A stretch of DNA of 64,000 bases. Source: Clostridia bacterium (lineage in GTDB: Bacteria > Bacillota > Clostridia > Christensenellales > Aristaeellaceae). How positions within the stretch are numbered: position 1 is the stretch's first letter; every line of letters begins with the position of its first letter. The stretch covers positions 372,672 through 436,671 of the forward strand of contig JAFSOC010000015.1 of the NCBI GenBank assembly GCA_017447185.1, in the 5' to 3' direction. Shown piece by piece: positions 1 to 64,000 of the stretch. A program made the translations under genes and the position numbers. The notes beneath the pieces are model-generated. The model made no database searches and was not told where the DNA came from. It saw only the letters and a list, made by a program, of their open reading frames with translations.

Positions 1-850
1 TGAACATCTTTTTCAGAAGGAGCGCCGCCTGTTTTACGGCGTTCTTTTTTTCACCTGCAGCCATCAGGCACTCCTGTGCTTCCCTTAATGTTTTCCCCTG
101 TTTCATTTCCTCTATCAACCGGGCTTCCACAGAAGCGGGTTTTGTTGTCTGTTCCGGTTCTCCCTTTGTAACATTGTGCAGATCCAGCACTACGCAATAT
201 TCGCCTTTTTCCGTTTTATCATTGGACCTCAATAGCGAAAGAACTTCTTCAGGACTTCCATACATCGTTTTTTCATGGAGCTTGGTCAGATCACAGCATA
301 CGGTCATCTGCGCATCCGGCAATACTTCCGCGATGCATTCGGTCAGCTCTGTAATCCGGAAAGGTGATTCATGCAGAATAGCTACAGGAACTCCGCAGGC
401 AATTTCTTTCAGCCGTGATTTCAGATCTTTTTTCTCCCTGGGCAGGAAGCCATAGAAAGCAAATTCTCTGGCATCGAAACCGCTGACGGAAACCGCAGCA
501 ATTCCTGCACAGCAGCCGGGAACCGGCAGTACCTGTATCCCTTTTTCAATGCATACATGTACAACTTCATTTCCCGGATCCGAGATACAGGGTGTACCTG
601 CATCTGTCACGAGACAGGCGGTAAGGTTTTCTGTCAGGATCTTCTCTGCAAGCAATTCAGCTTTACTGTCCTCATTGTGACGGTGGCAGCTGACCAGCGG
701 AGCGTGAAAGCCGAACACCTGACACAGTTTCATGGTTACCCGGGTATCTTCTGCAATAATCAGGCTGGAATTTTTAAGGATTTCCACTGCCCGGGGAGAA
801 AGATCCTGCAGATTGCCGATAGGAGTCGCTACGACATAAAGCGTTGCCAT
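1..850 (-). CDS. rsmI: 16S rRNA (cytidine-1402-2'-O)-methyltransferase RsmI, C-terminus cut by window edge
   Basis: Methylates the 2'-OH of C1402 in the 16S rRNA decoding centre, using SAM. Translating the minus strand from the ATG at 850 gives MATLYVVATPIGNLQDLSPR, the signature start of the tetrapyrrole-methylase-fold RsmI family. The motifs AEDTR and LVTDAGTPCISDPG follow in the right order. The frame is open to base 2, so the gene continues beyond the window; about 283 residues are visible and the family is about 280-290 long, so only a few codons should be missing. The Shine-Dalgarno GGGAGG lies 8 bases before the ATG, and only 3 bases separate this start from the rsmH stop, so the two are surely cotranscribed. 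Confidence 0.93.
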   Translation of the reverse strand, partial: MATLYVVATPIGNLQDLSPRAVEILKNSSLIIAEDTRVTMKLCQVFGFHAPLVSCHRHNEDSKAELLAEKILTENLTACLVTDAGTPCISDPGNEVVHVCIEKGIQVLPVPGCCAGIAAVSVSGFDAREFAFYGFLPREKKDLKSRLKEIACGVPVAILHESPFRITELTECIAEVLPDAQMTVCCDLTKLHEKTMYGSPEEVLSLLRSNDKTEKGEYCVVLDLHNVTKGEPEQTTKPASVEARLIEEMKQGKTLREAQECLMAAGEKKNAVKQAALLLKKMF

Positions 851-853
851 CCG

Positions 854-1798
854 TCAATCCTCCCCGATCTTTTCAGCTACCCGAAGTTTTGCGCTTCTTG
901 CCCTTGGATTTCGTTCTGTTTCTTCTTCGGATGGAGCAACCATACCGCCTGCCAATACTTTCAGTGAAGGTTTTCTTCCGCAGGTGCAAATCGGTGCCTT
1001 TGGAGGGCAGATACAGGGATTTTCCAGCGTTTTGAAACATTTTTTTACAATCCGGTCTTCCAGGGAATGAAAAGTAATTACGCAGAAACGTGCACCTGGT
1101 TTCAGGCAATCAGTAAAATCACGGATCGCCTGTTCCAGCGGTGCCAGTTCGTCATTGATTTCAATACGGACAGCCTGAAAAGTTCTTCGGGCCGGATGCC
1201 CGTCATCTTTTCGTCTGACCGCTTTCGGAATCGCAGCATCCACTGCATTTACTAGATCAAATGTGGTTTCCAGAGGTTTATGCTGCCGGTGTTCACAGAT
1301 AATTGCTGCTATCCGGGCCGCCCATTTTTCTTCGCCCCAATCCCTCAGCACGCGGGTGATTTCCTGTTTTGAAGCAGTATTCAGGAATTCTGCAGCAGTC
1401 TGTCCATGGCTCCGGTCCATTCGCATATCCAGCGGAGCATCCGCATGATAGCTGAATCCACGTTCCGGCGTATCCAGCTGCGGGCTGGAAACACCAAGAT
1501 CCAGCAAAACCCCGTCCAGCGGGCCGGCACCTTCTTCCTGAAGCAGGAATTTCCCGTCATGGAAATTGCCCCGGATTGCGTGGAATCCGGGGTATTTTTT
1601 CAATCGTTCAGAAGCGGCAGCAATAGCGGTTTCATCCCGGTCAATACCGTACAGCGTTGCAGTCCCTCCGGACGCCTTCAGAATGGCTTCGCTGTGGCCA
1701 CCACCGCCGAGTGTTCCATCGCAGTAAATGCCGTCCTTCCGGACGTTCATCCACTCCAGGACCTCCTGCAAAAGTACCGGTTCATGCTGAAAATCCAT
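854..1798 (-). CDS. rsmH: 16S rRNA (cytosine-1402-N4)-methyltransferase RsmH
   Basis: Methylates N4 of C1402 in 16S rRNA, the same nucleotide RsmI modifies on the ribose. The protein is 314 residues, the normal length. It starts MDFQHEPVLLQEVL and has the SAM-binding loop DGTLGGGGHSEAI, then LLDLGVSSPQLD, SFHSLEDRIVK and the C-terminal NPRARSAKLRVAEK typical of MraW/RsmH. An AGGAG site is 8 bases before the ATG. In many bacteria rsmH opens the dcw division cluster; here it sits between valS and rsmI with no mraZ or ftsL in view. Identification is secure. Confidence 0.97.
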   Translation of the reverse strand: MDFQHEPVLLQEVLEWMNVRKDGIYCDGTLGGGGHSEAILKASGGTATLYGIDRDETAIAAASERLKKYPGFHAIRGNFHDGKFLLQEEGAGPLDGVLLDLGVSSPQLDTPERGFSYHADAPLDMRMDRSHGQTAAEFLNTASKQEITRVLRDWGEEKWAARIAAIICEHRQHKPLETTFDLVNAVDAAIPKAVRRKDDGHPARRTFQAVRIEINDELAPLEQAIRDFTDCLKPGARFCVITFHSLEDRIVKKCFKTLENPCICPPKAPICTCGRKPSLKVLAGGMVAPSEEETERNPRARSAKLRVAEKIGED

Positions 1799-1818
1799 GT
1801 GGTTTACTCCTGAATGCT

Positions 1819-4473
1819 TCAGGCATTCTCCTTCAGTTCGGCGATACGGTTCTCCAGTGCTTTGGCTTTTGCTTCAGCCGCTTCCAGTTTGTCCCTTTCC
1901 TGCTGAACCAGCTGGGCAGGTGCTTTGGCAATAAAGCCCTGATTATTCAGCATTCCCCTGGAACGGTTCATTTCCTTCTGCAGGTTTTCCAGTTCTTTCC
2001 CTAGTCTTGCAATTTCCTTTTCAAAATCCACAAGGTCTCCCAGCGGAATGAACAATTCACCTGCTGCGGTTACTGCTGAAACAGTCTTTTCCTTCACTTC
2101 GTTCCGGTTATTCAGCATTACTGTTTCGGAAGCCCCGGCCAAACGGCGGAAATACCCGTCTCCGCCGGTAAGCGTATCTTTCCATCCATCAGCTGCCAGC
2201 AACATCAGCCGGGTCCGTTTCGAAGGTGCAACGTTCATTTCACTCCGCAGATTCCGGATGGTACGGATGATTTCCATGATACCCTGCATCTTCTGTTCAT
2301 CTTCGCTGAACAGGAAGCCTTCGCAGTATTCAGGCCATTTCTGCAGCATCAGGAAGCCTTCTGTATCCGGAAGGTATTTATATACCTGTTCTGTCAGGAA
2401 AGGCATAAAGGGATGAAGGAGTTTCAGCAGGTTCTCCAGTACATAGAGCAGTACTGCCTTTACGGTATCCTTGCTCTCTCCGTCTTCACCCAGAAGGCGG
2501 CTCTTGCTCAGTTCAATATACCAGTCGCAGAATTCACCCCAGGCAAAATCATATATTTTTGTGGCAGCAAGTCCGAAGTCACCGTCCTCCATGTGATCAG
2601 ACACGTCGCGAATCGCCTCCTGCAGGCGGGAAAGAATCCATTTATCCGCAGTTTCCAGTTTCGAAGGATCAAATTCCTTCCGTTCGCTTACATTCATCAG
2701 AACGAAACGGCTGGCATTCCACACTTTATTGGCAAAATTACGGGCAGATTCCACTTTATCCCGGCTGTAGCGGGTATCATTTCCCGGACTGACTCCCATC
2801 ACAAGGCTGAAACGAAGCGCATCAGCACCATATTCTTCTATTACTTCCAGCGGGTCCACACCGTTTCCGAGGGACTTGGACATTTTCCTGCCCTGCTCAT
2901 CCCGTACCAGGCCGTGAATCAGCACTGTTTCGAATGGAGTCTCACCCATATTCTCTATGCCGCTGAAAATCATCCGCGCCACCCAGAAGAAAATGATATC
3001 ATATCCGGTTACCAGCATACTGGTAGGATAGAAATACTTCAGATCTTCAGTCTGTTCGGGCCATCCAAGCGTGGAGAAGGGCCACAGGGCAGAAGAGAAC
3101 CAGGTGTCCAGCACGTCTTCATCCTGACGGAGTTTTCCGCCGCATTTCGGGCAGGCAGATGGATCTACACGCGAAACGATCATCTCGCCGCAATCGTCAC
3201 AATACCATGCAGGAATCCGATGTCCCCACCAGAGCTGACGGCTGATACACCAGTCGCGGATATTTTCCATCCAGTTGTAGTAGATTTTGCTGAACCGGTC
3301 AGGAACAAACTTTGTCTTTCCTTCGCGCACCGCTGCGATTGCCGGTTCGGCCAGCGGCTTCATTTTCACGAACCATTGTTCGCTCAGCCGGGGTTCCGCA
3401 GGAGTCGTTTCATGCCGGTAGCAGAAACCGACATTATGATTGTAATCTTCGATTTTTACCAGCAGGCCAAGTTTCTCCAGTTCTTCCACCACGGCCTTGC
3501 GGCATTCCATGGGATCCATTCCGGCAAAACGGCCTGCATTTTCATTCATAGTGCCGTCGTCATTGGTAACCGTGATAATCTCCAGGTTATGACGCTGCGC
3601 CACCTCAAAGTCGTTCGGGTCATGGGCAGGAGTCATTTTCACCGCGCCTGTACCGAAGTCCATTTCCACATAGTCATCCGCAACCACAGGGATCTCTTTG
3701 TTCATCAGGGGAAGAACGACCTTTTTGCCTACCAGGTTCGTATAGCGTTCATCCGCAGGATTCACGGCCACACCGGTATCACCAAGCATGGTTTCCGGCC
3801 GGGTTGTAGCAACAATCACACCCTCGCTGCCGTCGGCGCCCGGATAACGGATATGCCAGAGATGGCTGGCCTGGTCTTTGTAAACCACTTCAGCATCGCT
3901 CAATGCGCTCCGGCATGCGGGACACCAGTTGATCATACGCTTCCCGCGGTAAATAAGATCTTTTTCATACAGACGTACGAATACTTCACGAACGGCTTTG
4001 CTGCAGCCATCATCCATGGTAAAGCGTTCCCTGCTCCAGTCGCAGGAAACACCCATCTTCCGCTGCTGGTGCACGATCCGTCCGCCGTATTCTTTTTTCC
4101 AGTTCCATGCGCGTTCCAGGAAAGCTTCGCGACCAATTCCCTGCTTGGTCAGGCCTTCTTTCCGCATTGCGTCAACAATCTTTACCTCAGTGGCAATTGC
4201 AGCGTGATCAGTACCGGGCAGCCAGAGCGTCGGATCTCCTTTCATCCGGTGATAACGGATGGGGGCATCCTGCAGAATGCAGTCCATGGCATGGCCCATA
4301 TGGAGCTGTCCGGTAATATTGGGCGGCGGCATGACAATCGTGAAGGGTTTCTTTCCATCTTCGCGGTGAGCGACAAAAGCGTCCGCCTCTTCCCATGCTT
4401 TGTAAAGATCTGCTTCAATGGCCTGCGGATTAAACCGCGTTTCCATATCGGCACCGGTCATTTTATTCTCCAT
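1819..4473 (-). CDS. valS: Valine--tRNA ligase
   Basis: Charges tRNA-Val in the cytoplasm. At 884 residues it is full length for a class Ia ValRS. The HIGH-type motif is HMGH (residues 58-61, in PPPNITGQLHMGH) and the KMSKS motif lies near residue 530. Between them are the editing domain (ATTRPETMLGDT) and two cysteine pairs of the zinc-binding insert (CDDC, CPKC). The last 65 residues are a charged coiled coil, the usual tRNA-contacting arm. AAGGAGGT precedes the ATG by about 7 bases. I looked for a T-box leader, common on Firmicute synthetase genes, and found none; only a short hairpin separates it from rpmF. Confidence 0.98.
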   Translation of the reverse strand: MENKMTGADMETRFNPQAIEADLYKAWEEADAFVAHREDGKKPFTIVMPPPNITGQLHMGHAMDCILQDAPIRYHRMKGDPTLWLPGTDHAAIATEVKIVDAMRKEGLTKQGIGREAFLERAWNWKKEYGGRIVHQQRKMGVSCDWSRERFTMDDGCSKAVREVFVRLYEKDLIYRGKRMINWCPACRSALSDAEVVYKDQASHLWHIRYPGADGSEGVIVATTRPETMLGDTGVAVNPADERYTNLVGKKVVLPLMNKEIPVVADDYVEMDFGTGAVKMTPAHDPNDFEVAQRHNLEIITVTNDDGTMNENAGRFAGMDPMECRKAVVEELEKLGLLVKIEDYNHNVGFCYRHETTPAEPRLSEQWFVKMKPLAEPAIAAVREGKTKFVPDRFSKIYYNWMENIRDWCISRQLWWGHRIPAWYCDDCGEMIVSRVDPSACPKCGGKLRQDEDVLDTWFSSALWPFSTLGWPEQTEDLKYFYPTSMLVTGYDIIFFWVARMIFSGIENMGETPFETVLIHGLVRDEQGRKMSKSLGNGVDPLEVIEEYGADALRFSLVMGVSPGNDTRYSRDKVESARNFANKVWNASRFVLMNVSERKEFDPSKLETADKWILSRLQEAIRDVSDHMEDGDFGLAATKIYDFAWGEFCDWYIELSKSRLLGEDGESKDTVKAVLLYVLENLLKLLHPFMPFLTEQVYKYLPDTEGFLMLQKWPEYCEGFLFSEDEQKMQGIMEIIRTIRNLRSEMNVAPSKRTRLMLLAADGWKDTLTGGDGYFRRLAGASETVMLNNRNEVKEKTVSAVTAAGELFIPLGDLVDFEKEIARLGKELENLQKEMNRSRGMLNNQGFIAKAPAQLVQQERDKLEAAEAKAKALENRIAELKENA

Positions 4474-4500
4474 GGCGATACCTCCTTATTTGTACGCAAA

Positions 4501-4527
4501 CAGCTCCGACCCTGAAGGGCGGAGCTG
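4501..4527 (-). terminator. Hairpin between rpmF and valS (weak terminator or processing stem)
   Basis: CAGCTCCG (4501-4508) pairs with CGGAGCTG (4520-4527), with an inner CCC/GGG extension. On the minus strand the stem is followed only by TTTGCG, so termination would be partial at best. It may tune valS relative to the abundantly needed rpmF, or act as an RNA processing stem. It leaves about 27 bases to the valS start. Confidence 0.4.
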
Positions 4528-4560
4528 CAAAAAGTCCCGTTGTAAAAAAGCAGTCGTCAA

Positions 4561-4752
4561 TCAGGCGTTCTTTTCTTCGTCCATATTGACGACCTGGACG
4601 CCCTTGTAGTAACCGCAATTCTTGCACACGCGATGAGCCAGCTTCATCTGATGGCACTGAGGACACTCACTGATCCCCGGCAGAGTCAGCTTCCAGTTGG
4701 CGCGGCGGCTGTGTTTGCGAGCCTTCGAAATTTTCCCCTTCGGAACAGCCAT
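4561..4752 (-). CDS. rpmF: 50S ribosomal protein L32, zinc-binding form
   Basis: Structural protein of the large ribosomal subunit. The 63-residue sequence starts MAVPKGKISKARKHSRRANW, diagnostic for L32. C30-x2-C33 and C43-x2-C46 form the zinc ribbon, so this is the C+ paralogue. A strong GGAGGTG site precedes the ATG. It lies 3 bases downstream of the DUF177 gene, the standard yceD-rpmF pair of most bacteria. Confidence 0.98.
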   Translation of the reverse strand: MAVPKGKISKARKHSRRANWKLTLPGISECPQCHQMKLAHRVCKNCGYYKGVQVVNMDEEKNA

Positions 4753-4755
4753 GAT

Positions 4756-5247
4756 TCACACCTCCTCATTGTTATCGAGCAATTGCTGCAGTCCAGTGAA
4801 CGGAAACTGTATTCCAGGTTCGCTGGGGGCTGCATCCGGGTCCCTGTATTCAAAGCCCGGACAATCCTCTCTGCAAAGAAAACGGATTGGCAGAGCCATG
4901 ACGGCGTATGACATAACCAGTTTGTCCAGGGAAACCTTGTGCCCTTCATAGGCAAAGATTTCATCATCCTCGGGATCGCCGTTCCGCTGAAACACTTCAT
5001 CAAAGTCATTCTCAACTTCGGCCTGTGCTTCTGCAAGACAATTGGCGCACGGGGCGTGGGCAACAGTCCTGAGCTTGCCTTTCACCGCGATGTTCCCGTC
5101 TTCATCCGCCATAAAGCACCCTTCCGTCAAACACACATCCAGACGGACGGTATCGCCGGAAATCTCCTGATCCGCAATGGCCTGCGTTCCGGAGAATCGG
5201 TACTCCTGGCCGGGATGGGATAAAGCATCCGATACATCAAGCTTCAT
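4756..5247 (-). CDS. DUF177 family protein (YceD/YlbN), 23S rRNA accumulation factor
   Basis: A 163-residue protein of the YceD family, which in other bacteria is needed for normal 23S rRNA accumulation and is nearly always encoded next to rpmF. The family cysteines are present: C67-x2-C70 (CANC) and C125/C129 (CREDCPG), probably a metal site. The middle is acidic. GAGGTGAGG lies just before the ATG. A perfect consensus promoter sits 29 bases upstream, so this is the first gene of the yceD-rpmF-valS-rsmH-rsmI operon. Confidence 0.92.
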   Translation of the reverse strand: MKLDVSDALSHPGQEYRFSGTQAIADQEISGDTVRLDVCLTEGCFMADEDGNIAVKGKLRTVAHAPCANCLAEAQAEVENDFDEVFQRNGDPEDDEIFAYEGHKVSLDKLVMSYAVMALPIRFLCREDCPGFEYRDPDAAPSEPGIQFPFTGLQQLLDNNEEV

Positions 5248-5275
5248 GTCCTCACCTCAAAAGTGACCGTTTGAC

Positions 5276-5304
5276 ATTATAATTGTTTCAAAATCGTTTG
5301 TCAA
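5276..5304 (-). promoter_or_regulatory. Consensus SigA promoter of the yceD-rpmF-valS operon
   Basis: On the minus strand TTGACA (5299-5304) and TATAAT (5276-5281) are separated by exactly 17 bases, a perfect housekeeping promoter pointing at yceD. A second TTGACA reads on the plus strand at 5271-5276, making a loose inverted repeat around the -10; no plus-strand gene follows, so I give it no role. Confidence 0.85.
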
Positions 5305-5323
5305 CAACAATTTCAGCCGTTTT

Positions 5324-6562
5324 TCAGTTGTCCCGGACCTTCCCGGTGGTGACCAGATCCAGGGTATCCCGTGCAATCATAATTTCTTCGTTTGTGGGAA
5401 TCACGCAAACGGTAACCTTACTGTCATCTGCGGAAATAACCGCTTCGCTGCGGGTTTTATTCTTTTCGGGATCAATCTTCGCTCCCATGAATTCCAAACC
5501 GTCAATCACACGGGCACGCAGATCTGAGTTGTTCTCTCCGATGCCGGCAGTAAACACAATAATGTCTGCGCCGCCCATTGCCGCAGCATAGGAACCGATA
5601 TACTTCTTGATACCGTAAACAAGCATGTCCTGGGCAAGAATAGCATTGGGATCTCCGGCTTCGGCCAGACTGTCGATATCCCGGCAGTCGCTGCTCTTTC
5701 CGCTGATACCCAGCAGGCCGCTCTTCTTGTTCATCATGGTAAGTACTTCATCCACGCTGATCGGATGGCCGACTGGCGTTCCGTCATCATTCAGGGGATT
5801 GTTGGCAATAAACTGGACCACGGCCGGATCGCAGCTTCCGCATCGGGTGCCCATCAGAAGGCCTTCCAGAGGTGTCAGGCCCATGGATGTATCCTGGCAC
5901 TCACCGTCTTTCACGGCACTCAGGCTGGATCCGTTGCCCAGATGGCAGATGATGATTTTCTTTCCGATGGGGCTGATACCCAGAAATTCGCATACCCGGC
6001 GGCTCACATACCGGTGGCTTGTGCCGTGGAAGCCGTAACGGCGCACATGCAGCTTTTCTTCATACATTTTTGGAACACCATACATATAGGCTTTCGGAGG
6101 CATCGTCTGATGGAAAGCAGTATCGAACACTGCAACCTGCGGAGTGCCCTTCATAACCTTTTCACAGGCTTCGATACCCATCAGGTTGGCCGGATTATGC
6201 AGCGGTCCAAGAGGGAAACAGTCGCGGATAGCCTGTTTGGCCGCATCGTTTACAATAACGGAAGCTGTGAACGCGCTGCCCCCATGCAGTACCCTGTGAC
6301 CGACTGCGCCGATTTCATCGGTGCTTTTGATCACACCAAATTCAGGATCCTGCAGGATCTTCAGCATCAGCTGAGCCGCCGCCTCATGATCCGGAATTGC
6401 CTGGGTAATTTCGGTCTTTTTGTCACCTGCGCTGTGTTTCAGCCGGCTTCCCTCAATCCCGATGCGTTCCACAAGGCCTTTAGCCAGTTCCTTCTCGCCG
6501 TCCATGTCAATCAGTTGATATTTCAGGGAGGAAGAGCCCGCGTTTACAACCAGAATTTTCAT
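5324..6562 (-). CDS. ackA: Acetate kinase
   Basis: Interconverts acetyl phosphate + ADP and acetate + ATP, the energy-yielding last step of acetate fermentation, in the cytoplasm. The protein starts MKILVVNAGSSSLKYQL, the ASKHA phosphate-1 signature. It also has GHRVLHGG, VFDTAFHQTMP, RRYGFHGTSH and FTAGIGEN, all acetate kinase hallmarks. Length is 412 residues with the ATG at 6562 (AAGGAG 8 bases upstream); an earlier in-frame ATG at 6586 lacks that site. No pta gene is adjacent, so phosphotransacetylase must be encoded elsewhere. Confidence 0.97.
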   Translation of the reverse strand: MKILVVNAGSSSLKYQLIDMDGEKELAKGLVERIGIEGSRLKHSAGDKKTEITQAIPDHEAAAQLMLKILQDPEFGVIKSTDEIGAVGHRVLHGGSAFTASVIVNDAAKQAIRDCFPLGPLHNPANLMGIEACEKVMKGTPQVAVFDTAFHQTMPPKAYMYGVPKMYEEKLHVRRYGFHGTSHRYVSRRVCEFLGISPIGKKIIICHLGNGSSLSAVKDGECQDTSMGLTPLEGLLMGTRCGSCDPAVVQFIANNPLNDDGTPVGHPISVDEVLTMMNKKSGLLGISGKSSDCRDIDSLAEAGDPNAILAQDMLVYGIKKYIGSYAAAMGGADIIVFTAGIGENNSDLRARVIDGLEFMGAKIDPEKNKTRSEAVISADDSKVTVCVIPTNEEIMIARDTLDLVTTGKVRDN

Positions 6563-6599
6563 GTCCAAAATCTCCTTTGCAATCAAAGATATTTAAAAT

Positions 6600-6628
6600 A
6601 TTATACACTTTTTCATCAGGAATGAAAA
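6600..6628 (-). promoter_or_regulatory. Candidate ackA promoter
   Basis: Minus-strand -35 TTTTCA (6623-6628), 17-base spacer, -10 TATAAT (6600-6605). It leaves a leader of about 30 bases before the ackA ATG. Confidence 0.6.
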
Positions 6629-6637
6629 GACGATTGA

Positions 6638-6666
6638 TTGAAAATCTTCTTCTGTCATGCTACACT
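6638..6666 (+). promoter_or_regulatory. Candidate tmcAL promoter
   Basis: Plus-strand -35 TTGAAA (6638-6643), 17-base spacer, -10 TACACT (6661-6666) with an upstream TGC (extended -10). It is back to back with the ackA promoter. Confidence 0.5.
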
Positions 6667-6711
6667 TCCCCTGGATTCAGTCATTTCATTACAGCGGAAG
6701 GAGGCGCACGG

Positions 6712-7881
6712 ATGTCTGTTCTCGGCATCGTGGCGGAATATGATCCGTTCCATAACGGTCATCTGCATCATCTTCAATCTGCTGTTTCTGAAGTTTCCCC
6801 TTCCGCTGTGCTTACAGTGCTCTCAGGTCCTTTCCGCCAGCGCGGGACACCGGCGCTTCTCTCCCCTTTTTCGCGGGCTGAGTGCGCTCTTTCGGCCGGG
6901 GCTGATGCAGTTTTTGCGCTTCCGGTTCTTTGGACCGTACGGGATGCGGAACACTACGCGCTCGGAGCCGTTTCCCTTCTTTCCTCCCTTGGAGCAACAC
7001 ATATCGCTTTCGGTGCAGAAACAGCTGATCTCCCGCTCCTGCAAAAAACTGCAGAACTGCTGGAGGATTCACCTGCTCCTTTGCAGGATGCCCTTCATCT
7101 GGCCCTTGCGGAAGGCTCCGGTTATCCGGCAGCCCTCTCATTTGCGGCCGGCAGCTGTCTTCCCGAATGCGGAACGGTTCTGCAGCATCCGAACAACATT
7201 CTGGCTATCTGCTATCTTCGTGCCATCCGGCGGCTCTCTCTTTCCATGACACCTGTGGTCATATCCAGGTCCGGTGAATATACGGCAGACCATATTAACC
7301 CGGATTCGCCTTCCGCAACAGCAGTGACAGAAGCACTACGTCGTGGCAGCTGGGAAGATGCTCTTTCCGCGGTTCCGCAATTCTCCCGACAGAAGATCCT
7401 TGCAGAATTTCTGTCCGGGACAATTCCAGACATGAAATTACTGGACAGCCTCCTTCTGGACAGGCTTCGTTCCATACGTCCTGAAGATGCCGCCCTTCTG
7501 CCCGACTGTCCTGAGGGGCTGGATACAGCCCTGAGAAAAGCGGCCTCCCGTGCAAATTCAAGGGCTGAACTGATCTCTTTGCTTACCACCCGCCGCTATG
7601 CTTCTGCCAGGATCAGCCGTCTGTGCACCTGTGCCCTGCTGGGCATTTCGAAAAGGGACATTGAAGAAACGCCTCTTCCGGATCGTGCATTACTGCTTGC
7701 AATGAAAAAGAACCCGTCGATGACGGGTTCCTGGAAAAACGGTTCTGTGCAGGTTTTGACAGTTGCAAAATGGCTTAACAGCGCTCCTCCTGCAGATCTG
7801 GCAGCCTGGCGCATCTGGTCCCTCATTTGCGGAAAACCGGATGCCTGGCCGTTTGAGAAAAAACTGATTACGGATTGCTGA
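6712..7881 (+). CDS. tmcAL: tRNA(Met) cytidine acetate ligase TmcAL (YlbM family)
   Basis: Known family members form N4-acetylcytidine at the wobble base of elongator tRNA-Met, activating acetate with ATP rather than using acetyl-CoA. The start MSVLGIVAEYDPFHNGHLHH contains the nucleotidyltransferase HxGH signature as HNGH (residues 14-17). Family features follow: VLSGPFRQRGTPAL, FGAE, and QHPNNILAICYLRAI. Length is 389, close to the usual 390-410. GGAAGGAGG precedes the ATG at 6712; an upstream in-frame ATG at 6577 is ruled out because it precedes the promoter. Its 3' end overlaps the convergent flavoprotein gene by 14 bases. Confidence 0.92.
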   Translation: MSVLGIVAEYDPFHNGHLHHLQSAVSEVSPSAVLTVLSGPFRQRGTPALLSPFSRAECALSAGADAVFALPVLWTVRDAEHYALGAVSLLSSLGATHIAFGAETADLPLLQKTAELLEDSPAPLQDALHLALAEGSGYPAALSFAAGSCLPECGTVLQHPNNILAICYLRAIRRLSLSMTPVVISRSGEYTADHINPDSPSATAVTEALRRGSWEDALSAVPQFSRQKILAEFLSGTIPDMKLLDSLLLDRLRSIRPEDAALLPDCPEGLDTALRKAASRANSRAELISLLTTRRYASARISRLCTCALLGISKRDIEETPLPDRALLLAMKKNPSMTGSWKNGSVQVLTVAKWLNSAPPADLAAWRIWSLICGKPDAWPFEKKLITDC

Positions 7882-9253
7882 AAGATTCCAGGATCCGTCT
7901 TGCAACATGCACGCCGCTGGCGCTTGCGTGACTCAGGCTGTGCGTCACACCGCTTCCGTCGCCAATCACATACAGACCCGGATACTGGGTTTCCAGGTTT
8001 TCATCCAGGTCAACTTCCATATTATAGAACTTTACTTCCACACCGTACAGAAGTGTATCATCATTCGCTGTACCGGGAGCAATTTTGTCCAGCGCATAGA
8101 TCATTTCAATAATACCGTCGAGTATCCGCTTCGGAATCACAAGGCTCAGATCGCCCGGTGTAGCAGCAAGCGTCGGAGTCACAAAGGAATCTGCAATCCG
8201 GCCCGGTGTGCTTCTCCGCCCGCGAACCAGGTCTCCGAAACGCTGAACAATCACCCCGCCGCCAAGCATATTGCTGAGTCTTGCAATGGATTCTCCGTAT
8301 CCGTTTGAATCCTTGAACGGTTCTGAAAAGTGTTTGCTGACAAGAAGTGCAAAATTGGTATTGTCCGTATGACGGGCGGGGTCCTCAAAACTGTGGCCGT
8401 TTACTGTTACAATCCCGTTTGTATTTTCACTGACAACAGCCCCATGAGGATTCATGCAGAAGGTTCGTACCAGATCCTCGAATTTCGCAGTCCGGTACAC
8501 AATTTTGCTTTCATACAATTCATCCGTCAGGTGCTGAAAAACCTTTGCGGGAAGTTCCACACGCACCCCGATATCAACCCTGTTGCTCTTTGTAGGTATA
8601 CCCATATCCTGACAGACGCCTTCCATCCATTTGCTGCCGCTGCGTCCGACAGATATAACGCATGTGGACGCCGTGACAGACTGCCCGTCACCGGTCGTGA
8701 TCCGGTATCCTTCCTCCACCCGCTCAACAGATGCCACAGGTGTATCAAACCTGAAATCAACCTTATCTTTAAGGTCGTTGTACAGGTTCTCCAGAACAAT
8801 ATAATTGATATCTGTACCCAGATGGCGGACCTGTGCATCCAGCAGGTGCAGTCCATGTTGCAGACACATCTGTTTGATAGCGCTGTTTGCGGTCGAATAC
8901 AGCCTGGTCCCTTCCCCGCCGTATTTCAGATTGATCTGGTCCACATAGCGCATCAGTTCAAGTGCTCTCGTTTTTCCTACATGTTCATGGAGGCTTCCGC
9001 CAAAATCATTGGTAATATTGTATTTTCCGTCTGAAAATGCTCCGGCACCGCCAAATCCGCTCATAATAGAGCAGGTTTTGCATCGGATGCAGCTTTTTAC
9101 TTTTTTTCCGTCAATAGGACATTTCCGCCGGTTCAGCGGATTCCCGAGCTCAAAGACAGCAGTTTTCAGCGGACGGGTGGAACAATGAACCAGTTCATAA
9201 GCAGTAAATATGCCTCCCGGTCCCGCCCCGATAATAAGAACATCATAATCCAT
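7868..9253 (-). CDS. FAD-dependent dehydrogenase of the COG2509 family with a four-cysteine cluster
   Basis: Predicted cytoplasmic flavoprotein of unknown substrate. The N-terminus MDYDVLIIGAGPGGIFTAYE is a Rossmann FAD-binding site; the GSGFGGAGAFSDGK-type motif and C-terminal YVIGDGSGVTHSLSHASASG are typical of COG2509. Four cysteines at about 45, 55, 58 and 61 (C-x9-C-x2-C-x2-C) just before the GGAGAFSDGK motif could hold an Fe-S cluster or zinc; the paralogue at 43469-45061 lacks them. I prefer the ATG at 9253 (461 residues, GGAG 10 bases upstream) over one 21 bases earlier, because the FAD motif normally begins within a few residues. The gene is monocistronic. Confidence 0.82.
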   Translation of the reverse strand: MDYDVLIIGAGPGGIFTAYELVHCSTRPLKTAVFELGNPLNRRKCPIDGKKVKSCIRCKTCSIMSGFGGAGAFSDGKYNITNDFGGSLHEHVGKTRALELMRYVDQINLKYGGEGTRLYSTANSAIKQMCLQHGLHLLDAQVRHLGTDINYIVLENLYNDLKDKVDFRFDTPVASVERVEEGYRITTGDGQSVTASTCVISVGRSGSKWMEGVCQDMGIPTKSNRVDIGVRVELPAKVFQHLTDELYESKIVYRTAKFEDLVRTFCMNPHGAVVSENTNGIVTVNGHSFEDPARHTDNTNFALLVSKHFSEPFKDSNGYGESIARLSNMLGGGVIVQRFGDLVRGRRSTPGRIADSFVTPTLAATPGDLSLVIPKRILDGIIEMIYALDKIAPGTANDDTLLYGVEVKFYNMEVDLDENLETQYPGLYVIGDGSGVTHSLSHASASGVHVARRILESFSNP

Positions 9254-9293
9254 AGAAGATTCGCTCCGCTCCATTCATTGGCTTTCCGGTGGA

Positions 9294-9322
9294 ATTATAT
9301 CATTGATTGTTCAAAAAGCAAA
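9294..9322 (-). promoter_or_regulatory. Candidate promoter of the COG2509 flavoprotein gene
   Basis: Minus-strand -10 TATAAT (9294-9299) with an extended TGA just upstream; the -35 TTTGCT (9317-9322, 17-base spacer) is poor. The strong extended -10 carries the call. Confidence 0.5.
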
Positions 9323-9352
9323 TTTCAGATTCCGTTTTCTTACATTTTCATG

Positions 9353-9358
9353 TATAAT
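9353..9358 (+). promoter_or_regulatory. Candidate -10 element of the LCP-zinc ribbon-RsiV-like cluster
   Basis: A plus-strand TATAAT at 9353-9358, about 50 bases before the LCP start. The -35 (TTCCGT, 9330-9335) is weak, so activation by another factor is possible. Confidence 0.45.
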
Positions 9359-9374
9359 AATTAAATCCTTATTA

Positions 9375-9388
9375 CCGGTATATACCGG
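9375..9388. promoter_or_regulatory. 14-bp perfect palindrome just upstream of the LCP ribosome binding site
   Basis: CCGGTATATACCGG is perfectly self-complementary and lies between the -10 (9353-9358) and the AGGAG at 9395-9399. It could be a repressor operator covering the transcription start, or an RNA hairpin (CCGGT/ACCGG) beside the ribosome binding site. Chance occurrence cannot be excluded. Confidence 0.35.
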
Positions 9389-9409
9389 GACGGAAGGAGT
9401 GTTTTGCAA

Positions 9410-10771
9410 TTGCGTAGATTTCTTGTCCTTTTTCTTGCCCTCGTTCTGCTGATTCCCTGTTTTGTTTCAGCGGAAGATGCGGACGACAGCTGGGCAAAAA
9501 AAAGACTTCCGAAAGAAAGGCTTCCTGAAGAAATTAAGATTGTTCCGTGGGATGAGATTCCTTCCCCCTCCCTCGGCCAGCATCATTATCTTCTGCTGTG
9601 CATTGACCAGTGGAAATCAAAGCCGCGTCCAGACGGGATTGAACCGCCCACAGATGGTAACGGCAACCGCCGTGACTATTTTGGCAATACTGACGGCATT
9701 GTTATCCTGACGCTTGATACTGCTGCCCGTCGGATCATGCTGGCTTCCATTGTGCGTGACGCAACGATCCTCAAGCCGAATACCACTGATACGAAACAGT
9801 ATTACGGCCGGATCAATTATGTGTATAACGATTACGGTCCGGAAGCGCTTTGCAAACTGATCAGTGAGCATCTTGGCATTAAGATTGAAAAATACATCCT
9901 TTTCAACTTTTCCCAGATTCAGGATATCATTGATCTTGAAAGCCTTGATGGCGTATATGTGGATCTCAATCGGAACGAAATCGCTTATCTCGCCCGCTTT
10001 GCCGTTCCCAAACGCACCGTAATCAAAGCAGACGGTTATTACGCCCTGAAAGGTGATCCACAAAAAGACGAATACCTGAAACTGCACTACACTGCCAAAA
10101 ACCATCAGGCGCTTGATTTTTCTATTCCCTTTTCACTTTTTACACAGACTGATAACGGTATGGTAACGGAAACAGCAACTGTTGCCGGCACTTCCGGTTC
10201 CTCCATCGTTTTTGAAAAAAACGGCGGGCTTCAGATTATTCTTGCGGACGGATCCAAAGAGAAAGGAAGCTACGGATTTGAGCACAACCGCCTTGAGGTG
10301 ATGACCGGCGATGATGTGCATCTGAATAACCGTGCTGAAGTCGGAACCTATCATATGAAAGGCCATTCTGCACTTCTGTACATGCGGATCCGCAAATCAA
10401 GCCGCGGCGACACCGATTTTATGCGTACCCAGCGTGTACGCAATGTACTGAGCGCCCTGGCTGATGAATGCCGTTCATTTACGCTTGACCAGGCAAATGA
10501 TCTGGCAAACAGTATCATGCAGCATAATGACAAGACAAACATGACGCTGAAAGATATGACGGATGCCGCTTCCTGGGCCTATGATCTTCGCGATTGCACC
10601 ATCGAAGAATTCCGTGTTCCGCCGCAGGAAGATGTTCGTTCCATCACCTTTGCACAGATGTCTGCACTGGAAATCAACTGGTCTTCTGTCAGGAAGAAAT
10701 ACAATGAATTCCTGGATCATACCACACTCGTCCGCGATACTGATTTCGTTGTTGTGGATGATGACGACTGA
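9410..10771 (+). CDS. LytR-CpsA-Psr (LCP) family protein
   Basis: LCP enzymes sit outside the membrane and transfer lipid-linked polymers to peptidoglycan. A signal sequence (MRRFLVLFLALVLLIPC, cleavage after VSA) is followed by HHYLLLCIDQ, DGIVILTLDTAARRIMLASI, VRD and, late in the protein, KGHSALLYMRIRKSSRGDTDF and RTQRVRNVL, the LCP core order. About 90 residues (roughly 210-310) interrupt the core, which is unusual. The start is a TTG: 9410 has AGGAG 10 bases upstream; a TTG at 9404 is also in frame but too close. It is the first gene of a three-gene cluster. Polymer substrate unknown. Confidence 0.8.
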   Translation: MRRFLVLFLALVLLIPCFVSAEDADDSWAKKRLPKERLPEEIKIVPWDEIPSPSLGQHHYLLLCIDQWKSKPRPDGIEPPTDGNGNRRDYFGNTDGIVILTLDTAARRIMLASIVRDATILKPNTTDTKQYYGRINYVYNDYGPEALCKLISEHLGIKIEKYILFNFSQIQDIIDLESLDGVYVDLNRNEIAYLARFAVPKRTVIKADGYYALKGDPQKDEYLKLHYTAKNHQALDFSIPFSLFTQTDNGMVTETATVAGTSGSSIVFEKNGGLQIILADGSKEKGSYGFEHNRLEVMTGDDVHLNNRAEVGTYHMKGHSALLYMRIRKSSRGDTDFMRTQRVRNVLSALADECRSFTLDQANDLANSIMQHNDKTNMTLKDMTDAASWAYDLRDCTIEEFRVPPQEDVRSITFAQMSALEINWSSVRKKYNEFLDHTTLVRDTDFVVVDDDD

Positions 10772-10789
10772 CGGGAAAGGGTCAATCTG

Positions 10790-12562
10790 ATGAAATGTCC
10801 TGAATGCGGTCTGTGGAACCGTGCATCACTGCCTCACTGCACACGGTGCGGTACCCCTCTGAACATCGACCAGGCTTCCAGATTTGCCTGGAAAGATTCG
10901 CTGAAAGATGGAGGCGCTTCCACAACCTACCTTCGAGCCGATGAATTCGGCCAGACAGATCAAACGCCCGAACCGAGGGACGCGCTTGCACGTGAAATGC
11001 ACGATCTGAAGCAGCGTAAACAACGTGGATCTGAACTGCTGGAACGGCTTCAGAGCGAATCACAGGCTCCATCTTCTGAACGTGTTATAACTGAAGAAGG
11101 AGCGGAAGAATCACCCTCCGGCACAATCCAGAAAACAATTGTTGTAAAGCAGGTATCCGAATCCGGATTACGCTCCCGCCGCGAGTCAGAATTACGCTCC
11201 CGTGTCCGTTTTATGGATGAAAACGGCGCATTCGTTGAATCCCGTTCCTATGATCCGCTCATTCCGCAATCTTTTCGGTCTACCGAAGATTCTCTTCCGA
11301 GAAAAGGTCGTTACCTTCCCCGAAAGAAACACAGAATCCTTCAGACGGTGCTGATTGTTCTGGCTGCGCTGGCTTTGTCTGTTGGTGGTTATTTTGTGAT
11401 CAATCATTTTGCCAGTACGGCTGTTGCTGTGAAGGAAAACGCCCCCGGAGTCGTGGTTAATGCCGGATTGCTGGACGATCTTTCTGCACATACAGTAATG
11501 ATTCCCGGTGCAGAAGGAAGCACGATTTATATCCGTGAGCTTCATGCCAGCTACGTTGTCAGCGACGGATTTGCCACCGTTGAAATTCCTGACCATATCT
11601 GGTATGACAATCTGGAAGGTTCTCTTGATGAAACAATGGAAGTCACACTGACGCCCTTTCTGAAATCTTCCTCCGGACGTCAGACCCCTCTGGATCCGAT
11701 TCATTACACCATTACCATTCCGCTCAGTCCAATTGAGCTCGAGTCGCCTGACAGCATGCGAACCACTGTCTCCACTACAATGGCAAGTATTAAAATCAAA
11801 GTTCGCGCCGGTTCCCATGTGACTGTTAACGGAAAGGATTACAGCGATACTGTTTCTTCGGTTAGCGGTGAAATGGTCTATAATGCCACAATCCAGCCGA
11901 TTGGCGACAATCCTTTCACCATCGTTGTTCGTTCGCAGTATTGCCGCGACAACACGATTACCGTTACCTTCTACCGGGCACGCCAGGATATACCGCTGGA
12001 TCTTGCTGTAGGCACTTACGGTACCACAGACAGAAAAACCATGCGGGTCTCCGCCACAACCATGCCCGGGGCATATGTTGAAGTCATTACACCTTATTCT
12101 GACCTGAATATTACCGAACTGGATACCACCGGCAAATTTACCTTCAATGCCATTTTTGACAAAATCGGAGACAATACAATCAGTATTATAGCTTCCTACC
12201 CGGGCAAGAAACCTTCCCAGGTGGATCATGTAGTTTACTACCTGCCACCTGCAGACGAATATACGGTAAAAGCCTGGCCCCTTTCTGCCGACGGATATGC
12301 GGAACTTCTCAGTAATATCTCCGTGCGGGCCGAGAAAAATCAGGTATACGTTGTGAAGGGAATCGTCCAGTATGTCGTTTCCGACAAACCGCAGATGGTT
12401 GTGATTAACACAAGTGATGACGGAAAATCCCAGCCTGTCCTCGTGCAGAACTACACAAAGACCAAATGGGAAGTCGGAAAATACTACAGGCTTTATGCTG
12501 ATGCCTATAACACTTATAACGGCATGCCCTGGCTGAACGCCAGATACACTTACCTGAAATAA
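10790..12562 (+). CDS. Zinc-ribbon, single-helix membrane protein with Ig-like outer domains
   Basis: No named family recognised. Residues 1-22 are a zinc ribbon (C3, C6, C17, C20). Residues 23-180 are charged and probably disordered inside the cell, with repeated Arg-rich stretches. One membrane helix follows at about 183-207 (ILQTVLIVLAALALSVGGYF). The outer 380 residues contain at least two beta-sandwich repeats (for example VSATTMPGAYVEVITPYSD) and a C-terminal OB-like region resembling the end of the secreted protein at 56580-58265. It lies 18 bases after the LCP gene and 14 before the RsiV-like gene, suggesting a joint envelope role. GGAAAGGG precedes the ATG. Confidence 0.75.
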   Translation: MKCPECGLWNRASLPHCTRCGTPLNIDQASRFAWKDSLKDGGASTTYLRADEFGQTDQTPEPRDALAREMHDLKQRKQRGSELLERLQSESQAPSSERVITEEGAEESPSGTIQKTIVVKQVSESGLRSRRESELRSRVRFMDENGAFVESRSYDPLIPQSFRSTEDSLPRKGRYLPRKKHRILQTVLIVLAALALSVGGYFVINHFASTAVAVKENAPGVVVNAGLLDDLSAHTVMIPGAEGSTIYIRELHASYVVSDGFATVEIPDHIWYDNLEGSLDETMEVTLTPFLKSSSGRQTPLDPIHYTITIPLSPIELESPDSMRTTVSTTMASIKIKVRAGSHVTVNGKDYSDTVSSVSGEMVYNATIQPIGDNPFTIVVRSQYCRDNTITVTFYRARQDIPLDLAVGTYGTTDRKTMRVSATTMPGAYVEVITPYSDLNITELDTTGKFTFNAIFDKIGDNTISIIASYPGKKPSQVDHVVYYLPPADEYTVKAWPLSADGYAELLSNISVRAEKNQVYVVKGIVQYVVSDKPQMVVINTSDDGKSQPVLVQNYTKTKWEVGKYYRLYADAYNTYNGMPWLNARYTYLK

Positions 12563-12576
12563 CGGGAGTTGAGAAA

Positions 12577-13380
12577 ATGAAGCGTTTTATTGGGGTCCTG
12601 ATGTCTGTTCTTCTCGTTTTCATTGCTGCGTCTGCTGCGGCAGATCCGCTTACGCTGACAGATGATTATGCGGATACCGTCACGGTATATTATAACGGAG
12701 AAGACGCTTCAGACGGTTCATATGTTTATTCCTACAGATTCCCGCACGCCTCTGTTCCTGAAAATGATACGGAGGAGTCTGACCTTTCTGCCGCCAGCGT
12801 AAACCGTTATTATGAAAAGCGGATTCAGGAGTATACTGTTGACTATATCCCGAATCAGGCAGATTATTTTGCATCACAGTATCAGGATGTATCGGTTGAT
12901 GTCACATACCAGATCATGTGCAATAATGATGACTATTTTTCTGTCCTGCTGCACAAGACAGAAAACGTGGACGGTGAAACAGAGGAAACCTGGGAAGGCA
13001 ATACATTTTCCCGTTCCAGCGAAATGGTCGGTCAGCTCACTTCCCTTCCGAAACTGTTGGGCATTCTGGACGCGGGAGAAAGCGATGAATGGGTGGAAGA
13101 CCGGCAGTCAAACCGGATCTGGGAAGTTATCTGTACGCTTGTATGGAATAACATCCGGAACAATCCGGATCATCTCAGCTTTGATCCGTCCCTGACCAAG
13201 GAAGATCTTGAATTCATCATTACTCCTGAATACTCGCTGGACCAGGATTTCTACATTGACGAAAACGGAGATGTTGTTTTCTTCATTCTTTCCCGTTTCA
13301 TTCTGTCAGAAGAAGCTGCTGAAGAGACAGGATATATTCCCTTCAGAATGACACTGGAAGAGATTGACGACGAAATGTGA
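12577..13380 (+). CDS. Secreted RsiV-like protein (DUF3298-type)
   Basis: A 267-residue exported protein with a clear signal sequence (MKRFIGVLMSVLLVFIAASA, cleavage near AAA-DP). The C-terminal half resembles the DUF3298/RsiV outer domain: an acidic helix-rich part, LTKEDLEFIITPEY, then FYIDENGDVVFFILSRFI and IPFRMTLEEI. In RsiV such a domain binds lysozyme, but here there is no anti-sigma segment or membrane anchor, so only a soluble binding or sensing role is inferred. GGGAG precedes the ATG. It is last in the LCP cluster. Confidence 0.65.
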   Translation: MKRFIGVLMSVLLVFIAASAAADPLTLTDDYADTVTVYYNGEDASDGSYVYSYRFPHASVPENDTEESDLSAASVNRYYEKRIQEYTVDYIPNQADYFASQYQDVSVDVTYQIMCNNDDYFSVLLHKTENVDGETEETWEGNTFSRSSEMVGQLTSLPKLLGILDAGESDEWVEDRQSNRIWEVICTLVWNNIRNNPDHLSFDPSLTKEDLEFIITPEYSLDQDFYIDENGDVVFFILSRFILSEEAAEETGYIPFRMTLEEIDDEM

Positions 13381-13381
13381 T

Positions 13382-13412
13382 ACAGGAAAAAGACAGGATT
13401 TCCTCCTGTGAT
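13382..13412. repeat. Short palindromic element, copy A
   Basis: The stretch begins ACAGGAAAAAGACAGG and ends CCTCCTGT, forming an ACAGGA/TCCTGT stem (13394-13399 with 13403-13408). A close relative lies at 61469-61500. On the minus strand the stem is followed by CTTTTT, so it looks like a terminator in that direction although both flanking genes are on the plus strand. Confidence 0.4.
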
Positions 13413-13417
13413 AAGCG

Positions 13418-13423
13418 TATAAT
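13418..13423 (+). promoter_or_regulatory. Candidate -10 element for ilvE
   Basis: TATAAT at 13418-13423, 33 bases before the ilvE ATG. No good -35 at 16-18 bases; the palindromic element (13382-13412) occupies that position. Confidence 0.45.
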
Positions 13424-13456
13424 AAATTATCATAGAATCAGAAAGAAGGGCTCCTT

Positions 13457-14524
13457 ATGTTGGATATAAGTGTAACACGCTCAAAGAATCTGAAGCAGAA
13501 GCCTGTGGATGAATCCTCCCTCGGCTTTGGCAGGATCTTTACAGATCACATGTTCATGATGGATTATGAGCTGGGACTCGGCTGGCACAATGCCCGCATC
13601 GTTCCTTATGACAGTTTCGCGATGGATCCGGCTGCAATGGTTCTCCATTATGGTCAGGCGATTTTTGAAGGATGCAAGTGCTACCGCCGTGCGGACGGAG
13701 GACTGCAGCTCTTCCGCGCGAAGGATAATCTTGCGCGGATGACCCGGAGCGCCCAGCGGATGTGTATGCCCGCGCTGGATGAAGAAACTGCGCTGGAAGG
13801 CTTGAAACAGCTGATCAGAATCGACGCAGACTGGGTTCCCCACAAGGACGGTACTTCCCTTTACATCCGTCCGACCATGATTTCCATGGATATCGGTCTT
13901 GGAGTACACGCTTCCAAGAAATACTGTTTCTTTATCATTCTTTCTCCTGTCGGTGCATATTATAAAGAAGGTCTCAAGCCTGTCAGTATTTATGTGGAAG
14001 ATGAATTCGTTCGTGCCGTCCGCGGCGGTGTCGGTTTCACCAAGTGTGCCGGCAACTATGCAGCATCCATCCTGGCCGGTGATGTGGCCGAGAAGAAAGG
14101 TTATTCACAGGTACTCTGGCTTGACGGTGTGGAGCAGAAATACATTGAGGAAGTCGGCTCCATGAACATGATGTTTGCCTATGGCAATAAGATTGTTACG
14201 CCCCGGCTGAATGGCTCGATCCTGCCGGGTATTACCCGTGACAGTGTTCTGAAGCTGGCACGACAGCTTGGTCTCGAGGCTGAAGAAGCCCGTCTTGATG
14301 TTCACGAGATCTTTGCCGATGCTAAATCCGGAAAACTGACGGAAGCCTTTGGCACCGGTACAGCTGCTGTAATCAGTCCCGTCGGAGTTCTTGCCCTTGG
14401 TGACGAGAAAGTCACGCTTGGAGATGGCGGAATCGGTCCGGTTGCCCAGAAACTGTATGACACGCTGACCGGTATCCAGTATGGCCGTCTGGAAGATGAA
14501 AACGGCTGGATCATCCGACTTTAA
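13457..14524 (+). CDS. ilvE: Branched-chain amino acid aminotransferase
   Basis: Transfers the amino group between glutamate and the 2-oxo acids of Leu, Ile and Val using PLP in the cytoplasm. The 355-residue sequence is a class IV aminotransferase of the longer BCAT type: ALHYGQ-like VLHYGQAIFEGCKCYR, YIRPTMI, the PLP lysine at about 196 in GFTKCAGNYAAS, VGSMNMMF and FGTGTAAVISPV. GAAGG precedes the ATG by about 7 bases. It starts a run of plus-strand genes but is metabolically unrelated to its neighbours. Confidence 0.95.
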   Translation: MLDISVTRSKNLKQKPVDESSLGFGRIFTDHMFMMDYELGLGWHNARIVPYDSFAMDPAAMVLHYGQAIFEGCKCYRRADGGLQLFRAKDNLARMTRSAQRMCMPALDEETALEGLKQLIRIDADWVPHKDGTSLYIRPTMISMDIGLGVHASKKYCFFIILSPVGAYYKEGLKPVSIYVEDEFVRAVRGGVGFTKCAGNYAASILAGDVAEKKGYSQVLWLDGVEQKYIEEVGSMNMMFAYGNKIVTPRLNGSILPGITRDSVLKLARQLGLEAEEARLDVHEIFADAKSGKLTEAFGTGTAAVISPVGVLALGDEKVTLGDGGIGPVAQKLYDTLTGIQYGRLEDENGWIIRL

Positions 14525-14554
14525 TCTTTTATTTTTTCCTGAGAGGATTTGTAA

Positions 14555-15607
14555 ATGCTCAGACACGGCAACACTCATCCCTATCATTGGGCCGATAAGA
14601 CCATGAGCGTCCTGCGGGCCAATCAGCTGGAGGCTTGCGAGAAAGATCTTGCAAGCCTTCCTTTCCGTTGCCTTTTTGACGCAGACTGTACGGATGCGGA
14701 TGCTGAATCTTTTTATCAGCTTTCTTTTTTCCCCCGTGAAGACCGGAATGCCCAGTCTGTTTCGCTTCATACAGTTGAGCAACTTCGGGTCCGGGTCCTT
14801 TCCTCTTTTGCTCCGGAACTTGCGCTGCTTTCTCCGGAAGAACACGATCTGATGGTTCGTCTTGTACTTTTCGGCGGCAGACTTTCCCTGCAGGATTGGG
14901 AAGATCTGATTCCCGCCCGTTCCCTTGTTCGCCGTCTCTGGTGCCGCACAACCACAGAAAATGGAATTCGTATTCTTTGTATGCCGCATCAGCTATGCGC
15001 TTCTGCACTGCTGCTTCTTGCCGGTGAAGGGCACAAAAAAATACGGGATGCTGTTGAAACTGTACAGGAAAGTATTGATCAGTCCCTTTATCTGATGGGG
15101 ATGGTACAGGCTGCCGGTCCAAAGCTTCACCTGCAGTCTTTGCTCAAGGATACATATGCTGAAAACCGTCCGGAACTGATTGAACGTATGTTTTATTCCG
15201 GCTGGGATTATATATTTGATCCACAGGGACGTCTGATTCTTATTCACCCCGGTCTTGCTGATCCTGATGGAATGCTCTCCCGTATTCCCGCCGCTTCCGG
15301 CGCATGCAGCGAAATGAGTCCTTCCGCCATACAGCTTGCGTCTGATTCCATCAGTGACCTGGAATCTCCGCTCTATGAACAGATGCTTTTTGCCATTGCA
15401 GATGCCGTCCGCCCCGAACTTACTCCCGAAGATGCAGTTGAGGATCTGATTATCCTTGCAAAGCAGAATGTCTCTTTTTCCGATATGAAAGAAGTCCTTT
15501 CTTCCCTGCTTGTTTCCATCCCGACAACTGAGATGACAAAAGCGCTTCGTGACCTGAGCGACCGGATTCCCCGTTGGATTTGGTTCTCCTCTTCCCGTGT
15601 CCAGTAA
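14555..15607 (+). CDS. Protein of unknown function
   Basis: I do not recognise this 350-residue protein. It has no signal sequence or membrane helix and looks mostly alpha-helical and cytoplasmic. Isolated Cys and His are scattered without a motif. It is preceded by AGAGGA and lies 12 bases before the RluA-type synthase gene, so the two are likely cotranscribed. Codon use matches its neighbours, so it is a real gene. Confidence 0.7.
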   Translation: MLRHGNTHPYHWADKTMSVLRANQLEACEKDLASLPFRCLFDADCTDADAESFYQLSFFPREDRNAQSVSLHTVEQLRVRVLSSFAPELALLSPEEHDLMVRLVLFGGRLSLQDWEDLIPARSLVRRLWCRTTTENGIRILCMPHQLCASALLLLAGEGHKKIRDAVETVQESIDQSLYLMGMVQAAGPKLHLQSLLKDTYAENRPELIERMFYSGWDYIFDPQGRLILIHPGLADPDGMLSRIPAASGACSEMSPSAIQLASDSISDLESPLYEQMLFAIADAVRPELTPEDAVEDLIILAKQNVSFSDMKEVLSSLLVSIPTTEMTKALRDLSDRIPRWIWFSSSRVQ

Positions 15608-15619
15608 GGGGTGTAACGG

Positions 15620-16501
15620 ATGACTGTTCAGAATGTTATGATTCCGCCTGAGGCGGAAGGAATGAAAACAGGACTTTTTCTGCGCCGTTATCTCCCTGAT
15701 CTTCCGGAAAGCACCCTTCGCAAGATCTTTTCCGCCCGGGATGTCAAACTGGATGGAATTCGTGTTTTGAGGGACACTCCTGTACATGCCGGCCAGACGC
15801 TCACCGTTTTTCTGCCTGCATCTGCAAATACTTTCGAAAGCCTTCGTATCGTCTGGGAAGATGACAATGTCCTTCTGGTAAACAAACCTGCGGGTATCAG
15901 CGTGGAAGCGGATGATCCCGGTAATCTCTCACTGACAGACCTTTGCCGACTTCACGCCGAATCACATGCATCCGGATCCGGTCTTCTGTTTCCCCCTGCT
16001 CCCTGTCATCGCCTCGATAACAAAACTTCCGGGCTTTGTCTGTTCGCGAAAAATGATTCATCACTGAAGATCCTTCAGGAAGCTTTTAAAAACAGGGATA
16101 TCAATAAATACTATACCTGTTTAGTCCGTGGCATGATGAAACCGCATGCTGCTGTATGTACCGCATGGCTTCTGAAAGACGCTGCCAAGGCCAAAGTGCA
16201 AATCCTTGATCACGAGATACCGGGAGCAAAGCCGATTACAACAGGATATGAAACAATAAAATCCGGTTCCATATCCCGGCTGCGTGTACATCTGATTACG
16301 GGACGGACGCATCAGATCCGGGCCCATCTTGCTGCTCTCGGCCATCCTGTGCTTGGGGATGATCTGTACGGAGACCGGTCATTCAATCATCAGCAGAAAG
16401 TGCGCGCACTTCGTCTTTGTGCCACAGAACTGACACTTCACACCAACGGGAAACTGCCGTATCTGGACAACAGAACGTTTATCATCGATCCGCCATTTTA
16501 A
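15620..16501 (+). CDS. RluA-family 23S/tRNA pseudouridine synthase
   Basis: Isomerises uridine to pseudouridine in structured RNA. An S4-like RNA-binding segment (about residues 15-75: LRRYLPDLPESTLRKIFSAR) precedes the catalytic domain. The active-site motif is HRLDNKTSGL with the nucleophile Asp133; later motifs YTCLVRG, LITGRTHQIRAHLA and HPVLGDDLYG confirm the family. At 293 residues it is the usual size. Which RNA position it modifies (RluC/RluD/YjbO type) cannot be told from sequence alone. GGGGTG precedes the ATG. Confidence 0.9.
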   Translation: MTVQNVMIPPEAEGMKTGLFLRRYLPDLPESTLRKIFSARDVKLDGIRVLRDTPVHAGQTLTVFLPASANTFESLRIVWEDDNVLLVNKPAGISVEADDPGNLSLTDLCRLHAESHASGSGLLFPPAPCHRLDNKTSGLCLFAKNDSSLKILQEAFKNRDINKYYTCLVRGMMKPHAAVCTAWLLKDAAKAKVQILDHEIPGAKPITTGYETIKSGSISRLRVHLITGRTHQIRAHLAALGHPVLGDDLYGDRSFNHQQKVRALRLCATELTLHTNGKLPYLDNRTFIIDPPF

Positions 16502-16522
16502 AAGAAAAGGAGATAACATCTT

Positions 16523-17713
16523 ATGATCGCAAAACTCCCCCCGCTCGGATGGAATTCCTGGAACACCTTCGGAGAAAAGATTTCGGACCAGCTTATTCGA
16601 GAGATGGCAGATCTGATGGTTGACAAAGGTTATCTTGCTGCCGGTTATGAATACCTTGTCATCGACGACTGCTGGTCTCTGCGCGATCGGGATGAAAAAG
16701 GCCGTCTTGTTCCTGATCCCGAGAAATTCCCTTACGGGATGAAAGCTCTTGCCGATTATGTGCATTCAAAAGGCCTGAAATTCGGAATGTATTCCTGCGC
16801 CGGTGTTATGACCTGTGCCGGTTATCCTTCTTCGTATGATCATGAATATACGGATGCAGAAACTTTTGCATCCTGGGGTGTTGATTTTCTCAAATACGAT
16901 TTCTGTAATTTCCCGGAAACAGGTGACTGCCGCACCCGTTATCAGACAATGTCCATGGCGCTGAAATCCACCGGACGCGAAATCCTTTTCTCTGCCTGCA
17001 ACTGGGGCCGCGAAGCCCCATGGAAATGGATGCGCAGCGTCGGCGCGCATATGTACCGCTCAACAGGCGACATTATGGATAATTACCGGTCCTTTACGGA
17101 TATTTTCAGATCTCAGCTCGATAATTTCTCCATGAGTGCAACTGGCTGTTTCAACGATATGGACATGCTAACCGTAGGCATGGGCGGAAAAGGCAATGTG
17201 GGATTCGGCAAAGCATGCACTTATGAAGAGTACCGGATGCAGTTCTCTCTCTGGTGCCTCAGCGGTGTCCCTCTGATGATGGGTGCCGATCTGCGTACCG
17301 TTGCTCCGGAATATGAAGCTCTCATGAAAAACCCAGACCTCCTTCGGATCGATCAGGATGAAGAATGCCGATCTCCGTATCTGATCCGCCGCGGTCCGGT
17401 ATTTACCGGAAATCCGGATCCCAAAGAAGGCGAAATGCCCTGGCGCGAAATTCCGGATTCTTCCTATACTGTTTTCCGTCATCTTTCTGATAATGAATTT
17501 GCGCTTGCTTTCATCAACTTTTCTGAAGCGGAAAGCACAATACACTGTGAACTTGTGGACCTGGGCCTTCCTGTATCTTCCGGCTTTGCCCTGGATGTGA
17601 AGGATGTTTTCAGCGGCGAAAATCTCGGGAAAAAGAGCGATTACTTCAATCCGACCATCCCCGGCCATGATATGAAACTGTATCTGTGCCGCCTGTCAAA
17701 GAAAAATGTATAA
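16523..17713 (+). CDS. GH27 alpha-galactosidase, cytoplasmic
   Basis: Releases terminal alpha-galactose from oligosaccharides such as melibiose and raffinose (family role). The start PPLGWNSWNTFG is the GH27/GH36 hallmark. The nucleophile Asp126 is in FLKYDFCN and the acid/base is Asp183 in YRSTGDIMD, aligning with Asp170 and Asp231 of human alpha-galactosidase A. CFNDMDML and the C-terminal beta domain follow. There is no signal sequence, so it should act inside on imported sugar, but no sugar transporter is nearby. AGGAG precedes the ATG by 11 bases. The small C4 gene overlaps its end. Confidence 0.92.
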   Translation: MIAKLPPLGWNSWNTFGEKISDQLIREMADLMVDKGYLAAGYEYLVIDDCWSLRDRDEKGRLVPDPEKFPYGMKALADYVHSKGLKFGMYSCAGVMTCAGYPSSYDHEYTDAETFASWGVDFLKYDFCNFPETGDCRTRYQTMSMALKSTGREILFSACNWGREAPWKWMRSVGAHMYRSTGDIMDNYRSFTDIFRSQLDNFSMSATGCFNDMDMLTVGMGGKGNVGFGKACTYEEYRMQFSLWCLSGVPLMMGADLRTVAPEYEALMKNPDLLRIDQDEECRSPYLIRRGPVFTGNPDPKEGEMPWREIPDSSYTVFRHLSDNEFALAFINFSEAESTIHCELVDLGLPVSSGFALDVKDVFSGENLGKKSDYFNPTIPGHDMKLYLCRLSKKNV

Positions 17714-17915
17714 CTCTTCTCCGGATCCTGTCTGTTCCCAGTGCGGCCGTCCGCTTGTTCCGGACGAAATCGGACTGACAAAGAAAATGATCAACCGCGG
17801 CACGGACCATTATTTCTGCCTTTCCTGCCTGGCCCGTCATTTTGATGTTTCCGAAGAAATGCTCCGCCAGAAAATCATAGAATTCCGTGAAATGGGTTGT
17901 ACACTTTTTCAATGA
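17706..17915 (+). CDS. Small C4 zinc-binding protein
   Basis: A 69-residue protein with C10-x2-C13 and C38-x2-C41, a probable single zinc site, followed by a helix and the ending EFREMGCTLF. This looks like a conserved small Clostridial family of unknown role rather than a fragment. The ATG overlaps the last codons of the alpha-galactosidase gene by 8 bases and has no strong binding site (A-rich AAAGAAAA), so translational coupling is likely. A role in sugar use is not implied by the sequence. Confidence 0.75.
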   Translation: MYNSSPDPVCSQCGRPLVPDEIGLTKKMINRGTDHYFCLSCLARHFDVSEEMLRQKIIEFREMGCTLFQ

Positions 17916-17922
17916 ACCATAT

Positions 17923-19848
17923 TTATGGAATGTACTTCATACTGATATTGATAACTTTACCGGATTTGTCCACAAGATATTCAAGCTGTACCCAGTGCGA
18001 TTCTGTTGGATAACGGTAACGGATTACCTTTTTCCCATCTTCCTGCAGCCAGATTTTTCCGGTGGAACCATTGTCTGTTGCGTACAGCCCGCGGTTTCCG
18101 CTTTTACTCTCCACCTGAAGCATATCCCTGTATTTGTCCACAACATATTCTTCTGTATCACCGATTTGCGTCCCGCGCGGCCCGCTGAGTTTCCCCGGAC
18201 TTTTGAAACTGACTTCCGTAAGAACCCAGTTCCTCTTTGAAAGTGTCATCATGGCATATCCCCAGGGGTAATCAAAGCGCCGGCATTCACTGTCAAATCC
18301 TTCTATAAGAACAGATCCCGCCGCAGTGCCCTCCCCGTAAAGGGAAAAGAATTCGGACTGAGTGGTTTTGAACATTTTCAGTTCATCAATCATATCCTCC
18401 TGACTGAAGGCAGATTTCGGTTTCGGATTCGCTTCTATTTTGTATTTTACTTCAAGCATATTGGAAAGTTTGCGATAGCGGTTTACTGCATATGCCTTCA
18501 GCGTGACCCATCCGTTCGGAAGCCGGATGGGTTCACCGTCAAAAATCGGACTGTCCGAGTCAGGAATGGATCCGTCAATCGTATAGTAAATTACGATACT
18601 GGTATCTTTTTCATCGTCAATGCCGGGTTTCAGCGACACACGCTGGCTTTTTTTGTATGTATTCGGAGCCAGAGTGGCACGCGGTGTCATGGGAGAAGGC
18701 ATGATAATTTTGTATGTGCCTTTCAGTTCATCCGAAATGAGATCACCGTTCACGCATACTGCCCGAAGGTTCCATATACCCTCATCCAGCATAATTCCAT
18801 CCGGTTTTGCTTTGATACCGTCATTGGGCAACACGGCCTCCGGATCAAATGTGTAATAAACATCAAATCCCTGGTAGGAAGTAAGCACAATTGTCTTTTT
18901 GGTATAATAGTTTCCCGCATCCGGTTTTACTCCCGGAGGGCTCGGAAGCAGGTCATCTCTCTGCGTAAGGAAGGTTTTTTCGCCTGTTTTTTCATAAGCT
19001 GTCTTCAACAGTTCGCCGGCCAGCACAAGATCCTTTGAGTCTCCGCTGTTTTGAAGAATCCGGATATGATTGACATAGGCTTCCGAACGTGAAGGGGTAG
19101 TTGTATAAATTTCCTGGTACAAAGCCGCAGCTTTATCCGTCAGCCCGGCTGCTTCATATGCACTTCCGAGCGTAAGCAGGCCATCCACATCCACAACGGA
19201 TTCAGCAGCATCCATGTCCCGTGCTTTTTCAAAACATTCAATAGCCCCGTCAATATCACCGGAATTCATTTTTTCATCACCGACAGCCCAGTAGGCAACA
19301 GAATTTGCTTCAAATCCGAATCGGGCCATCAGTCGCTGGCCGGCATCTGTTTTTTTCAGAAACAGCCAGGCTCCGACAATCAGAATCATCAAAGCAAGCG
19401 CCACAAAAAAAGCCATCTTAACCCAATTGACCATATGTGAAACTTTCGCGCCGGTTGCATATACAGGAATATATTTTTCTGAAACCGTTTCGTCTGCTTC
19501 GTTATCGTAGAAAGTATGTCTCCTGCGTTCAAATACCAGGTTATCTTCAGATGCTTCTGTTCCTGTTTCTGAATAGTATTCTTCGCTTTCATCAGGATTG
19601 ATCCGTGTATCCCTGACCGCAGGCATATGCATGCCTGCATGAGACGCACCGGGCCTCCCGCGACGGACAGAAGTGTTCTGTTCCGTTTTGCTGCCTTTTT
19701 TCGCCGCGGCTTCTCTGGCGCGTTTGCCCTGGCGGATTGCCTGTACACCTTCCGTCATATGTCTCGATTCATCCTGCAGAATAGCTCCGCACTCAGGACA
19801 GACATTCTCATCCCGTTCGGAGTAATACCCGCATTTCTGACAGAGCAT
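17923..19848 (-). CDS. Zinc-ribbon, TPR and chitobiase-like-domain membrane protein
   Basis: A 641-residue protein. It starts with a zinc ribbon (C3, C6, C17, C20), then a charged, probably disordered region, one membrane helix (about 140-163), two or three TPR-like repeats (about 185-290), and two beta-sandwich repeats of the chitobiase/beta-hexosaminidase C-terminal type (YYTFDPEAVLPND and YYTIDGSIPDSDSPIF). The last 120 residues are unfamiliar. The cysteine spacing at the N-terminus is identical to that of the protein at 10790. AGGAGG lies 7 bases before the ATG. Last gene of the pgcA-hslO operon. Function unknown; envelope-facing by topology. Confidence 0.75.
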   Translation of the reverse strand: MLCQKCGYYSERDENVCPECGAILQDESRHMTEGVQAIRQGKRAREAAAKKGSKTEQNTSVRRGRPGASHAGMHMPAVRDTRINPDESEEYYSETGTEASEDNLVFERRRHTFYDNEADETVSEKYIPVYATGAKVSHMVNWVKMAFFVALALMILIVGAWLFLKKTDAGQRLMARFGFEANSVAYWAVGDEKMNSGDIDGAIECFEKARDMDAAESVVDVDGLLTLGSAYEAAGLTDKAAALYQEIYTTTPSRSEAYVNHIRILQNSGDSKDLVLAGELLKTAYEKTGEKTFLTQRDDLLPSPPGVKPDAGNYYTKKTIVLTSYQGFDVYYTFDPEAVLPNDGIKAKPDGIMLDEGIWNLRAVCVNGDLISDELKGTYKIIMPSPMTPRATLAPNTYKKSQRVSLKPGIDDEKDTSIVIYYTIDGSIPDSDSPIFDGEPIRLPNGWVTLKAYAVNRYRKLSNMLEVKYKIEANPKPKSAFSQEDMIDELKMFKTTQSEFFSLYGEGTAAGSVLIEGFDSECRRFDYPWGYAMMTLSKRNWVLTEVSFKSPGKLSGPRGTQIGDTEEYVVDKYRDMLQVESKSGNRGLYATDNGSTGKIWLQEDGKKVIRYRYPTESHWVQLEYLVDKSGKVINISMKYIP

Positions 19849-19863
19849 TCCTTTTCCTCCTCG

Positions 19864-20700
19864 TCAGGTCTGGTCCAGACCCCGAAGGGCTTCATATTCC
19901 GGATCATCATCATATTCGCGTTCCGGACATTCTCCACCAAGTGTTTCAATTGCATTTCTTATTTCAATATATGTCAGGTAGGGAACGTTGGGAAGAGCTG
20001 CTGCTTCTGTCAATGCAGGGAGCGCTCTTTCATCGCCCAATTTTGCAAGATAACCTGCAAAGAGAGCGCGTTTTTCAGGATGAGTCTGAAAAGCATCCAG
20101 CATCAGCCTTAAAATCTGTTCATTCCCGGAAAAATGACTCAGTACTTCAAGCAATGCTTCCTTTCCGGCTTCATTTGCTTTTCCAAACTGCTGCAGGATC
20201 GGCTGTACTACACTTTCGCCCATTCCGATCAGGCTTTCCACCGCATTGTCCTTGAGATCGTCTTCAGCTTTCCGTTCAAGCTGCCAGTTAATGTACAGCA
20301 TTTTTGGCTGAACACTGTCCAGATCCCGCAGCAATCCTACGGCTGTCATCTTCGCTTCATCTGTCGCTTCTTCATCTTTCAGCAGTTCTACCAGCCGCTT
20401 TTCGCAAGGTTTCCCGACAAACGCAATCTGTTCCAGCAGCGGTTCCGGAATCGGAACGCCTTCATCACAATACTGGTTCATCCAGTCTACCAGGACTTTC
20501 GGATCTTCAAACTGTGTAAAATAGGATCCGGGCGTCACACTCCCGAGCCAGGACGCCCTTGTATTCAGGAATGCCATATAAATCCGGGGAACATCTTCTT
20601 CCATGTCATCGAATGTCCTGTATTCCTGCCGGTGCTCTTTCATCCATTCCGAAGTGAAAGCAGCAAAGTGTTCATCAAAATTGATTACTGGCATTTTCAT
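19864..20700 (-). CDS. HEAT-repeat-like protein of unknown function
   Basis: A 278-residue acidic, cytoplasmic, all-helical protein. Residues about 90-260 look like HEAT-type repeats (KRLVELLKDEEATDEAKMTA, then VESLIGMGESVVQPIL, then GYLAKLGDERALPALTEA), a protein-binding scaffold. No enzyme motif. The ATG at 20700 directly abuts the hslO stop codon, with AGGA 8 bases upstream inside hslO, so translation is coupled. Partner unknown. Confidence 0.75.
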   Translation of the reverse strand: MKMPVINFDEHFAAFTSEWMKEHRQEYRTFDDMEEDVPRIYMAFLNTRASWLGSVTPGSYFTQFEDPKVLVDWMNQYCDEGVPIPEPLLEQIAFVGKPCEKRLVELLKDEEATDEAKMTAVGLLRDLDSVQPKMLYINWQLERKAEDDLKDNAVESLIGMGESVVQPILQQFGKANEAGKEALLEVLSHFSGNEQILRLMLDAFQTHPEKRALFAGYLAKLGDERALPALTEAAALPNVPYLTYIEIRNAIETLGGECPEREYDDDPEYEALRGLDQT

Positions 20701-21594
20701 TTATGTATTCCTGCCCTTTCCGCTGACAGCCAGCAGGTCTTTCAGCTGTTCGGTCGTAAATTTGTATTTGTTGCGGCAAAAATGACAAATCAGTTCCGCA
20801 CCTTTATCATCGTCAATCAGGGACTGCAGGTCTTTTCTTCCAAGAGAAATCAGGGCTTTTTCCATCCGTTCCCTGCTGCAGGTGCATCGATAACGCAAAG
20901 GAGTACGTTCCAGAATCCTGGGTTCCATTCCGCGGAACCAGTCTATGCACAGCTGTTCTATTGAAGCAAATGTCATTTCCCGGCTGATATCGGCAAACAT
21001 GGGGCTTCTCAGTTCAAGCTGGTCAATGATCTCATCCGGACATCCGGGAAGCGGCTGGATCAGAAGGCCGCCTGCTTTCAGTACTGTCGTTCCGTTTACA
21101 AGCACGCCCAGCGCCACAAGGCTTGGCTGCTGTTCAGAAACAGTGAAATAGTTGGCAAAATCCATTGCGATTTCACCGCTTACCAGTTCGCTCTGGCCAA
21201 TATAGTTTTTCTTCATGCCAAGATCTTTGATGACGCTCATCCGTCCTGTATGGCCAACAGCTCCGCCCACATCCAGTTTTCCGTCTTCCCGTAGCGGTAT
21301 ATCAATCTGCGGATAATCGGCGCAGGCTCTTACATCTCCATGATCAGCAACTGCAACCAGAGACCCCATCGGTCCGTCCCCTTTCAGGGTAACCGTTACA
21401 GATTCATCATCACCCTTCATCATGATTCCCAGCATCAGAGTTCCTGTCATGAGTCGCCCCAGTGCAGCCGTGCATACCGGTGTCGTTTCATGAATATCAG
21501 CACATTGCTGTACCGTTTCTGTTGTCTCGCACAGCATTACCCGTACCTGCCCGTTACAAAGGTCAATCTGTAGCATTTCATCCCGGTTAATCAT
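20701..21594 (-). CDS. hslO: Hsp33 redox-regulated chaperone
   Basis: A holdase activated by oxidation, which expels zinc from four cysteines. The start MINRDEMLQIDLCNGQVRVM and the core (AALGRLMTGTLMLG, ADYPQIDIPLREDGKLDVGG, VSGEIAMDFANYF) match Hsp33. The C-terminal zinc switch is CTCS followed by CHFC. It is 297 residues, normal length. The start at 21594 has AGGAG 6 bases upstream; an ATG 45 bases earlier lies inside the preceding methyltransferase gene and is rejected. Confidence 0.95.
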   Translation of the reverse strand: MINRDEMLQIDLCNGQVRVMLCETTETVQQCADIHETTPVCTAALGRLMTGTLMLGIMMKGDDESVTVTLKGDGPMGSLVAVADHGDVRACADYPQIDIPLREDGKLDVGGAVGHTGRMSVIKDLGMKKNYIGQSELVSGEIAMDFANYFTVSEQQPSLVALGVLVNGTTVLKAGGLLIQPLPGCPDEIIDQLELRSPMFADISREMTFASIEQLCIDWFRGMEPRILERTPLRYRCTCSRERMEKALISLGRKDLQSLIDDDKGAELICHFCRNKYKFTTEQLKDLLAVSGKGRNT

Positions 21595-21599
21595 ATGCT

Positions 21600-22352
21600 T
21601 CACTCCTGCTCTTCCCCGCGGGTTGCAGCAATGTGCCACCGCTGGTTTTCGTCTCCTGCGGTTTCCAGCGAGAAATTACCGTACAGACTTACAGCACGGA
21701 ACCCGGCATGCCAAAGCGTTTCTTTCAGCGTCCGCTGATCCCATGCGCGCTGATGCTGGCGTTCATCAATCCGCCTGTATTTACCGTCAGCATCCTTAAC
21801 AAAAAAAGTCAGATCCATTTCCACGGTCTGTCGTTTTTCATGCCAGGTATTCTGCCAGAGATAAGTAATCTCTTCCCTGTCTTCGCCCAGCAGTCCGCTG
21901 CACAGAACGTGTTTCAGCTTGTAAGGCGTGGATACATCAAAAATCAAGGCACCGCCCGGGCGTATGGAGCGGTATGCGGCACGGAAAAAACTCAGCAGGT
22001 CTTCTTGTGTAGTCAGATAGTTTACACCATCACAGGTCGCAAGAACGGCATCCATCGGGCGGTGCAGATTCAGCGCACGCATATCCTGACGTACATAGGG
22101 AATAGCAATCCCCATTTTCCTCGATTTCTGCGCAGCCTGCCAAAGCATTTCCTGGCTCAGATCCACGCCTGTCATTTGAAAACCGCGGCGGTACAGCGGC
22201 AATGTCAGGGATCCTGTTCCACAGGCGCATTCACAGATTTTCCCGTTGCGGATGCCGTAAATCGAAAGCAGGCGGGTATAATAATCCGCCCATCCTTCAT
22301 AATCCACATCATACATCAATTCATCATACAGTTCGGCAAAGGCCTGATACAT
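21600..22352 (-). CDS. Class I SAM-dependent methyltransferase
   Basis: A 250-residue cytoplasmic methyltransferase. It begins with YDELMYDVDYEGWADYY, then motif I as CECACGTGSLTLPLYR, acidic loop GVDLSQEML, VLATCDGVNYL and RPGGALIFDVSTPYK. This resembles the YqeM/UbiE-like group found beside hslO or rsfS in Firmicutes; the substrate is not known. It starts 2 bases after the YesL-like stop and ends 5 bases before the hslO ATG. Confidence 0.85.
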   Translation of the reverse strand: MYQAFAELYDELMYDVDYEGWADYYTRLLSIYGIRNGKICECACGTGSLTLPLYRRGFQMTGVDLSQEMLWQAAQKSRKMGIAIPYVRQDMRALNLHRPMDAVLATCDGVNYLTTQEDLLSFFRAAYRSIRPGGALIFDVSTPYKLKHVLCSGLLGEDREEITYLWQNTWHEKRQTVEMDLTFFVKDADGKYRRIDERQHQRAWDQRTLKETLWHAGFRAVSLYGNFSLETAGDENQRWHIAATRGEEQE

Positions 22353-22354
22353 GG

Positions 22355-23515
22355 TTATTTTCCCGTCTCTTCCTGCTTTGGTTCTTCGTCTGCGTCGTCT
22401 TCATCATCAAATTCCTCTTTCGGACGCAAGCCCTGATTCGTCTTTGCGCCTTCGATCCTGGAATTGATAAACCGGTCAAATACAGCATTTGTATAACTGG
22501 CTGTCACAAACCTGCTGAGTCCAAAGCCAATCAGCATATAATAGCCGGCAAGGAGAACAAGTCCCATCATCGGATCCAGGCCGAAAAACCATACTGCTAC
22601 AAATGCAATCAGCGCAGGCACACAGTGCAGCAGGCGGATCCCAACGCTCATCGGTAAACGGGCAATTCCCAGCAGAATGCCGTTCCTGAAAACATCTTTC
22701 ACTTTCAGATCATAGGTGATTGTCAGTGGATGCATGTAGGTAATACACAGAGACCACAGAATACCCACCAGCAGGACCAGCATCTGCGGCACTACCATAA
22801 TCATGTTCTGTGACGCCATTTTTCCGTATGTAATCCATGCCTGATACACCAGCAGCGGCAGAGCACCCGTAATGATGCTCAGCAAAAGCGGAATTTTCCA
22901 ATTTGTCTTGACCGCATCTTTGAAATCAGTCCAGATAAAGGCATGCTCGTCTCTTGCCCAGTTTCTGGTCACATAGCTGATACCCGCAGTAAATGGACCG
23001 GTAATCGCGATGCACGGGAAGAGCAGCAGAAGCAGATGAAAAATCCTGTTTTCCAGGTCCGATACATAATTAGTCCGGACCAGGTTGAACTGTTCCTGTG
23101 TCAGAGCTTCCCCGCCGTTTTCTTTGACCCGTTCCACATATGCATCATAATTTGCGTCTTTTGCAATCCGGTCCCTTTCCAGAAGATTTGCTCTCAGCAA
23201 ATTATAATCTTCTTCGGACACCTTGAGTTCCTGACCGTTTTTCTGGAGGATTTCAACGTATTCAGTGTATGAATAGCTGCTGATTGCTGCTTCCATTTGA
23301 ATCTGGCTCCACAGGTTCGAGAAATTCAGCAGAATTACAACAACTGCCGGAATCCAGACAATAAAATACATCATACTGAGTCTGCAGATTGCGCTGAGCC
23401 GCGTACGAAGGGTATCCCAGAAAAGCTGCATCCGGGTTTCAGGCATATCATCCTTACGGAAATCACCCTGTCCGCTTTTCCCGTAATAGTAGTTCCTCAT
23501 CATTCTGCCAAACAT
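22355..23515 (-). CDS. YesL-like (DUF624-type) membrane protein with a large inserted loop
   Basis: A 386-residue membrane protein. The MFGRMMRNYYYGKSGQGDF start and GPFTAGISYVTRNWARDEHA segment followed by DFKDAVKTNWKIPLLL fit the DUF624/YesL family. About six helices are predicted, at roughly 45-68, 165-185, 215-235, 245-265, 285-310 and 320-345. Between helices 1 and 2 there is a charged insert (about 70-160) with repeated EE/LR motifs, likely helical and outside the membrane, not normal for DUF624. The tail is strongly acidic. GGAGG precedes the ATG. Function of the family is unknown. Confidence 0.7.
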   Translation of the reverse strand: MFGRMMRNYYYGKSGQGDFRKDDMPETRMQLFWDTLRTRLSAICRLSMMYFIVWIPAVVVILLNFSNLWSQIQMEAAISSYSYTEYVEILQKNGQELKVSEEDYNLLRANLLERDRIAKDANYDAYVERVKENGGEALTQEQFNLVRTNYVSDLENRIFHLLLLLFPCIAITGPFTAGISYVTRNWARDEHAFIWTDFKDAVKTNWKIPLLLSIITGALPLLVYQAWITYGKMASQNMIMVVPQMLVLLVGILWSLCITYMHPLTITYDLKVKDVFRNGILLGIARLPMSVGIRLLHCVPALIAFVAVWFFGLDPMMGLVLLAGYYMLIGFGLSRFVTASYTNAVFDRFINSRIEGAKTNQGLRPKEEFDDEDDADEEPKQEETGK

Positions 23516-23554
23516 ATCAGCGCCTCCGAGACCGGGATTGACCCGGATAATTTT

Positions 23555-25276
23555 TTATGCCATCAGAGCTTTGCTTGCCTCACACAGTTTATCGTTAAGT
23601 GCATGCGCAGCCTTCTCATCGGGATCATTTGCATTCACGTAAAGTTTGATTTTAGGCTCTGTACCGGATGGACGCACACACACCCAGCAGCCTTTTTCCA
23701 GTTCAAAATACAGCACATCGGATACCGGCAGTCCGGTAGGCTCTTCCCTTCCGTTTTCTGTACGGGTGCCTTTCAGGTAATCCCGGACAGCAGTCACTTT
23801 CAGGCCAGCAATCTCCTTCGGCGGATTCGACCGAAGACCGGACATTATTTCTTTCATCCGTGTCAGTCCATCCTTTCCGGGCAACGTGGTGGAAACAACA
23901 TTCTCCACATAATATCCGTATTCACGGAAAATCTGCTGCATCCTGTCATAGAATGTAATTCCCTCCGCCATGCAGGCGCAGGCAACTTCACTGACCAGCA
24001 GGCTGGCATTTACGCCGTCCTTGTCACGGACAAAAGTGCTGGAAAGGAATCCATAGCTTTCCTCAAATCCAAACAGGAAGGTATGATCCCCTTTGTCCAT
24101 GAATTGCTGGATTTTTTCGCCGATAAACTTGAATCCCGTCAGTGTTTCAAAAATGGAAATACCGAAACTGTCGCAGATACGGTTTGCCAGGCTTGTGGAA
24201 ACAATACTTTTGACCGCCGCACCGTTTTCAGGCAGTTTCCCTGACTTTTTCAGGCTGGAAAGGATATAGTGAAGAAGCACACATCCAATCTGGTTGCCGG
24301 TCAGAAGGTGCCATTCACCTGCTCCGTCCTTCACTGCTACGCCAAGGCGGTCACAGTCAGGATCTGTCGCGAAGATTACGCTGGCACCGACTTTTTCGGC
24401 CAGGCCGAAAGCCATATCATAAGCACCGGGATCTTCAGGATTGGGCACTTTGATTGTGCTGAAATTCGGATCCGGCATTTCCTGTTCCTTTACAACAGCA
24501 ACATTTGTCAGTCCGATTTCTTTCAGAAGGCGACGTACCGGCACGTTGCCGCTTCCGTGGAGCGGTGTGTAGACGATATTCAGTTTGGCGCCTTCGCTTT
24601 CGAGCAGTTCCGGATTAATGCTCAGTGTCTTGATCTGGGCAATGTAATCATCATCCACTTCCTTATTGCCGATATACCTGAGCAGTCCCTTCGACAGGGC
24701 TTCCTGTTCATCCATCAGCGTGCAGTCTGTGTATTCCGTTTCCCGGATAATCCGGGTAATTCCGGCGGCTGCTTCCGGGCCCACCTGGGCTCCATCTTCC
24801 CCATATACTTTATATCCGTTGTACTGGGGCGGATTGTGGCTGGCGGTGATCACAACGCCTGCAGCCGCATGCAGATGACGAACCGCATAGCTCAGGATCG
24901 GGACAGGACGGAGCGCATCAAACAGGAAGGCAGGAACCCCTTCCTGGCACAATACCAGTGCAGTATCCTTCGCGAACTCAGAACTGCAACGGCGGCTGTC
25001 GTAAGCAATCACAACGCCGCGCTTTGCCTCTTCCGGCTTTTCCAGCAGATACCCTGCAAGTCCCTTTGTAGCCCTTCGAACATTGTATTTGTTCATACGG
25101 TTCATTCCGGCACCGAGCACACCACGCATACCGGCTGTGCCAAAGCTCAGTTCCGTATAAAAACGATCCTCGATTTCTTTCTCATTATCCCTTATTGATT
25201 CGAGCTCGCGAACAGTATCCTGGTCCCCCGCAAAATCTTTCAGCCATTTTTCATAATTTTCACGGATGGTCATCAT
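23555..25276 (-). CDS. pgcA: Phosphoglucomutase (alpha-D-phosphohexomutase family)
   Basis: Interconverts glucose-1-phosphate and glucose-6-phosphate, linking glycolysis with UDP-glucose and storage or wall polymer synthesis. The phosphoserine loop is TASHNPPQYNGYK (Ser146), the metal loop DPDCDRLG, the sugar loop GFEESYGF and the phosphate loop RPSGTEPKIK. The 573-residue length fits the Bacillus PgcA type. I start at the tandem ATGATG (25276), which has GGAAAGG 8 bases upstream; a longer reading frame to 25366 overlaps the promoter and is rejected. Confidence 0.94.
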   Translation of the reverse strand: MMTIRENYEKWLKDFAGDQDTVRELESIRDNEKEIEDRFYTELSFGTAGMRGVLGAGMNRMNKYNVRRATKGLAGYLLEKPEEAKRGVVIAYDSRRCSSEFAKDTALVLCQEGVPAFLFDALRPVPILSYAVRHLHAAAGVVITASHNPPQYNGYKVYGEDGAQVGPEAAAGITRIIRETEYTDCTLMDEQEALSKGLLRYIGNKEVDDDYIAQIKTLSINPELLESEGAKLNIVYTPLHGSGNVPVRRLLKEIGLTNVAVVKEQEMPDPNFSTIKVPNPEDPGAYDMAFGLAEKVGASVIFATDPDCDRLGVAVKDGAGEWHLLTGNQIGCVLLHYILSSLKKSGKLPENGAAVKSIVSTSLANRICDSFGISIFETLTGFKFIGEKIQQFMDKGDHTFLFGFEESYGFLSSTFVRDKDGVNASLLVSEVACACMAEGITFYDRMQQIFREYGYYVENVVSTTLPGKDGLTRMKEIMSGLRSNPPKEIAGLKVTAVRDYLKGTRTENGREEPTGLPVSDVLYFELEKGCWVCVRPSGTEPKIKLYVNANDPDEKAAHALNDKLCEASKALMA

Positions 25277-25313
25277 TTTCGCCGCCTTTCCTGTAATATC
25301 AGAATGATAATTT

Positions 25314-25342
25314 ATTATATGTTCCAAAGCCAGTTTTGACAA
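25314..25342 (-). promoter_or_regulatory. Promoter of the pgcA-hslO operon
   Basis: Minus-strand -35 TTGTCA (25337-25342), 17-base spacer, -10 TATAAT (25314-25319). It sits between the transglutaminase stop and pgcA, about 38 bases before the ATG. No separate strong promoter is seen before the downstream genes. Confidence 0.75.
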
Positions 25343-25372
25343 GTAGAGGCACTGTTCTGCATGCATCGTGCA

Positions 25373-27679
25373 TTATCGTTTCTGCTGTTTTTTCGCGGTT
25401 CGTTTTCCAATGGCAAAGAACCTCCTTATAAGGTGGCGCAAACGTGCACCCTTTGAGATTTCTCCGCGTAAAAGCATCGCTGTATCCCGCATCAATCCTG
25501 TATCCGACTCCAGCGGATGACTCCTGGAATACCGCATCAGGCACAGGCATTCTGCCGCCGGGGTAACGCTTTCAGTAAACAAGGCTGTTTTGTCCACCCG
25601 ATGGGCGAAAGCCATGACTGTTTCTCCGTTCCGGCGTTCGAGTTTTTCAGCCCGGAGGAGAGAGATGACTTCATCCGTCCACAGATCGAATTTTCTTTCT
25701 TCAGTTTTTGCCCGTTTTTCAAGAAATGCAGGTGAAATCATCAAAAGCCGTAGGCCACACAATATCAGAAGCGCAGCCGCAAGGAGCAGCCACCACGGGA
25801 ACGATGAATCGATTCTCCTATTTTGGTCAGGAGATTTTTCGGGTTCTTCCGGTTGCTCCGGTTCATCAGAAGGCTGCTCAGATGGGTTTTCCTCCGGTTC
25901 AGGTGTCGCGCCAAGGTCATGTGGGGTCTCGGACGGTTCCGGTTCTTTCGGGCTGGATATTGGGTTTTCAGAAGGTTCCGGTGTGTGGTTCTCGGTTGGT
26001 TCCGGTGTAGGCGCAGGGGGCGGTGTGCTCTGTTTCCCGCTGTTATTCCCGGATCCGGAAGAATGGCCTCCGGGTGTTGCATCAAATGTCAGCCATCCGA
26101 ATCCGGAAAAATAGACTTCGGTCCAGGCGTGGGCATTCATGCCGGTAACCAACGCTTCTCCGTTTTCGTTCGGCTCAGCCAGATAGCCTTCCACATAGCG
26201 CGCAGGCAGTCCTGCCATTCTGCAGAGTACCGTCATCGCGGAGGCAAAGTAAGTGCAATAGCCTTCTTTTGTTTCAAGCAGGAAAGAAGTAACAAAGTCT
26301 ATATTTTCCGGATGTTCGCCTACATCAAGCGTATATCGGAAGTTTCTGCGCAGGTAATTTTGCAGCGCAATGGCTTTCTCATAAGGCGTCTCCGCAAAAG
26401 CAGTTACCTCAGCAGCAATATCCCGAACCGGCTGTTCAAGATGGGCCGGCAGCTCCGTATATATGTTCCGGATGCTTTCCCACCGGGAATCTCCAAGTGT
26501 TGCACAGATCTCTGTCAGCGTACCGATGCCGGGATCCAAAGACGTATAAAGAGGTGCTGACACTTCCCAGGTATCTCCTGCCTGCAGGTTACGGGTTATA
26601 AATATCTCTGACGAATTGGAAAAATACGGTACCGTTTCACCGCCCGGATTCAGTTCACGTACTCGTTGCGGAACAAACAGTGTGGATGCGCTGTCCGTAA
26701 GCATCCGAACAGATACTGTTGCAGTTTCACTGAGAGAATTCTGTACAGAAGCGGGTGGCAGTGTTTCATCAAAAAGTTCAGACCGGATGGAAATCGTCCT
26801 GCGGGATTGCCAAAGATATCTTCTTCCGCCGGTCGTGTTCTGCCATCCGTGTCCGTTGTATCGGTTATACACCGTGCCGCGCAGATAAACAGTCCTCGGC
26901 GTGGAAACCTGCATTACAGGAGTATCGGAAGGATTTGGTTTCCCTCCAAGCTGATCCGCTCCCTGCGGAGAGAATCCGACAGAGTAAAGGGAAAACACAT
27001 CGCGTGCTTCTGTAAAAAAAAGGCGGTCCAGAACAGATTGACGAATTTCATCCGCCTTGTCGCGAATGGGATTTTCACGCGGTGTAATTCCGGAAAGAAG
27101 AAATGCAAGCGCCACAAGTCCGGCAGCCCACGGGAGTACACGGAATACAGGAGTGTCTTCGTGCCGGTAAGACAACAGCAGTGTCAGAACCGCTGCCAGT
27201 GCCGGCAGGAGCCATGCCAGCAGTTCCATGGAATCTGTAAGCCAGACAACCATGAGAACTGCCGTACACAGCATACATGCGGGAATACAGGTAGCTTTCC
27301 GCAGGGCAGAGAAGCAGCAAAGTACTGTCATACCGGCGGCAATCAGAATGGACAGTTGCTCAGCTGCCAGTGGGACCGCTGTATGTATCCCCTTCATCCG
27401 AAGACTTACAGCAATTCCGGCATCTGAAAGGATCTGCGCTCCATTTCCGGCGAAGATCCAGAAGATCAGTCCGGCCGCAGCTGCAAAAACACCTGCCCAG
27501 GCTGAAATCCGATGCAGGGATGCAAGTTCAAACACCACCACAGCCGCGGCGATCACATAAAGCATGCGGGGAGAAATCAGCGTCTCGTCCAGTGAACCGG
27601 CCAGTGCCATACTGAGGCCGACAGAAAGGAGTAAAGCCAGCACAGCATGCCGGATCCGTTCCTTCCATTTTTCCGCCAT
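25373..27679 (-). CDS. TgpA-like membrane transglutaminase with C-terminal DUF4129-type tail
   Basis: A 768-residue membrane protein. Six or seven N-terminal helices (to about 200) are followed by an outer transglutaminase domain with the Cys-His-Asp triad in EGYCTYFASA (Cys near 471), GMNAHAWTEVYF and LTFDATPG. A Pro/Glu/Ser linker (about 545-615), one more helix (about 625-645) and a cytoplasmic tail follow. This is the TgpA partner of MoxR/DUF58 clusters. Whether it is a protease, transglutaminase or peptide-processing enzyme is not known. GGAGG precedes the ATG; the DUF58 gene ends 35 bases upstream. Confidence 0.88.
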   Translation of the reverse strand: MAEKWKERIRHAVLALLLSVGLSMALAGSLDETLISPRMLYVIAAAVVVFELASLHRISAWAGVFAAAAGLIFWIFAGNGAQILSDAGIAVSLRMKGIHTAVPLAAEQLSILIAAGMTVLCCFSALRKATCIPACMLCTAVLMVVWLTDSMELLAWLLPALAAVLTLLLSYRHEDTPVFRVLPWAAGLVALAFLLSGITPRENPIRDKADEIRQSVLDRLFFTEARDVFSLYSVGFSPQGADQLGGKPNPSDTPVMQVSTPRTVYLRGTVYNRYNGHGWQNTTGGRRYLWQSRRTISIRSELFDETLPPASVQNSLSETATVSVRMLTDSASTLFVPQRVRELNPGGETVPYFSNSSEIFITRNLQAGDTWEVSAPLYTSLDPGIGTLTEICATLGDSRWESIRNIYTELPAHLEQPVRDIAAEVTAFAETPYEKAIALQNYLRRNFRYTLDVGEHPENIDFVTSFLLETKEGYCTYFASAMTVLCRMAGLPARYVEGYLAEPNENGEALVTGMNAHAWTEVYFSGFGWLTFDATPGGHSSGSGNNSGKQSTPPPAPTPEPTENHTPEPSENPISSPKEPEPSETPHDLGATPEPEENPSEQPSDEPEQPEEPEKSPDQNRRIDSSFPWWLLLAAALLILCGLRLLMISPAFLEKRAKTEERKFDLWTDEVISLLRAEKLERRNGETVMAFAHRVDKTALFTESVTPAAECLCLMRYSRSHPLESDTGLMRDTAMLLRGEISKGARLRHLIRRFFAIGKRTAKKQQKR

Positions 27680-27714
27680 TTTCTCCCTCCTCTCTCAGGT
27701 TTATGTTTTTTCGT

Positions 27715-28872
27715 TTATGTACTGATTTCCGGTTTGACATATGCCACATCCACTCCTGCATGCCGCAGTCTTCCAATCAGTGGCATAATCTCCGGGTCAT
27801 CCGGAACAAATGTAATCAGGTACAGCCGCAGATTCGGCCCCATACGGTGCATCCGAATCATCATCTCTACAATAGTGCCGTTCAGTCTCGCGGTGATAAT
27901 AGCAATACAGCCGACTTTTCCCAGACGACGGCTTTCCATCATCAACGCCTGTTCAAACCTGTCGGTCGATGAAAAATCAAGCCTTGTCAGCGCATCAAAA
28001 GCAATCGGAACTCCCATCCGATCATCCAGATCCACTGGATTTCTTCCGGATAAGGGCATGCGAACAGTATGTTCTGTTTTTGCCTGATCTGAAAAAAGTG
28101 AAGCCGCAGTCTCCAGCAGCGCGTCCCGCAGGTCTGCTTCCGCTTCAGAATGTCCCAGCGCCGGTGGCTGGGAACAGTCCATCAGGATCAGAACTTCCTG
28201 CAGCACAGGCTCTTCATATTTTCTCACCATCAGTTCACCCTTACGCAGGGACAGCTTCCAGTGAATTTTCTTCATGGCGTCACCCGGCTGATAGGAACGG
28301 GTGTCTGAAGGAGCATTCAGGTCTTCTGTAGCTCTGGACATCATTTCACTGCCCGGATCTCCCGGAGCCATAGTCAGCGGTTCCGTTTCAAAAATCTGCG
28401 GAAGCACCGTGAGTGAACACTGTGTATCGGCAGGAACGATTTTTCGTTGGAAAATACCAAGAAGATCTTCAACTGTACAGGATCGGATACCGGATGAAAA
28501 TATACCCACATGGGATGCATGCATGGACATCCGAAGAGATTGTGCACGGCCCGGCAGGTTTTTCAGACGGATTTCACGCCGTCCTTCGCCAGTCGTTGTA
28601 CCAAGCTCCAGCAAAACAGGAGCAATGGGTATCCAGCCCCTGTGCTGTACTCGCAGCAGGATGAAAACATCGTCTCCGCGATAAACCGTGTCCTCAGATG
28701 TTTCAGAGGAAACATGCATTGTCGCAGATGCCCACATAACCCCTGCCAGGCACATCGTGACAGTCAGGACTGTAAGGAACGCCAGCAAAAAAAGCAATGG
28801 GCTTCCTGTTGACAGCGCTGCGGTCATCAGGCACAGGAACACCGCGGCGGGAATCGTCAGGTGTACTTTCAT
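27715..28872 (-). CDS. DUF58 family protein (MoxR-associated, vWA-like)
   Basis: A 385-residue protein with two N-terminal helices (about 5-45) and a cytoplasmic region ending in the DUF58 signature: SYQPGDAMKKIHWKLSLRKG, then MVRKYEEP and ILMDCSQPP. DUF58 resembles a von Willebrand A fold and is thought to act with MoxR ATPases in maturation of envelope proteins. The ATG overlaps the moxR stop by 4 bases (ATGA) and has no clear Shine-Dalgarno, so its translation depends on moxR. Confidence 0.9.
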   Translation of the reverse strand: MKVHLTIPAAVFLCLMTAALSTGSPLLFLLAFLTVLTVTMCLAGVMWASATMHVSSETSEDTVYRGDDVFILLRVQHRGWIPIAPVLLELGTTTGEGRREIRLKNLPGRAQSLRMSMHASHVGIFSSGIRSCTVEDLLGIFQRKIVPADTQCSLTVLPQIFETEPLTMAPGDPGSEMMSRATEDLNAPSDTRSYQPGDAMKKIHWKLSLRKGELMVRKYEEPVLQEVLILMDCSQPPALGHSEAEADLRDALLETAASLFSDQAKTEHTVRMPLSGRNPVDLDDRMGVPIAFDALTRLDFSSTDRFEQALMMESRRLGKVGCIAIITARLNGTIVEMMIRMHRMGPNLRLYLITFVPDDPEIMPLIGRLRHAGVDVAYVKPEIST

Positions 28873-29813
28873 AATTTTACAGGAACAGGTGTTGTCTGCA
28901 GGATCTTCAGCAGAATCTGTTCCGCCTGAACGCCTTTCATTTTAGCTTCCGGTGAGAGTACCATCCGGTGGCTTAGAACAGGCAGGAACATATGCTGTAC
29001 ATCCTCCGGAAGCACAAAATCGCGTTCATCCAGAAGCGCACAGGCCTGACCCCCGCGGATCAGTGCAATTGCAGCACGGGTGGATGCGCCAAGCGTAAAG
29101 GACGGATCCTTCCGCGTAGCTGCCGCCAATGTGGCCACATAGGCGCGGACTTCCGGTGAACAGTAAACCTGTGTCACCTGATCCTGCATCTTCAGGATGT
29201 CCTGCGCTGAGCAGACAGGTTCAATGGTTTCCATCGGAACAACAGTGCCGGAGTATCGCTCCAGCACATCCATTTCCTGTTCCACCGTCGGATATCCGAT
29301 AGAGATACGAAGGAAAAAACGGTCCACCTGGGCTTCAGGCAGAGGATATGTTCCGACAAATTCTCCCGGATTCTGTGTGGCAAGCACTATAAATGGCTGC
29401 GGAAGCGGATGGGTGATACCGTCCACGGTAACCTGGTGTTCCTCCATGACTTCCAGAAGCGCAGACTGTGTCTTTGGACTCGTACGGTTGATTTCGTCCG
29501 CAAGAACAATCTGGCTCATAACAGATCCTTCTCTATATTCCATTTCACCTGTTTTAAAATTCACAAGGGTAAAACCTGTCACGTCGGATGGCATCAGGTC
29601 GGGAGTAAACTGGATCCGCCGAAAAGAGCAGTCCAGGGACCTTGCCAATGCGCTGGCCAGGGTTGTTTTACCCACACCGGGAACATCCTCTATCAGGACA
29701 TGCCCTTTGCAAAGCAAAGCAATCAGCGCGTATTCAACCGCTTCTTCCTTGCCCACAACGGCCTTCCCGATGTTTCGCTGAAGAGATAAAATCATCTGCC
29801 CCGGATGAAGCAT
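28869..29813 (-). CDS. MoxR-family AAA+ ATPase
   Basis: A 314-residue cytoplasmic AAA+ chaperone-like ATPase. Walker A is GVGKTT (46-51), Walker B ends VLADEINR, and the sensor region has ATQNPGEFVGTYPLPEAQVDRF. Its downstream partners are the DUF58 and transglutaminase genes, the standard three-gene module. AGGAGG lies 8 bases before the ATG. Substrate unknown. Confidence 0.93.
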   Translation of the reverse strand: MLHPGQMILSLQRNIGKAVVGKEEAVEYALIALLCKGHVLIEDVPGVGKTTLASALARSLDCSFRRIQFTPDLMPSDVTGFTLVNFKTGEMEYREGSVMSQIVLADEINRTSPKTQSALLEVMEEHQVTVDGITHPLPQPFIVLATQNPGEFVGTYPLPEAQVDRFFLRISIGYPTVEQEMDVLERYSGTVVPMETIEPVCSAQDILKMQDQVTQVYCSPEVRAYVATLAAATRKDPSFTLGASTRAAIALIRGGQACALLDERDFVLPEDVQHMFLPVLSHRMVLSPEAKMKGVQAEQILLKILQTTPVPVKL

Positions 29814-29850
29814 TTTGAAATCCTCCTGTTCTCACTGTTGACCACTATAT

Positions 29851-29879
29851 ATTATATCTTTAATTGAAGAAAACCGCAA
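29851..29879 (-). promoter_or_regulatory. Candidate promoter of the moxR cluster
   Basis: Minus-strand -10 TATAAT (29851-29856), 17-base spacer, -35 TTGCGG (29874-29879). It overlaps the oppositely directed birA promoter, so the two may compete. Confidence 0.55.
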
Positions 29880-29892
29880 GCTGTGGTATGAT
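29864..29892 (+). promoter_or_regulatory. Promoter of the birA-acpS-GDPD operon
   Basis: Plus-strand -35 TTGAAG (29864-29869), 17-base spacer, -10 TATGAT (29887-29892) with a TGG extended element. It overlaps the moxR promoter head to head. Confidence 0.65.
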
Positions 29893-29945
29893 AGCCAGAG
29901 ATAAGCCACGTAATACTGTGGAAATGAAATAACGGGGGTGTTTTC

Positions 29946-30686
29946 GTGCAGTGGGAGATCCGCAGGACGGAGGAAACCGGTTCCACCAACGAGGATGCTC
30001 TTTTGCTGGGCCGGTCAGGTGCTCCCGCCGGAACTGTATGTGTCGCAGAACGACAGCTCCGCGGCCGCGGCCGTATGGACCGTTCCTGGTTCTCGCCTTC
30101 CGGTGTCGGACTGTACTGCAGCGTTCTGCTCCGTCCTTCCCTGGCACCGGATGACGCGGGACTTCTTTCCTTTTGCGCTGCCCTGTCCATGGTGGATACC
30201 ATCCGTTCCTTCGGACTGGAAGCATCCGTTAAATGGCCAAATGATATCGTCTTTGACGGACGTAAACTCTGCGGTATTCTTTCCGTCTGCGATCTTGATT
30301 CTTCAACGCTTCGTTTTGCGGTTATCGGAAGCGGCCTGAACCTGCTTCCAGGATCTTATCCGGATGAATTGCAGAACCGCGCTGCCTGCCTGGCAGATTT
30401 TGGCTTCCGTCCGGACAGGGAAATTCTTCTCCGCCGCTATCTGGATTCACTGGATGATATTGTTTCCATTCTGGAAAAGGATGGTTTTCATCCACTCCGT
30501 TATCGTCTGGAGGAAGTATCTGTTCAGCTTTCCCGCCCGGTACGTGTTTCCGGCGGACAGCAGGCGGAAGGTATAGCGGAAGGCATTGGGGATCATGGCG
30601 AACTGCTTCTCCGCCTGGAGGATGGTTCATTGCTTCCCGTCACTTGCGGAGATGTATCAGTCAGGGGTGTGAATGGCTATGTGTAA
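29946..30686 (+). CDS. birA: Biotin--[acetyl-CoA-carboxylase] ligase, no DNA-binding domain
   Basis: Activates biotin to biotinyl-AMP and attaches it to carboxylase carrier proteins. The family motifs are TGSTNEDA, GRGRMDRSW, LYCSVLLRP and KWPNDIVFDGRKLCGIL. At 246 residues it lacks the winged-helix N-terminus of regulatory BirA, so it should not repress biotin genes itself. The start is a GTG with GGGGGTG 5 bases upstream. It overlaps acpS by 14 bases; both serve the carrier-protein side of fatty acid synthesis. Confidence 0.93.
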   Translation: MQWEIRRTEETGSTNEDALLLGRSGAPAGTVCVAERQLRGRGRMDRSWFSPSGVGLYCSVLLRPSLAPDDAGLLSFCAALSMVDTIRSFGLEASVKWPNDIVFDGRKLCGILSVCDLDSSTLRFAVIGSGLNLLPGSYPDELQNRAACLADFGFRPDREILLRRYLDSLDDIVSILEKDGFHPLRYRLEEVSVQLSRPVRVSGGQQAEGIAEGIGDHGELLLRLEDGSLLPVTCGDVSVRGVNGYV

Positions 30687-31059
30687 AGGTCTTGGGCTTG
30701 ATCTGTGTGAAATTGCCCGTATGGAAAAGCTCCTCGAAAACGATCGTTTCCTCTGCCGGTTTTTTACCCCGGAGGAAGCTTCCTATGTCCGGTCCCGTGG
30801 TGCCGGAGCCACTGCTTCGCTGGCTGGTCTTTTCGCGGCACGGGAAGCTCTTGGCAAAGCCCTCGGCAGCGGAATTGATTTTGACCTGAAGGAGGCTGAA
30901 GTCTGTCACACAGAAGCCGGAGCCCCCTTCTTCCGTTTCTCCGGCAGGCTGAAGGAACGTCTTGGAAACGATCATGTTTTCCTTTCCATTTCCCATGACG
31001 GCGGCATGGCTGCAGCCGTTTGTCTGATTGACTCTGATTCTTCTCCACGGAAGGAGTGA
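30673..31059 (+). CDS. acpS: Holo-[acyl-carrier-protein] synthase
   Basis: Transfers the phosphopantetheine arm of CoA to acyl carrier protein. The sequence has GLGLDLCEIARMEKL, the catalytic-site motif FAAREALGKALGSG and SISHDGGMAAA, and is 128 residues, the normal size. The start codon lies inside the end of birA; ATGs at 30673 and 30679 are both possible, with GGGGTG upstream better spaced for the second. The difference is two residues. Confidence 0.93.
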   Translation: MAMCKGLGLDLCEIARMEKLLENDRFLCRFFTPEEASYVRSRGAGATASLAGLFAAREALGKALGSGIDFDLKEAEVCHTEAGAPFFRFSGRLKERLGNDHVFLSISHDGGMAAAVCLIDSDSSPRKE

Positions 31060-31066
31060 AACATTG

Positions 31067-31798
31067 ATGGATACCCGTATCTTCGCTCATCGCGGCGCCT
31101 CTGGCTATGCACCCGAAAACACACTGGAAGCATTTGACCTTGCTGCCCGTATGGGGGCGCATGGAGTAGAACTGGATGTCCATATCTGTCGCAGCGGTGA
31201 ACTGGTTGTCGCCCATGATGAGACTGTGGACCGTGTAGCGGACGGAACCGGCATGATCCGTAATCTGTCCCTGTCTGAACTCAAATCCATGCGTTTCAAC
31301 CGTACACACCCGGAATATCCTGATGCCCGCCTTCCAATGCTTTCAGAGGTTTTTGAGCTTTTACGTCCCACCGGCCTGTCAGTGAATATTGAGCTGAAAA
31401 ACAGCATTGTTGATTATCCGGAACTGGAGCAAAAAGTACTTGAACTGGCTGCAAAGGAATTCGACCTCGGCCGCGTTCTGTTCTCCTCATTCAATCATCA
31501 CAGCATGCTCCGCATGAAGCAGCTGTACCCTTCCGTTCCCTGCGGGCTCCTTTATGAGGCTGTCCTGTTGAACCCATGGGAATATGCAAAAAAGCTGGGG
31601 ATGGATGCGATTCATCCACACTATTCCGAAGTCATTCTCACTTCGGGAGAATGCTCTTCCGCTCACGCAGCCGAAATACAGGTAAATACATGGACTGTGA
31701 ATTCTCCCGAAGCAATGGAAGCTGTGCTGCGGGAAGGCGTGGATATCCTGATCACAAATTATCCTGATCAGGCCCTGAACAAAGCAACGCGGGGCTGA
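31067..31798 (+). CDS. Glycerophosphodiester phosphodiesterase, cytoplasmic
   Basis: Hydrolyses glycerophosphodiesters to glycerol-3-phosphate and an alcohol. Starts MDTRIFAHRGASGYAPENT, the GDPD catalytic signature, followed by VELDVHICRSGELVVAHDET and NIELKN. It is 243 residues, without signal sequence, so it acts on internal substrates from lipid turnover. AAGGAG is 10 bases before the ATG at 31067; a longer frame from 31028 overlaps acpS and is less likely. The 3' end overlaps the convergent hydrolase gene by 31 bases. Confidence 0.92.
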   Translation: MDTRIFAHRGASGYAPENTLEAFDLAARMGAHGVELDVHICRSGELVVAHDETVDRVADGTGMIRNLSLSELKSMRFNRTHPEYPDARLPMLSEVFELLRPTGLSVNIELKNSIVDYPELEQKVLELAAKEFDLGRVLFSSFNHHSMLRMKQLYPSVPCGLLYEAVLLNPWEYAKKLGMDAIHPHYSEVILTSGECSSAHAAEIQVNTWTVNSPEAMEAVLREGVDILITNYPDQALNKATRG

Positions 31799-32412
31799 CA
31801 CTCCCGGTCCGCCTTCGTAATACGCAGTACTTCTATATCCCTGCGTATATCATTCTCCGGGATGCCCTCCAGGAATTCTTCCGGGCCGCAAATCGGCCAG
31901 TCTGCGTTATATATTGTTTTGTAGTGCATCGGAAGAGTAACTGCCGGCCGGAGCATCTCTGTAATTTCCCTTGCCTTTCTGCCATCAATCGTATAAAACC
32001 CGCCGACCGGGATCATCAGCACATCCGGTTGTGCAAGCTCCCGGATCTGTCCTTCATCCGGAAAGCATCCCAGATCTCCAAGATGAACAACCCGCAGTCC
32101 GTCTGCCTCCGTCAGAAACAGCAATGTTTCGCCGCGTTCTGATCCCTGTGTCTCGTCATGAAAGCTTCTCAGCGCCGTAATCCGGACATCTTTTGCCGCC
32201 GTATATATTCCCGGTTCTCTGATCGTAAGCGTCAGTCCCTCCAGATTGTCAACCGCATTATGATCATGATGTTCATGGGAAATCAGCGCGACATCCGCCC
32301 TGATTTTCTTTATCGGATATCCTGTTCCCGCGTCGTAAGGATCCATTACAATCCGCATCCCGCTCTCTGTTTCTATCAGGAATTCCGCATGTCCGATATG
32401 TCGGATAATCAT
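31768..32412 (-). CDS. UlaG-like metallo-beta-lactamase-fold hydrolase
   Basis: A 214-residue cytoplasmic hydrolase. The metal motif is SHEHHDHN, with HDE, HLGDLG and MHYKT supplying later ligands, as in the UPF0173/UlaG group. These bind two metals and commonly cleave phosphodiester or lactone bonds; the substrate here is unknown. GGAGGAGG lies upstream. The ATG overlaps the preceding unknown gene by 4 bases. Confidence 0.88.
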   Translation of the reverse strand: MIIRHIGHAEFLIETESGMRIVMDPYDAGTGYPIKKIRADVALISHEHHDHNAVDNLEGLTLTIREPGIYTAAKDVRITALRSFHDETQGSERGETLLFLTEADGLRVVHLGDLGCFPDEGQIRELAQPDVLMIPVGGFYTIDGRKAREITEMLRPAVTLPMHYKTIYNADWPICGPEEFLEGIPENDIRRDIEVLRITKADRECQPRVALFRA

Positions 32413-32897
32413 TGATTCTGTTCCTCCTCCTCCCCAAAAAATGTTACAGGCAGTCCAGGTAAATCAACTCCCTGCCGCAGAGCTTCAGCCCATTCCCGGT
32501 GCAGGATTGTGCATGTACGTTCATAAATATCCGGATTTTCTTCCCCGGCTTTGATCAGCATCCGTTTCTCACGGGTTCCATCTCTTTTGTGTTGTCCGGA
32601 ATGCCGGCGCAGAATACTCGCGCAGCATTTTGACTCCGGTCCGTAAGGACCACTGAATCCATTCTCGGGCGGTTCTGCCGGAATACGATCCAGCAGAATC
32701 CATCCTGCCTGAATTTCTGAACGCCATCCAATGTTTTCCGCCTTACGGACAAAAAGCATTACGTCTTTCTGCTCCGCTGCCATCGGAAGATCTGTCGCAT
32801 ACAGGAATTCTTCATTTTTGCATCGCCGGAGTATTGCCGGACGGACGGAATCCGTTCCGGCAAGGATTGTCATCAGTTCCTCCCTCAGCTTATTCAA
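32409..32897 (-). CDS. Protein of unknown function in the CapA-like operon
   Basis: A 162-residue protein I do not recognise, cytoplasmic by composition. It has ATDLPMAAEQKDVM and an internal Arg/Lys/His-rich segment (ILRRHSGQHKRDG). The start is a TTG at 32897 with GGAGG 9 bases upstream, overlapping the CapA-like gene by 8 bases; it overlaps the next gene by 4. Those overlaps support a real gene in a tight operon. Confidence 0.65.
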   Translation of the reverse strand: MNKLREELMTILAGTDSVRPAILRRCKNEEFLYATDLPMAAEQKDVMLFVRKAENIGWRSEIQAGWILLDRIPAEPPENGFSGPYGPESKCCASILRRHSGQHKRDGTREKRMLIKAGEENPDIYERTCTILHREWAEALRQGVDLPGLPVTFFGEEEEQNQ

Positions 32898-34173
32898 ATG
32901 ATCTTTCCTCCACAGGTGAACCTGCCATGGCGTTTTTTACAGTATCTGCTGCTTTTTTCATCATCTTCTGCTGTTCGGAATCCATTCCGTCAGGAACTGC
33001 TTCATCCGCCGCCAGGCAACGGTAGTAGAATCTGCTGTCCTGTTTGTATTTCCAGGTATACAACGGTATATATCGGTAATCGCTCAGTTCAGTACGCCCT
33101 TCTTCCGTCTTTACAGTAACCTGAAGAAACATGCCGGCGATCCTGCGTATATTGCTCCGGTCACCGCTCAGTACAGTACCAAGGCTCCATACACACAGCA
33201 CCTGCCGTCCTGTATGAGCAGCTGTCAGCATTTCTGCCCCGGAAACAATGCGGCTTCCATTCCCAATAATCAGGTCTGCCCCGGCGTCGGCGATTTTTTG
33301 TGCCAAAGCGTACATGGTTTTATCCGGCGCTTTCCCGGTCTTTCCCCAGTTCAGCAGAACAATGACAACTTCGCTTCCCTGTGACCTAACGGTATTTATA
33401 TCCGCTTCAATGATTTCAGCTTCTGCCGCCGGAATAAGCACCGAAGTCCCGTTTTTCCACATGTTTTTCCGCGTAGTGGAAGAAACTGTTCCTGTATACT
33501 GCAGGACGGCTGTCCGAATTCCGTTTATATTTGTTATCCTGTAGTGATCCTCTTCAATTGTCTCATAGATTCCAACCGGAGTAATGCCATGTTCAGTAAG
33601 AAGTTTTCGGGTAGTCTGAATACCGGCCTTTTCTTTTTCATAAGCCTTTGAAAAGCCGCATGCTGCCAAATTGAATCCTGCACCTTTCAGCATCGCCGCT
33701 GCTGCATTTGTTGCGATCACATCGGAAGATCTTCCGTCCTCACTGAGCAGGTTTTCAAGAAAAACAATATTCAGATCGGACTGCATTTCCCGTTTCAGCA
33801 GCGTCATGATGTCATAATAATCGTATTGTTTGACATCTGAATACCAGCTGTTTTTACGCACTTCCCCATCCAGCGCGACTGTACCGCCGGCTGTCAGTGT
33901 AAAACTTCTGACCGATTCATCCGGTTTTTCCGTTACGTTCGCAGCAGCAGGTCGCGCTGTCTTATCTGCGGATAAAACGACCGGAGTTTCCTTTTCTTTT
34001 ACATTGGTGTCCTTCAGATCAAGGACACCGGATTGTATCCGGCTCAGATCAATTCTTTTCCCGGAAGAGAGGCGCACCCACACAAAAGCTGTCACACCCA
34101 GAACAATCACAGCAGCTGCAAGTATCGCAACAGTCCCTGTGGATATTTTTCTTTTCCGGGATCCCCCCATCAT
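32890..34173 (-). CDS. CapA-like membrane-anchored protein with degraded metal motifs
   Basis: A 427-residue protein with one N-terminal helix (about 12-32) and an outer domain resembling CapA/PgsA metallophosphatase-like proteins: YDYYDIMTLLKREMQSDLNIVF, NLAACGFSKAYEKEKAGIQTT, VVIVLLNWGKTGKA and ADAGADLIIGNGS. Canonical CapA has a GD near the start, an N-L-E segment and an H-P-H after the ADLIIG strand. Here they read AGGTVAL, LENLL and GNGSRIV, so the usual metal-binding residues look lost. It may be a non-catalytic binder. GGAG precedes the tandem ATG. Confidence 0.75.
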   Translation of the reverse strand: MMGGSRKRKISTGTVAILAAAVIVLGVTAFVWVRLSSGKRIDLSRIQSGVLDLKDTNVKEKETPVVLSADKTARPAAANVTEKPDESVRSFTLTAGGTVALDGEVRKNSWYSDVKQYDYYDIMTLLKREMQSDLNIVFLENLLSEDGRSSDVIATNAAAAMLKGAGFNLAACGFSKAYEKEKAGIQTTRKLLTEHGITPVGIYETIEEDHYRITNINGIRTAVLQYTGTVSSTTRKNMWKNGTSVLIPAAEAEIIEADINTVRSQGSEVVIVLLNWGKTGKAPDKTMYALAQKIADAGADLIIGNGSRIVSGAEMLTAAHTGRQVLCVWSLGTVLSGDRSNIRRIAGMFLQVTVKTEEGRTELSDYRYIPLYTWKYKQDSRFYYRCLAADEAVPDGMDSEQQKMMKKAADTVKNAMAGSPVEERSFE

Positions 34174-34218
34174 CCACTGCTCCTCTCTTCAGATCCTTTT
34201 ACCGGACAACCTTACAAA

Positions 34219-34248
34219 GGCGCAGCCGGACAGAATACCGGCTGCGCC
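34219..34248 (-). terminator. Strong hairpin after the SH3 protein / small membrane protein genes
   Basis: GGCGCAGCCGG (34219-34229) pairs perfectly over 11 bases with CCGGCTGCGCC (34238-34248) around an 8-base loop. On the minus strand it is followed by TTTGT, a short U tract, so it probably reduces read-through into the CapA-like gene. Confidence 0.65.
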
Positions 34249-34261
34249 TGGAACAATTCCC

Positions 34262-34372
34262 TTACCGGATAATAATGGCAAGAACCACTGACAATGTCAT
34301 GACAGCTGCAATAATCAGCGCTCCGATCCGAATATAGCTTTTCTTTTTCTCCGCTTTACTCTTAGCCGTCAT
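34262..34372 (-). CDS. 36-residue single-helix membrane protein
   Basis: Translated from the ATG at 34372 this gives a basic head (MTAKSKAEKKKSYIR) and one membrane helix (IGALIIAAVMTLSVVLAIII). GAAGGAC lies 4 bases before the ATG, and the start overlaps the stop of the large SH3 gene by 11 bases, so it is coupled to it. The strong hairpin follows 14 bases later. It may associate with the membrane helix of the large protein; that is inference. Confidence 0.6.
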   Translation of the reverse strand: MTAKSKAEKKKSYIRIGALIIAAVMTLSVVLAIIIR

Positions 34373-37300
34373 AATTGTCCTTCCCCGTTTCTTTTTCATT
34401 TCCGGCTGTTCTTCTGCGATGCGTGTTTCCGCTTCTTCTGCTTTCATCCGGTTTGAACGATGCCGTATAGGAAGCATCTTCCTCACTTCCGGAAGTATAG
34501 CGGGCATATGGGTTCTCAACGTTTCTGGAGTAAGGTTTGCGCATGGTGCCGCTATCGGCCTGTGATGCCGGTTTTACGGAAGTTGTCCCGTTCTTTTCTG
34601 TATAAGTACCCGTACGAACCCTTGCAGCCTGCTGGGCAGATGCGGGTTGCTTTGCTGCGGTTCCGGACACTCCGGACGGTTTCACAGTTCCCTGTTCTTT
34701 CCGCTGTTGCGCCGCTTTCTTCTGGGCCAGCCGCTGGGCTGCCTGTCGTTTTTTCTGCACGGAGGAATAGTAGAAATAGCCGCCTCCTGCAGCGCCGGCC
34801 AGAAGCAGGCCGCCGATAATCCAGCCCACGGCACTGCCACCCTGGTTTTCCTCCTGTTTATACTGTGGGTTTTCTTCCGTTTCCATCGGAATGCCTTCCG
34901 GTGTGTTCGTCACTTCAGAAGCACCGGAGGAGCCAATCTTCTCACGGACATATGTCATTGCGTTCTGGATAATGGCATCCTTATCTGCACTGTCCCGATA
35001 AGCCGTTTCCAGTAATTTTTCCAGTTCTTCTTCTTTCAGGCTGCCGGCTTTGATCCTGTCTGCCAGTGAATCCAGGTATTCCTTGTTGCGCACATCGTTC
35101 TCAGGCAGAGGCTCAGGGGTCGCAAAAGGATCAAAGGGTTCATAGCTTACGGAAATCCCGCTGTCCGGATTCTTCCAGGTTTCCACCTTTATGTCTTCAG
35201 CGGTCGCAATGCCGGTGGGTGTCCCTGTAGTCTGCGGAGAGGAATTTGTTTGCTGCTGTTCTTCCGGAGCATTGTTACGCAGTCCTGTCCGATATTCTTC
35301 GGACTGGAAGAACGTTTCAGCTTCTGCCACCGTCATCTGCCGGAAATAATCTCCATTCAGATAACCGGTAGTACCTTCGTAGCCAACTTTATACCATACC
35401 GTTCCGTCAATAACTTCCGTATCATAGATCAGGCACAGCGCATACTGTTTCAGGCGGGAAATCCTGGTGGACTGTGCAGAAGGCTGCTGACGGAAATTCA
35501 CGGAGCTTGCGGATACATATCCATAGCAGCTCATTGCATTCGGGTCATAGGGAGCAAGTGTAATTTCCGGTTCGGGTTCGGGGGTGTGCTGTGTCTCCTC
35601 AAGATATGCAAGCACTTCATATTCGTTCATCATCCGGAGCATATCTCCGCGCACATATCCCCATGCGCCGTCATACTGAATCAGATGCCAAGCTGTGTTG
35701 TCCACATATTCCTGTCCGTTCACGTAAACAACTTTATTTGCCGGCAGTTCATCAATAATCACGCTCGTACTGCTTGGATAATTCCGGACATAAGCGCCGT
35801 CACCGATGGTAATTCCGTATCCGAAACGCTGCACAGGTTCCGGAGTCGGTTCTGCGGTAGGTTCAGCTGTCGGTTCTGCAGTTGGTTCAGCGGTAGGCTC
35901 AGCAGTTGGTTCAGCGGTAGGCTCAGCCGTCGGTTCTGCAGTTGGTTCAGCGGTAGGCTCAGCCGTCGGTTCTGCAGTTGGTTGAGCGGTAGGCTCCGCT
36001 GTTGGTTCGGCTGTCGGCTCTGCCGTCGGCTCCGCTGTAGGTTCTGCCGTTGGTTCGGCAGTAGGTTCGGCTGTTGGTACAGCCGTCGGTTCCATGGTCG
36101 GTTCCAGAGTGGGTTCCATTGTGGGCTGTTCCGGTGCGGGCGTAAACAGATCTTCTACAGTGAAGTACGGGGCCGGACTTGTCTGTGTCTGGTTATACAG
36201 ATCGCTTTCTGCTTTGCTCATCGGAACCAGGAACTCAGAAAGAATATAGCCTTCCGTCCCGTCCACCATCACGTGGGTCCATTTTTCATCTTTTGCGTTC
36301 AGGTCTTCCCGGATCATCCATACATGTTTGTTGGCGGGAACAACTTTAATCACATTATTGGCCTTTTCAGGCGCTTTGCGGAAATTGACACTTGACTTTG
36401 TCAGCGCATATCGGTTCAGAATTTCACCCGTGATCACCGGCTCCGCCGTCGGTACAGGTGTAGCCGTCGGCGTTGCGGTCGGTTCAGCTGTGGGTGTTGC
36501 CGTCGGTTCACCGGTCGGTGTCACTGTGGGTTCTTCCGTCGGTGTGGCAGTCGGCTCTTCGGTCGGTTCCTCAGTAGGTGCAGGCGTTGCTGTATATACC
36601 GGCATCTCACCCTTCTCCTGTTTGATCGCCGCATCTTCCCAGCTGGGCAACATATCCAGGTACTGTGTCATTACATAACCTTCGGTACCGTCAATCAACA
36701 CATGCGTCCATGCTTCTGTCTTATCCTGCCCTTTTGTTTCAAAAGCGTATTCCTTGTTTTCAATCAGGTATACGGATGTGTTTTTATTCAGTTGGGATAT
36801 CTTCTTTTCTCCGGTTCCCGGACCTTTCCGGAAGTTTACGTTACCTGTATTTACAACGCCGAAACGGTTCAGAATCGTATCCACTGGGATGGTCAGGTCT
36901 TCCACCGGTACCGGTGTGGCTGTGGGAGTCGGTTCAGGCGTGGCAGTCGGCTCTTCAGTGATAATCGGTGCCGCTGTGGCTGTCGGCTCTTCAGTTACAA
37001 TCGGCACTGCAGTTGCTGTCGGCTCCGCTGACGGTGTTTCAGGCGGATCTGTCGGATCCGGTTCGGGTGTGGCGGTGTATTCAGGCACGGGAGCGGGCGT
37101 CGCAGTATATACAGGCATTTCGTCCTGTTCCTGTTTGATCGCGGCATCCTGCCAGCTTGGCAGCATATCCAGGTACTTCGTCATGACATAGCCTTCTTTG
37201 CCGTCAATCAGGACGAAAGTCCATGCTTCATATGCCTGCGAAGATTCGTTCAGGTACTCCTTGTTTTCAATCAGATAAACCTGTTTGCCCTTCTTGAACT

Positions 37301-38255
37301 GATCAATCTTGTTATCGCCCATCTGCGGAGCGGAACGGAAATTGACGTCATCTGTATTGATGATACCAAACCGGTTCAGGAATACATCCGGCAGAATCGT
37401 CAGATCTTCATAAGGTTCCGGCGTATCTGTCGGAACTTCAGTGGGTATTTCAGTCGGTACTTCTGTGGGTACTTCCATCGGTACACCTGTTGGCACATCA
37501 GTAGGTACTTCCGTCGGCACTTCTGTCGTCACTTCTGTAGGCGCCTCCGTGGGTACTTCCGTCGGCACTTCTGTCGGCACCTCCGTGGGTACTTCCGTCG
37601 GCACTTCTGTCGGCACCTCTGTGGGCACTTCCGTCGGCACTTCTGTAGGTACCTCCGTGGGTACCTCTGTCGGCACTTCCGTCGGTACTTCTGTTGGTAC
37701 CTCAGTGGGCACCTCCGTCGGTACCTCTGTAGGCACCTCAGTGGGTTCCGGTGTTGCTGTCGGTTCAGGTGTTACATCGATATATACAGGCGTCTGCGCA
37801 GTTGTGGAAACATACAGATGATACACTTCCGTATTGCCATACGGATCCACTGCCTGAATTTCAATAAAAGCAGTCATTTCGTTCAGCTGGTCATAAGCTT
37901 CAGGAATAATATCCAGCGGAATTCCTTCGCCGACAGGAGATGGAAAAACATCTTCCCGGTAAGGTTCAGTTTTAACATAATAAATCCAGTCCGGATGCAT
38001 TTCGGAATAAGCTGTCAGGGTTACTGTTCCGGGTGAAAGCATCGTCGGCAGCCCGGCCCAGAAGCTCCCGGGAGCCTCATAGACCGGTGCAGCAATTACG
38101 CTTTGGGGCATATTCTCTGCATCAATCCAGTTCAGTGTAATTACCAGGGAAGTCCAGTCAGGGGAAACGGCCATTGCAGCCGGTACAGCAGACAGGATCA
38201 GCAACGCTGCAATCAGCAGGGCTATGCTTCTTTTCCAGGGTCGATTCTTCTTCAT
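34362..38255 (-). CDS. Giant secreted/anchored protein with five SH3-like domains and Pro-Thr repeats
   Basis: A 1297-residue surface protein. A signal sequence (MKKNRPWKRSIALLIAALLI, AMA cleavage) is followed by a beta domain (to about 160), an E-V-P-T repeat stalk (about 165-275), SH3-like domains at about 285-370, 455-540, 605-680, 808-880 and 905-980, an A-E-P-T stalk (about 708-808), a single helix near 1138-1160 and a basic cytoplasmic tail. Each SH3 unit has a VNFRxxP motif (AYVRNYP in the fourth) and a GYV-type ending (GYVMTKYLD). Bacterial SH3 domains usually bind wall peptides, so a wall-spanning role is likely. Start at 38255 (GGAG 6 bases upstream) rather than 38261. Confidence 0.85.
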   Translation of the reverse strand: MKKNRPWKRSIALLIAALLILSAVPAAMAVSPDWTSLVITLNWIDAENMPQSVIAAPVYEAPGSFWAGLPTMLSPGTVTLTAYSEMHPDWIYYVKTEPYREDVFPSPVGEGIPLDIIPEAYDQLNEMTAFIEIQAVDPYGNTEVYHLYVSTTAQTPVYIDVTPEPTATPEPTEVPTEVPTEVPTEVPTEVPTEVPTEVPTEVPTEVPTEVPTEVPTEVPTEVPTEVPTEVPTEVPTEAPTEVTTEVPTEVPTDVPTGVPMEVPTEVPTEIPTEVPTDTPEPYEDLTILPDVFLNRFGIINTDDVNFRSAPQMGDNKIDQFKKGKQVYLIENKEYLNESSQAYEAWTFVLIDGKEGYVMTKYLDMLPSWQDAAIKQEQDEMPVYTATPAPVPEYTATPEPDPTDPPETPSAEPTATAVPIVTEEPTATAAPIITEEPTATPEPTPTATPVPVEDLTIPVDTILNRFGVVNTGNVNFRKGPGTGEKKISQLNKNTSVYLIENKEYAFETKGQDKTEAWTHVLIDGTEGYVMTQYLDMLPSWEDAAIKQEKGEMPVYTATPAPTEEPTEEPTATPTEEPTVTPTGEPTATPTAEPTATPTATPVPTAEPVITGEILNRYALTKSSVNFRKAPEKANNVIKVVPANKHVWMIREDLNAKDEKWTHVMVDGTEGYILSEFLVPMSKAESDLYNQTQTSPAPYFTVEDLFTPAPEQPTMEPTLEPTMEPTAVPTAEPTAEPTAEPTAEPTAEPTAEPTAEPTAQPTAEPTAEPTAEPTAEPTAEPTAEPTAEPTAEPTAEPTAEPTAEPTPEPVQRFGYGITIGDGAYVRNYPSSTSVIIDELPANKVVYVNGQEYVDNTAWHLIQYDGAWGYVRGDMLRMMNEYEVLAYLEETQHTPEPEPEITLAPYDPNAMSCYGYVSASSVNFRQQPSAQSTRISRLKQYALCLIYDTEVIDGTVWYKVGYEGTTGYLNGDYFRQMTVAEAETFFQSEEYRTGLRNNAPEEQQQTNSSPQTTGTPTGIATAEDIKVETWKNPDSGISVSYEPFDPFATPEPLPENDVRNKEYLDSLADRIKAGSLKEEELEKLLETAYRDSADKDAIIQNAMTYVREKIGSSGASEVTNTPEGIPMETEENPQYKQEENQGGSAVGWIIGGLLLAGAAGGGYFYYSSVQKKRQAAQRLAQKKAAQQRKEQGTVKPSGVSGTAAKQPASAQQAARVRTGTYTEKNGTTSVKPASQADSGTMRKPYSRNVENPYARYTSGSEEDASYTASFKPDESRRSGNTHRRRTAGNEKETGKDNYDG
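35830..36130. repeat. 12-bp tandem repeats encoding A-E-P-T, with 36-bp higher-order pattern
   Basis: About 20 units of a 12-base repeat inside the SH3 protein gene. Synonymous variants recur in a 36-base pattern (three units) around 35880-35990, which suggests recent unequal exchange or slippage. Codon phase is kept throughout. Confidence 0.8.
37430..37745. repeat. 12-bp tandem repeats encoding E-V-P-T, with 36-bp higher-order pattern
   Basis: About 25 units of a 12-base repeat in the same gene. The block near 37549-37640 repeats nearly exactly every 36 bases (units beginning GTGGGTACTTCC, GTCGGCACTTCT and GTCGGCACCTCC on the plus strand). Copy number is likely to vary between strains. Confidence 0.85.
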
Positions 38256-38298
38256 GTGCATCTCCGTCCTTCCGGATTTTTTTCAATGCGACGCGGAT

Positions 38299-38327
38299 AT
38301 TTTACTGCCATTCCACAGGGGTGTCAA
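38299..38327 (-). promoter_or_regulatory. Promoter of the SH3 surface protein operon
   Basis: Minus-strand -35 TTGACA (38322-38327), 17-base spacer, -10 TAAAAT (38299-38304). It leaves a leader of about 36 bases before the ATG at 38255. Confidence 0.75.
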
Positions 38328-38378
38328 TCAAACCGGTCTGCCTGAAGGAGTTGTTTCCGCCGCTGTCGAATAAAAAAC

Positions 38379-38406
38379 GGGTTTCGTCTGATTTAACGAA
38401 AGACCC
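38379..38406. terminator. Terminator-like hairpin in a divergent intergenic region
   Basis: GGGTTTCGT (38379-38387) pairs with ACGAAAGACCC (38396-38406, two-base bulge). A U tract follows in both directions: GTTTTTTATT on the minus strand, GATCTTTTTATT on the plus. It lies upstream of the SH3 promoter, so it would insulate that promoter, and within the possible leader of the GNAT gene. Confidence 0.6.
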
Positions 38407-38436
38407 GATCTTTTTATTCCCGGAAAGGCAGTTTTT

Positions 38437-39051
38437 ATGTTCAGAAACAGGTGGATCCGTTTCCTTTCAGGAACAGACGGGAAAGAACTTTCCCCGTCAG
38501 CTTATTTTTCTTCCCTTCCGGTGCTGGAAACAAATCGCCTTGTCCTTCGTCCGTTGAAACGGAAAGATGCGAAGGATATTTTCTCCTTCTCATCCGATCC
38601 GGAAGTTGCCCGGTATGTTCTCTGGGAGCCGCATCGTTCCGTTGCAGATACAAAAGCCTATATTCGCTATATGCTGGATCTCTATCATCGGGGGCTTCCC
38701 TGTTCCTGGGCAGTTACCCTGCGGTATTCCGGCCGCGTGATTGGCACAATGGGATTTATGTGGTATTCAGATGCAAACAGTTCTGCTGAAATTGGATACA
38801 GTTTTTCCCGTTCCGAATGGAACCGGGGATATGCCACAGAAGCGCTGCGCGCAGTGATTGCTTCCGCATTCTCTGCGCTTCCCCTCAACCGCCTTGAAGC
38901 GCAGCATGATATCCGTAATCCTGCCAGCGGTCATGTCATGGAAAAATGCGGCATGAAAAAAGAAGGCATGCTTCGCCAGCGGATCCGCAATAAAGGAGAG
39001 CTTGTGGATGTCGCATTATATGCTGTTCTTCGATCCGACCTTGAACCTTGA
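38437..39051 (+). CDS. GNAT family N-acetyltransferase, RimJ/RimL type
   Basis: Transfers acetyl from acetyl-CoA to an amine, often a ribosomal protein N-terminus or a small molecule. After about 30 extra residues the GNAT core begins LETNRLVLRPLKRKDAKDIF; RVIGTMGFMWYS and AEIGYSFSRSEWNRGYATEA carry the CoA-binding loop, and HDIRNPASGHVMEKCGMKKEG closes the fold. It is 204 residues. The Shine-Dalgarno is weak (GGAAAGG, 9 bases away). A downstream start near residue 30 (LETNRL region) cannot be excluded. Substrate unknown. Confidence 0.85.
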   Translation: MFRNRWIRFLSGTDGKELSPSAYFSSLPVLETNRLVLRPLKRKDAKDIFSFSSDPEVARYVLWEPHRSVADTKAYIRYMLDLYHRGLPCSWAVTLRYSGRVIGTMGFMWYSDANSSAEIGYSFSRSEWNRGYATEALRAVIASAFSALPLNRLEAQHDIRNPASGHVMEKCGMKKEGMLRQRIRNKGELVDVALYAVLRSDLEP

Positions 39052-39076
39052 ACCCTGACATGATTTGATATATAAT
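39048..39076 (+). promoter_or_regulatory. Promoter of the phosphoesterase-like gene and ECF block
   Basis: Plus-strand -35 TTGAAC (39048-39053), 17-base spacer, -10 TATAAT (39071-39076). The leader of about 86 bases includes a 27-codon reading frame (39089-39172) whose stop overlaps the next start. Confidence 0.65.
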
Positions 39077-39168
39077 CATTTGTTGCATATGCTTGTTTTT
39101 CAGCACACTTATGCTCTTATGCGTCAGATCGTCCAGGAACAGTGTCAGGAAGAGGAGGTGGGCCCCGG

Positions 39169-40119
39169 ATGAATGAATACCGCGGAAAGCACGCGCCTTC
39201 CACTCCATGGGCCGTTTCCTCCACAGCTTCCGTTCCCGTACGGCGGGCCCGACATTTGCAGCGGAGCAAGCGACGGAAACTCCGCATCATTCTCTCCCTG
39301 ATCCTCCTTCTGATACTAATCGTTTATCCTTTTGTCGAAGCCCGGATCCTGACGACAGACAAAGTACTTCTCAAGTCGGACGATCTTCCCGCGGATGCAA
39401 ATCATTTGCGTATTTGTTTTCTGAGTGATATTCACTGGGGATTCTGGTTCTCAGACGGAGATCTGAGCCGCCTGGTGACAAAGATCAACTCGCTTCGGCC
39501 GGATCTTGTTCTTTTCGGAGGCGACTATGCGACAGATCATGAATCTGCGCTGAACTTTTTCAAAAAGCTCCAGGATCTGCCGAAAATCCATGCCCGCTAC
39601 GGGATTTATGGTGTAGCCGGGGAAACGGACCGCGGTGAGGATGACCAGGACCGCGTGCTTCTGAAAGAAGCAATGACGAATGCCGGAATCATACCGCTTT
39701 TTAATAAAGTTGAATACGTATATGTCGGCTCCGGCAGAATCTGTATAGCAGGAATTGACGATGTTATCAAAGGGAAGCCCGATCTGAAGGCAATTGTCAA
39801 TTCCGTCTCGGCAAAGGATTATGTGATTTTCCTTTCCCACAATCCTTCCATTATCCCGGATGCACAGCTCACCCGCGATGCGGACGGCAGTCTCAACTGG
39901 TTTGATCTTGGCCTTTTCGGCCACACGCATGGCGGTCAGATGAAGCTGTTCTCCGGATTGCTGGGAATCGCAGAAGATGTTCCTGATCGTTATCTCTCCG
40001 GTTGGTATACCGAGAACCGGATAGATCTTCTTGTTTCCCGTGGAGTCGGTACTTCCGTCTTTCCCGGCCGGCTGTTCTGTTCTCCCCAGATTCATCTGAT
40101 TGAAGTTACCGCATACTGA
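39169..40119 (+). CDS. Metallophosphoesterase-like membrane protein with altered GNH motif
   Basis: A 316-residue protein with a basic N-terminus, one membrane helix (about 40-62, IILSLILLLILIVYPF) and a calcineurin-type phosphoesterase domain outside (YkuE/YaeI-like). Present: CFLSDIHWG, LFGGDYA, FLSHNPS and GLFGHTHGGQ. The usual GNHD/GNHE motif reads GETD, losing the Asn and His that bind metal and substrate. RBS AGAGGAGGTG precedes the ATG at 39169 by about 10 bases; it ends 15 bases before ecfA1. In this family members act on lipid or nucleotide phosphoesters; activity here is doubtful. Confidence 0.82.
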   Translation: MNEYRGKHAPSTPWAVSSTASVPVRRARHLQRSKRRKLRIILSLILLLILIVYPFVEARILTTDKVLLKSDDLPADANHLRICFLSDIHWGFWFSDGDLSRLVTKINSLRPDLVLFGGDYATDHESALNFFKKLQDLPKIHARYGIYGVAGETDRGEDDQDRVLLKEAMTNAGIIPLFNKVEYVYVGSGRICIAGIDDVIKGKPDLKAIVNSVSAKDYVIFLSHNPSIIPDAQLTRDADGSLNWFDLGLFGHTHGGQMKLFSGLLGIAEDVPDRYLSGWYTENRIDLLVSRGVGTSVFPGRLFCSPQIHLIEVTAY

Positions 40120-40134
40120 TAACCGGAGGTTTCC

Positions 40135-40998
40135 ATGCAGATGCATACCGATGCACAGATTCTGATGCAGGATGTTTCATTCACTTATGATGAATCAGCA
40201 TCCCCCGCGCTCTCCCATATCTCTGCCAAGATCCGGCAGGGTGAGTTTGTCGCTGTTCTCGGTCATAACGGGTCCGGAAAATCCACACTGGCCAAACTGA
40301 TTAATGCACTTTATATTCCCGGCGAAGGAAATGTTGTCGTCTGTGGGTATGATACAAAGAATGAAAAACTTGTATGGGAAATCCGCCGTCGTGCCGGGAT
40401 GATCTTTCAGAATCCTGACAACCAGATCGTCGCTACCGTTGTAAAGGAAGATGTTGCTTTCGGGCTTGAAAATCTTGGAGTGCCCACAGAGGAAATGATC
40501 CCCCGCATTGAACAGGCACTTTCCGCAGTACGAATGAGTAAATATGCAGATTCAGCCCCGCATACCCTTTCCGGAGGCCAGAAACAGCGGGTTGCCATCG
40601 CCGGTATTCTGGCCATGGAGCCTTCTGTAATCATTGCAGATGAGGCTACGGCCATGCTGGACCCTTCCGGCCGGAAAGAAGTGTTGGAAACTATACAGAT
40701 GCTGAATCGAAGCAAAGGAATCACCGTACTCTGGATTACACATTTCATGGAGGAAGCTGCACTGGCTGACCGCGTTCTTGTTGTGACCGATGGGAAAATA
40801 CAGCTGGAAGGTACCCCCGCACAGGTTTTTGACCAAGTGAGGGAAATGAAGGAAATGCACCTAGATGTTCCCCCAATGGCAGCTTTGGCAGACGACCTTC
40901 GTAAAGAAGGTATGCCGCTTCCGGGCGGAATCCTGACGGTGGAAGATATGGTACGGGAGGTGGAAAAGGTATTATGTCCATTGAAATCCGCAACCTGA
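40135..40998 (+). CDS. ecfA1: ECF transporter ATPase EcfA1
   Basis: One of the two ATPases that energise vitamin uptake by energy-coupling-factor transporters. Walker A GHNGSGKST, Q-loop FQNPDNQIV, signature LSGGQKQRVAIAG, Walker B VIIADEATAMLD and H-loop WITHFMEEA are all intact. The FQNPDNQ motif is typical of EcfA1. GGAGGT lies 5 bases before the ATG. It overlaps ecfA2 by 25 bases. As no S component is adjacent, it is a shared (group II) module; folT at 58918-60024 is a likely partner. Confidence 0.95.
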   Translation: MQMHTDAQILMQDVSFTYDESASPALSHISAKIRQGEFVAVLGHNGSGKSTLAKLINALYIPGEGNVVVCGYDTKNEKLVWEIRRRAGMIFQNPDNQIVATVVKEDVAFGLENLGVPTEEMIPRIEQALSAVRMSKYADSAPHTLSGGQKQRVAIAGILAMEPSVIIADEATAMLDPSGRKEVLETIQMLNRSKGITVLWITHFMEEAALADRVLVVTDGKIQLEGTPAQVFDQVREMKEMHLDVPPMAALADDLRKEGMPLPGGILTVEDMVREVEKVLCPLKSAT

Positions 40999-41867
40999 CC
41001 CATACCTATTCTGAAGGAACAGCTATGCGTACGGTCGCCCTTGAAGATGTCTGCATGACGATCGAGGATGGTGAATTCCTCGGGATCATCGGCCATACCG
41101 GTTCAGGCAAGTCCACCCTTGTGCAGCATCTGAACGGTTTGCTGAAGCCTACATCCGGACAGGTTTTCATCGACGGCGAAGATCTGAACGGTGAACATGT
41201 TAACCGTCGTGCCTTGCGTCAGCGGATCGGCCTTGTTTTTCAGTATCCTGAATATCAGCTTTTTGAGGAAACGGTCGCAAAAGACATCGCTTTCGGTCCG
41301 AAAAACCAGGGACTTTCAAAAGAAGATATTGACGAACGTGTCCGTTATGCCATGGACTGCGTTCATTTGGATTATCAAAAATACAGTGAGCGCAGCCCCT
41401 TTGAGCTCTCCGGTGGACAGATGCGGCGGGTTGCCATTGCGGGCGTTATCGCCATGCGTCCGTCTGTCCTGATTCTCGATGAGCCGACTGCCGGTCTGGA
41501 CCCCCGCGGACGCGACCGGATCCTTTCCATGCTAGAACAGTTGCATGCAGAGCAGCACACAACAATTGTGATGGTCTCTCACAGCATGGATGACATGGCT
41601 CGTCTGGCTACCCGCCTGATTGTTATGGCAGAAGGAAAAATACTCGCCACCGGTACCCCGCGTGAAATCTTTTCGCAGGAGAAAATGATGATGTCCGCCG
41701 GTCTGGGTGTTCCGCAGGTTGCCAGTCTCTGCAGTACACTGCGTGCAAAAGGTTTTGATCTTCCGCCGGATCTATATCGTCCGGAAGAACTGAAAGAACA
41801 TATCCTTCAGCTTTGGAAGAATAAAAACAAAATGAATCTCTCCGGAAAGGAGGGATCGCCGTGCTGA
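40974..41867 (+). CDS. ecfA2: ECF transporter ATPase EcfA2
   Basis: Second ATPase of the ECF module. Walker A GHTGSGKST, Q-loop FQYPEYQLFEET (the YPEYQLF form marks EcfA2), signature LSGGQMRRVAIAG, Walker B VLILDEPTAGLD and SHSMDDMARLA are all present. It is 297 residues. The start lies inside ecfA1 with AAAAGG upstream, so translation is coupled; it overlaps ecfT by 7 bases. Confidence 0.95.
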   Translation: MSIEIRNLTHTYSEGTAMRTVALEDVCMTIEDGEFLGIIGHTGSGKSTLVQHLNGLLKPTSGQVFIDGEDLNGEHVNRRALRQRIGLVFQYPEYQLFEETVAKDIAFGPKNQGLSKEDIDERVRYAMDCVHLDYQKYSERSPFELSGGQMRRVAIAGVIAMRPSVLILDEPTAGLDPRGRDRILSMLEQLHAEQHTTIVMVSHSMDDMARLATRLIVMAEGKILATGTPREIFSQEKMMMSAGLGVPQVASLCSTLRAKGFDLPPDLYRPEELKEHILQLWKNKNKMNLSGKEGSPC

Positions 41868-42679
41868 ACAACATTACCATGGGTCAGTATTACCCCGTAG
41901 ACAGCACCGTACACCGCCTTGATCCCCGCATGAAACTGATCCTAACGATCATTTTCATCGTTGCGGTTTTTATGTCCCACTCCTTTGTCGGATATATCCT
42001 CCTTCTTGGATTTTTGTTCTTTGCCTGTAAAATGTCTAAAGTGCCCTTTAAGCTTCTGCTGAAAGGCCTTAGACCGTTACGGATGATTATCATCCTCACC
42101 TTCCTCCTCAATCTGTTTTTCACGTCCGGAGAGGATCTGTGGGTTTCTTTCTGGATCGTCCGGATTTACCGGGAAGGCTTCATGCAGGCAGTCTTTTATT
42201 CCCTTCGCCTGATTTTTCTTGTAGCCGGTACTTCCCTGCTGACGCTCACCACATCGCCTGTCGCTCTCTCCGATGGAATTGAGATGCTGATGTCGCCGTT
42301 GAAAAAAATCCATTTTCCGGCACATGAACTGGCCATGATGATGACAATAGCACTGCGTTTTATTCCGACACTCCTGGAAGAAACGGACAAAATCATGAAG
42401 GCCCAGACAGCCCGTGGTGCAGATTTTGAAAGCGGCAATCTGCTCGTTCGCGCAAAAGCAATGGTTCCATTGCTTGTCCCGCTTTTTGTCAGCGCGTTCC
42501 GCCGGGCCGGCGACCTGGCCATGGCAATGGAAAGCCGCTGCTACCACGGCGGTGAAGGACGGACACGCCTGCGTGTATTGAAAACCACACGGAATGACTG
42601 GATCGCCCTTGGAATTGTCACACTTCTTTTGGCGCTCATCATTCTGGAAGGTATCTACCTGAAGGGAGTATTGTTTTGA
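41861..42679 (+). CDS. ecfT: ECF transporter transmembrane subunit EcfT
   Basis: Couples ATP hydrolysis by EcfA1/EcfA2 to movement of the S component. About five to six membrane helices, then the two coupling motifs AQTARGADF and AMESRCYHGG (the ARG-type helices contacting the ATPases). The start is a GTG with AGGAGG 7 bases upstream. 272 residues, normal size. It overlaps truA by 4 bases. Confidence 0.95.
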   Translation: MLNNITMGQYYPVDSTVHRLDPRMKLILTIIFIVAVFMSHSFVGYILLLGFLFFACKMSKVPFKLLLKGLRPLRMIIILTFLLNLFFTSGEDLWVSFWIVRIYREGFMQAVFYSLRLIFLVAGTSLLTLTTSPVALSDGIEMLMSPLKKIHFPAHELAMMMTIALRFIPTLLEETDKIMKAQTARGADFESGNLLVRAKAMVPLLVPLFVSAFRRAGDLAMAMESRCYHGGEGRTRLRVLKTTRNDWIALGIVTLLLALIILEGIYLKGVLF

Positions 42680-43467
42680 AGCGTATTCTCCTGACTGTTG
42701 AATATGACGGAACTGCATATGCCGGCTGGCAGCGCCAGTTGAATGGCCTGGCAGTCCAGCAGGTGCTTGAAGAAGCGCTGTCTGAAGCCTGTGCACATCC
42801 GGTTACCGTCACCGGTTCCTCACGGACTGACGCCGGTGTTCATGCAAAAATGCAGATGGTGCATTTTGATACCGGATGTACAATTCCACCTGATAAATTC
42901 CCTTTTGTGCTGAATAATCTTCTTCCTCCGGATATCCGGGTGCAAAAAGCACGGGAAGTTCCTCCGGATTTCCATGCACGTTTCCTGACTTCCGGAAAAA
43001 CCTATACTTACCGCATCCTGAACAACCGTCACGGCAGTGCTCTTCTGCGGAACACCCACTGGCACGTTCCGGTTCCGCTGGATGTTTCCGCCATGAAACA
43101 GGCTCTTTCTTTTCTGCCCGGCACTCATGATTTTGCTGCCTTTCAGGCTGCCGGCGGCACTGCCCGAACCACTGTACGAACCGTTGACCGGGTGGAACTG
43201 ACTGCCGATGGTCCTGTCCTGACACTGACCATCAGTGGCAATGCGTTTCTGTATAATATGGTCCGTATCATTGTCGGTACGCTGGAAGAAGTCGGCCTCC
43301 ACAAACGGAATACTGATGCTTTTGCCCGTGCCTTTGTCTCCATGGATCGCCTGGATCTTGGTATGACTGCACCGTCCTGCGGTCTGGAACTTTCTGAAGT
43401 CCGTTACCCAGACAAGGCTTTCACCGATCCTGATTCCATCCGGTGGCATCGTGAGGAGGAAGAATAA
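42676..43467 (+). CDS. truA: tRNA pseudouridine(38-40) synthase TruA
   Basis: Makes pseudouridine at positions 38-40 of the anticodon arm. The catalytic aspartate is Asp52 in GSSRTDAGVHA; VEYDGTAYAGWQRQ, TYTYRILN, FQAAGG and GNAFLYNMVRIIVGTL complete the family pattern. It starts with TTG overlapping the ecfT stop (TTGA), with GGGAG 7 bases upstream. The ecfA1-ecfA2-ecfT-truA order is very common in Firmicutes. Confidence 0.96.
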   Translation: MKRILLTVEYDGTAYAGWQRQLNGLAVQQVLEEALSEACAHPVTVTGSSRTDAGVHAKMQMVHFDTGCTIPPDKFPFVLNNLLPPDIRVQKAREVPPDFHARFLTSGKTYTYRILNNRHGSALLRNTHWHVPVPLDVSAMKQALSFLPGTHDFAAFQAAGGTARTTVRTVDRVELTADGPVLTLTISGNAFLYNMVRIIVGTLEEVGLHKRNTDAFARAFVSMDRLDLGMTAPSCGLELSEVRYPDKAFTDPDSIRWHREEEE

Positions 43468-43468
43468 A

Positions 43469-45061
43469 ATGCTTCGACTTTCCAATCTTGCTCTTTCGCC
43501 GGATTATACGGAAACGGATCTGCGGAATATCATCCTCAGGAAATGCGGTATCACTCCGGATCAGCTCCTTTCCTTTTCCATTGCCCGCCGTTCTGTGGAT
43601 GCCCGGAACCGCAATGATGTACGTATTATCCTTACCGTTTTTATAAAAGTCAAAAATGAACAGGTACTCCAGAAAAAGTGCCGTTTCCTGTCTCCGGTTT
43701 CCGGTGTCCCTGCTTTTTCTGTTCCCGAATCTCATTTTTCATTTCCGCCTCTGGTCGTAGGAGCCGGCCCCGCCGGTCTTTTTGCCGCCCTCACTTTGGC
43801 TCGTTCCGGTGCAGCACCGGTTCTGATTGAGCGCGGACGTCCGGTAGAAAAGCGGACACAGGATGTAGAGAAAATGTCCCTGGACGGTCTTCTTGATCCT
43901 GAATCCAATGTACAGTTCGGAGAAGGCGGTGCCGGTGCATTTTCAGACGGCAAGCTTACCTGCGGCATCAAGTCCCCGCATCTCCGTACCGTTCTGGATA
44001 CCTTTGTGGCCCACGGCGCCCCGGAATCCATTCTGGTGGATTCCATGCCGCATATCGGCACAGACCGTCTCAAAGGAGTTGTCGCTTCTATCCGGCAGGA
44101 AATTCTTTCCCTCGGAGGTACTGTGCTTTTTGGGACCCGGCTGGAAGAACTTCTGATCCGCGGCGGTCACCTGGAAGGAGCAATCCTGTCCTGCGCCGGA
44201 GAAAAACGTGAATTCCGTACAGATACAGTCCTGCTTTGTATAGGTCATTCTGCCCGTGATACAGTCCAGTCACTTTTTTCACAGGGAATTCGCATGGTAC
44301 AGAAGCCCTTTGCCATCGGGGTCCGGATTGAACACCCGCGCGTTTTTATCGACCGTGCGCAATACGGCTCTTTTGCCGGCCATCCCGCACTGGGCGCGGC
44401 TTCCTACAAACTGGTCTGCCACACTCCGGACAGAAGGGGCGTCTATACTTTCTGCATGTGTCCCGGCGGTCATGTAATTGCTGCAGCCTCCCAGCCGGGT
44501 GGTGTGGTCGTCAATGGCATGAGTTATCATGCCCGTGATGCAGAAAACAGCAATTCTGCCCTCCTGGTCGGTATCCATACCGAGGATTTCAATGATGACC
44601 ATCCTTTGGCCGGCATAGTGCTTCAGCGTCAGATCGAAAAAGCTGCTTTCCGTGCAGGCGGCGGTAATTTCCGGGCTCCTGCCCAGCGTGTGGAGGATTT
44701 CCTCTCTGATCGTGCCACCACTGCATTCGGCAGTGTCAATCCTTCTTACTGCCCCGGTGTTATTCCCGCGGATCTGCGCGCTGTCCTGCCGGATTATGTT
44801 ATACAGGATCTGAAAAAAGGATTAAGGTCCATGAATACCCAGCTGACCGGCTTTGCCATGCCTGATGCTGTTCTCACCGCTCCGGAAACACGATCCTCTT
44901 CTCCTGTCCGCGTCCTTCGGAATGACAGCGGCGAATCTGAATCCATTTCCGGTCTCTTCCCCGTCGGCGAAGGTGCCGGTTACGCCGGCGGCATTGTTTC
45001 TGCAGGTATAGACGGAATTACCGCCGCCCTGAAAGCCTTGGATAAAAGTTCCCTGTTATAA
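43469..45061 (+). CDS. FAD-dependent dehydrogenase of the COG2509 family, long form
   Basis: A 530-residue cytoplasmic flavoprotein. An N-terminal helical/RNA-like domain (about 1-85: NIILRKCGITPDQLLSFSIA, RRSVDARN) precedes the FAD domain PLVVGAGPAGLFAALTLA, then NVQFGEGGAGAFSDGKLTCG and the C-terminal PVGEGAGYAGGIVSAGIDG. It is paralogous to the 7868-9253 protein but has no cysteine cluster. Substrate unknown. The start at 43469 has GAGGAGG upstream and follows the truA stop by one base. A bidirectional terminator follows. Confidence 0.88.
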   Translation: MLRLSNLALSPDYTETDLRNIILRKCGITPDQLLSFSIARRSVDARNRNDVRIILTVFIKVKNEQVLQKKCRFLSPVSGVPAFSVPESHFSFPPLVVGAGPAGLFAALTLARSGAAPVLIERGRPVEKRTQDVEKMSLDGLLDPESNVQFGEGGAGAFSDGKLTCGIKSPHLRTVLDTFVAHGAPESILVDSMPHIGTDRLKGVVASIRQEILSLGGTVLFGTRLEELLIRGGHLEGAILSCAGEKREFRTDTVLLCIGHSARDTVQSLFSQGIRMVQKPFAIGVRIEHPRVFIDRAQYGSFAGHPALGAASYKLVCHTPDRRGVYTFCMCPGGHVIAAASQPGGVVVNGMSYHARDAENSNSALLVGIHTEDFNDDHPLAGIVLQRQIEKAAFRAGGGNFRAPAQRVEDFLSDRATTAFGSVNPSYCPGVIPADLRAVLPDYVIQDLKKGLRSMNTQLTGFAMPDAVLTAPETRSSSPVRVLRNDSGESESISGLFPVGEGAGYAGGIVSAGIDGITAALKALDKSSLL

Positions 45062-45086
45062 AAAGAGCCTTTGTAAGGCTCTTTTT
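45060..45086. terminator. Bidirectional terminator between the COG2509 and ApbE genes
   Basis: AAAAAGAGCCTT (45060-45071) pairs with AAGGCTCTTTTT (45075-45086) around a three-base loop. Both arms provide a U tract, so it serves both converging genes. Confidence 0.9.
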
Positions 45087-45106
45087 CATATGTGAGAAAC
45101 TGAATA

Positions 45107-46534
45107 TCAGTATCCAAGCCACTGCCTGGAAATCTGTATGGCTTCCTCCTTGGTGTAAAGGCTCAGTGTAAGCCGGTGCGGTGCACAGATTACCATGTTC
45201 CACAGCAGCCGGTCTTTCATGTTTTCCAATGTCACTTCACCTTCCGCAATACAGTCATGTCCTTCGCAGTCTGCTTCGATCATACAGAATCCTTCCGGGG
45301 TCATCAGGATTACATTTAACCATTCACTGCCATCGTCGAGCTTCTGTCGTATCGTCCGGGTCACCTCCCCTTCGATCGGCAACGCAAGGAAACCTTGCTC
45401 ATTTGCAGACTGCAGCAGGATGTAGCCCGGTGCCGGATCCGATTCCCGAACCTGTATCAGCAGTGTCAGCGGCTCTTCCGTTTTTTCCGCCGAATCCGGT
45501 TGTTCCAGCGTGATCCAGTTTTCTCCTTCCTCCATGTATTTTCCGAGTCCGGAAGTTCCGGCCGCGCTGCGGTCACGGTTGATAAAAAGGGCTTCCACCC
45601 CGTCCATGCTTTCAATCAGTCTGCTGCCTTTTTCGGTACCCAGGGCAAAGACTGCCGTGGAGAGCGCGTCTCCCATCAGGGAACTGTCAGAGAAAATTGT
45701 TACGGATGCCAGCTCATTCTGTACCGGCCATCCGGTCTCACTCGAAAGGATATGATGATATGTCACTCCGTCTACAGTGAACCCCCGCTCATAAATTCCG
45801 CTGGTCACAGTAGACCCTCCGTAATTCAGTGAAACCATCATCGTCTTTCCTGTCGGCTCGTCAATATCCTGAATACCCACTTTCCAGGGCGAACCGTCTG
45901 GTTTCAGGCCGATCGCCACAATATTACCCCCAAAGGAAAGGATCGCACTGGTGATGCCTGCAGCCTCCAGTTTTGCCTTGACTGCGTCTGCGATATATCC
46001 CTTTGCAATACCTCCAAGGTCGATCATCATTCCAGCCGGCAGTGTAACATTGTTTCCTTCAATCTGAATCTGCCGGAAATCCACCAGGCGCGCTGCCTGC
46101 TCTATCGTTGCCGATTCAGGAATAATCTGGCTTCCGGACGTGAAATCCCACAGAACGGAAACCGGAGCAATGGTAATATCAAAAGCACCATCAGATACTT
46201 CGCTGATTTTGACGGCAGTGCGCAGGATTTCAGCCGTTTCTTCGGATACGGTCACTGTATTTCCTTCTGCGTGGTTAATATTCCATACATCACTGCCTTC
46301 AACCGTTCGGCTCAGCATTTTTTCGTATTCACCGCAGTATTCCAGTCCCTTATCCAGCAATTCCGGCTGGTCTGTATAGGCAGTCAGCGTGATGACTGTA
46401 TCCAGGTAGTAACCGACTCTGGTCTGTTTGGGAAGATCGGATGCTTTCGCATGCCGATAACCGCATCCACCCATCACCAGTGTCATCACAATCAGCGCAG
46501 CCATTGTCCGTAAAAAGCTATTTCTTTTTTTCAT
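45107..46534 (-). CDS. FAD:protein FMN transferase (ApbE) fused to a NusG domain II
   Basis: ApbE attaches FMN covalently to Thr/Ser of exported proteins, taking it from FAD. A lipoprotein-like signal (VMGGC, Cys24) precedes the ApbE domain: VGYYLDTVITLTAY, IDLGGIAKGYIADAV, ILSFGGNIVAIG and GDALSTAVFALGTEKG with the metal-binding Asp. Residues about 370-470 are a NusG-II domain (FLALPIEGEVTRTI, EADCEGHDC, VICAPHRLTLSL), normally a separate small protein near such genes. At 475 residues it exceeds ApbE alone (about 340). It is divergent from a reductase with two FMN-attachment motifs, its likely substrate, and overlaps the Gx gene by 4 bases. Confidence 0.88.
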   Translation of the reverse strand: MKKRNSFLRTMAALIVMTLVMGGCGYRHAKASDLPKQTRVGYYLDTVITLTAYTDQPELLDKGLEYCGEYEKMLSRTVEGSDVWNINHAEGNTVTVSEETAEILRTAVKISEVSDGAFDITIAPVSVLWDFTSGSQIIPESATIEQAARLVDFRQIQIEGNNVTLPAGMMIDLGGIAKGYIADAVKAKLEAAGITSAILSFGGNIVAIGLKPDGSPWKVGIQDIDEPTGKTMMVSLNYGGSTVTSGIYERGFTVDGVTYHHILSSETGWPVQNELASVTIFSDSSLMGDALSTAVFALGTEKGSRLIESMDGVEALFINRDRSAAGTSGLGKYMEEGENWITLEQPDSAEKTEEPLTLLIQVRESDPAPGYILLQSANEQGFLALPIEGEVTRTIRQKLDDGSEWLNVILMTPEGFCMIEADCEGHDCIAEGEVTLENMKDRLLWNMVICAPHRLTLSLYTKEEAIQISRQWLGY

Positions 46535-47229
46535 TTCTTCTGTCCCTCCGGTTTATCCGGATTCATATGCAGCGCACGGAATACACGCTCCGCAACGATA
46601 CCGGTCAGCGTTCCTACCGCGGCGCCTATACCAACCAGTACGGGCAGGTAAGTCGATAAAAGCTGTGGAGTGCGCAGCACGATACTGGCAGCCAGTACCT
46701 GTCCGATATTATGCGCAATCGCCCCGGCGATGGAAGTCCCGGGAACGCCACGGATCTTTCCCTTCCGGATCGCGATCCATGCGGCAACACACACAGCACA
46801 GGCCACACCGATCAAGATGACGATCCAGAGCCGTTGTCCGCCTGGATGTGGGTTTTGAATCAGCAGCATGGTTTCTGCTCCTGCCGCAAGGATACCGGCG
46901 CACAATGCGCCGCTTTCCGGTTTGCGCCGGATCAGCAGCATCACCAGCAGGCTCAGGATACCACCGGAAAGGCTGTAAAGAATTGCTGTCAGGCTGCCGA
47001 AAATCAGGCCGGAAAGAATAACCTTCGCCAGCATCAGGAATACTGCGCTTTGCCAGTCCATCAGGTAGACTGCATATAGCAGTACCGTATTTGCAAGACC
47101 CAGTTTAATCCCAGGAGCTGCGCCGCCCAGCAGTGCCGTAAGGGGAATCGCCCGGTCCAGCAGACCGAGCACCAGCGCCAAAGCTGTCAGCAGACCAAAC
47201 CGTGCCACTTTCTGTGTCGCTGTATGCAT
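46531..47229 (-). CDS. Gx-type membrane protein (heptaprenyl diphosphate synthase component I-like)
   Basis: A 232-residue membrane protein with six helices. The start MHTATQKVARFGLLTALALV and the segment PGIKLGLANTVLLYAVYLM match the Gx transporter / HepS-component-I family, distant relatives of ECF S components, often encoded with ApbE and NusG-II proteins. A role in moving flavin or quinone precursors across the membrane is inferred only. The ATG at 47229 has GGAGG 9 bases upstream. The frame stays open much further upstream, but that extension runs opposite to the reductase gene and is rejected. Confidence 0.85.
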   Translation of the reverse strand: MHTATQKVARFGLLTALALVLGLLDRAIPLTALLGGAAPGIKLGLANTVLLYAVYLMDWQSAVFLMLAKVILSGLIFGSLTAILYSLSGGILSLLVMLLIRRKPESGALCAGILAAGAETMLLIQNPHPGGQRLWIVILIGVACAVCVAAWIAIRKGKIRGVPGTSIAGAIAHNIGQVLAASIVLRTPQLLSTYLPVLVGIGAAVGTLTGIVAERVFRALHMNPDKPEGQKK

Positions 47230-47291
47230 TGCGTTTCCCCTCCTCTCTTTTTTCATCATATCATAAATTGTTTCTGTCCGCTCAAATAAAT

Positions 47292-47303
47292 TTTGTATAC
47301 AAA
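47292..47303. promoter_or_regulatory. 12-bp perfect palindrome in the divergent flavin-module intergenic region
   Basis: TTTGTATACAAA is perfectly self-complementary, about 63 bases upstream of the Gx gene start and 90 bases before the reductase -35. It may be an operator acting on the Gx-apbE side. AT-rich palindromes also arise by chance. Confidence 0.35.
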
Positions 47304-47393
47304 TGCCCTTTTTCAGGCCCAAAATTGATGAAATGCTTATGCGGCAAGGAGTAAAAGGTACGAACAATTTTTTGCCAATTTCAGGAAAACCGG

Positions 47394-47423
47394 TTGACGC
47401 AAACGTTTGCTGAAGCGTAAAAT
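47394..47423 (+). promoter_or_regulatory. Promoter of the extracytosolic flavoprotein reductase with a LacI-type operator
   Basis: -35 TTGACG (47394-47399) and -10 TAAAAT (47418-47423), 18-base spacer. A perfect palindrome with central CG, GCAAACGTTTGC (47399-47410), fills the spacer. Central-CpG palindromes of this kind are bound by LacI-family regulators, and a repressor here would block RNA polymerase. The leader is about 60 bases. Confidence 0.7.
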
Positions 47424-47487
47424 AATTTTCGGTCCGGGCGCTGGTCATTGCCCGTATCAATAACAATTTGAAAGGGTGAAGAATCCC

Positions 47488-49974
47488 ATGAAAAAACTGG
47501 TTTCTCTTCTCCTGTGCATTTGCCTCGTTCTGGGCTGCGTAGCCTTCGCTTCCGCTGAAGGCTATGTACCCGGCACATACGAAGCAACGGCCCAGGGCTT
47601 TGGCGGCGACGTCAAAGTAATCATCGAGGTCGATGAAAACGGTATCAAAGGTGTCAAAATCGAGGGTGCTGCCGAAACGCCCACTGTCGGCGGCGCTGCG
47701 ATTCCTGATCTGGAAAAGCAGATCATTGATGCGAAGTCTGCTGAAATTGACGGCGTTGCCGGTGCCACCATTACCAGCACAGCCGTGAAGGAAGCCGCTG
47801 CCAAGGCGATCACTCTGGCTTCCGGTGCTGAAGCACCCGCTAAAGAGCCCGTTGCCCTGGCCTTTACAGCCGGCGACTATGAGGTGACGACGGATGGCTA
47901 CAACGGCCCGGTCACTTTCAAAGTTTCCTTCTCTGACACTGCCCTGACCGGTGTTGAAATCGTTTCTTCCATGGAAACCGCGCATGTTGGTACGCCCGCC
48001 TTCACTTATATGATTCCGGACATGATCGAAGCCAACGGTTCCGGTGTGGACGGCGTTTCCGGCGCCACTTTCTCCGGCCGCGCCCTGCGCAATGCAGTGA
48101 ACCAGGCTGCAGAAAAAGCCGGCTGCACCGATCTGGAAGCCTTCAAGGCTGCCAAGGTTGAACATTCTGCCCAGGCTCCTATTGAAAAGACCGTTGACAT
48201 CGTCGTGGTCGGTGCCGGCGGCGCCGGTATAGCTGCGGCTGCCCAGGCGGTCCAGAACGGCGATACCGTCCTGGTTCTCGAAAAGAACGCTGAAGTTGGC
48301 GGCAACACACTGGTTTCCGGCGGTCAGTTCCAGTCCGTTATGCCCTACCTGGTATGGGATAAGAACGATCCGGATGCCGAGACCGGCGTCTACGGCCGCG
48401 ACAGTCAGACTTACAACAAAGTCAAGTCCGTAAAAGGCTGCATCAACGAACTCAAGATGATCCTTGACTGGAGCGAAGAGCCCTTTGATGAGGAATACTA
48501 CAAGACCCATGAGTTCGTCGCTGGTGACGCTGTTGAGCTGAGCAAACACGGCGTACATGCCGAATACCTTCCCATCTTGCAGGAGCTGAAGAAAGAAATC
48601 CAAGCTTATTTGGACTGGGCACAGCCCAAGCTCGATGCGGGCATCGATGAAAGCCAGCTGACTCTGTTCTCAACCATCAACCTGCACATTTTCCAGACTT
48701 ATTATGGCGGCCTACGCCAGAGCGCTGACAAGTCTCAGTGGATTTACGGCAACCTGGATCTGGTCAAACAATTTGTTGAAGACGGCCAGGGTCTGAAAGA
48801 GTGGCTGGAAGACATGGGCGCTCACTTCATTGAAGATACCCAACCCACCCTGATCGGCGCGCTGTGGTATCGTGAAAATGAGTACCTGCCGCAGGATGGC
48901 AACTGGGGTACCTATTTTATCGGTCCAGTAGCCACCATCGGCGAAAACAACATCATGTTGCGCACCACCGCAACCGAACTGATTGTCGAGGACGGCAAGG
49001 TCACTGGTGTGAAAGCTGTTCAGTTTGATGGTACCGAAGTCACAGCTCACGCATCCAAGGGTGTTGTACTTGCCACCGGCGGTTATGCTGCCAACATCGA
49101 CATGGTACTTGAGAACAACGTTTATTGGGACACCGCTTATCTGACTACTTCCACCAAGACCACCAACCGGTCGTCTCAAGTGGGCGACGGAATCACCATG
49201 GCTGAAAAAGCCGGCGCTTCTTCCACTGGCCTTGGCTTCACTCAGCTGATGCCTATCTCCTGGGTGGATAACGGCAACCTGGCCTTCGGTGGCGGCAACT
49301 ATGCCTGCTGGATCAACCCGACCACTGGTAAGCGCTTCGTGGATGAAGGTTCCGAGCGTGACGTGCTGTCCCTGGCTGAGTTTAGGAATGGCATCGTGAA
49401 AAACAATACCCCCGGCGTCTTCATCGAATTCTACAATGCTGAGCAGAAGATCCCCGGACCGCCCACCGCCCAGCTGCAATCGACTGACTATGCCGGCCGT
49501 TACTACCACATCAAGGGCACCGTGGAAGAGCTGACCAAACTGTTCGCGGATCCTGAATTTGCCGGTGTTTCTGCGGATCCCTCTGTAGTGCTGGAAACCA
49601 TCAAGGCTTATGACCAGGCGGTTATGGGCAACGGTGAATTCCCGGATGTCGGCAAGGGCATCGCTTCCCGCACGATCGGTAACGTTGAGAAGAGCGAAGA
49701 TGGCAAGTACCTCCCGGATACCTATGACCTGGAAGGCACGGATCTGATCGTCCGTCTGATGGCTCCCTCTACGCACCACACAATGGGCGGTATCGTAGTG
49801 GACACTAAGCGTCATGTGCTTAATGCTGAAGGCGAAATCATCCCCGGCCTCTATGCTGCGGGTGAAGTCACCGGCGGTATCCACGGCGGCAACCGTCTGG
49901 GCGGTAACGCCATCGTCGAAATCTTTGTTTCCGGCCGTACCGCCGCCAACGCGATCGACGAGGATAACAAGTAA
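47488..49974 (+). CDS. Secreted fumarate-reductase-like flavoprotein with two FMN-binding domains
   Basis: An 828-residue exported reductase. After a signal sequence (cleavage near ASA-EG) come two FMN_bind domains with covalent-attachment motifs DGVAGATIT (Thr94) and DGVSGATFS (Thr194). The FAD domain follows (VDIVVVGAGGAGIAAAA, about 236) with HHTMGG and GGNRLGGNA near the end, and FVDEGSERD keeping the catalytic Arg of flavocytochrome c. The substrate loop reads TQLMPISW rather than the HPT of fumarate reductases, so the acceptor is probably another unsaturated acid. AAAGGGTG precedes the ATG at 47488. Codon use is strongly biased, suggesting high expression. Confidence 0.9.
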   Translation: MKKLVSLLLCICLVLGCVAFASAEGYVPGTYEATAQGFGGDVKVIIEVDENGIKGVKIEGAAETPTVGGAAIPDLEKQIIDAKSAEIDGVAGATITSTAVKEAAAKAITLASGAEAPAKEPVALAFTAGDYEVTTDGYNGPVTFKVSFSDTALTGVEIVSSMETAHVGTPAFTYMIPDMIEANGSGVDGVSGATFSGRALRNAVNQAAEKAGCTDLEAFKAAKVEHSAQAPIEKTVDIVVVGAGGAGIAAAAQAVQNGDTVLVLEKNAEVGGNTLVSGGQFQSVMPYLVWDKNDPDAETGVYGRDSQTYNKVKSVKGCINELKMILDWSEEPFDEEYYKTHEFVAGDAVELSKHGVHAEYLPILQELKKEIQAYLDWAQPKLDAGIDESQLTLFSTINLHIFQTYYGGLRQSADKSQWIYGNLDLVKQFVEDGQGLKEWLEDMGAHFIEDTQPTLIGALWYRENEYLPQDGNWGTYFIGPVATIGENNIMLRTTATELIVEDGKVTGVKAVQFDGTEVTAHASKGVVLATGGYAANIDMVLENNVYWDTAYLTTSTKTTNRSSQVGDGITMAEKAGASSTGLGFTQLMPISWVDNGNLAFGGGNYACWINPTTGKRFVDEGSERDVLSLAEFRNGIVKNNTPGVFIEFYNAEQKIPGPPTAQLQSTDYAGRYYHIKGTVEELTKLFADPEFAGVSADPSVVLETIKAYDQAVMGNGEFPDVGKGIASRTIGNVEKSEDGKYLPDTYDLEGTDLIVRLMAPSTHHTMGGIVVDTKRHVLNAEGEIIPGLYAAGEVTGGIHGGNRLGGNAIVEIFVSGRTAANAIDEDNK

Positions 49975-49989
49975 TACTCCAGTCATAAC

Positions 49990-50025
49990 AAAGACCCGCT
50001 GCACTTGCGCAGCGGGTCTTTTATA
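49990..50025. terminator. Bidirectional terminator after the flavoprotein gene
   Basis: AAAGACCCGCTGC (49990-50002) pairs with GCAGCGGGTCTTT (50009-50021), followed by TTAT on the plus strand; the minus strand also ends in CTTT. It lies between two converging genes. Confidence 0.9.
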
Positions 50026-50062
50026 ATTCATTTGATATCGAAATCTGATTTCCGATCCGTCT

Positions 50063-51796
50063 TTATGGATTGCTCTCAAATAATTCCATCGCTTTATCTT
50101 CAAATCCGATTGTTACCAGTTCAGCAAGATGCTCCGCTTCGCAGGGAACCTGCTTCACAGTGATGTTCGCGGGATCACAGCTTTCCGTCTTCAGCGGTTC
50201 ATCTTCATGAGCCGTAAAAATATATGCACCGTTCCATATGGATGTATTTGCATATGTATTACATGTATTGCACATTGTCACATCCGGTGAGATCATGACA
50301 TCGAAGGCCTGAAGTGAACCGTTCCTTGTGTCCACGGAAACGGTATAATCATCATCCGTCGGAAGAATCACGATGGCAGTGCTCGATTTGCTTTGCACCC
50401 AGCCTGCAGCATCATCGTCTGTTTTCTTCACAGTTCCGTACTTAAGTGTCCATTTGATTTCACCGTCACGGGATACTGTCAGGGCTTCACAGTCACCAAT
50501 GAATATAATCCTTTCTTTTTGTGCAGGACGGAATACCTTTTCGTCTGATAGTGCAGAAAATACCCATGTGATGTAAGTGGAAGGCTTATGTTCCCGTACA
50601 ATGTTAACAAACGCAGATTCATTCGGATCCCAATATCCGTCCCGTATATCGTCACTGTTTCCGATTCCTGTAAACCGGAAGAGCAGATAACTGCTCAGTT
50701 GTCCCAGTGTGGACATCAGGAATTTCCGGTCTTCCGGAATTTGTATGCCTGTCAGGCCATACAGTGCACCCGGTAGAAGGCTTGCGACAGACTCGTTTTC
50801 ATTCCATGTGCTGTTTGTTTCAAACATCCTGTTCAGGAATTGTTCCTCATATTCTTCTGCTTCAGGAAAAACCCGAGCCATAAATCCAATAAAAAGGCGT
50901 AGCATCAGGTTATTTTCAGGATTGACAATCAGATCTTTTCCATACAGCTTCCGGGATGTTTCTGAAGCAATGTTCCTCATTTCAGCAAAATCCGTAACGG
51001 TTTCCATGGAAGGAAGAAACAGATCTTTTCCATTCCTTTCATATCCATACGTCTGCATCGGAATCTGCGGTATACAATCCTGTGTCCCAATGATATTGAA
51101 AATTCCCGGATATGCTTTCGGATCCTTAGTCACCCGTGGGCATGCAAACAGATATGCGTATACCGCATCATAATTCCCCGAAGCAATCCAGTCCGATGCT
51201 GCAAGATTCCCGATCGCGGCAGAACGGGAGAAGCCGGATATCCAGATACGTACCGGTCCATCTGCCGGAAATCTGGCCAGATATGCATCCAGTTCATCTT
51301 CCAGGATCCTGGCAGCACGCCTGAAGCCGGCATGTACAGTCCCTTCTCCGAGATCAAGGTTGCCAGCCCATTCCTTCCCATAACCGAAACCGCGTGCAGC
51401 CACTGCAATCAGAGTAATTTCACCGATTTTCCTATGGGCAATCACTCCGGCCAGTGAATCTGCGCTCCTTGGAATATCATATCCAAATGCGTGGATGTCT
51501 TTAAATCCGGCACCGCTGAGATATGTTTCATACTGCAGTTCCAGTCCGGTTTTCTCATTATTGCTGAAAGCAGAAACTGTCAGTCCGAGTGACCCTTTTG
51601 CCAGTTCACGGTTAAAGATTTCCGCGGGAGATGTAAACCATTCATCTGCATAAGGAAATTTCCACCCGGAAATTATGCTGTCACCGGGTTCGGAAAAATC
51701 AACAGCAATTTGCATTTCACGGTCCGCGAAAGCAGGCGGAAAAAGGTTCCCTGTCACCAGGACAAGAAGAATCAGAAACAAAATCAATCTTTTCAT
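50063..51796 (-). CDS. Secreted lipase-like alpha/beta hydrolase
   Basis: A 577-residue exported protein with a signal sequence (cleavage near AFA-DR). The lipase/Mbeg1-like core contains FGYDIPRSADSLAGVIAHRK and the nucleophile elbow GFSRS with Ser190, then NIIGTQDCIPQIP, whose Asp and later His could complete the triad. The C-terminal part (about 400-577) has CNTCNTYANTSIWNGAYIF, unfamiliar. The natural ester is unknown. The gene lies 50 bases after pepT; only a weak -10 (CATATAAGA) is seen in between. Confidence 0.75.
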   Translation of the reverse strand: MKRLILFLILLVLVTGNLFPPAFADREMQIAVDFSEPGDSIISGWKFPYADEWFTSPAEIFNRELAKGSLGLTVSAFSNNEKTGLELQYETYLSGAGFKDIHAFGYDIPRSADSLAGVIAHRKIGEITLIAVAARGFGYGKEWAGNLDLGEGTVHAGFRRAARILEDELDAYLARFPADGPVRIWISGFSRSAAIGNLAASDWIASGNYDAVYAYLFACPRVTKDPKAYPGIFNIIGTQDCIPQIPMQTYGYERNGKDLFLPSMETVTDFAEMRNIASETSRKLYGKDLIVNPENNLMLRLFIGFMARVFPEAEEYEEQFLNRMFETNSTWNENESVASLLPGALYGLTGIQIPEDRKFLMSTLGQLSSYLLFRFTGIGNSDDIRDGYWDPNESAFVNIVREHKPSTYITWVFSALSDEKVFRPAQKERIIFIGDCEALTVSRDGEIKWTLKYGTVKKTDDDAAGWVQSKSSTAIVILPTDDDYTVSVDTRNGSLQAFDVMISPDVTMCNTCNTYANTSIWNGAYIFTAHEDEPLKTESCDPANITVKQVPCEAEHLAELVTIGFEDKAMELFESNP

Positions 51797-51846
51797 TCTT
51801 ATATGTGTCCTGTCCTGAATCGTTCATAATCTGGCTGATCCGTATT

Positions 51847-53043
51847 TTACATCAGAATCAGTTTTTCAAGCACGTCTGTCATTTTTTCCATGGACTGAAC
51901 CGGAATCAGTTCCTTCCGGCTGTGATAATTATACCCGCCTGTGGACAGGTTGGGACATGGCAACCCCATGAAGGACAGTCTCGCTCCGTCTGTTCCGCCC
52001 CGGATCGGTTTGATGATCGGATCCACACCACAGTTCCGGAAAGCCTTCTCTGCCCGTTCCAGAATCTCAGGATGTTTCTCCACAATTTCCTTCATGTTCC
52101 GGTAAGAATCCTGCAGGAGTATTTCAACAGTTCCCGCCCCATACTTCTCATTCAGGTATGAGCTGATCCTTTTGACGGTTTCTTTCTTTTCATTGAACTT
52201 GTCCGTGTCATGATCCCGCAGGATATATTTCAATTCAGCCATTTCCTCATTACCATGCATTCCTGTAAGATGATAGAAACCCTCATATTTTTCTGTATGT
52301 TCCGGTCGCTCACTGGGTGGAAGCATGCCGGCAAACTCCATAGCAATCAGGGCCGCGTTCTTCATCTGGTTTTTGGCGGAACCCGGATGAATACTGATTC
52401 CCTTTACGATTATGCGGCAGGAGGCAGCATTGAAACATTCGTATTCCAGTTCTCCCAGTTCATCACCGTCAACAGTATAGGCAAAGTCTGCACCAAATCG
52501 TTTCACATTGAACCGGTCTGCACCATGGCCTATTTCTTCATCAGGGGTAAACGCGATACAAATTTTCCCGTGATTCGGAGAGTCAGCACGACACATCCGT
52601 TCGCACAGAGTCATAATTTCCGCTATACCGGCTTTATCATCTGCGCCAAGAACAGAATTACCGTCTGTCACAACCAGATCTTTTCCTTCCAGTGTTTTCA
52701 GAAATTCAAATCCGTCTATCACGGTTCCGTTCTTTAACATAATCGCATTTCCGTCAAAGTTCAGGATCATCTGCGGATCGGTGGGACCTTTTACTGCATC
52801 GGATGTGTCCATATGAGCGATCAATCCGATAGCCGGTTTATCTGTTGTTCCTTTCGGCGGTATAGTTGCATAAACATATCCGTCCGCATCCATTTCCGCA
52901 TCTGCTATTCCCATTTCCCGCAGTTCTTCAGCAAGAAGAGCTCCGAGTTTCTTCTGGCCGGGCGTGGATGGACAGCACTCATTTTCTTCGCAGGATGTTG
53001 TTTCGATTTTAACATATTTCAGAAACCTGTCCAGGACTGTCAT
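51847..53043 (-). CDS. pepT: Peptidase T (tripeptide aminopeptidase)
   Basis: A zinc M20B peptidase that removes the N-terminal residue of tripeptides in the cytoplasm. Motifs: IGLIAHMDTSDA, VLGADDKAGIAEI, FTPDEEIGHGADRF, DGDELGELEYE and IRGGTDGARLSFMGLPCPNLSTGG. It is 398 residues, normal. The ATG at 53043 has GGAGGAG about 8 bases upstream; a longer frame to 53196 runs into the EF-G gene and is rejected. The EF-G terminator sits only about 25 bases before the start, leaving no room for its own promoter, so expression relies on read-through or on a promoter inside the EF-G gene. Confidence 0.96.
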   Translation of the reverse strand: MTVLDRFLKYVKIETTSCEENECCPSTPGQKKLGALLAEELREMGIADAEMDADGYVYATIPPKGTTDKPAIGLIAHMDTSDAVKGPTDPQMILNFDGNAIMLKNGTVIDGFEFLKTLEGKDLVVTDGNSVLGADDKAGIAEIMTLCERMCRADSPNHGKICIAFTPDEEIGHGADRFNVKRFGADFAYTVDGDELGELEYECFNAASCRIIVKGISIHPGSAKNQMKNAALIAMEFAGMLPPSERPEHTEKYEGFYHLTGMHGNEEMAELKYILRDHDTDKFNEKKETVKRISSYLNEKYGAGTVEILLQDSYRNMKEIVEKHPEILERAEKAFRNCGVDPIIKPIRGGTDGARLSFMGLPCPNLSTGGYNYHSRKELIPVQSMEKMTDVLEKLILM

Positions 53044-53067
53044 TTGACATCTCCTCCTTTTTTGTCC

Positions 53068-53097
53068 AAAAGGGCTGGCTGCAAACACAGCCAGCCC
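53068..53097 (-). terminator. Terminator between the EF-G-like gene and pepT
   Basis: GGGCTGGCTG (53072-53081) pairs perfectly over ten bases with CAGCCAGCCC (53088-53097); on the minus strand TTTT follows. It would reduce read-through into pepT. Confidence 0.8.
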
Positions 53098-53113
53098 CGG
53101 GACTTTTTCAGGA

Positions 53114-55201
53114 TTATTCTTCTTCGTCCTCTTCAATTTTGGCATTCGCAATGATCTTCTGTGCTTCAACCTGCGGAACTTCCTCATACCGTTCAAACTT
53201 CATGGAGAAGGAACCTCTCGCCTGTGTCATGGAGCGAAGATCTGTTGCGTATTTGAACATTTCGGCAAGCGGAGCTTCGGCTTCCAGCTGCTGCATACCG
53301 TTCACCTGGTTCATACCCATGATCCGGCCGCGGCGCTTATTCATATCGCCCATAATATCGCCCATATATTCATTGGGAACCAGTACTTCAACGTGCATGA
53401 TCGGCTCAAGCAGCACGGGGCTCGCATCCATACAGCCCTTCTTGTAGGCGATGCGGGCTGCTGTCTTGAAGGCCATTTCGGAAGAGTCTACAGGGTGGTA
53501 GCTTCCGTCATAGAGTTTGGCGTGCAGGTGTACCATCGGATAACCGGCCAGAACACCCTTCACGATGTTTTCGCGCAATCCCTTTTCTACACTGGGGATA
53601 AAGTTCCTCGGAACCACACCGCCCACAACTGCATCTTCAAACTCGAAATCTGCATCACTATCGGTAATGGGACTGAATTCAATCCATACATCACCGAACT
53701 GGCCGTGACCGCCGGTCTGCTTTTTATGGCGTCCCTGGACTTTGACGGTCTTGCGGATGGTTTCACGATACGGAATCTTAGGATCCTGCAGAACGGCGTT
53801 GGCACCAAACTTGGAAGCCAGCTTGTTCTTGATCACGTCCAGATGCATTTCACCCTGTCCGCTCAGTTCTGTCTCAGTGGTTTCCGCATTCTTTTCAATT
53901 CTGATGGAGGGATCTTCTTCCGCCAGACGGTTCAGGCCGCTGAAGACCTTGTCTTCTTCACCCTGCTTTGCAGCAAACACAGCTTTGGAAATGCAGGGAG
54001 CCGGGAACTCAATTTCAGGATAAAGAATCGGGTTGTTCGGGTCACAGAGCGTATCGCCGGTGGAAGTAATCTGAAGCTTTGCGAGAGCGCCAAGGTCACC
54101 CGCATGCAGCTTTTCGACATTGCTCTGTTTATTCCCCTTCATGGAGAAAAGACCGCCTGCTTTTTCCGTCTTCTCCTTGTTGGCATTGTACAGGGGCGTT
54201 GCGCCGCTCAGCGTACCGGAGAAAACGCGCACCAGACTCATCTTTCCGACGAACGGGTCAGCAATGGTTTTGAATACCAGAGCGGAGAAAGGTTCTTCAT
54301 CTTTGCAGGCACGCTCAATTTCATCGCCGGTCTTCGGATTCTTGCCCTTCTGCGCCAGACCTTCATGGCCGGGAGAAGGAAGATATTTCGCAATCAGGTC
54401 CAGCGTGCGGGCAATGCCGACACCGGTCAGCGCGGAACATGCAACGACGGGAACGATACTTCCGTCTTTCATGCCCTTGATAAAACCGGCCATAACATCT
54501 TCATGGCTGAGCTCGCCGTTCTCAAAGAACTTTTCCATCAGTTCTTCATCTGCGGAAGCAGCCTGTTCCGTCAGATTCTCATATGCCTCATTGACTTCGC
54601 TTTCCAGCTCGGCGGGCATCGGAACTTCCACACTTTTTTTATAGGATCCTTCGTAGGCTTTCTTCTCGAGAACATTCACAACGCCTTTGAACCCGGCACC
54701 CTGTCCAAGCGGAAGCAGAATCGGCACTACGCTGGGGCCATACTTCTCGCGGAGCTGGGCAACAACCTTTTCAAAGTTTGCATGTTCACGGTCCATCTGG
54801 TTCACAATGAACATGCGGCCTAGTCCTGCCTTGCCGGCATTGTCCCAGGCTTTTTCTGCACCGACACTCAGGCCGTTCACGCCGCCGACCACGATCACCG
54901 CGGTCTCGATCACGCGGAGGGGTCCCATCTGCTCGCCGATAAAGTCAAAGTAACCGGGAACATCGATTACATTGATAACCTTGCCTCCCCACGGAATAGG
55001 AGCATAGCTGGCGCTGATGGAAAAACCGCGCTTTTTCTCTTCGGGATCAAAGTCGGAAACGGTACTTCCGTCTTCAACTTTTCCCTGACGGTCAATCATT
55101 CCGGCAGCAAAGAGCATCGCCTCGGTCAGCGTGGTTTTGCCCTCGCTGCCATGCCCCATGAGGGCGATATTCCGAATGTTTCCGGTGGTGAATTCAGCCA
55201 T
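53114..55201 (-). CDS. EF-G-like translational GTPase (EF-G2 type)
   Basis: A 695-residue EF-G paralogue. The G1 motif is GHGSEGKTTL instead of the GHIDHGKTT of true EF-G, the G3 region DVPGYFDF, and G4 is NQMD rather than NKMD. All five EF-G domains are recognisable (for example HKKQTGGHGQFGDVWIEFSP and YDGSYHPVDSSEMAFK). No tuf, rpsG or rpsL lies nearby, supporting an accessory EF-G2 rather than the main factor. In other bacteria such proteins do not carry out normal translocation; the role is unknown. The ATG at 55201 has GGAGG 8 bases upstream; the frame 30 bases longer lacks a site. Confidence 0.88.
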   Translation of the reverse strand: MAEFTTGNIRNIALMGHGSEGKTTLTEAMLFAAGMIDRQGKVEDGSTVSDFDPEEKKRGFSISASYAPIPWGGKVINVIDVPGYFDFIGEQMGPLRVIETAVIVVGGVNGLSVGAEKAWDNAGKAGLGRMFIVNQMDREHANFEKVVAQLREKYGPSVVPILLPLGQGAGFKGVVNVLEKKAYEGSYKKSVEVPMPAELESEVNEAYENLTEQAASADEELMEKFFENGELSHEDVMAGFIKGMKDGSIVPVVACSALTGVGIARTLDLIAKYLPSPGHEGLAQKGKNPKTGDEIERACKDEEPFSALVFKTIADPFVGKMSLVRVFSGTLSGATPLYNANKEKTEKAGGLFSMKGNKQSNVEKLHAGDLGALAKLQITSTGDTLCDPNNPILYPEIEFPAPCISKAVFAAKQGEEDKVFSGLNRLAEEDPSIRIEKNAETTETELSGQGEMHLDVIKNKLASKFGANAVLQDPKIPYRETIRKTVKVQGRHKKQTGGHGQFGDVWIEFSPITDSDADFEFEDAVVGGVVPRNFIPSVEKGLRENIVKGVLAGYPMVHLHAKLYDGSYHPVDSSEMAFKTAARIAYKKGCMDASPVLLEPIMHVEVLVPNEYMGDIMGDMNKRRGRIMGMNQVNGMQQLEAEAPLAEMFKYATDLRSMTQARGSFSMKFERYEEVPQVEAQKIIANAKIEEDEEE

Positions 55202-55274
55202 TGTAGATTCCTCCATGTCGTTTTTTAACAAATATCATCCCCCATCGGGGGAATCATATGCCATATCAAAATCT

Positions 55275-55303
55275 ATTATATCATATTCAGGCGTTCTTGA
55301 AAA
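55275..55303 (-). promoter_or_regulatory. Promoter of the EF-G-like gene
   Basis: Minus-strand -10 TATAAT (55275-55280) with an extended TGA, 17-base spacer, -35 TTTTCA (55298-55303). The leader has a small C5/G5 hairpin (CCCCCATCGGGGG) without a U tract. Confidence 0.6.
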
Positions 55304-55339
55304 GAAATTTGTTGTGTTTTTTGCGTGATCTGGGAAGAA

Positions 55340-56104
55340 TTATTCCGAAACGTCCCTTTTCAGAAGCCTTCGCATCTTTCCGATGTCTTCAGGATTCCCG
55401 CTGGTTTCCAGTTCAACCTTTCCTTCTCCGTGCTCTTTCAGCAGATGGTTCTTGGCCAGCACACGCTTCAGCTGTCTTGCTGTCCCGTCACTGCCTTCTG
55501 TAATGACAATGTTTTCCGGCAGCATTCTCCGGATCATACCCTTCAGGAATACATAGTGGGTACATCCCAGCACAACTGCATCCACTTTTTTCAGGTCGTA
55601 CAGCGCAAAAACCTCTTCCAGGTATTTTTTCGCGCCGTTCCAGTTCTCCTGCTCCACCAACTCCATCAGTCCTGCGCAGGGCACACGCACAGCACCTTCT
55701 CCGTATTTTTCCATCAACAGGTTGAATTTTTCCTGGTGCAGAGCCAGCGGCGTGGCAAGGACCAGAATATCCCCGTCCTTCCGTACTTCAGACGCCGGTT
55801 TCAGCGCCGGCTCCATTCCGATAACCGGAATCGTCAATTCCTTGCGCAGCGTAAAGGCCGCGGCACCGGTAGCTGTATTGCAGGCGATCACAAGCGCCTT
55901 GATTTTGCGTTTCATCAGGCGGTCCGTCACTTCACGTACGCACGCAATGACTTCTTCCGTTTCCTTTGTGCCGTAGGGTGCGTTTGCCGTATCGCCATAG
56001 TAAATAAAATGTTCCTGCGGAAGCGTACGAATCATTGCCTGGAGCGCACTGATGCCTCCAACGCCACTGTCGAATACCCCGATCGGATGTTCTTCCTGGT
56101 TCAT
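55340..56104 (-). CDS. murI: Glutamate racemase
   Basis: Makes D-glutamate for peptidoglycan. IGVFDSGVGG, AACNTAT-type IACNTATGAA (Cys75) and VLGCTHY (Cys181) are the two-cysteine active site. 254 residues. The ATG at 56104 has AGGAG 7 bases upstream; an ATG 30 bases earlier is rejected. Confidence 0.96.
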   Translation of the reverse strand: MNQEEHPIGVFDSGVGGISALQAMIRTLPQEHFIYYGDTANAPYGTKETEEVIACVREVTDRLMKRKIKALVIACNTATGAAAFTLRKELTIPVIGMEPALKPASEVRKDGDILVLATPLALHQEKFNLLMEKYGEGAVRVPCAGLMELVEQENWNGAKKYLEEVFALYDLKKVDAVVLGCTHYVFLKGMIRRMLPENIVITEGSDGTARQLKRVLAKNHLLKEHGEGKVELETSGNPEDIGKMRRLLKRDVSE

Positions 56105-56140
56105 AGAACGCTCCTGCTTTTTTCTGTCTTTCATCGGCGC

Positions 56141-56169
56141 ATTTTACCATTTTCCCCTTAGGTTGTAAA
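56141..56169 (-). promoter_or_regulatory. Promoter of murI
   Basis: Minus-strand -35 TTTACA (56164-56169), 17-base spacer, -10 TAAAAT (56141-56146); 5 of 6 matches in each. Confidence 0.7.
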
Positions 56170-56223
56170 GTTTTGCTGTTCGGCATCTGCCTTGCATCCC
56201 TTCTTTTTTCCTTTATCCCGTGT

Positions 56224-56229
56224 TATAAT
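56224..56229 (+). promoter_or_regulatory. Candidate -10 for the DUF951 gene
   Basis: TATAAT at 56224-56229 with a weak -35 (TTCTTT). The leader includes overlapping palindromes around TCCGGA (56236-56241 and 56251-56256) and AACCGGTT, a possible operator or hairpin. Confidence 0.4.
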
Positions 56230-56282
56230 CTTTTATCCGGAAACCGGTTCTCCGGAATAATAATGGAAAGTAGAAACGTTAT

Positions 56283-56501
56283 ATGGTAGAGCTGATACTT
56301 CCCGGCGATGTGATTCGCACCCGCAAACCTCATCCATGCGGTGGAGATGAATGGACTGTCCTGCGGACCGGGGCAGATATACGGATCCGCTGCAACACCT
56401 GCAGCCGTCTGGTCATGTTGGACCGGGAGACCTTCCTGAAGCGCCGGAAGGCACTTGTCTTCCGTCCGGATCCGCATACAGACACGCCGTCCTCCCCGTA
56501 A
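56283..56501 (+). CDS. DUF951 family small protein
   Basis: A 72-residue cytoplasmic protein: GDVIRTRKPHPCGGDEWTVL, then RTGADIRIRCNTCSRLVML, the conserved DUF951 pattern with cysteines 19, 37 and 40. In Clostridia this gene often lies near parB, yyaD or ychF; here it is alone. The Shine-Dalgarno is weak (GGAAAG, 13 bases away). Function unknown. Confidence 0.88.
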   Translation: MVELILPGDVIRTRKPHPCGGDEWTVLRTGADIRIRCNTCSRLVMLDRETFLKRRKALVFRPDPHTDTPSSP

Positions 56502-56504
56502 ATC

Positions 56505-56534
56505 TTGCCAATACTTCCGTTGCTATGCTATAAT
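56505..56534 (+). promoter_or_regulatory. Promoter of the secreted Ig-like protein gene
   Basis: -35 TTGCCA (56505-56510), 18-base spacer, extended -10 TGCTATAAT with TATAAT at 56529-56534. It overlaps the 3' flank of the DUF951 gene. Confidence 0.7.
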
Positions 56535-56579
56535 TTTTAGGTTAATGAAGCCGTGAATCATGATTGATGAACGATATTC

Positions 56580-58265
56580 ATGGATCTCCTCAGGATCCTG
56601 GAAAGGCCGGTGACCTCCTTGCGTAAAGTCTTTTTTCTGATTGTTGCAGTGTTGCTTCTGGCTGTCTGTGTTTCCGCGCTCGCGGATACGGATTATTCCC
56701 TGTCTCCCTGCCCGGCCCAGCTGACGCTGAAGGACAAGAGAACCGTCATTACGTCTTCGGATCTTGAAAAGCATCCTGAACTTTTGACCGCAATGGGCAT
56801 GACAAAAGATGAAGCCCTTTCCGACTGGCAGGCGCGCGGCGTTGTGCTGCAGGCATGGAGTGAACTCAAAACACGTTATACCTGTATTGAAATCACCGTT
56901 GTCCAGGATGATGAAGCAAAACAGTACGTTGATCTTGTTCATCTGGAAGATAAATCCACGTGGGCTGCATATGAAGCATCCTGCAAAAAAAGTGAGACAC
57001 TGGCGTCTCTTGGCTATACTTTTCAGACGCTTGGTTCAACCGCCAAAGCACTTCAAAAGCCGAACGGAAATCATTTCCTTCTGCTTAAATACAAGCGTTC
57101 CTATAACGGACAGGAATATCGCGGTTATATGGGCCGGACTGTGTACCGGGGCTATACCATCTGTGTCGATCTGAAATGTTTCAATCAGACACCTCCTGAA
57201 AGCGTTGCCAACGAAATCACGAATATCATGAAGACTTTTGTAAACAGTGAATCGGTTGCAGCAGCCGCTGCAGCAGCTGCTGAATCCACTGTCTCCGGGG
57301 AAAACAATACCATCCCTGCTGACAGCAACGATCCCCAGGCCAATGCTCCCGAATCCCTGATCACCATTACCGCTGCTCCGCCCGCGGAGACCAACACAAA
57401 TGTTTTTACCGTGGAAGGAACTACGGTTCCCGGCACGCAGGTGATCGGGGTCCTTATGCGAATCGGAACGGATGAACCCATTAATTTCACGACCACATCC
57501 CATGAGAAAAAGGGCACTTTCAAAATGAAGGTGACCATTCCTGAATCGGAGGAAAATGTCTGGCTGTTTGCCCTGAACGTTTACAGTACCGAAGATCAGT
57601 TCCTCGCTGAAAAAGTATTCCCCTATATCACGTACAAAAAGACGCTGATTCCCGTTACCTTTGACAGCGCTGTCCCCGAATCCTTTGCAGGCGATGAGCT
57701 GACCATCGCCGGTACAACCGTAAAGAATGTGGAAATCCAGTGCCTGGTTACCATGAACGGCGGTGCCTACAACTGGAATAAAACAGTGAAAACCAATGGT
57801 ACCGGCCGCTTTACCTTCAAGATTCCATTCTCTGATGAAGGCGAATACAACATTGTTCTCGCTTTTGCAAAGAAAGGATTGGATACCCACCGGGAGACGT
57901 TTTCAATTTCCCATATCCTGACGGATGAAGCCCGCCGCGTTCAGATCCGCAAATCATCGAAAACAGCCGGTTACAGCGTTCTCGTTTCCGGGATCGGCCA
58001 GTTTGTAGGACAGACCCTTCGTTTCAACAATCTCTATATCATTTCAGTGGAACAGGTTGGTGACCAGTGGATTGTGGTTGCCGCCGGACAGCAGGTATCT
58101 GACAATAAGTATAACCAGATCCTTTATTTCGTTTATGAATCTGATCCGGGATTTACCGCCGGTGACCGCCATACCCTTTACGGAAAATGTACCGGAATGT
58201 ACAATCTGGAATCTGAGGAAACGGTGGAATCCTATCCCCAGTTTGATCTCCTGCTTTGGGATTGA
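56580..58265 (+). CDS. Secreted protein with Ig-like domains
   Basis: A 561-residue exported protein. The signal sequence core is VFFLIVAVLLLAVCVSALA with cleavage before DTDY. Residues about 35-215 form an unrecognised domain, then a Ser/Ala linker (AAAAAAAESTVSG), two beta-sandwich repeats (NVFTVEGTTVPGTQVIGVL and DELTIAGTTVKNVEIQCLV) and a C-terminal OB-like domain resembling that of the protein at 10790-12562. The start is uncertain: ATG 56580 has no clear binding site, and GTG 56610 or TTG 56619 would give a cleaner signal peptide. Function unknown, probably envelope. Confidence 0.7.
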   Translation: MDLLRILERPVTSLRKVFFLIVAVLLLAVCVSALADTDYSLSPCPAQLTLKDKRTVITSSDLEKHPELLTAMGMTKDEALSDWQARGVVLQAWSELKTRYTCIEITVVQDDEAKQYVDLVHLEDKSTWAAYEASCKKSETLASLGYTFQTLGSTAKALQKPNGNHFLLLKYKRSYNGQEYRGYMGRTVYRGYTICVDLKCFNQTPPESVANEITNIMKTFVNSESVAAAAAAAAESTVSGENNTIPADSNDPQANAPESLITITAAPPAETNTNVFTVEGTTVPGTQVIGVLMRIGTDEPINFTTTSHEKKGTFKMKVTIPESEENVWLFALNVYSTEDQFLAEKVFPYITYKKTLIPVTFDSAVPESFAGDELTIAGTTVKNVEIQCLVTMNGGAYNWNKTVKTNGTGRFTFKIPFSDEGEYNIVLAFAKKGLDTHRETFSISHILTDEARRVQIRKSSKTAGYSVLVSGIGQFVGQTLRFNNLYIISVEQVGDQWIVVAAGQQVSDNKYNQILYFVYESDPGFTAGDRHTLYGKCTGMYNLESEETVESYPQFDLLLWD

Positions 58266-58274
58266 TTTTGACAG

Positions 58275-58312
58275 GCAAAAAAGCAGCGCGCGGAATCTTA
58301 TTTGCGCGCGCT
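58275..58312 (-). terminator. Terminator of nth
   Basis: On the minus strand AGCGCGCG (58305-58312, inside the last nth codons) pairs with CGCGCGCT (58285-58292) and is followed by GCTTTTTTGC. The last codons of nth form part of the stem. Confidence 0.75.
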
Positions 58313-58921
58313 TTCGCATATCTCTTTCAGTCCGCACTCTTCGCACAGCGGGCGCTGGGCCTTGCATATCCGACGTCCGTGCCAGATCAGCCAGTGATGG
58401 GCATTCCCCCATTTTTCCCGGGGAATCAGTTTTGTCATCTGCCTTTCTGTTTCTTCCACCGTCTCAGCCCTGCACAGCCCGATCCGGTTACTGACCCGAA
58501 ACACATGGGTATCCACAGCGAAAGCCGGAATACCGTAGGCATTGTAAAGAACAACGTTCGCGGTTTTCCGCCCGACACCCGGCAGCGCTGTCAGAGCTTC
58601 CATACTGTCAGGAACCACCCCGCCGTGTTCATCCCGGATTTTCCGGCAGGCAGCAATGATGTTGCCTGCCTTGCTTTTGAATCCGCAGCTTTTCACCATC
58701 GGATAAAGGTCTTCCTCTTTCGCATCGGCCATGGATACAGGGTCCGGATACCTGGAAAACACCGCCGGCGTCACCTTGTTTACCTGCTTATCCGTGCACT
58801 GTGCACTCAGCATGGTGGCCACCAGCATTTCATACGGATTGGAAAACACCAGCTCCGCCTTTGCCTCCGGATACATCTCCTCGAGGATTTTCAGGGCTTC
58901 TTCTTTTTTGGCTTTCGTCAT
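58298..58921 (-). CDS. nth: Endonuclease III
   Basis: Base-excision glycosylase/AP lyase for oxidised pyrimidines. The helix-hairpin-helix is LPGVGRKTANVVL with catalytic Lys119, and Asp137 follows in VDTHVFR. The C-terminal 4Fe-4S ligands are C186, C193, C196 and C202 (C-x6-C-x2-C-x5-C). 207 residues, normal. The ATG at 58921 overlaps the folT stop by 4 bases, with GGAG inside folT; an ATG 21 bases earlier has no site. Confidence 0.96.
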   Translation of the reverse strand: MTKAKKEEALKILEEMYPEAKAELVFSNPYEMLVATMLSAQCTDKQVNKVTPAVFSRYPDPVSMADAKEEDLYPMVKSCGFKSKAGNIIAACRKIRDEHGGVVPDSMEALTALPGVGRKTANVVLYNAYGIPAFAVDTHVFRVSNRIGLCRAETVEETERQMTKLIPREKWGNAHHWLIWHGRRICKAQRPLCEECGLKEICESARK

Positions 58922-60024
58922 GGATTCGTCTCTCCGTTCCATGTCATGGTCAGTTCCAGGGATATATGATCGCCGACCGGATTGGTTTCGCTGATGGTCC
59001 CTTTGTCCGTTACAGCAGTTCCTGTGCCGATACGCACCAATGTATCATCTTTCGAAGCTTTGGACTTGGAATAGCTGTTAAGTGTGGTCAACGTATAATT
59101 GTCAGCCTTCCGCTCATCGAATTTCTCCGTGTCAACCCGGTAAACCGCCAGCTCATAGGTCATTTCCTTTGCACCCACCTTTGACCGGGCACTTTCAATG
59201 ACGGTAACAGTATTTTCCGCCTTCAGCGTCGGTTTTTCCGCCACTACCCATTCGTTCATGGCCTGGTTCTTCTTCAACCGCTCCTGTGTTGTGTAGTCAG
59301 CGCTGAAACTTTTTGTGTTATAATCGTAAATAAGATATCCGGTCAATGCTCCAATGCCGATTACAAGCATCGCACACAGCAGGGCGATATGACGTTTTGT
59401 AAAGTCCAGGGCTACCCTCCCTGCGGGATGGAATCCCGATCGGGCCAACGCAGGAATCATTGCCTTGAAAACGATCATCAGCAGCAGTCCTTCAATGGGC
59501 AGCATGATGATGTTCTTAACAATCCGGATCAGCACAAAAGGATGGTAGGTAGCCAGGTGCAGCACGTCCCTGTAATACAGCACCATGATCGGTTCATTCA
59601 GAAGGATGTTGATAAACAGGTTGACACATAATTTGGAAAGAATCAGCCGTAAAGGCGTGATATCCGTGCTGTAAAGGAAAAGAGCAAAGATAAAGGATCC
59701 GCCCATCTCCAGCAGAATAAACGGAAAGAAATATACACCGTTCGGTGCAATCAGGTATCCCAGTGAATCTGAAAGCGCACCGCTCAGCAGTCCTACAACC
59801 GGACCGTATACCATGGAGCCCAGCGCATTGATAATGAAACCGAATGAGATGTTCACATCTGTAGCCACCGGAATCCGCAGCGGTTTCATCGCAATCCGCA
59901 GGGCTAGGACCAGTGCCGCAAAAACAAGCATCCGTGTATTCTTCAGTTCGGAAAAAGCCTGCCGCCAGTATTCGGCGCAGAAAGGTGTGCGGAAATACTT
60001 CCGCTGGATCGTGCTTTTAGGCAT
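58918..60024 (-). CDS. folT: Folate ECF transporter S component FolT with extra C-terminal domain
   Basis: Binds folate in the membrane and needs an EcfA1/EcfA2/EcfT module for uptake. The S-component core (about 25-200) has RIAMKPLRIPVATDVNISFGF, LGSMVYGPVVGLLSGALSD, GVYFFPFILLEMGGSFIFAL and LLNEPIMVLYYRD, matching Clostridial FolT. Unlike normal FolT (about 170-190 residues) it continues through another helix (about 230-250) into a soluble domain (about 255-368). A THF riboswitch immediately upstream supports folate specificity. The start overlaps the terminator hairpin region; AAGGAGG lies 8 bases before the ATG. Confidence 0.9.
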   Translation of the reverse strand: MPKSTIQRKYFRTPFCAEYWRQAFSELKNTRMLVFAALVLALRIAMKPLRIPVATDVNISFGFIINALGSMVYGPVVGLLSGALSDSLGYLIAPNGVYFFPFILLEMGGSFIFALFLYSTDITPLRLILSKLCVNLFINILLNEPIMVLYYRDVLHLATYHPFVLIRIVKNIIMLPIEGLLLMIVFKAMIPALARSGFHPAGRVALDFTKRHIALLCAMLVIGIGALTGYLIYDYNTKSFSADYTTQERLKKNQAMNEWVVAEKPTLKAENTVTVIESARSKVGAKEMTYELAVYRVDTEKFDERKADNYTLTTLNSYSKSKASKDDTLVRIGTGTAVTDKGTISETNPVGDHISLELTMTWNGETNP

Positions 60025-60029
60025 GAAAA

Positions 60030-60087
60030 AAGCCTCCTTTCAAATCAAACCGTTCCGTTCAGAATGGATTTTGATTCGCAGAGGCTT
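60030..60087 (-). terminator. Expression platform of the THF riboswitch: terminator hairpin covering the folT ribosome binding site
   Basis: On the minus strand AAGCCTC (60081-60087) pairs with GAGGCTT (60030-60036), and inside it AATCAAA (60070-60076) with TTTGATT (60043-60049). The 3' arm contains the GGAGG of folT and ends in TTTTTTC, so the hairpin can both terminate transcription and hide the ribosome binding site. Confidence 0.75.
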
Positions 60088-60097
60088 CTGCCGAAAA

Positions 60098-60196
60098 GCA
60101 GCGGGATGCGCATTTTCCACCGCACGGCCCCCGGCCGCTTCGTTCCATGACAACTCCCCGTTCATGAACACTTTACGCGGAAAACGCTACTCTGCC
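60098..60196 (-). ncRNA. Tetrahydrofolate riboswitch (THF-I class)
   Basis: Read on the minus strand: GGCAGAGTAG, then CGCGTAAAGTG, GAACGGGGAGTTGTC, ACGAAGCG, TGCGGTGGAAAATGC and GCATCCCGCTGC. These match the conserved blocks of the known THF riboswitch (GGAGAGTAG, CGCGTTAAGTG, GATGTCGTC, ACGAAGCG, GCGGTGAA, GCATCCGCTCC) in order. P1 is GCAG/CTGC (60192-60195 with 60098-60101), and GCGTTTTCC pairs with GGAAAATGC. It directly precedes folT, as in other Clostridia. The loop of one stem is longer than usual. Confidence 0.93.
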
Positions 60197-60248
60197 TTTA
60201 CGAATCAGGCAATAACCGTCCGTTCGGATCTTAATCCGGCCGGGTGGA

Positions 60249-61343
60249 TTATTTTGCAATAATATATCCTTTCCTGCACAGCAGTTCCGCTGTCAGGATA
60301 CCTCCGCCGGCGGCGCCGCGGATCGTATTATGGCTCAGGCACACAAACCGCCAGTCGAAGATTTTGTCTTCCCGCAGACGGCCGATGCTTACACCGAATC
60401 CATTCTGGAAATCCCGGTCCAGCCGCGTCTGCGGACGGCTCGGATCCTCAAAATACTGGAGGAAGGGCTTCGGTGCACTGGGCAGTTCCAGCCTTTGCGC
60501 TTCCGTCTCGTAGTTTGCCCAACGTTCAAGGATCTGTTCTTTGGTTACTTTTTTCGCAAACCTCACGGAAACCGCGGCCATATGACCGTCGCTTGCGGCA
60601 ACCCGCAGACACTGCGCGCTGATGATGGGCTTTTCGGCGTTTACAATCACTTTTCCGTTACCCTTGTCTTCAACCTGGCCCCACAGCTTCAGCGGTTCAT
60701 TCTCACTCTTCTCGTCTTCCCCTCCGATATAGGGAATCACATTATCCACCATTTCCGGCCAGGTCCTGAAAGTCTTTCCAGCACCGCTGATGGCCTGGTA
60801 GGTACATACACTGACCTCTGTAGGCTCAAAATCCATCAGTGGTGTCAGTGCCGGCACATAGCTCTGGATGGAGCAGTTGGGTTTCACGGCGATAAATCCG
60901 TATTTGCTGCCCAGCCGCTTCCGCTGGGTCTCAATCACTTCGAGATGAGAAGCATTGATTTCCGGCACGACCATGGGAACATCCTCGACGCCCCGGCAGG
61001 CACTGTTGTTACTGACGATCGGCACTTCATGCTTTGCGTAATTCTCTTCCAGCGCACGGATCTCATCTTTCTTCATATCCACCGCACAGAAGCAGAAATC
61101 CACCTTGGCGGCTACTGCGTCAATATCTGACGCATCCACGATCTCCATATCCTTTGCGTAGTCGGGAATCGGCCAGTCAAAAGCCCAGCGCTCGCCGACG
61201 GCTTCGCTGTATTTCTTCCCTGCGCTCCGGGCGGAAGCCGCCAGGCACGTCACCTTAAACCATGGATGATCTTTCAGCAGGGAAATGAAACGCTGGCCTA
61301 CCATGCCGGTTGCACCGATGATACCTACACGATACTGATTCAT
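60249..61343 (-). CDS. asd: Aspartate-semialdehyde dehydrogenase, archaeal/fungal-like type
   Basis: Reduces aspartyl phosphate to aspartate semialdehyde for lysine, threonine and methionine (and diaminopimelate). The NADP motif is GIIGATGMVGQRF; the catalytic Cys lies in VKPNCSIQSYV; YQAISGAGKTF and RVAASDGHMAAVSV follow. At 364 residues and with the NCSIQ motif it is the longer type, not the short GCGNCS-type common in Bacilli. The ATG at 61343 has GGGAGGT 10 bases upstream; an upstream in-frame ATG at 61421 overlaps the -10 and so cannot be used. Confidence 0.94.
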   Translation of the reverse strand: MNQYRVGIIGATGMVGQRFISLLKDHPWFKVTCLAASARSAGKKYSEAVGERWAFDWPIPDYAKDMEIVDASDIDAVAAKVDFCFCAVDMKKDEIRALEENYAKHEVPIVSNNSACRGVEDVPMVVPEINASHLEVIETQRKRLGSKYGFIAVKPNCSIQSYVPALTPLMDFEPTEVSVCTYQAISGAGKTFRTWPEMVDNVIPYIGGEDEKSENEPLKLWGQVEDKGNGKVIVNAEKPIISAQCLRVAASDGHMAAVSVRFAKKVTKEQILERWANYETEAQRLELPSAPKPFLQYFEDPSRPQTRLDRDFQNGFGVSIGRLREDKIFDWRFVCLSHNTIRGAAGGGILTAELLCRKGYIIAK

Positions 61344-61368
61344 ATGATTCTCGACCTCCCATGTAAGC

Positions 61369-61407
61369 AAAAAGCCGCCTCCATCGACGGCAGGGCGGGA
61401 TTCCCGC
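61369..61407 (-). terminator. Leader hairpins of asd, second one terminator-like
   Basis: On the minus strand GCGGG/CCCGC (61395-61407) forms a first hairpin, then GCCGTC (61386-61391) pairs with GGCGGC (61374-61379) and is followed by TTTTTG. A terminator here would end transcription between promoter and start codon, so asd may be attenuated. Confidence 0.5.
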
Positions 61408-61419
61408 TTTGCTTGATGC

Positions 61420-61449
61420 ATCTTATCATGTTGCCCCTTCCCCTGTCAA
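61420..61449 (-). promoter_or_regulatory. Promoter of asd
   Basis: Minus-strand -35 TTGACA (61444-61449), 18-base spacer, extended -10 TGATAAGAT (TAAGAT at 61420-61425). Confidence 0.75.
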
Positions 61450-61468
61450 CTTTATCCGGCCTTTCGTA

Positions 61469-61501
61469 CAGGCAAAAAACAGGCAGGATTTTCCTCCTGT
61501 T
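61469..61501. repeat. Short palindromic element, copy B
   Basis: Begins ACAGGCAAAAAACAGG and ends CCTCCTGTT; AACAGG (61478-61483) pairs with CCTGTT (61496-61501) and AGGA with TCCT. On the minus strand TTTTTTG follows, making it terminator-like toward the asd promoter. It resembles the element at 13382-13412. Confidence 0.45.
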
Positions 61502-61550
61502 ATGTTGAAAATAGAAATAAAAATACCCTTCAATCCGGGAGGTTAATAAA

Positions 61551-62264
61551 ATGAGAAGAATCGATAACTACCTGAAAAATGAAACGGATCAGCCTGTTCA
61601 GAACGGAAAAGTGCAGATTCCGCCTTTTGACAAGATGAGCCTGCATTTTGTCATTCCTCTTGTCAGTTTTTATGCTGTGATCGGCCTGCTGCTACTCCTT
61701 CTGAACGATTGGGTCACCAATGTTGCAGCCTGGGCCGTTGCAGCCGGATTGATACTCTTTGGAGGATGGTTCCTCCTGAGGTACATCCGTTCCGATATTA
61801 GAAAACGTCTTGCAGGCGCGGATATGGCCATGGGTCTTGTTCTGCTCCTGGCAGGAATTCTGCTGATCTGCAGTCCTTCCGATATGCGGGAAGTCTTCCC
61901 GAAAATCTGGGGTCTTAGTCTGATCTTCGGCGGATTCCTTAAGATACAGTATGCCTTTGATGAAAAGAGTGTCAAAGTACAGCGCTGGTGGATTATGCTC
62001 ATCTTCTCCGCAGTTTCCCTGGCAATCGGCATCCTTGCCTTGCTGAACAAATCTGTTTTCGGTGATAATCAGCACACTGTCATCGGTATTTTCATGGTAG
62101 GCGAAGCCATCCTGGACCTGGTAACCTATTTCCTTCTCTCCCGCGGCATGAAACTTCATTCCCCTGCAGTTGCAAGCGTCCCTGCAGCTGCCTCTGATCC
62201 TGTTCCGGTTTCTGCTCCTGTCCCGCAGCCGGAGTCTGAATCCACCGTTTCGGAGGACGAATAA
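61551..62264 (+). CDS. DUF308-type membrane protein
   Basis: A 237-residue membrane protein. Six helices pair up in three hairpins (about 35-55/60-80, 90-108/115-130, 145-163/175-195), the DUF308/HdeD pattern. The N-terminus is cytoplasmic and the tail is Pro/Ala/Glu-rich. A strong GGGAGG precedes the ATG by about 10 bases. Its stop overlaps the sirtuin start by one base (TAATG). Function of the family is mostly unknown; some members relate to acid stress. Confidence 0.8.
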   Translation: MRRIDNYLKNETDQPVQNGKVQIPPFDKMSLHFVIPLVSFYAVIGLLLLLLNDWVTNVAAWAVAAGLILFGGWFLLRYIRSDIRKRLAGADMAMGLVLLLAGILLICSPSDMREVFPKIWGLSLIFGGFLKIQYAFDEKSVKVQRWWIMLIFSAVSLAIGILALLNKSVFGDNQHTVIGIFMVGEAILDLVTYFLLSRGMKLHSPAVASVPAAASDPVPVSAPVPQPESESTVSEDE

Positions 62265-62980
62265 TGAAAAACGAAGCCCTTCAACGTTTTGTCGATGAAG
62301 CGGAGCACATCGTTTTTTTCGGTGGCGCCGGTGTGTCCACGGAATCCGGTATTCCGGATTTTCGCAGTGTCGACGGGCTGTATAACCAGAAATACGACTA
62401 TCCTCCGGAGCAGATTCTTTCACATACTTTTTTTATGCATCGGCCGGAGGAATTTTTCCGCTTTTACCGTGATAAAATGCTTCCTCTCGAAGCAAAGCCC
62501 AACGCTGCCCACCTGAAGCTTGCGGAATGGGAAAAAGCCGGCAGAATGACCGGTGTTGTCACCCAGAACATTGACGGTCTCCACCAGGCTGCCGGCAGCA
62601 GACTCGTTTTTGAGCTTCACGGCAGTATCCATCGTAATTACTGCATGAAGTGCCGAAAATTCTATCCCCCGGAATATATCCGTGACAGCCGCGATCCCGT
62701 TCCTGTCTGTTCCTGCGGCGGACGGATCAAACCGGATGTGGTTCTTTATGAAGAAGGGTTGGATAATGATGTAGTGGATGGTGCCATCCATGCTATCCGC
62801 TCTGCCGATCTCATGATTGTCGCCGGCACAAGTCTCACCGTGTATCCTGCCGCTGGCCTTCTACGCTATTTCCGCGGCAGGCGTCTTGTTCTGATTAACC
62901 GGGATGCCACAGCCATGGATGCGGAATGTGATCTTGTGCTTCATGAAAAAGTGGGCGAAATCCTCTCTTCCCTTTCCTGA
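62264..62980 (+). CDS. NAD-dependent protein deacylase (sirtuin, Sir2/CobB type)
   Basis: Removes acyl groups from lysines at the cost of NAD. GAGVSTESGIPDFRS binds NAD, TQNIDGLH follows, the catalytic base is His119 in ELHGS, and zinc is held by C127, C130, C149 and C151 (CMKC, CSC). The 238-residue length is normal. The spacing C-x2-C...C-x-C (one residue in the second pair instead of two or three) is slightly unusual. GGAGG precedes the ATG. Confidence 0.94.
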   Translation: MKNEALQRFVDEAEHIVFFGGAGVSTESGIPDFRSVDGLYNQKYDYPPEQILSHTFFMHRPEEFFRFYRDKMLPLEAKPNAAHLKLAEWEKAGRMTGVVTQNIDGLHQAAGSRLVFELHGSIHRNYCMKCRKFYPPEYIRDSRDPVPVCSCGGRIKPDVVLYEEGLDNDVVDGAIHAIRSADLMIVAGTSLTVYPAAGLLRYFRGRRLVLINRDATAMDAECDLVLHEKVGEILSSLS

Positions 62981-62988
62981 TTTTTCTC

Positions 62989-63017
62989 TTGACAAATCCT
63001 TCTCCCTTTTGTATGAT
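62989..63017 (+). promoter_or_regulatory. Consensus promoter upstream of the HelD-like gene
   Basis: TTGACA (62989-62994), 17-base spacer, TATGAT (63012-63017). Transcription should begin near 63024, about 96 bases before the HelD start. Confidence 0.8.
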
Positions 63018-63051
63018 TTGCATCCACACGCTTGCAGGATCAACAATCCGT

Positions 63052-63091
63052 AAGCCTCTGCGAATTCACTGATTCCGGCAGAGGCTTTTTG
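63052..63091 (+). terminator. Intrinsic terminator in the HelD leader
   Basis: AAGCCTCTGC (63052-63061) pairs perfectly with GCAGAGGCTT (63078-63087), with an inner GAAT/ATTC, then TTT. It lies between the promoter and the HelD start. An upstream GCTT and GGAT/ATCC hairpin (about 63030-63055) would use the first four bases of the stem, a possible antiterminator. Confidence 0.8.
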
Positions 63092-63119
63092 CTGTCCTTC
63101 CCGGAGAAAGGAAAACTAA

Positions 63120-64000
63120 ATGAAATACTCAGTCACGCTCCCGGATCATCCGGCCGCACCGGAAGAGCATCTTCATCTGCAGCAAACCTGTGATGCCATC
63201 TCCCGTGAAATCGCGGAAGTGGAAGCCCTCACCGGCGCGAAAGCCGGTGTCCATATGGATGTGCAGATGAAGGAAGATCCGGATCAGCAGGAAGAAGTCA
63301 CGATCCAGCTTTTCCGTCTACAGCTGGACCGTCTTCGACAGCTTTCCATGGCTGCCGGGCAGGCCTATTTTGCACGCTTGGATTTCACGCCTGCCGGAGC
63401 TTCTCCCGAAATCTGGTATCTCGGCCGCTGGGGAGTTCTGGATCCCCTCACCTTTGATTCGATCGTGGTGGACTGGAGGTCTCCCGTTGCCAATCTCTAC
63501 TATTCCGGCCAGATCGGCCCTATGGACTATACCGCTCCGGACGGACGTGTCACCGGTGAGCTGACCCTGAAACGCATGCTTACCGTACGTGAACAGAATC
63601 TTATCAGTCTTTTCGACAGCGGCATTGTCTCCCAGGAAGCCTATCTGCAGGAAGTTCTCGGTTCTGTTTCAACCGACCGCCTCCGGGAAATCGTTACTAC
63701 CATCCAGGCGGAACAGAATATTGTTATCCGCCATCCTCTGACGCAGAATCTCCTTGTACAGGGATCTGCCGGCTCCGGAAAGACCACCATTGCTCTTCAC
63801 CGTATTGCTTATCTTCTTTACACTTTCCAGAAAACCCTGAAACCCGAAAACATGATGATTCTGGCACCCAACCCTCTCTTCCTGTCCTACATTTCACAGG
63901 TCCTGCCGGATCTTGGCGTCGAAAGGGTTGTCCAGACCACTTTTGAAAGCTGGTGCCGGGAAGCTATGGGGAGCCGCATGCCGAAAATACGGCGGGAGAG
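63120..64000 (+). CDS. HelD-like UvrD-superfamily ATPase, N-terminal part (cut by window edge)
   Basis: About 293 residues are visible. A charged helical N-terminus (DAISREIAEVEALTG, 20-90) is followed by YLGRWGV and VVDWRSPVANLYYSG, then the Walker A motif VQGSAGSGKTTIALHRIAY (near residue 214) and MILAPNPLFLSYISQVLPDLG. This order is that of HelD/RNA-polymerase-interacting helicases, which release stalled RNA polymerase. The frame is open at the right edge. AAAGG precedes the ATG at 63120. Its leader contains a terminator. Confidence 0.87.
   Translation, partial: MKYSVTLPDHPAAPEEHLHLQQTCDAISREIAEVEALTGAKAGVHMDVQMKEDPDQQEEVTIQLFRLQLDRLRQLSMAAGQAYFARLDFTPAGASPEIWYLGRWGVLDPLTFDSIVVDWRSPVANLYYSGQIGPMDYTAPDGRVTGELTLKRMLTVREQNLISLFDSGIVSQEAYLQEVLGSVSTDRLREIVTTIQAEQNIVIRHPLTQNLLVQGSAGSGKTTIALHRIAYLLYTFQKTLKPENMMILAPNPLFLSYISQVLPDLGVERVVQTTFESWCREAMGSRMPKIRRE

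Follow-up and report, generated by a model that had tools for sequence, protein, structure and literature searches.

Is a gene for a secreted reductase with two putative FMN sites, facing a gene for an ApbE-type FMN transferase, a self-contained device for using outer electron acceptors, or one piece of a larger flavin chain? The locus considered here lies in a window of 64,000 nucleotides (the whole stretch analysed) from a Clostridia bacterium. A preliminary description had read the reductase and two divergent genes as a self-contained module. Our results point instead, with a probability of roughly 0.65, to one unit for FAD export and FMN transfer that serves an Rnf-fed extracytosolic flavin chain, of which the secreted reductase would be one terminal enzyme.

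Organisation of the locus

The three reading frames of the preliminary description are all open where it had placed them, and the features of the region are as follows.

40135..42679, plus strand: ecfA1, ecfA2 and ecfT (as read), a shared ECF energising module and candidate motor of EetB
to 43467 (end), plus strand: truA (PF01416), 3' of ecfT
45107..45529, minus strand: EetA-type NusG_II domain, residues 336-475 plus stop, fused to ApbE
45530..46534, minus strand: ApbE FAD:protein FMN transferase part, residues 1-335 (PF02424)
46531..47229, minus strand: Gx or EetB-type membrane protein (PF07456), candidate ECF-S FAD exporter, function by homology to Listeria EetB
47394..47423, plus strand: sigma-70-like promoter TTGACG-18-TAAAAT 5' of the reductase (motif scan, near chance)
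47488..49974, plus strand: secreted reductase, 828 aa, with signal peptide, two FMN_bind domains and FAD_binding_2
50003..50017, plus strand: terminator-like hairpin 3' of the reductase (scan, at chance)

The Gx gene and the ApbE-NusG_II gene (45107-46534) overlap by 4 bases. The promoter scan returned 3 candidates against a mean of 1.6 in shuffled sequences, which is close to chance, and the hairpin scan 4 against 3.7, which is at chance. Between 39000 and 56000 no Rfam family, FMN riboswitch included, was matched at its gathering score. The ecf genes, absent from the preliminary description, lie 2.4 kb from the ApbE gene and offer A and T partners for an ECF-S exporter; their names are presumed from similarity. 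The ecf and truA genes stay neighbours of the locus in L049, L053 and L094, and in part in L052 and L107.

The secreted reductase

The N-terminus of the reductase is hydrophobic. FMN_bind (PF04205) matches the protein in two stretches, with a whole-protein E of 2e-26, and FAD_binding_2 matches at E 9.7e-52. Its motifs DGVAGAT and DGVSGAT terminate at Thr94 and Thr194, the putative FMN acceptors named earlier. Both threonines are invariant, as are Asp88, Ala93, Asp188 and Ser191-Gly192-Ala193, in an alignment of the window's sequence with nine others at 69-79% identity. The second motif fits the published D-x-x-[S/T]-G-A-[S/T] in full, whereas the first has Ala in place of Ser/Thr at position 4, as do 4 of the 10 aligned reductases, the window's included. 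When the reductase was shuffled 20,000 times, the relaxed motif D-x-x-[A/S/T]-G-A-[T/S] appeared at least once in 341 shuffles and at least twice in 5. The protein combines the FMN_bind motif (Ala-variant in the first copy), FAD_binding_2 and signal peptide of a flavinylated extracytosolic fumarate-reductase-like enzyme. It is probably secreted rather than lipid-anchored, since Cys17 is not kept throughout the alignment. A dN/dS of 0.17 against L049 indicates purifying selection.

In alignment with the fumarate reductase 1e39, Arg402, His504 and Arg544 fall on R624, H763 and R803, so the idea that the catalytic arginine had been lost proved wrong. His365, Thr377 and Glu378 of 1e39 are replaced by Met588, Phe600 and Gly601. 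If His365, Thr377, Arg402, His504 and Arg544 have the roles in fumarate reductase that we assume for them, the secreted reductase departs from a fumarate reductase proper at the first two of these five.

ApbE and the candidate FAD exporter

The ApbE assignment of the preliminary description is secure, PF02424 scoring 277.2 bits against a cut-off of 25.6. The best solved relative is 7esa (E 1.7e-56), which we take to be Listeria FmnB. The putative FMN transferase keeps its active-site residues: Arg250 and His261, invariant in 16 sequences, align with the presumed positions of FmnB Arg262 and His273, a matching that assumes a 20-residue numbering offset in 7esa. Read by eye, the N-terminus VMGGC is lipobox-like. 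The dN/dS of the ApbE part is 0.10 against L091, at high dS. No other ApbE was found in the assembly, although its completeness of 88.7% leaves room for another ApbE, or a donor, outside it.

The Gx-type membrane protein was also correctly recognised (PF07456, 107.3 bits; cut-off 30), and its gene is the only one of that family found in the assembly. PF07456 is the family by which eetB homologues are defined in PMC9973259, where Listeria EetB is described as an FAD-exporting ECF-S subunit that binds FAD and is needed for flavinylation of PplA. By analogy, we regard the Gx protein as a candidate EetB, exporting FAD, rather than as a redox partner; an electron carrier and a heptaprenyl diphosphate synthase were set aside in favour of EetB on the same family assignment. 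The protein carries an extra hydrophobic insert; its 166-aa counterpart in L117 is shorter. A sequence search of the PDB gave no meaningful relative (best E 5.3), and dN/dS against L091 is 0.14.

An EetA-type domain

The NusG_II domain (PF07009) at the end of ApbE scores weakly, with 16.8 bits for the whole protein and 19.7 for the domain alone against a cut-off of 29.6. The fusion described earlier nevertheless holds through its relatives: PF07009 matches every one of the 50 aligned NusG_II domains at E <= 0.01, with a best value of 6.1e-33. A profile search with the domain returned only 4esn, 3ld7, 2kpp and 4obi at E below 1e-7. Listeria EetA is, we presume, a PF07009 protein, and in relatives' loci an EetA/NusG_II gene adjoins that of EetB. 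Invariant residues are Asn407, Cys423, Cys428, Cys450 and Pro452, the three cysteines being so in all 50 aligned sequences. A Rieske-like metal site in the pattern C-x4-C ... C-x2-[HN] was entertained as an idea only; in Lin0431, as aligned, the first two cysteines are missing. Among papers on PF07009 and related names, two take Lin0431 as a test case for structure or scattering work, and none, judged by title, concerns flavins. Our literature search found no link between ApbE and NusG (a match for NusG, ApbE and flavin concerned copper stress) and nothing pairing EetA with NusG.

The flavin inventory of the genome

Nine FMN_bind domains were found in the assembly. Two are in the secreted reductase and the other seven lie within 6.2 kb on contig C30, adjoining rnfC-DG-E-A-B: one in an RnfD-G fusion, five in a 653-aa membrane protein and one in a second reductase; none was found outside these two places. 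The Rnf complex (L013:9572-14615) comprises subunits A, B, C, D, E and G, with D and G in one protein; PF02508 (two matches) and FMN_bind were called by profile, the others by eye. By eye, DAVASAT can be read in the RnfD half, and the RnfG site, SAISGAS, is without the usual Asp. The second reductase (L013:4437-6188) is of fumarate type, keeping all five fumarate reductase residues in alignment to 1d4c. Rnf and the secreted reductase are on different contigs of this assembly. The preliminary description had held that the system lacks only its membrane electron donor; this was not borne out, with Rnf and a multi-FMN protein elsewhere in the assembly and Gx read as EetB. We infer that the donor is most simply this Rnf complex.

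Weighing of alternative explanations

The pairing of reductase and ApbE stands as likely, and the three genes are indeed syntenic in other Clostridia: the reductase is divergent from EetB-ApbE-EetA in four of the six further genus members sampled, and lies within 6 kb of ApbE in 10 of 20 close ApbE loci from the named genome collection. This adjacency could mean that ApbE and Gx are dedicated to this reductase, with a donor left unassigned. The other two genus mates, whose only ApbE is a distant one and for which no full-length reductase orthologue is among the matches listed, agree with such exclusive service. Against it, the single ApbE found shares the assembly with Rnf and two further proteins bearing flavinylation motifs; the nearest relative has its reductase and ApbE on separate contigs; this ApbE type occurs in G010, G293 and G295 with no orthologous reductase among the matches listed; and a multi-FMN protein lies within 4 kb of ApbE in 7 of the 20 close loci. 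Given the single ApbE, the Rnf cluster and RUG363, we reject this self-contained arrangement as very unlikely. The reductase could instead be fed by quinol or a NapH-like membrane protein, which is possible in view of one UbiA-family prenyltransferase gene (match identity uncertain) and two Fer4_5 proteins in the assembly; Listeria FrdA is reportedly fed by a quinone-linked EET system. That route is unlikely, however, as all FMN_bind domains found belong to the reductase locus or the Rnf cluster, the assembly has no Ferric_reduct match, and L106 joins the reductase to Rnf. There, a single cluster holds the reductase, EetA-EetB-ApbE, a multi-FMN protein, rnfC-D-E-A and EetA. L046, L095, L100 and L102 carry EetB-ApbE-multi-FMN-Rnf; the reductase was seen adjacent to Rnf only in L106 and L100 (in L100 as a C-terminal piece at the contig end). 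PMC9973259 counts 572 Clostridia genomes in which eetB lies beside Rnf genes.

As to the fusion, the parts of the locus are of known kinds and the joining of ApbE to EetA is the less expected one. EetA is a separate gene in relatives, and the loss of a stop codon may have joined the neighbours without functional meaning. In the four syntenic genus mates the two genes are 11-13 bases apart (L052, L053, L055) or overlap (L049), which makes fusion an easy accident, and a clean eetA deletion in Listeria is described as having no EET phenotype (PMC9973259). However, L091, a second species, has the same fusion with a different linker, and dN/dS is about 0.1 on both parts (0.09 for EetA against L091, at high dS), so a sequencing artefact was rejected. 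A second clade of fusions, six proteins of another family chosen for their long frames, stands far off in the ApbE tree; one lineage has a lipobox-like N-terminus, and the other has two hydrophobic segments before EetA. In addition, 28 of 40 family loci place EetA on the strand of ApbE and no more than 400 bases away, and in 15 of these 28 no EetB was found in the stretch. An accident is thus possible but doubtful. The tree disfavours a single origin of all fusions; splits would yield the same pattern, so one ancient fusion is conceivable. The fusion ties EetA to ApbE and hints at its role. It is quite conceivable, if short of probable, that EetA, as an extracytosolic domain, works together with ApbE and couples the EetB exporter to FMN transfer, and that two lineages fused separately. 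Together with published EetA-EetB fusions, separate ApbE-EetA fusions would suggest an EetB-EetA-ApbE assembly for export and transfer.

Proposed mechanism and relation to known systems

On this evidence, the locus probably combines the maturation centre of a flavin-only extracytosolic electron chain, which Rnf would feed, with one of that chain's terminal enzymes. FAD would be exported by EetB, energised by the shared EcfA1A2T, and ApbE-EetA, with the EetA domain probably docking or assisting ApbE, would attach FMN from this FAD to Thr or Ser of FMN_bind-type sites in RnfG, RnfD, the five-FMN membrane protein, the fumarate-type reductase and both domains of the secreted reductase. Rnf would take electrons from ferredoxin or NADH and hand them by way of the five-FMN protein to the secreted reductase, first to its two FMNs and then to its FAD; this enzyme would reduce the activated C=C bond of a carboxylate. 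The locus illustrates a proposed, little-tested idea, that in anaerobes Rnf can feed extracytosolic flavoprotein reductases through multi-FMN proteins; such reductases would determine which dissolved electron acceptors are usable. The repeated EetA-ApbE fusion also gives EetA a testable role.

The EET locus of Listeria, with FmnB (an ApbE), EetA, EetB, FmnA, PplA and Ndh2 (PMC9973259), likewise places an EetB-family protein beside ApbE and an EetA-type neighbour, exports FAD for extracytosolic flavinylation (putatively so here) and has an extracytosolic fumarate-reductase-like target. Here, in contrast, ApbE and EetA are fused, the donor is read as Rnf, and no PplA, Ndh2 or demethylmenaquinone gene was recognised in the neighbourhood read (the genome-wide search covered UbiA, with one match). 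PMC9973259 places EetA next to EetB in thousands of genomes and assigns it no role. Urocanate reductase and Listeria FrdA share the signal peptide, FMN_bind, FAD_binding_2 and the aligned Arg402, His504 and Arg544 with the secreted reductase (PMC8238504), which differs in its two FMN domains, its substitutions at Met588, Phe600 and Gly601 and an additional stretch, seen by eye, around 290-420.

The Rnf cluster of this genome, with its membrane protein of five FMN domains, resembles the multi-flavinylated Rnf clusters of PMC8238504 and PMC11334425, in which multi-flavinylated RnfG is proposed as a second path to outer acceptors. Unlike in those, the present assembly has Rnf and the ApbE/EetB unit on separate contigs and a single RnfD-G protein; in L106 a cluster of this kind also includes this reductase. 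In the trypanosomatid fumarate reductase, ApbE is also fused with a functionally linked domain (PMC12052999); its partner is the target enzyme, whereas here it is the EetA/NusG_II domain.

Locus organisation and the reductase

The three genes seen in the preliminary description as a self-contained extracytosolic flavin module are present as described:

47488-49974, + strand: secreted reductase
46531-47229, - strand: Gx protein (EetB)
45107-46534, - strand: ApbE fused to EetA, a NusG_II-domain (PF07009) protein

In the 828-aa reductase the N-terminus is hydrophobic, and a FAD_binding_2 domain accompanies two stretches of FMN_bind. It contains both of the FMN-attachment motifs previously claimed, ending at Thr94 and Thr194, and neither Thr varies in an alignment of 10 sequences, the window sequence among them. 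The published flavinylation motif is D-x-x-[S/T]-G-A-[S/T]; in the first reductase motif Ala stands in place of Ser/Thr, as it does in 4 of the 10 aligned sequences, the window's included. When the reductase is aligned to 1e39, Arg402, His504 and Arg544 correspond to R624, H763 and R803, all invariant among the 10 sequences. We take Arg402 of 1e39 to be the proton donor, and His504 and Arg544 to bind the substrate carboxylate. In the same single alignment, whose 1e39 chain is a mutant with Ala at position 365, the positions of His365, Thr377 and Glu378 become Met588, Phe600 and Gly601. The retained Arg/His/Arg set, together with these replacements, suggests a C=C reductase that would hold one carboxylate, with a more hydrophobic far side, and not a fumarate reductase. 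Elsewhere in the window (34362-38261), a 1299-aa surface-type protein has long PTEV and EPTA repeats separating repeated domains.

Conservation of the arrangement

The expectation that the three genes would occur together in related genomes held in part. The fusion protein was searched against 150 family genomes, with a match in 139, and 40 ApbE loci were compared (the 39 best-ranking plus that of G020). The reductase is divergent from EetB-ApbE in 9 of the 12 closest loci (L044-L055); in the other three a multi-FMN protein follows ApbE instead, with Rnf genes also present in L046 and a contig edge ending L047 and L048. Four of the six other genus members share the window arrangement. In the remaining two (G026, G149) the only ApbE is a distant one, and the listed matches include no full-length orthologous reductase. 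What did not stand is a fixed three-gene module. The nearest ApbE relative (L091, from RUG363) lies in the order EF-G, PepT, EetB, ApbE-EetA, with no reductase within its 21 kb; the RUG363 reductase (75% identity) sits on a different contig, and a third contig carries Rnf genes, a 991-aa multi-FMN protein and a fumarate-type reductase. Three further genomes (G010, G293, G295) have the window type of ApbE and no orthologous reductase among the listed matches.

In the named collection, the best 80 of 575 ApbE loci were binned by ApbE score, with distance limits of 6 kb for the reductase, 10 kb for Rnf, 5 kb for EetB, 3 kb for EetA and 4 kb for multi-FMN proteins; some contigs are common to the named and family sets. 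EetB, EetA, reductase and Rnf were found, respectively, in 16, 17, 10 and 5 of the 20 close loci (>=400 bits), in 5, 4, 1 and 3 of the 8 middle loci (290-400 bits) and in 16, 15, 0 and 23 of the 52 distant loci, all tallies being lower bounds because several loci stop at contig edges. The close loci also include seven with a multi-FMN protein and one with ApbE and EetA fused. One locus, L106, runs from a reductase truncated at the contig edge through EetA, EetB, ApbE and a multi-FMN protein to rnfC, D, E, A and a further EetA. Among these best 80, many of the closest assemblies have sheep, goat or buffalo gut as their source or are RUG-named, presumably from rumen.

ApbE-EetA fusions

The proposed fusion is also borne out, the ApbE gene continuing into the NusG_II domain; this domain scores 19.7 bits, under the Pfam cut-off of 29.6, and its assignment is backed by 50 of 50 aligned members at E <= 0.01. 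ApbE and NusG_II form one protein in L091 as well, with a linker of different length, and dN/dS between the two fusions is 0.10 (ApbE part) and 0.09 (EetA part), rough values because dS is high (1.56 and 3.03). In the four syntenic genus mates a separate NusG_II gene directly follows ApbE, at 11-13 bases (L052, L053, L055) or with an overlap (L049); in L044, L045, L050 and L051 the gap after ApbE is about 330-360 bases.

An order-wide sample of 151 genomes (103 with a match) gave, the window's aside, nine NusG_II matches in frames of >=400 aa, eight of which were fetched together with G235. G195, G196 and G235 were rejected as fusions, NusG_II there ending an unrelated open stretch. Six proteins, all of family f19 and picked for their long frames, have ApbE over the cut-off (136-165 bits) followed by NusG_II, which is over the cut-off in one and has E of 9e-7 to 0.0038 in the other five. 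These fusions, of about 620-720 aa, are:

L195:1713-3572
L196:3918-5954
L197:2-2005
L198:1874-4042
L199:2691-4760
L201:2561-4513

EetB is the next gene in five of the six. A hydropathy check, made on L201 alone, shows two hydrophobic segments between ApbE and the NusG_II core. In an ApbE tree (65 rows, midpoint root; the L195 row is long and of odd composition) the two fusion groups form distinct clades, each supported at 100/100, and unfused sequences fall between them. A single old ApbE-EetA fusion is less likely on this tree, although many later splits would give the same pattern.

Flavin sites and possible electron source

Genome-wide absences rest on an assembly that is 88.7% complete. 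One ApbE, one PF07456 gene (seen as two pieces of one frame) and one UbiA-family gene were found in it, with nine FMN_bind domains, two in the window reductase and seven on contig C30, where stretch L013 holds Rnf, a candidate electron source, and neighbouring genes:

rnfC, rnfD-G fusion, rnfE, rnfA, rnfB
7591-9552: 653-aa protein directly after rnfB, with five FMN domains and one N-terminal hydrophobic segment
4437-6188: second secreted reductase (583 aa), near the Rnf cluster

The reductase domain of the second reductase aligns to the flavocytochrome c fumarate reductase 1d4c (432 bits) and keeps the fumarate-reductase catalytic positions. RnfD carries a DAVASAT motif, and the RnfG motif, SAISGAS, is without Asp. 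Counting the nine FMN_bind domains and DAVASAT, the window ApbE, as the one such enzyme found, would serve about ten predicted sites. FMN units three and four of the five-FMN protein look almost the same, and what we take to be an SGNH-like gene is also on C30. On contig C29, a 528-aa protein (L202:268-1854) joins a Fer4_5 membrane part to a thioredoxin/TlpA-like domain, perhaps forming an outer thiol-reduction path.

EetA, EetB and the Listeria system

In 28 of the 40 family loci EetA and ApbE share a strand and are no more than 400 bases apart; 15 of these 28 showed no EetB within the stretch, and seven of the 40 (L056-L062) have neither EetA at this distance nor EetB. In the sampled loci EetA is thus associated with ApbE no less closely than with EetB; our reading is that it has a putative part in docking, in handing over flavin or in supporting ApbE. 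Another EetA-type gene (L175:9148-9570) stands alone on contig C12, a different contig from that of EetB and ApbE; its neighbour, by its appearance, presumably encodes a YitT-type membrane protein. Three cysteines, one Asn and one Pro are invariant in the EetA domain (n=50); among its relatives of solved structure, all of them unnamed or uncharacterised, Lin0431 is without two of the cysteines. A literature search, most subscription papers being outside its reach, turned up nothing that connects ApbE and NusG_II. A Listeria eetA deletion is reported to lack an EET phenotype (PMC9973259), which counts against an essential role of EetA there.

The Gx protein is confirmed as a PF07456 member. The window EetB has 232 aa vs 166 aa in L117; an insert of about 60 residues containing extra hydrophobic segments is present in the close clade and absent from aligned Lachnospiraceae-type EetB. 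Four other stretches (L087-L090) have EetB homologues with a C-terminal extension and EetA adjoining, and no ApbE was found in them. Nearby in the window are:

40135-43467: genes read as ecfA1-ecfA2-ecfT, then truA

These genes stay nearby in the genus-type loci L049, L053 and L094, and partly in L052 and L107. In published counts, an eetB homologue occurs in 4,214 of 31,910 genomes, with eetA as a neighbour in 3,328 and apbE in 2,169, and Rnf genes adjoin eetB in 572 genomes of class Clostridia (PMC9973259). Listeria EetB is described there as an ECF-S-like, FAD-binding protein that partners with the ECF T and A subunits and is required for PplA flavinylation (PMC9973259). Given these data and the nearby ecfA1-ecfA2-ecfT genes, the Gx protein would most simply be, by analogy with Listeria, the FAD supplier for ApbE and a candidate ECF-S, rather than a member of the electron path.
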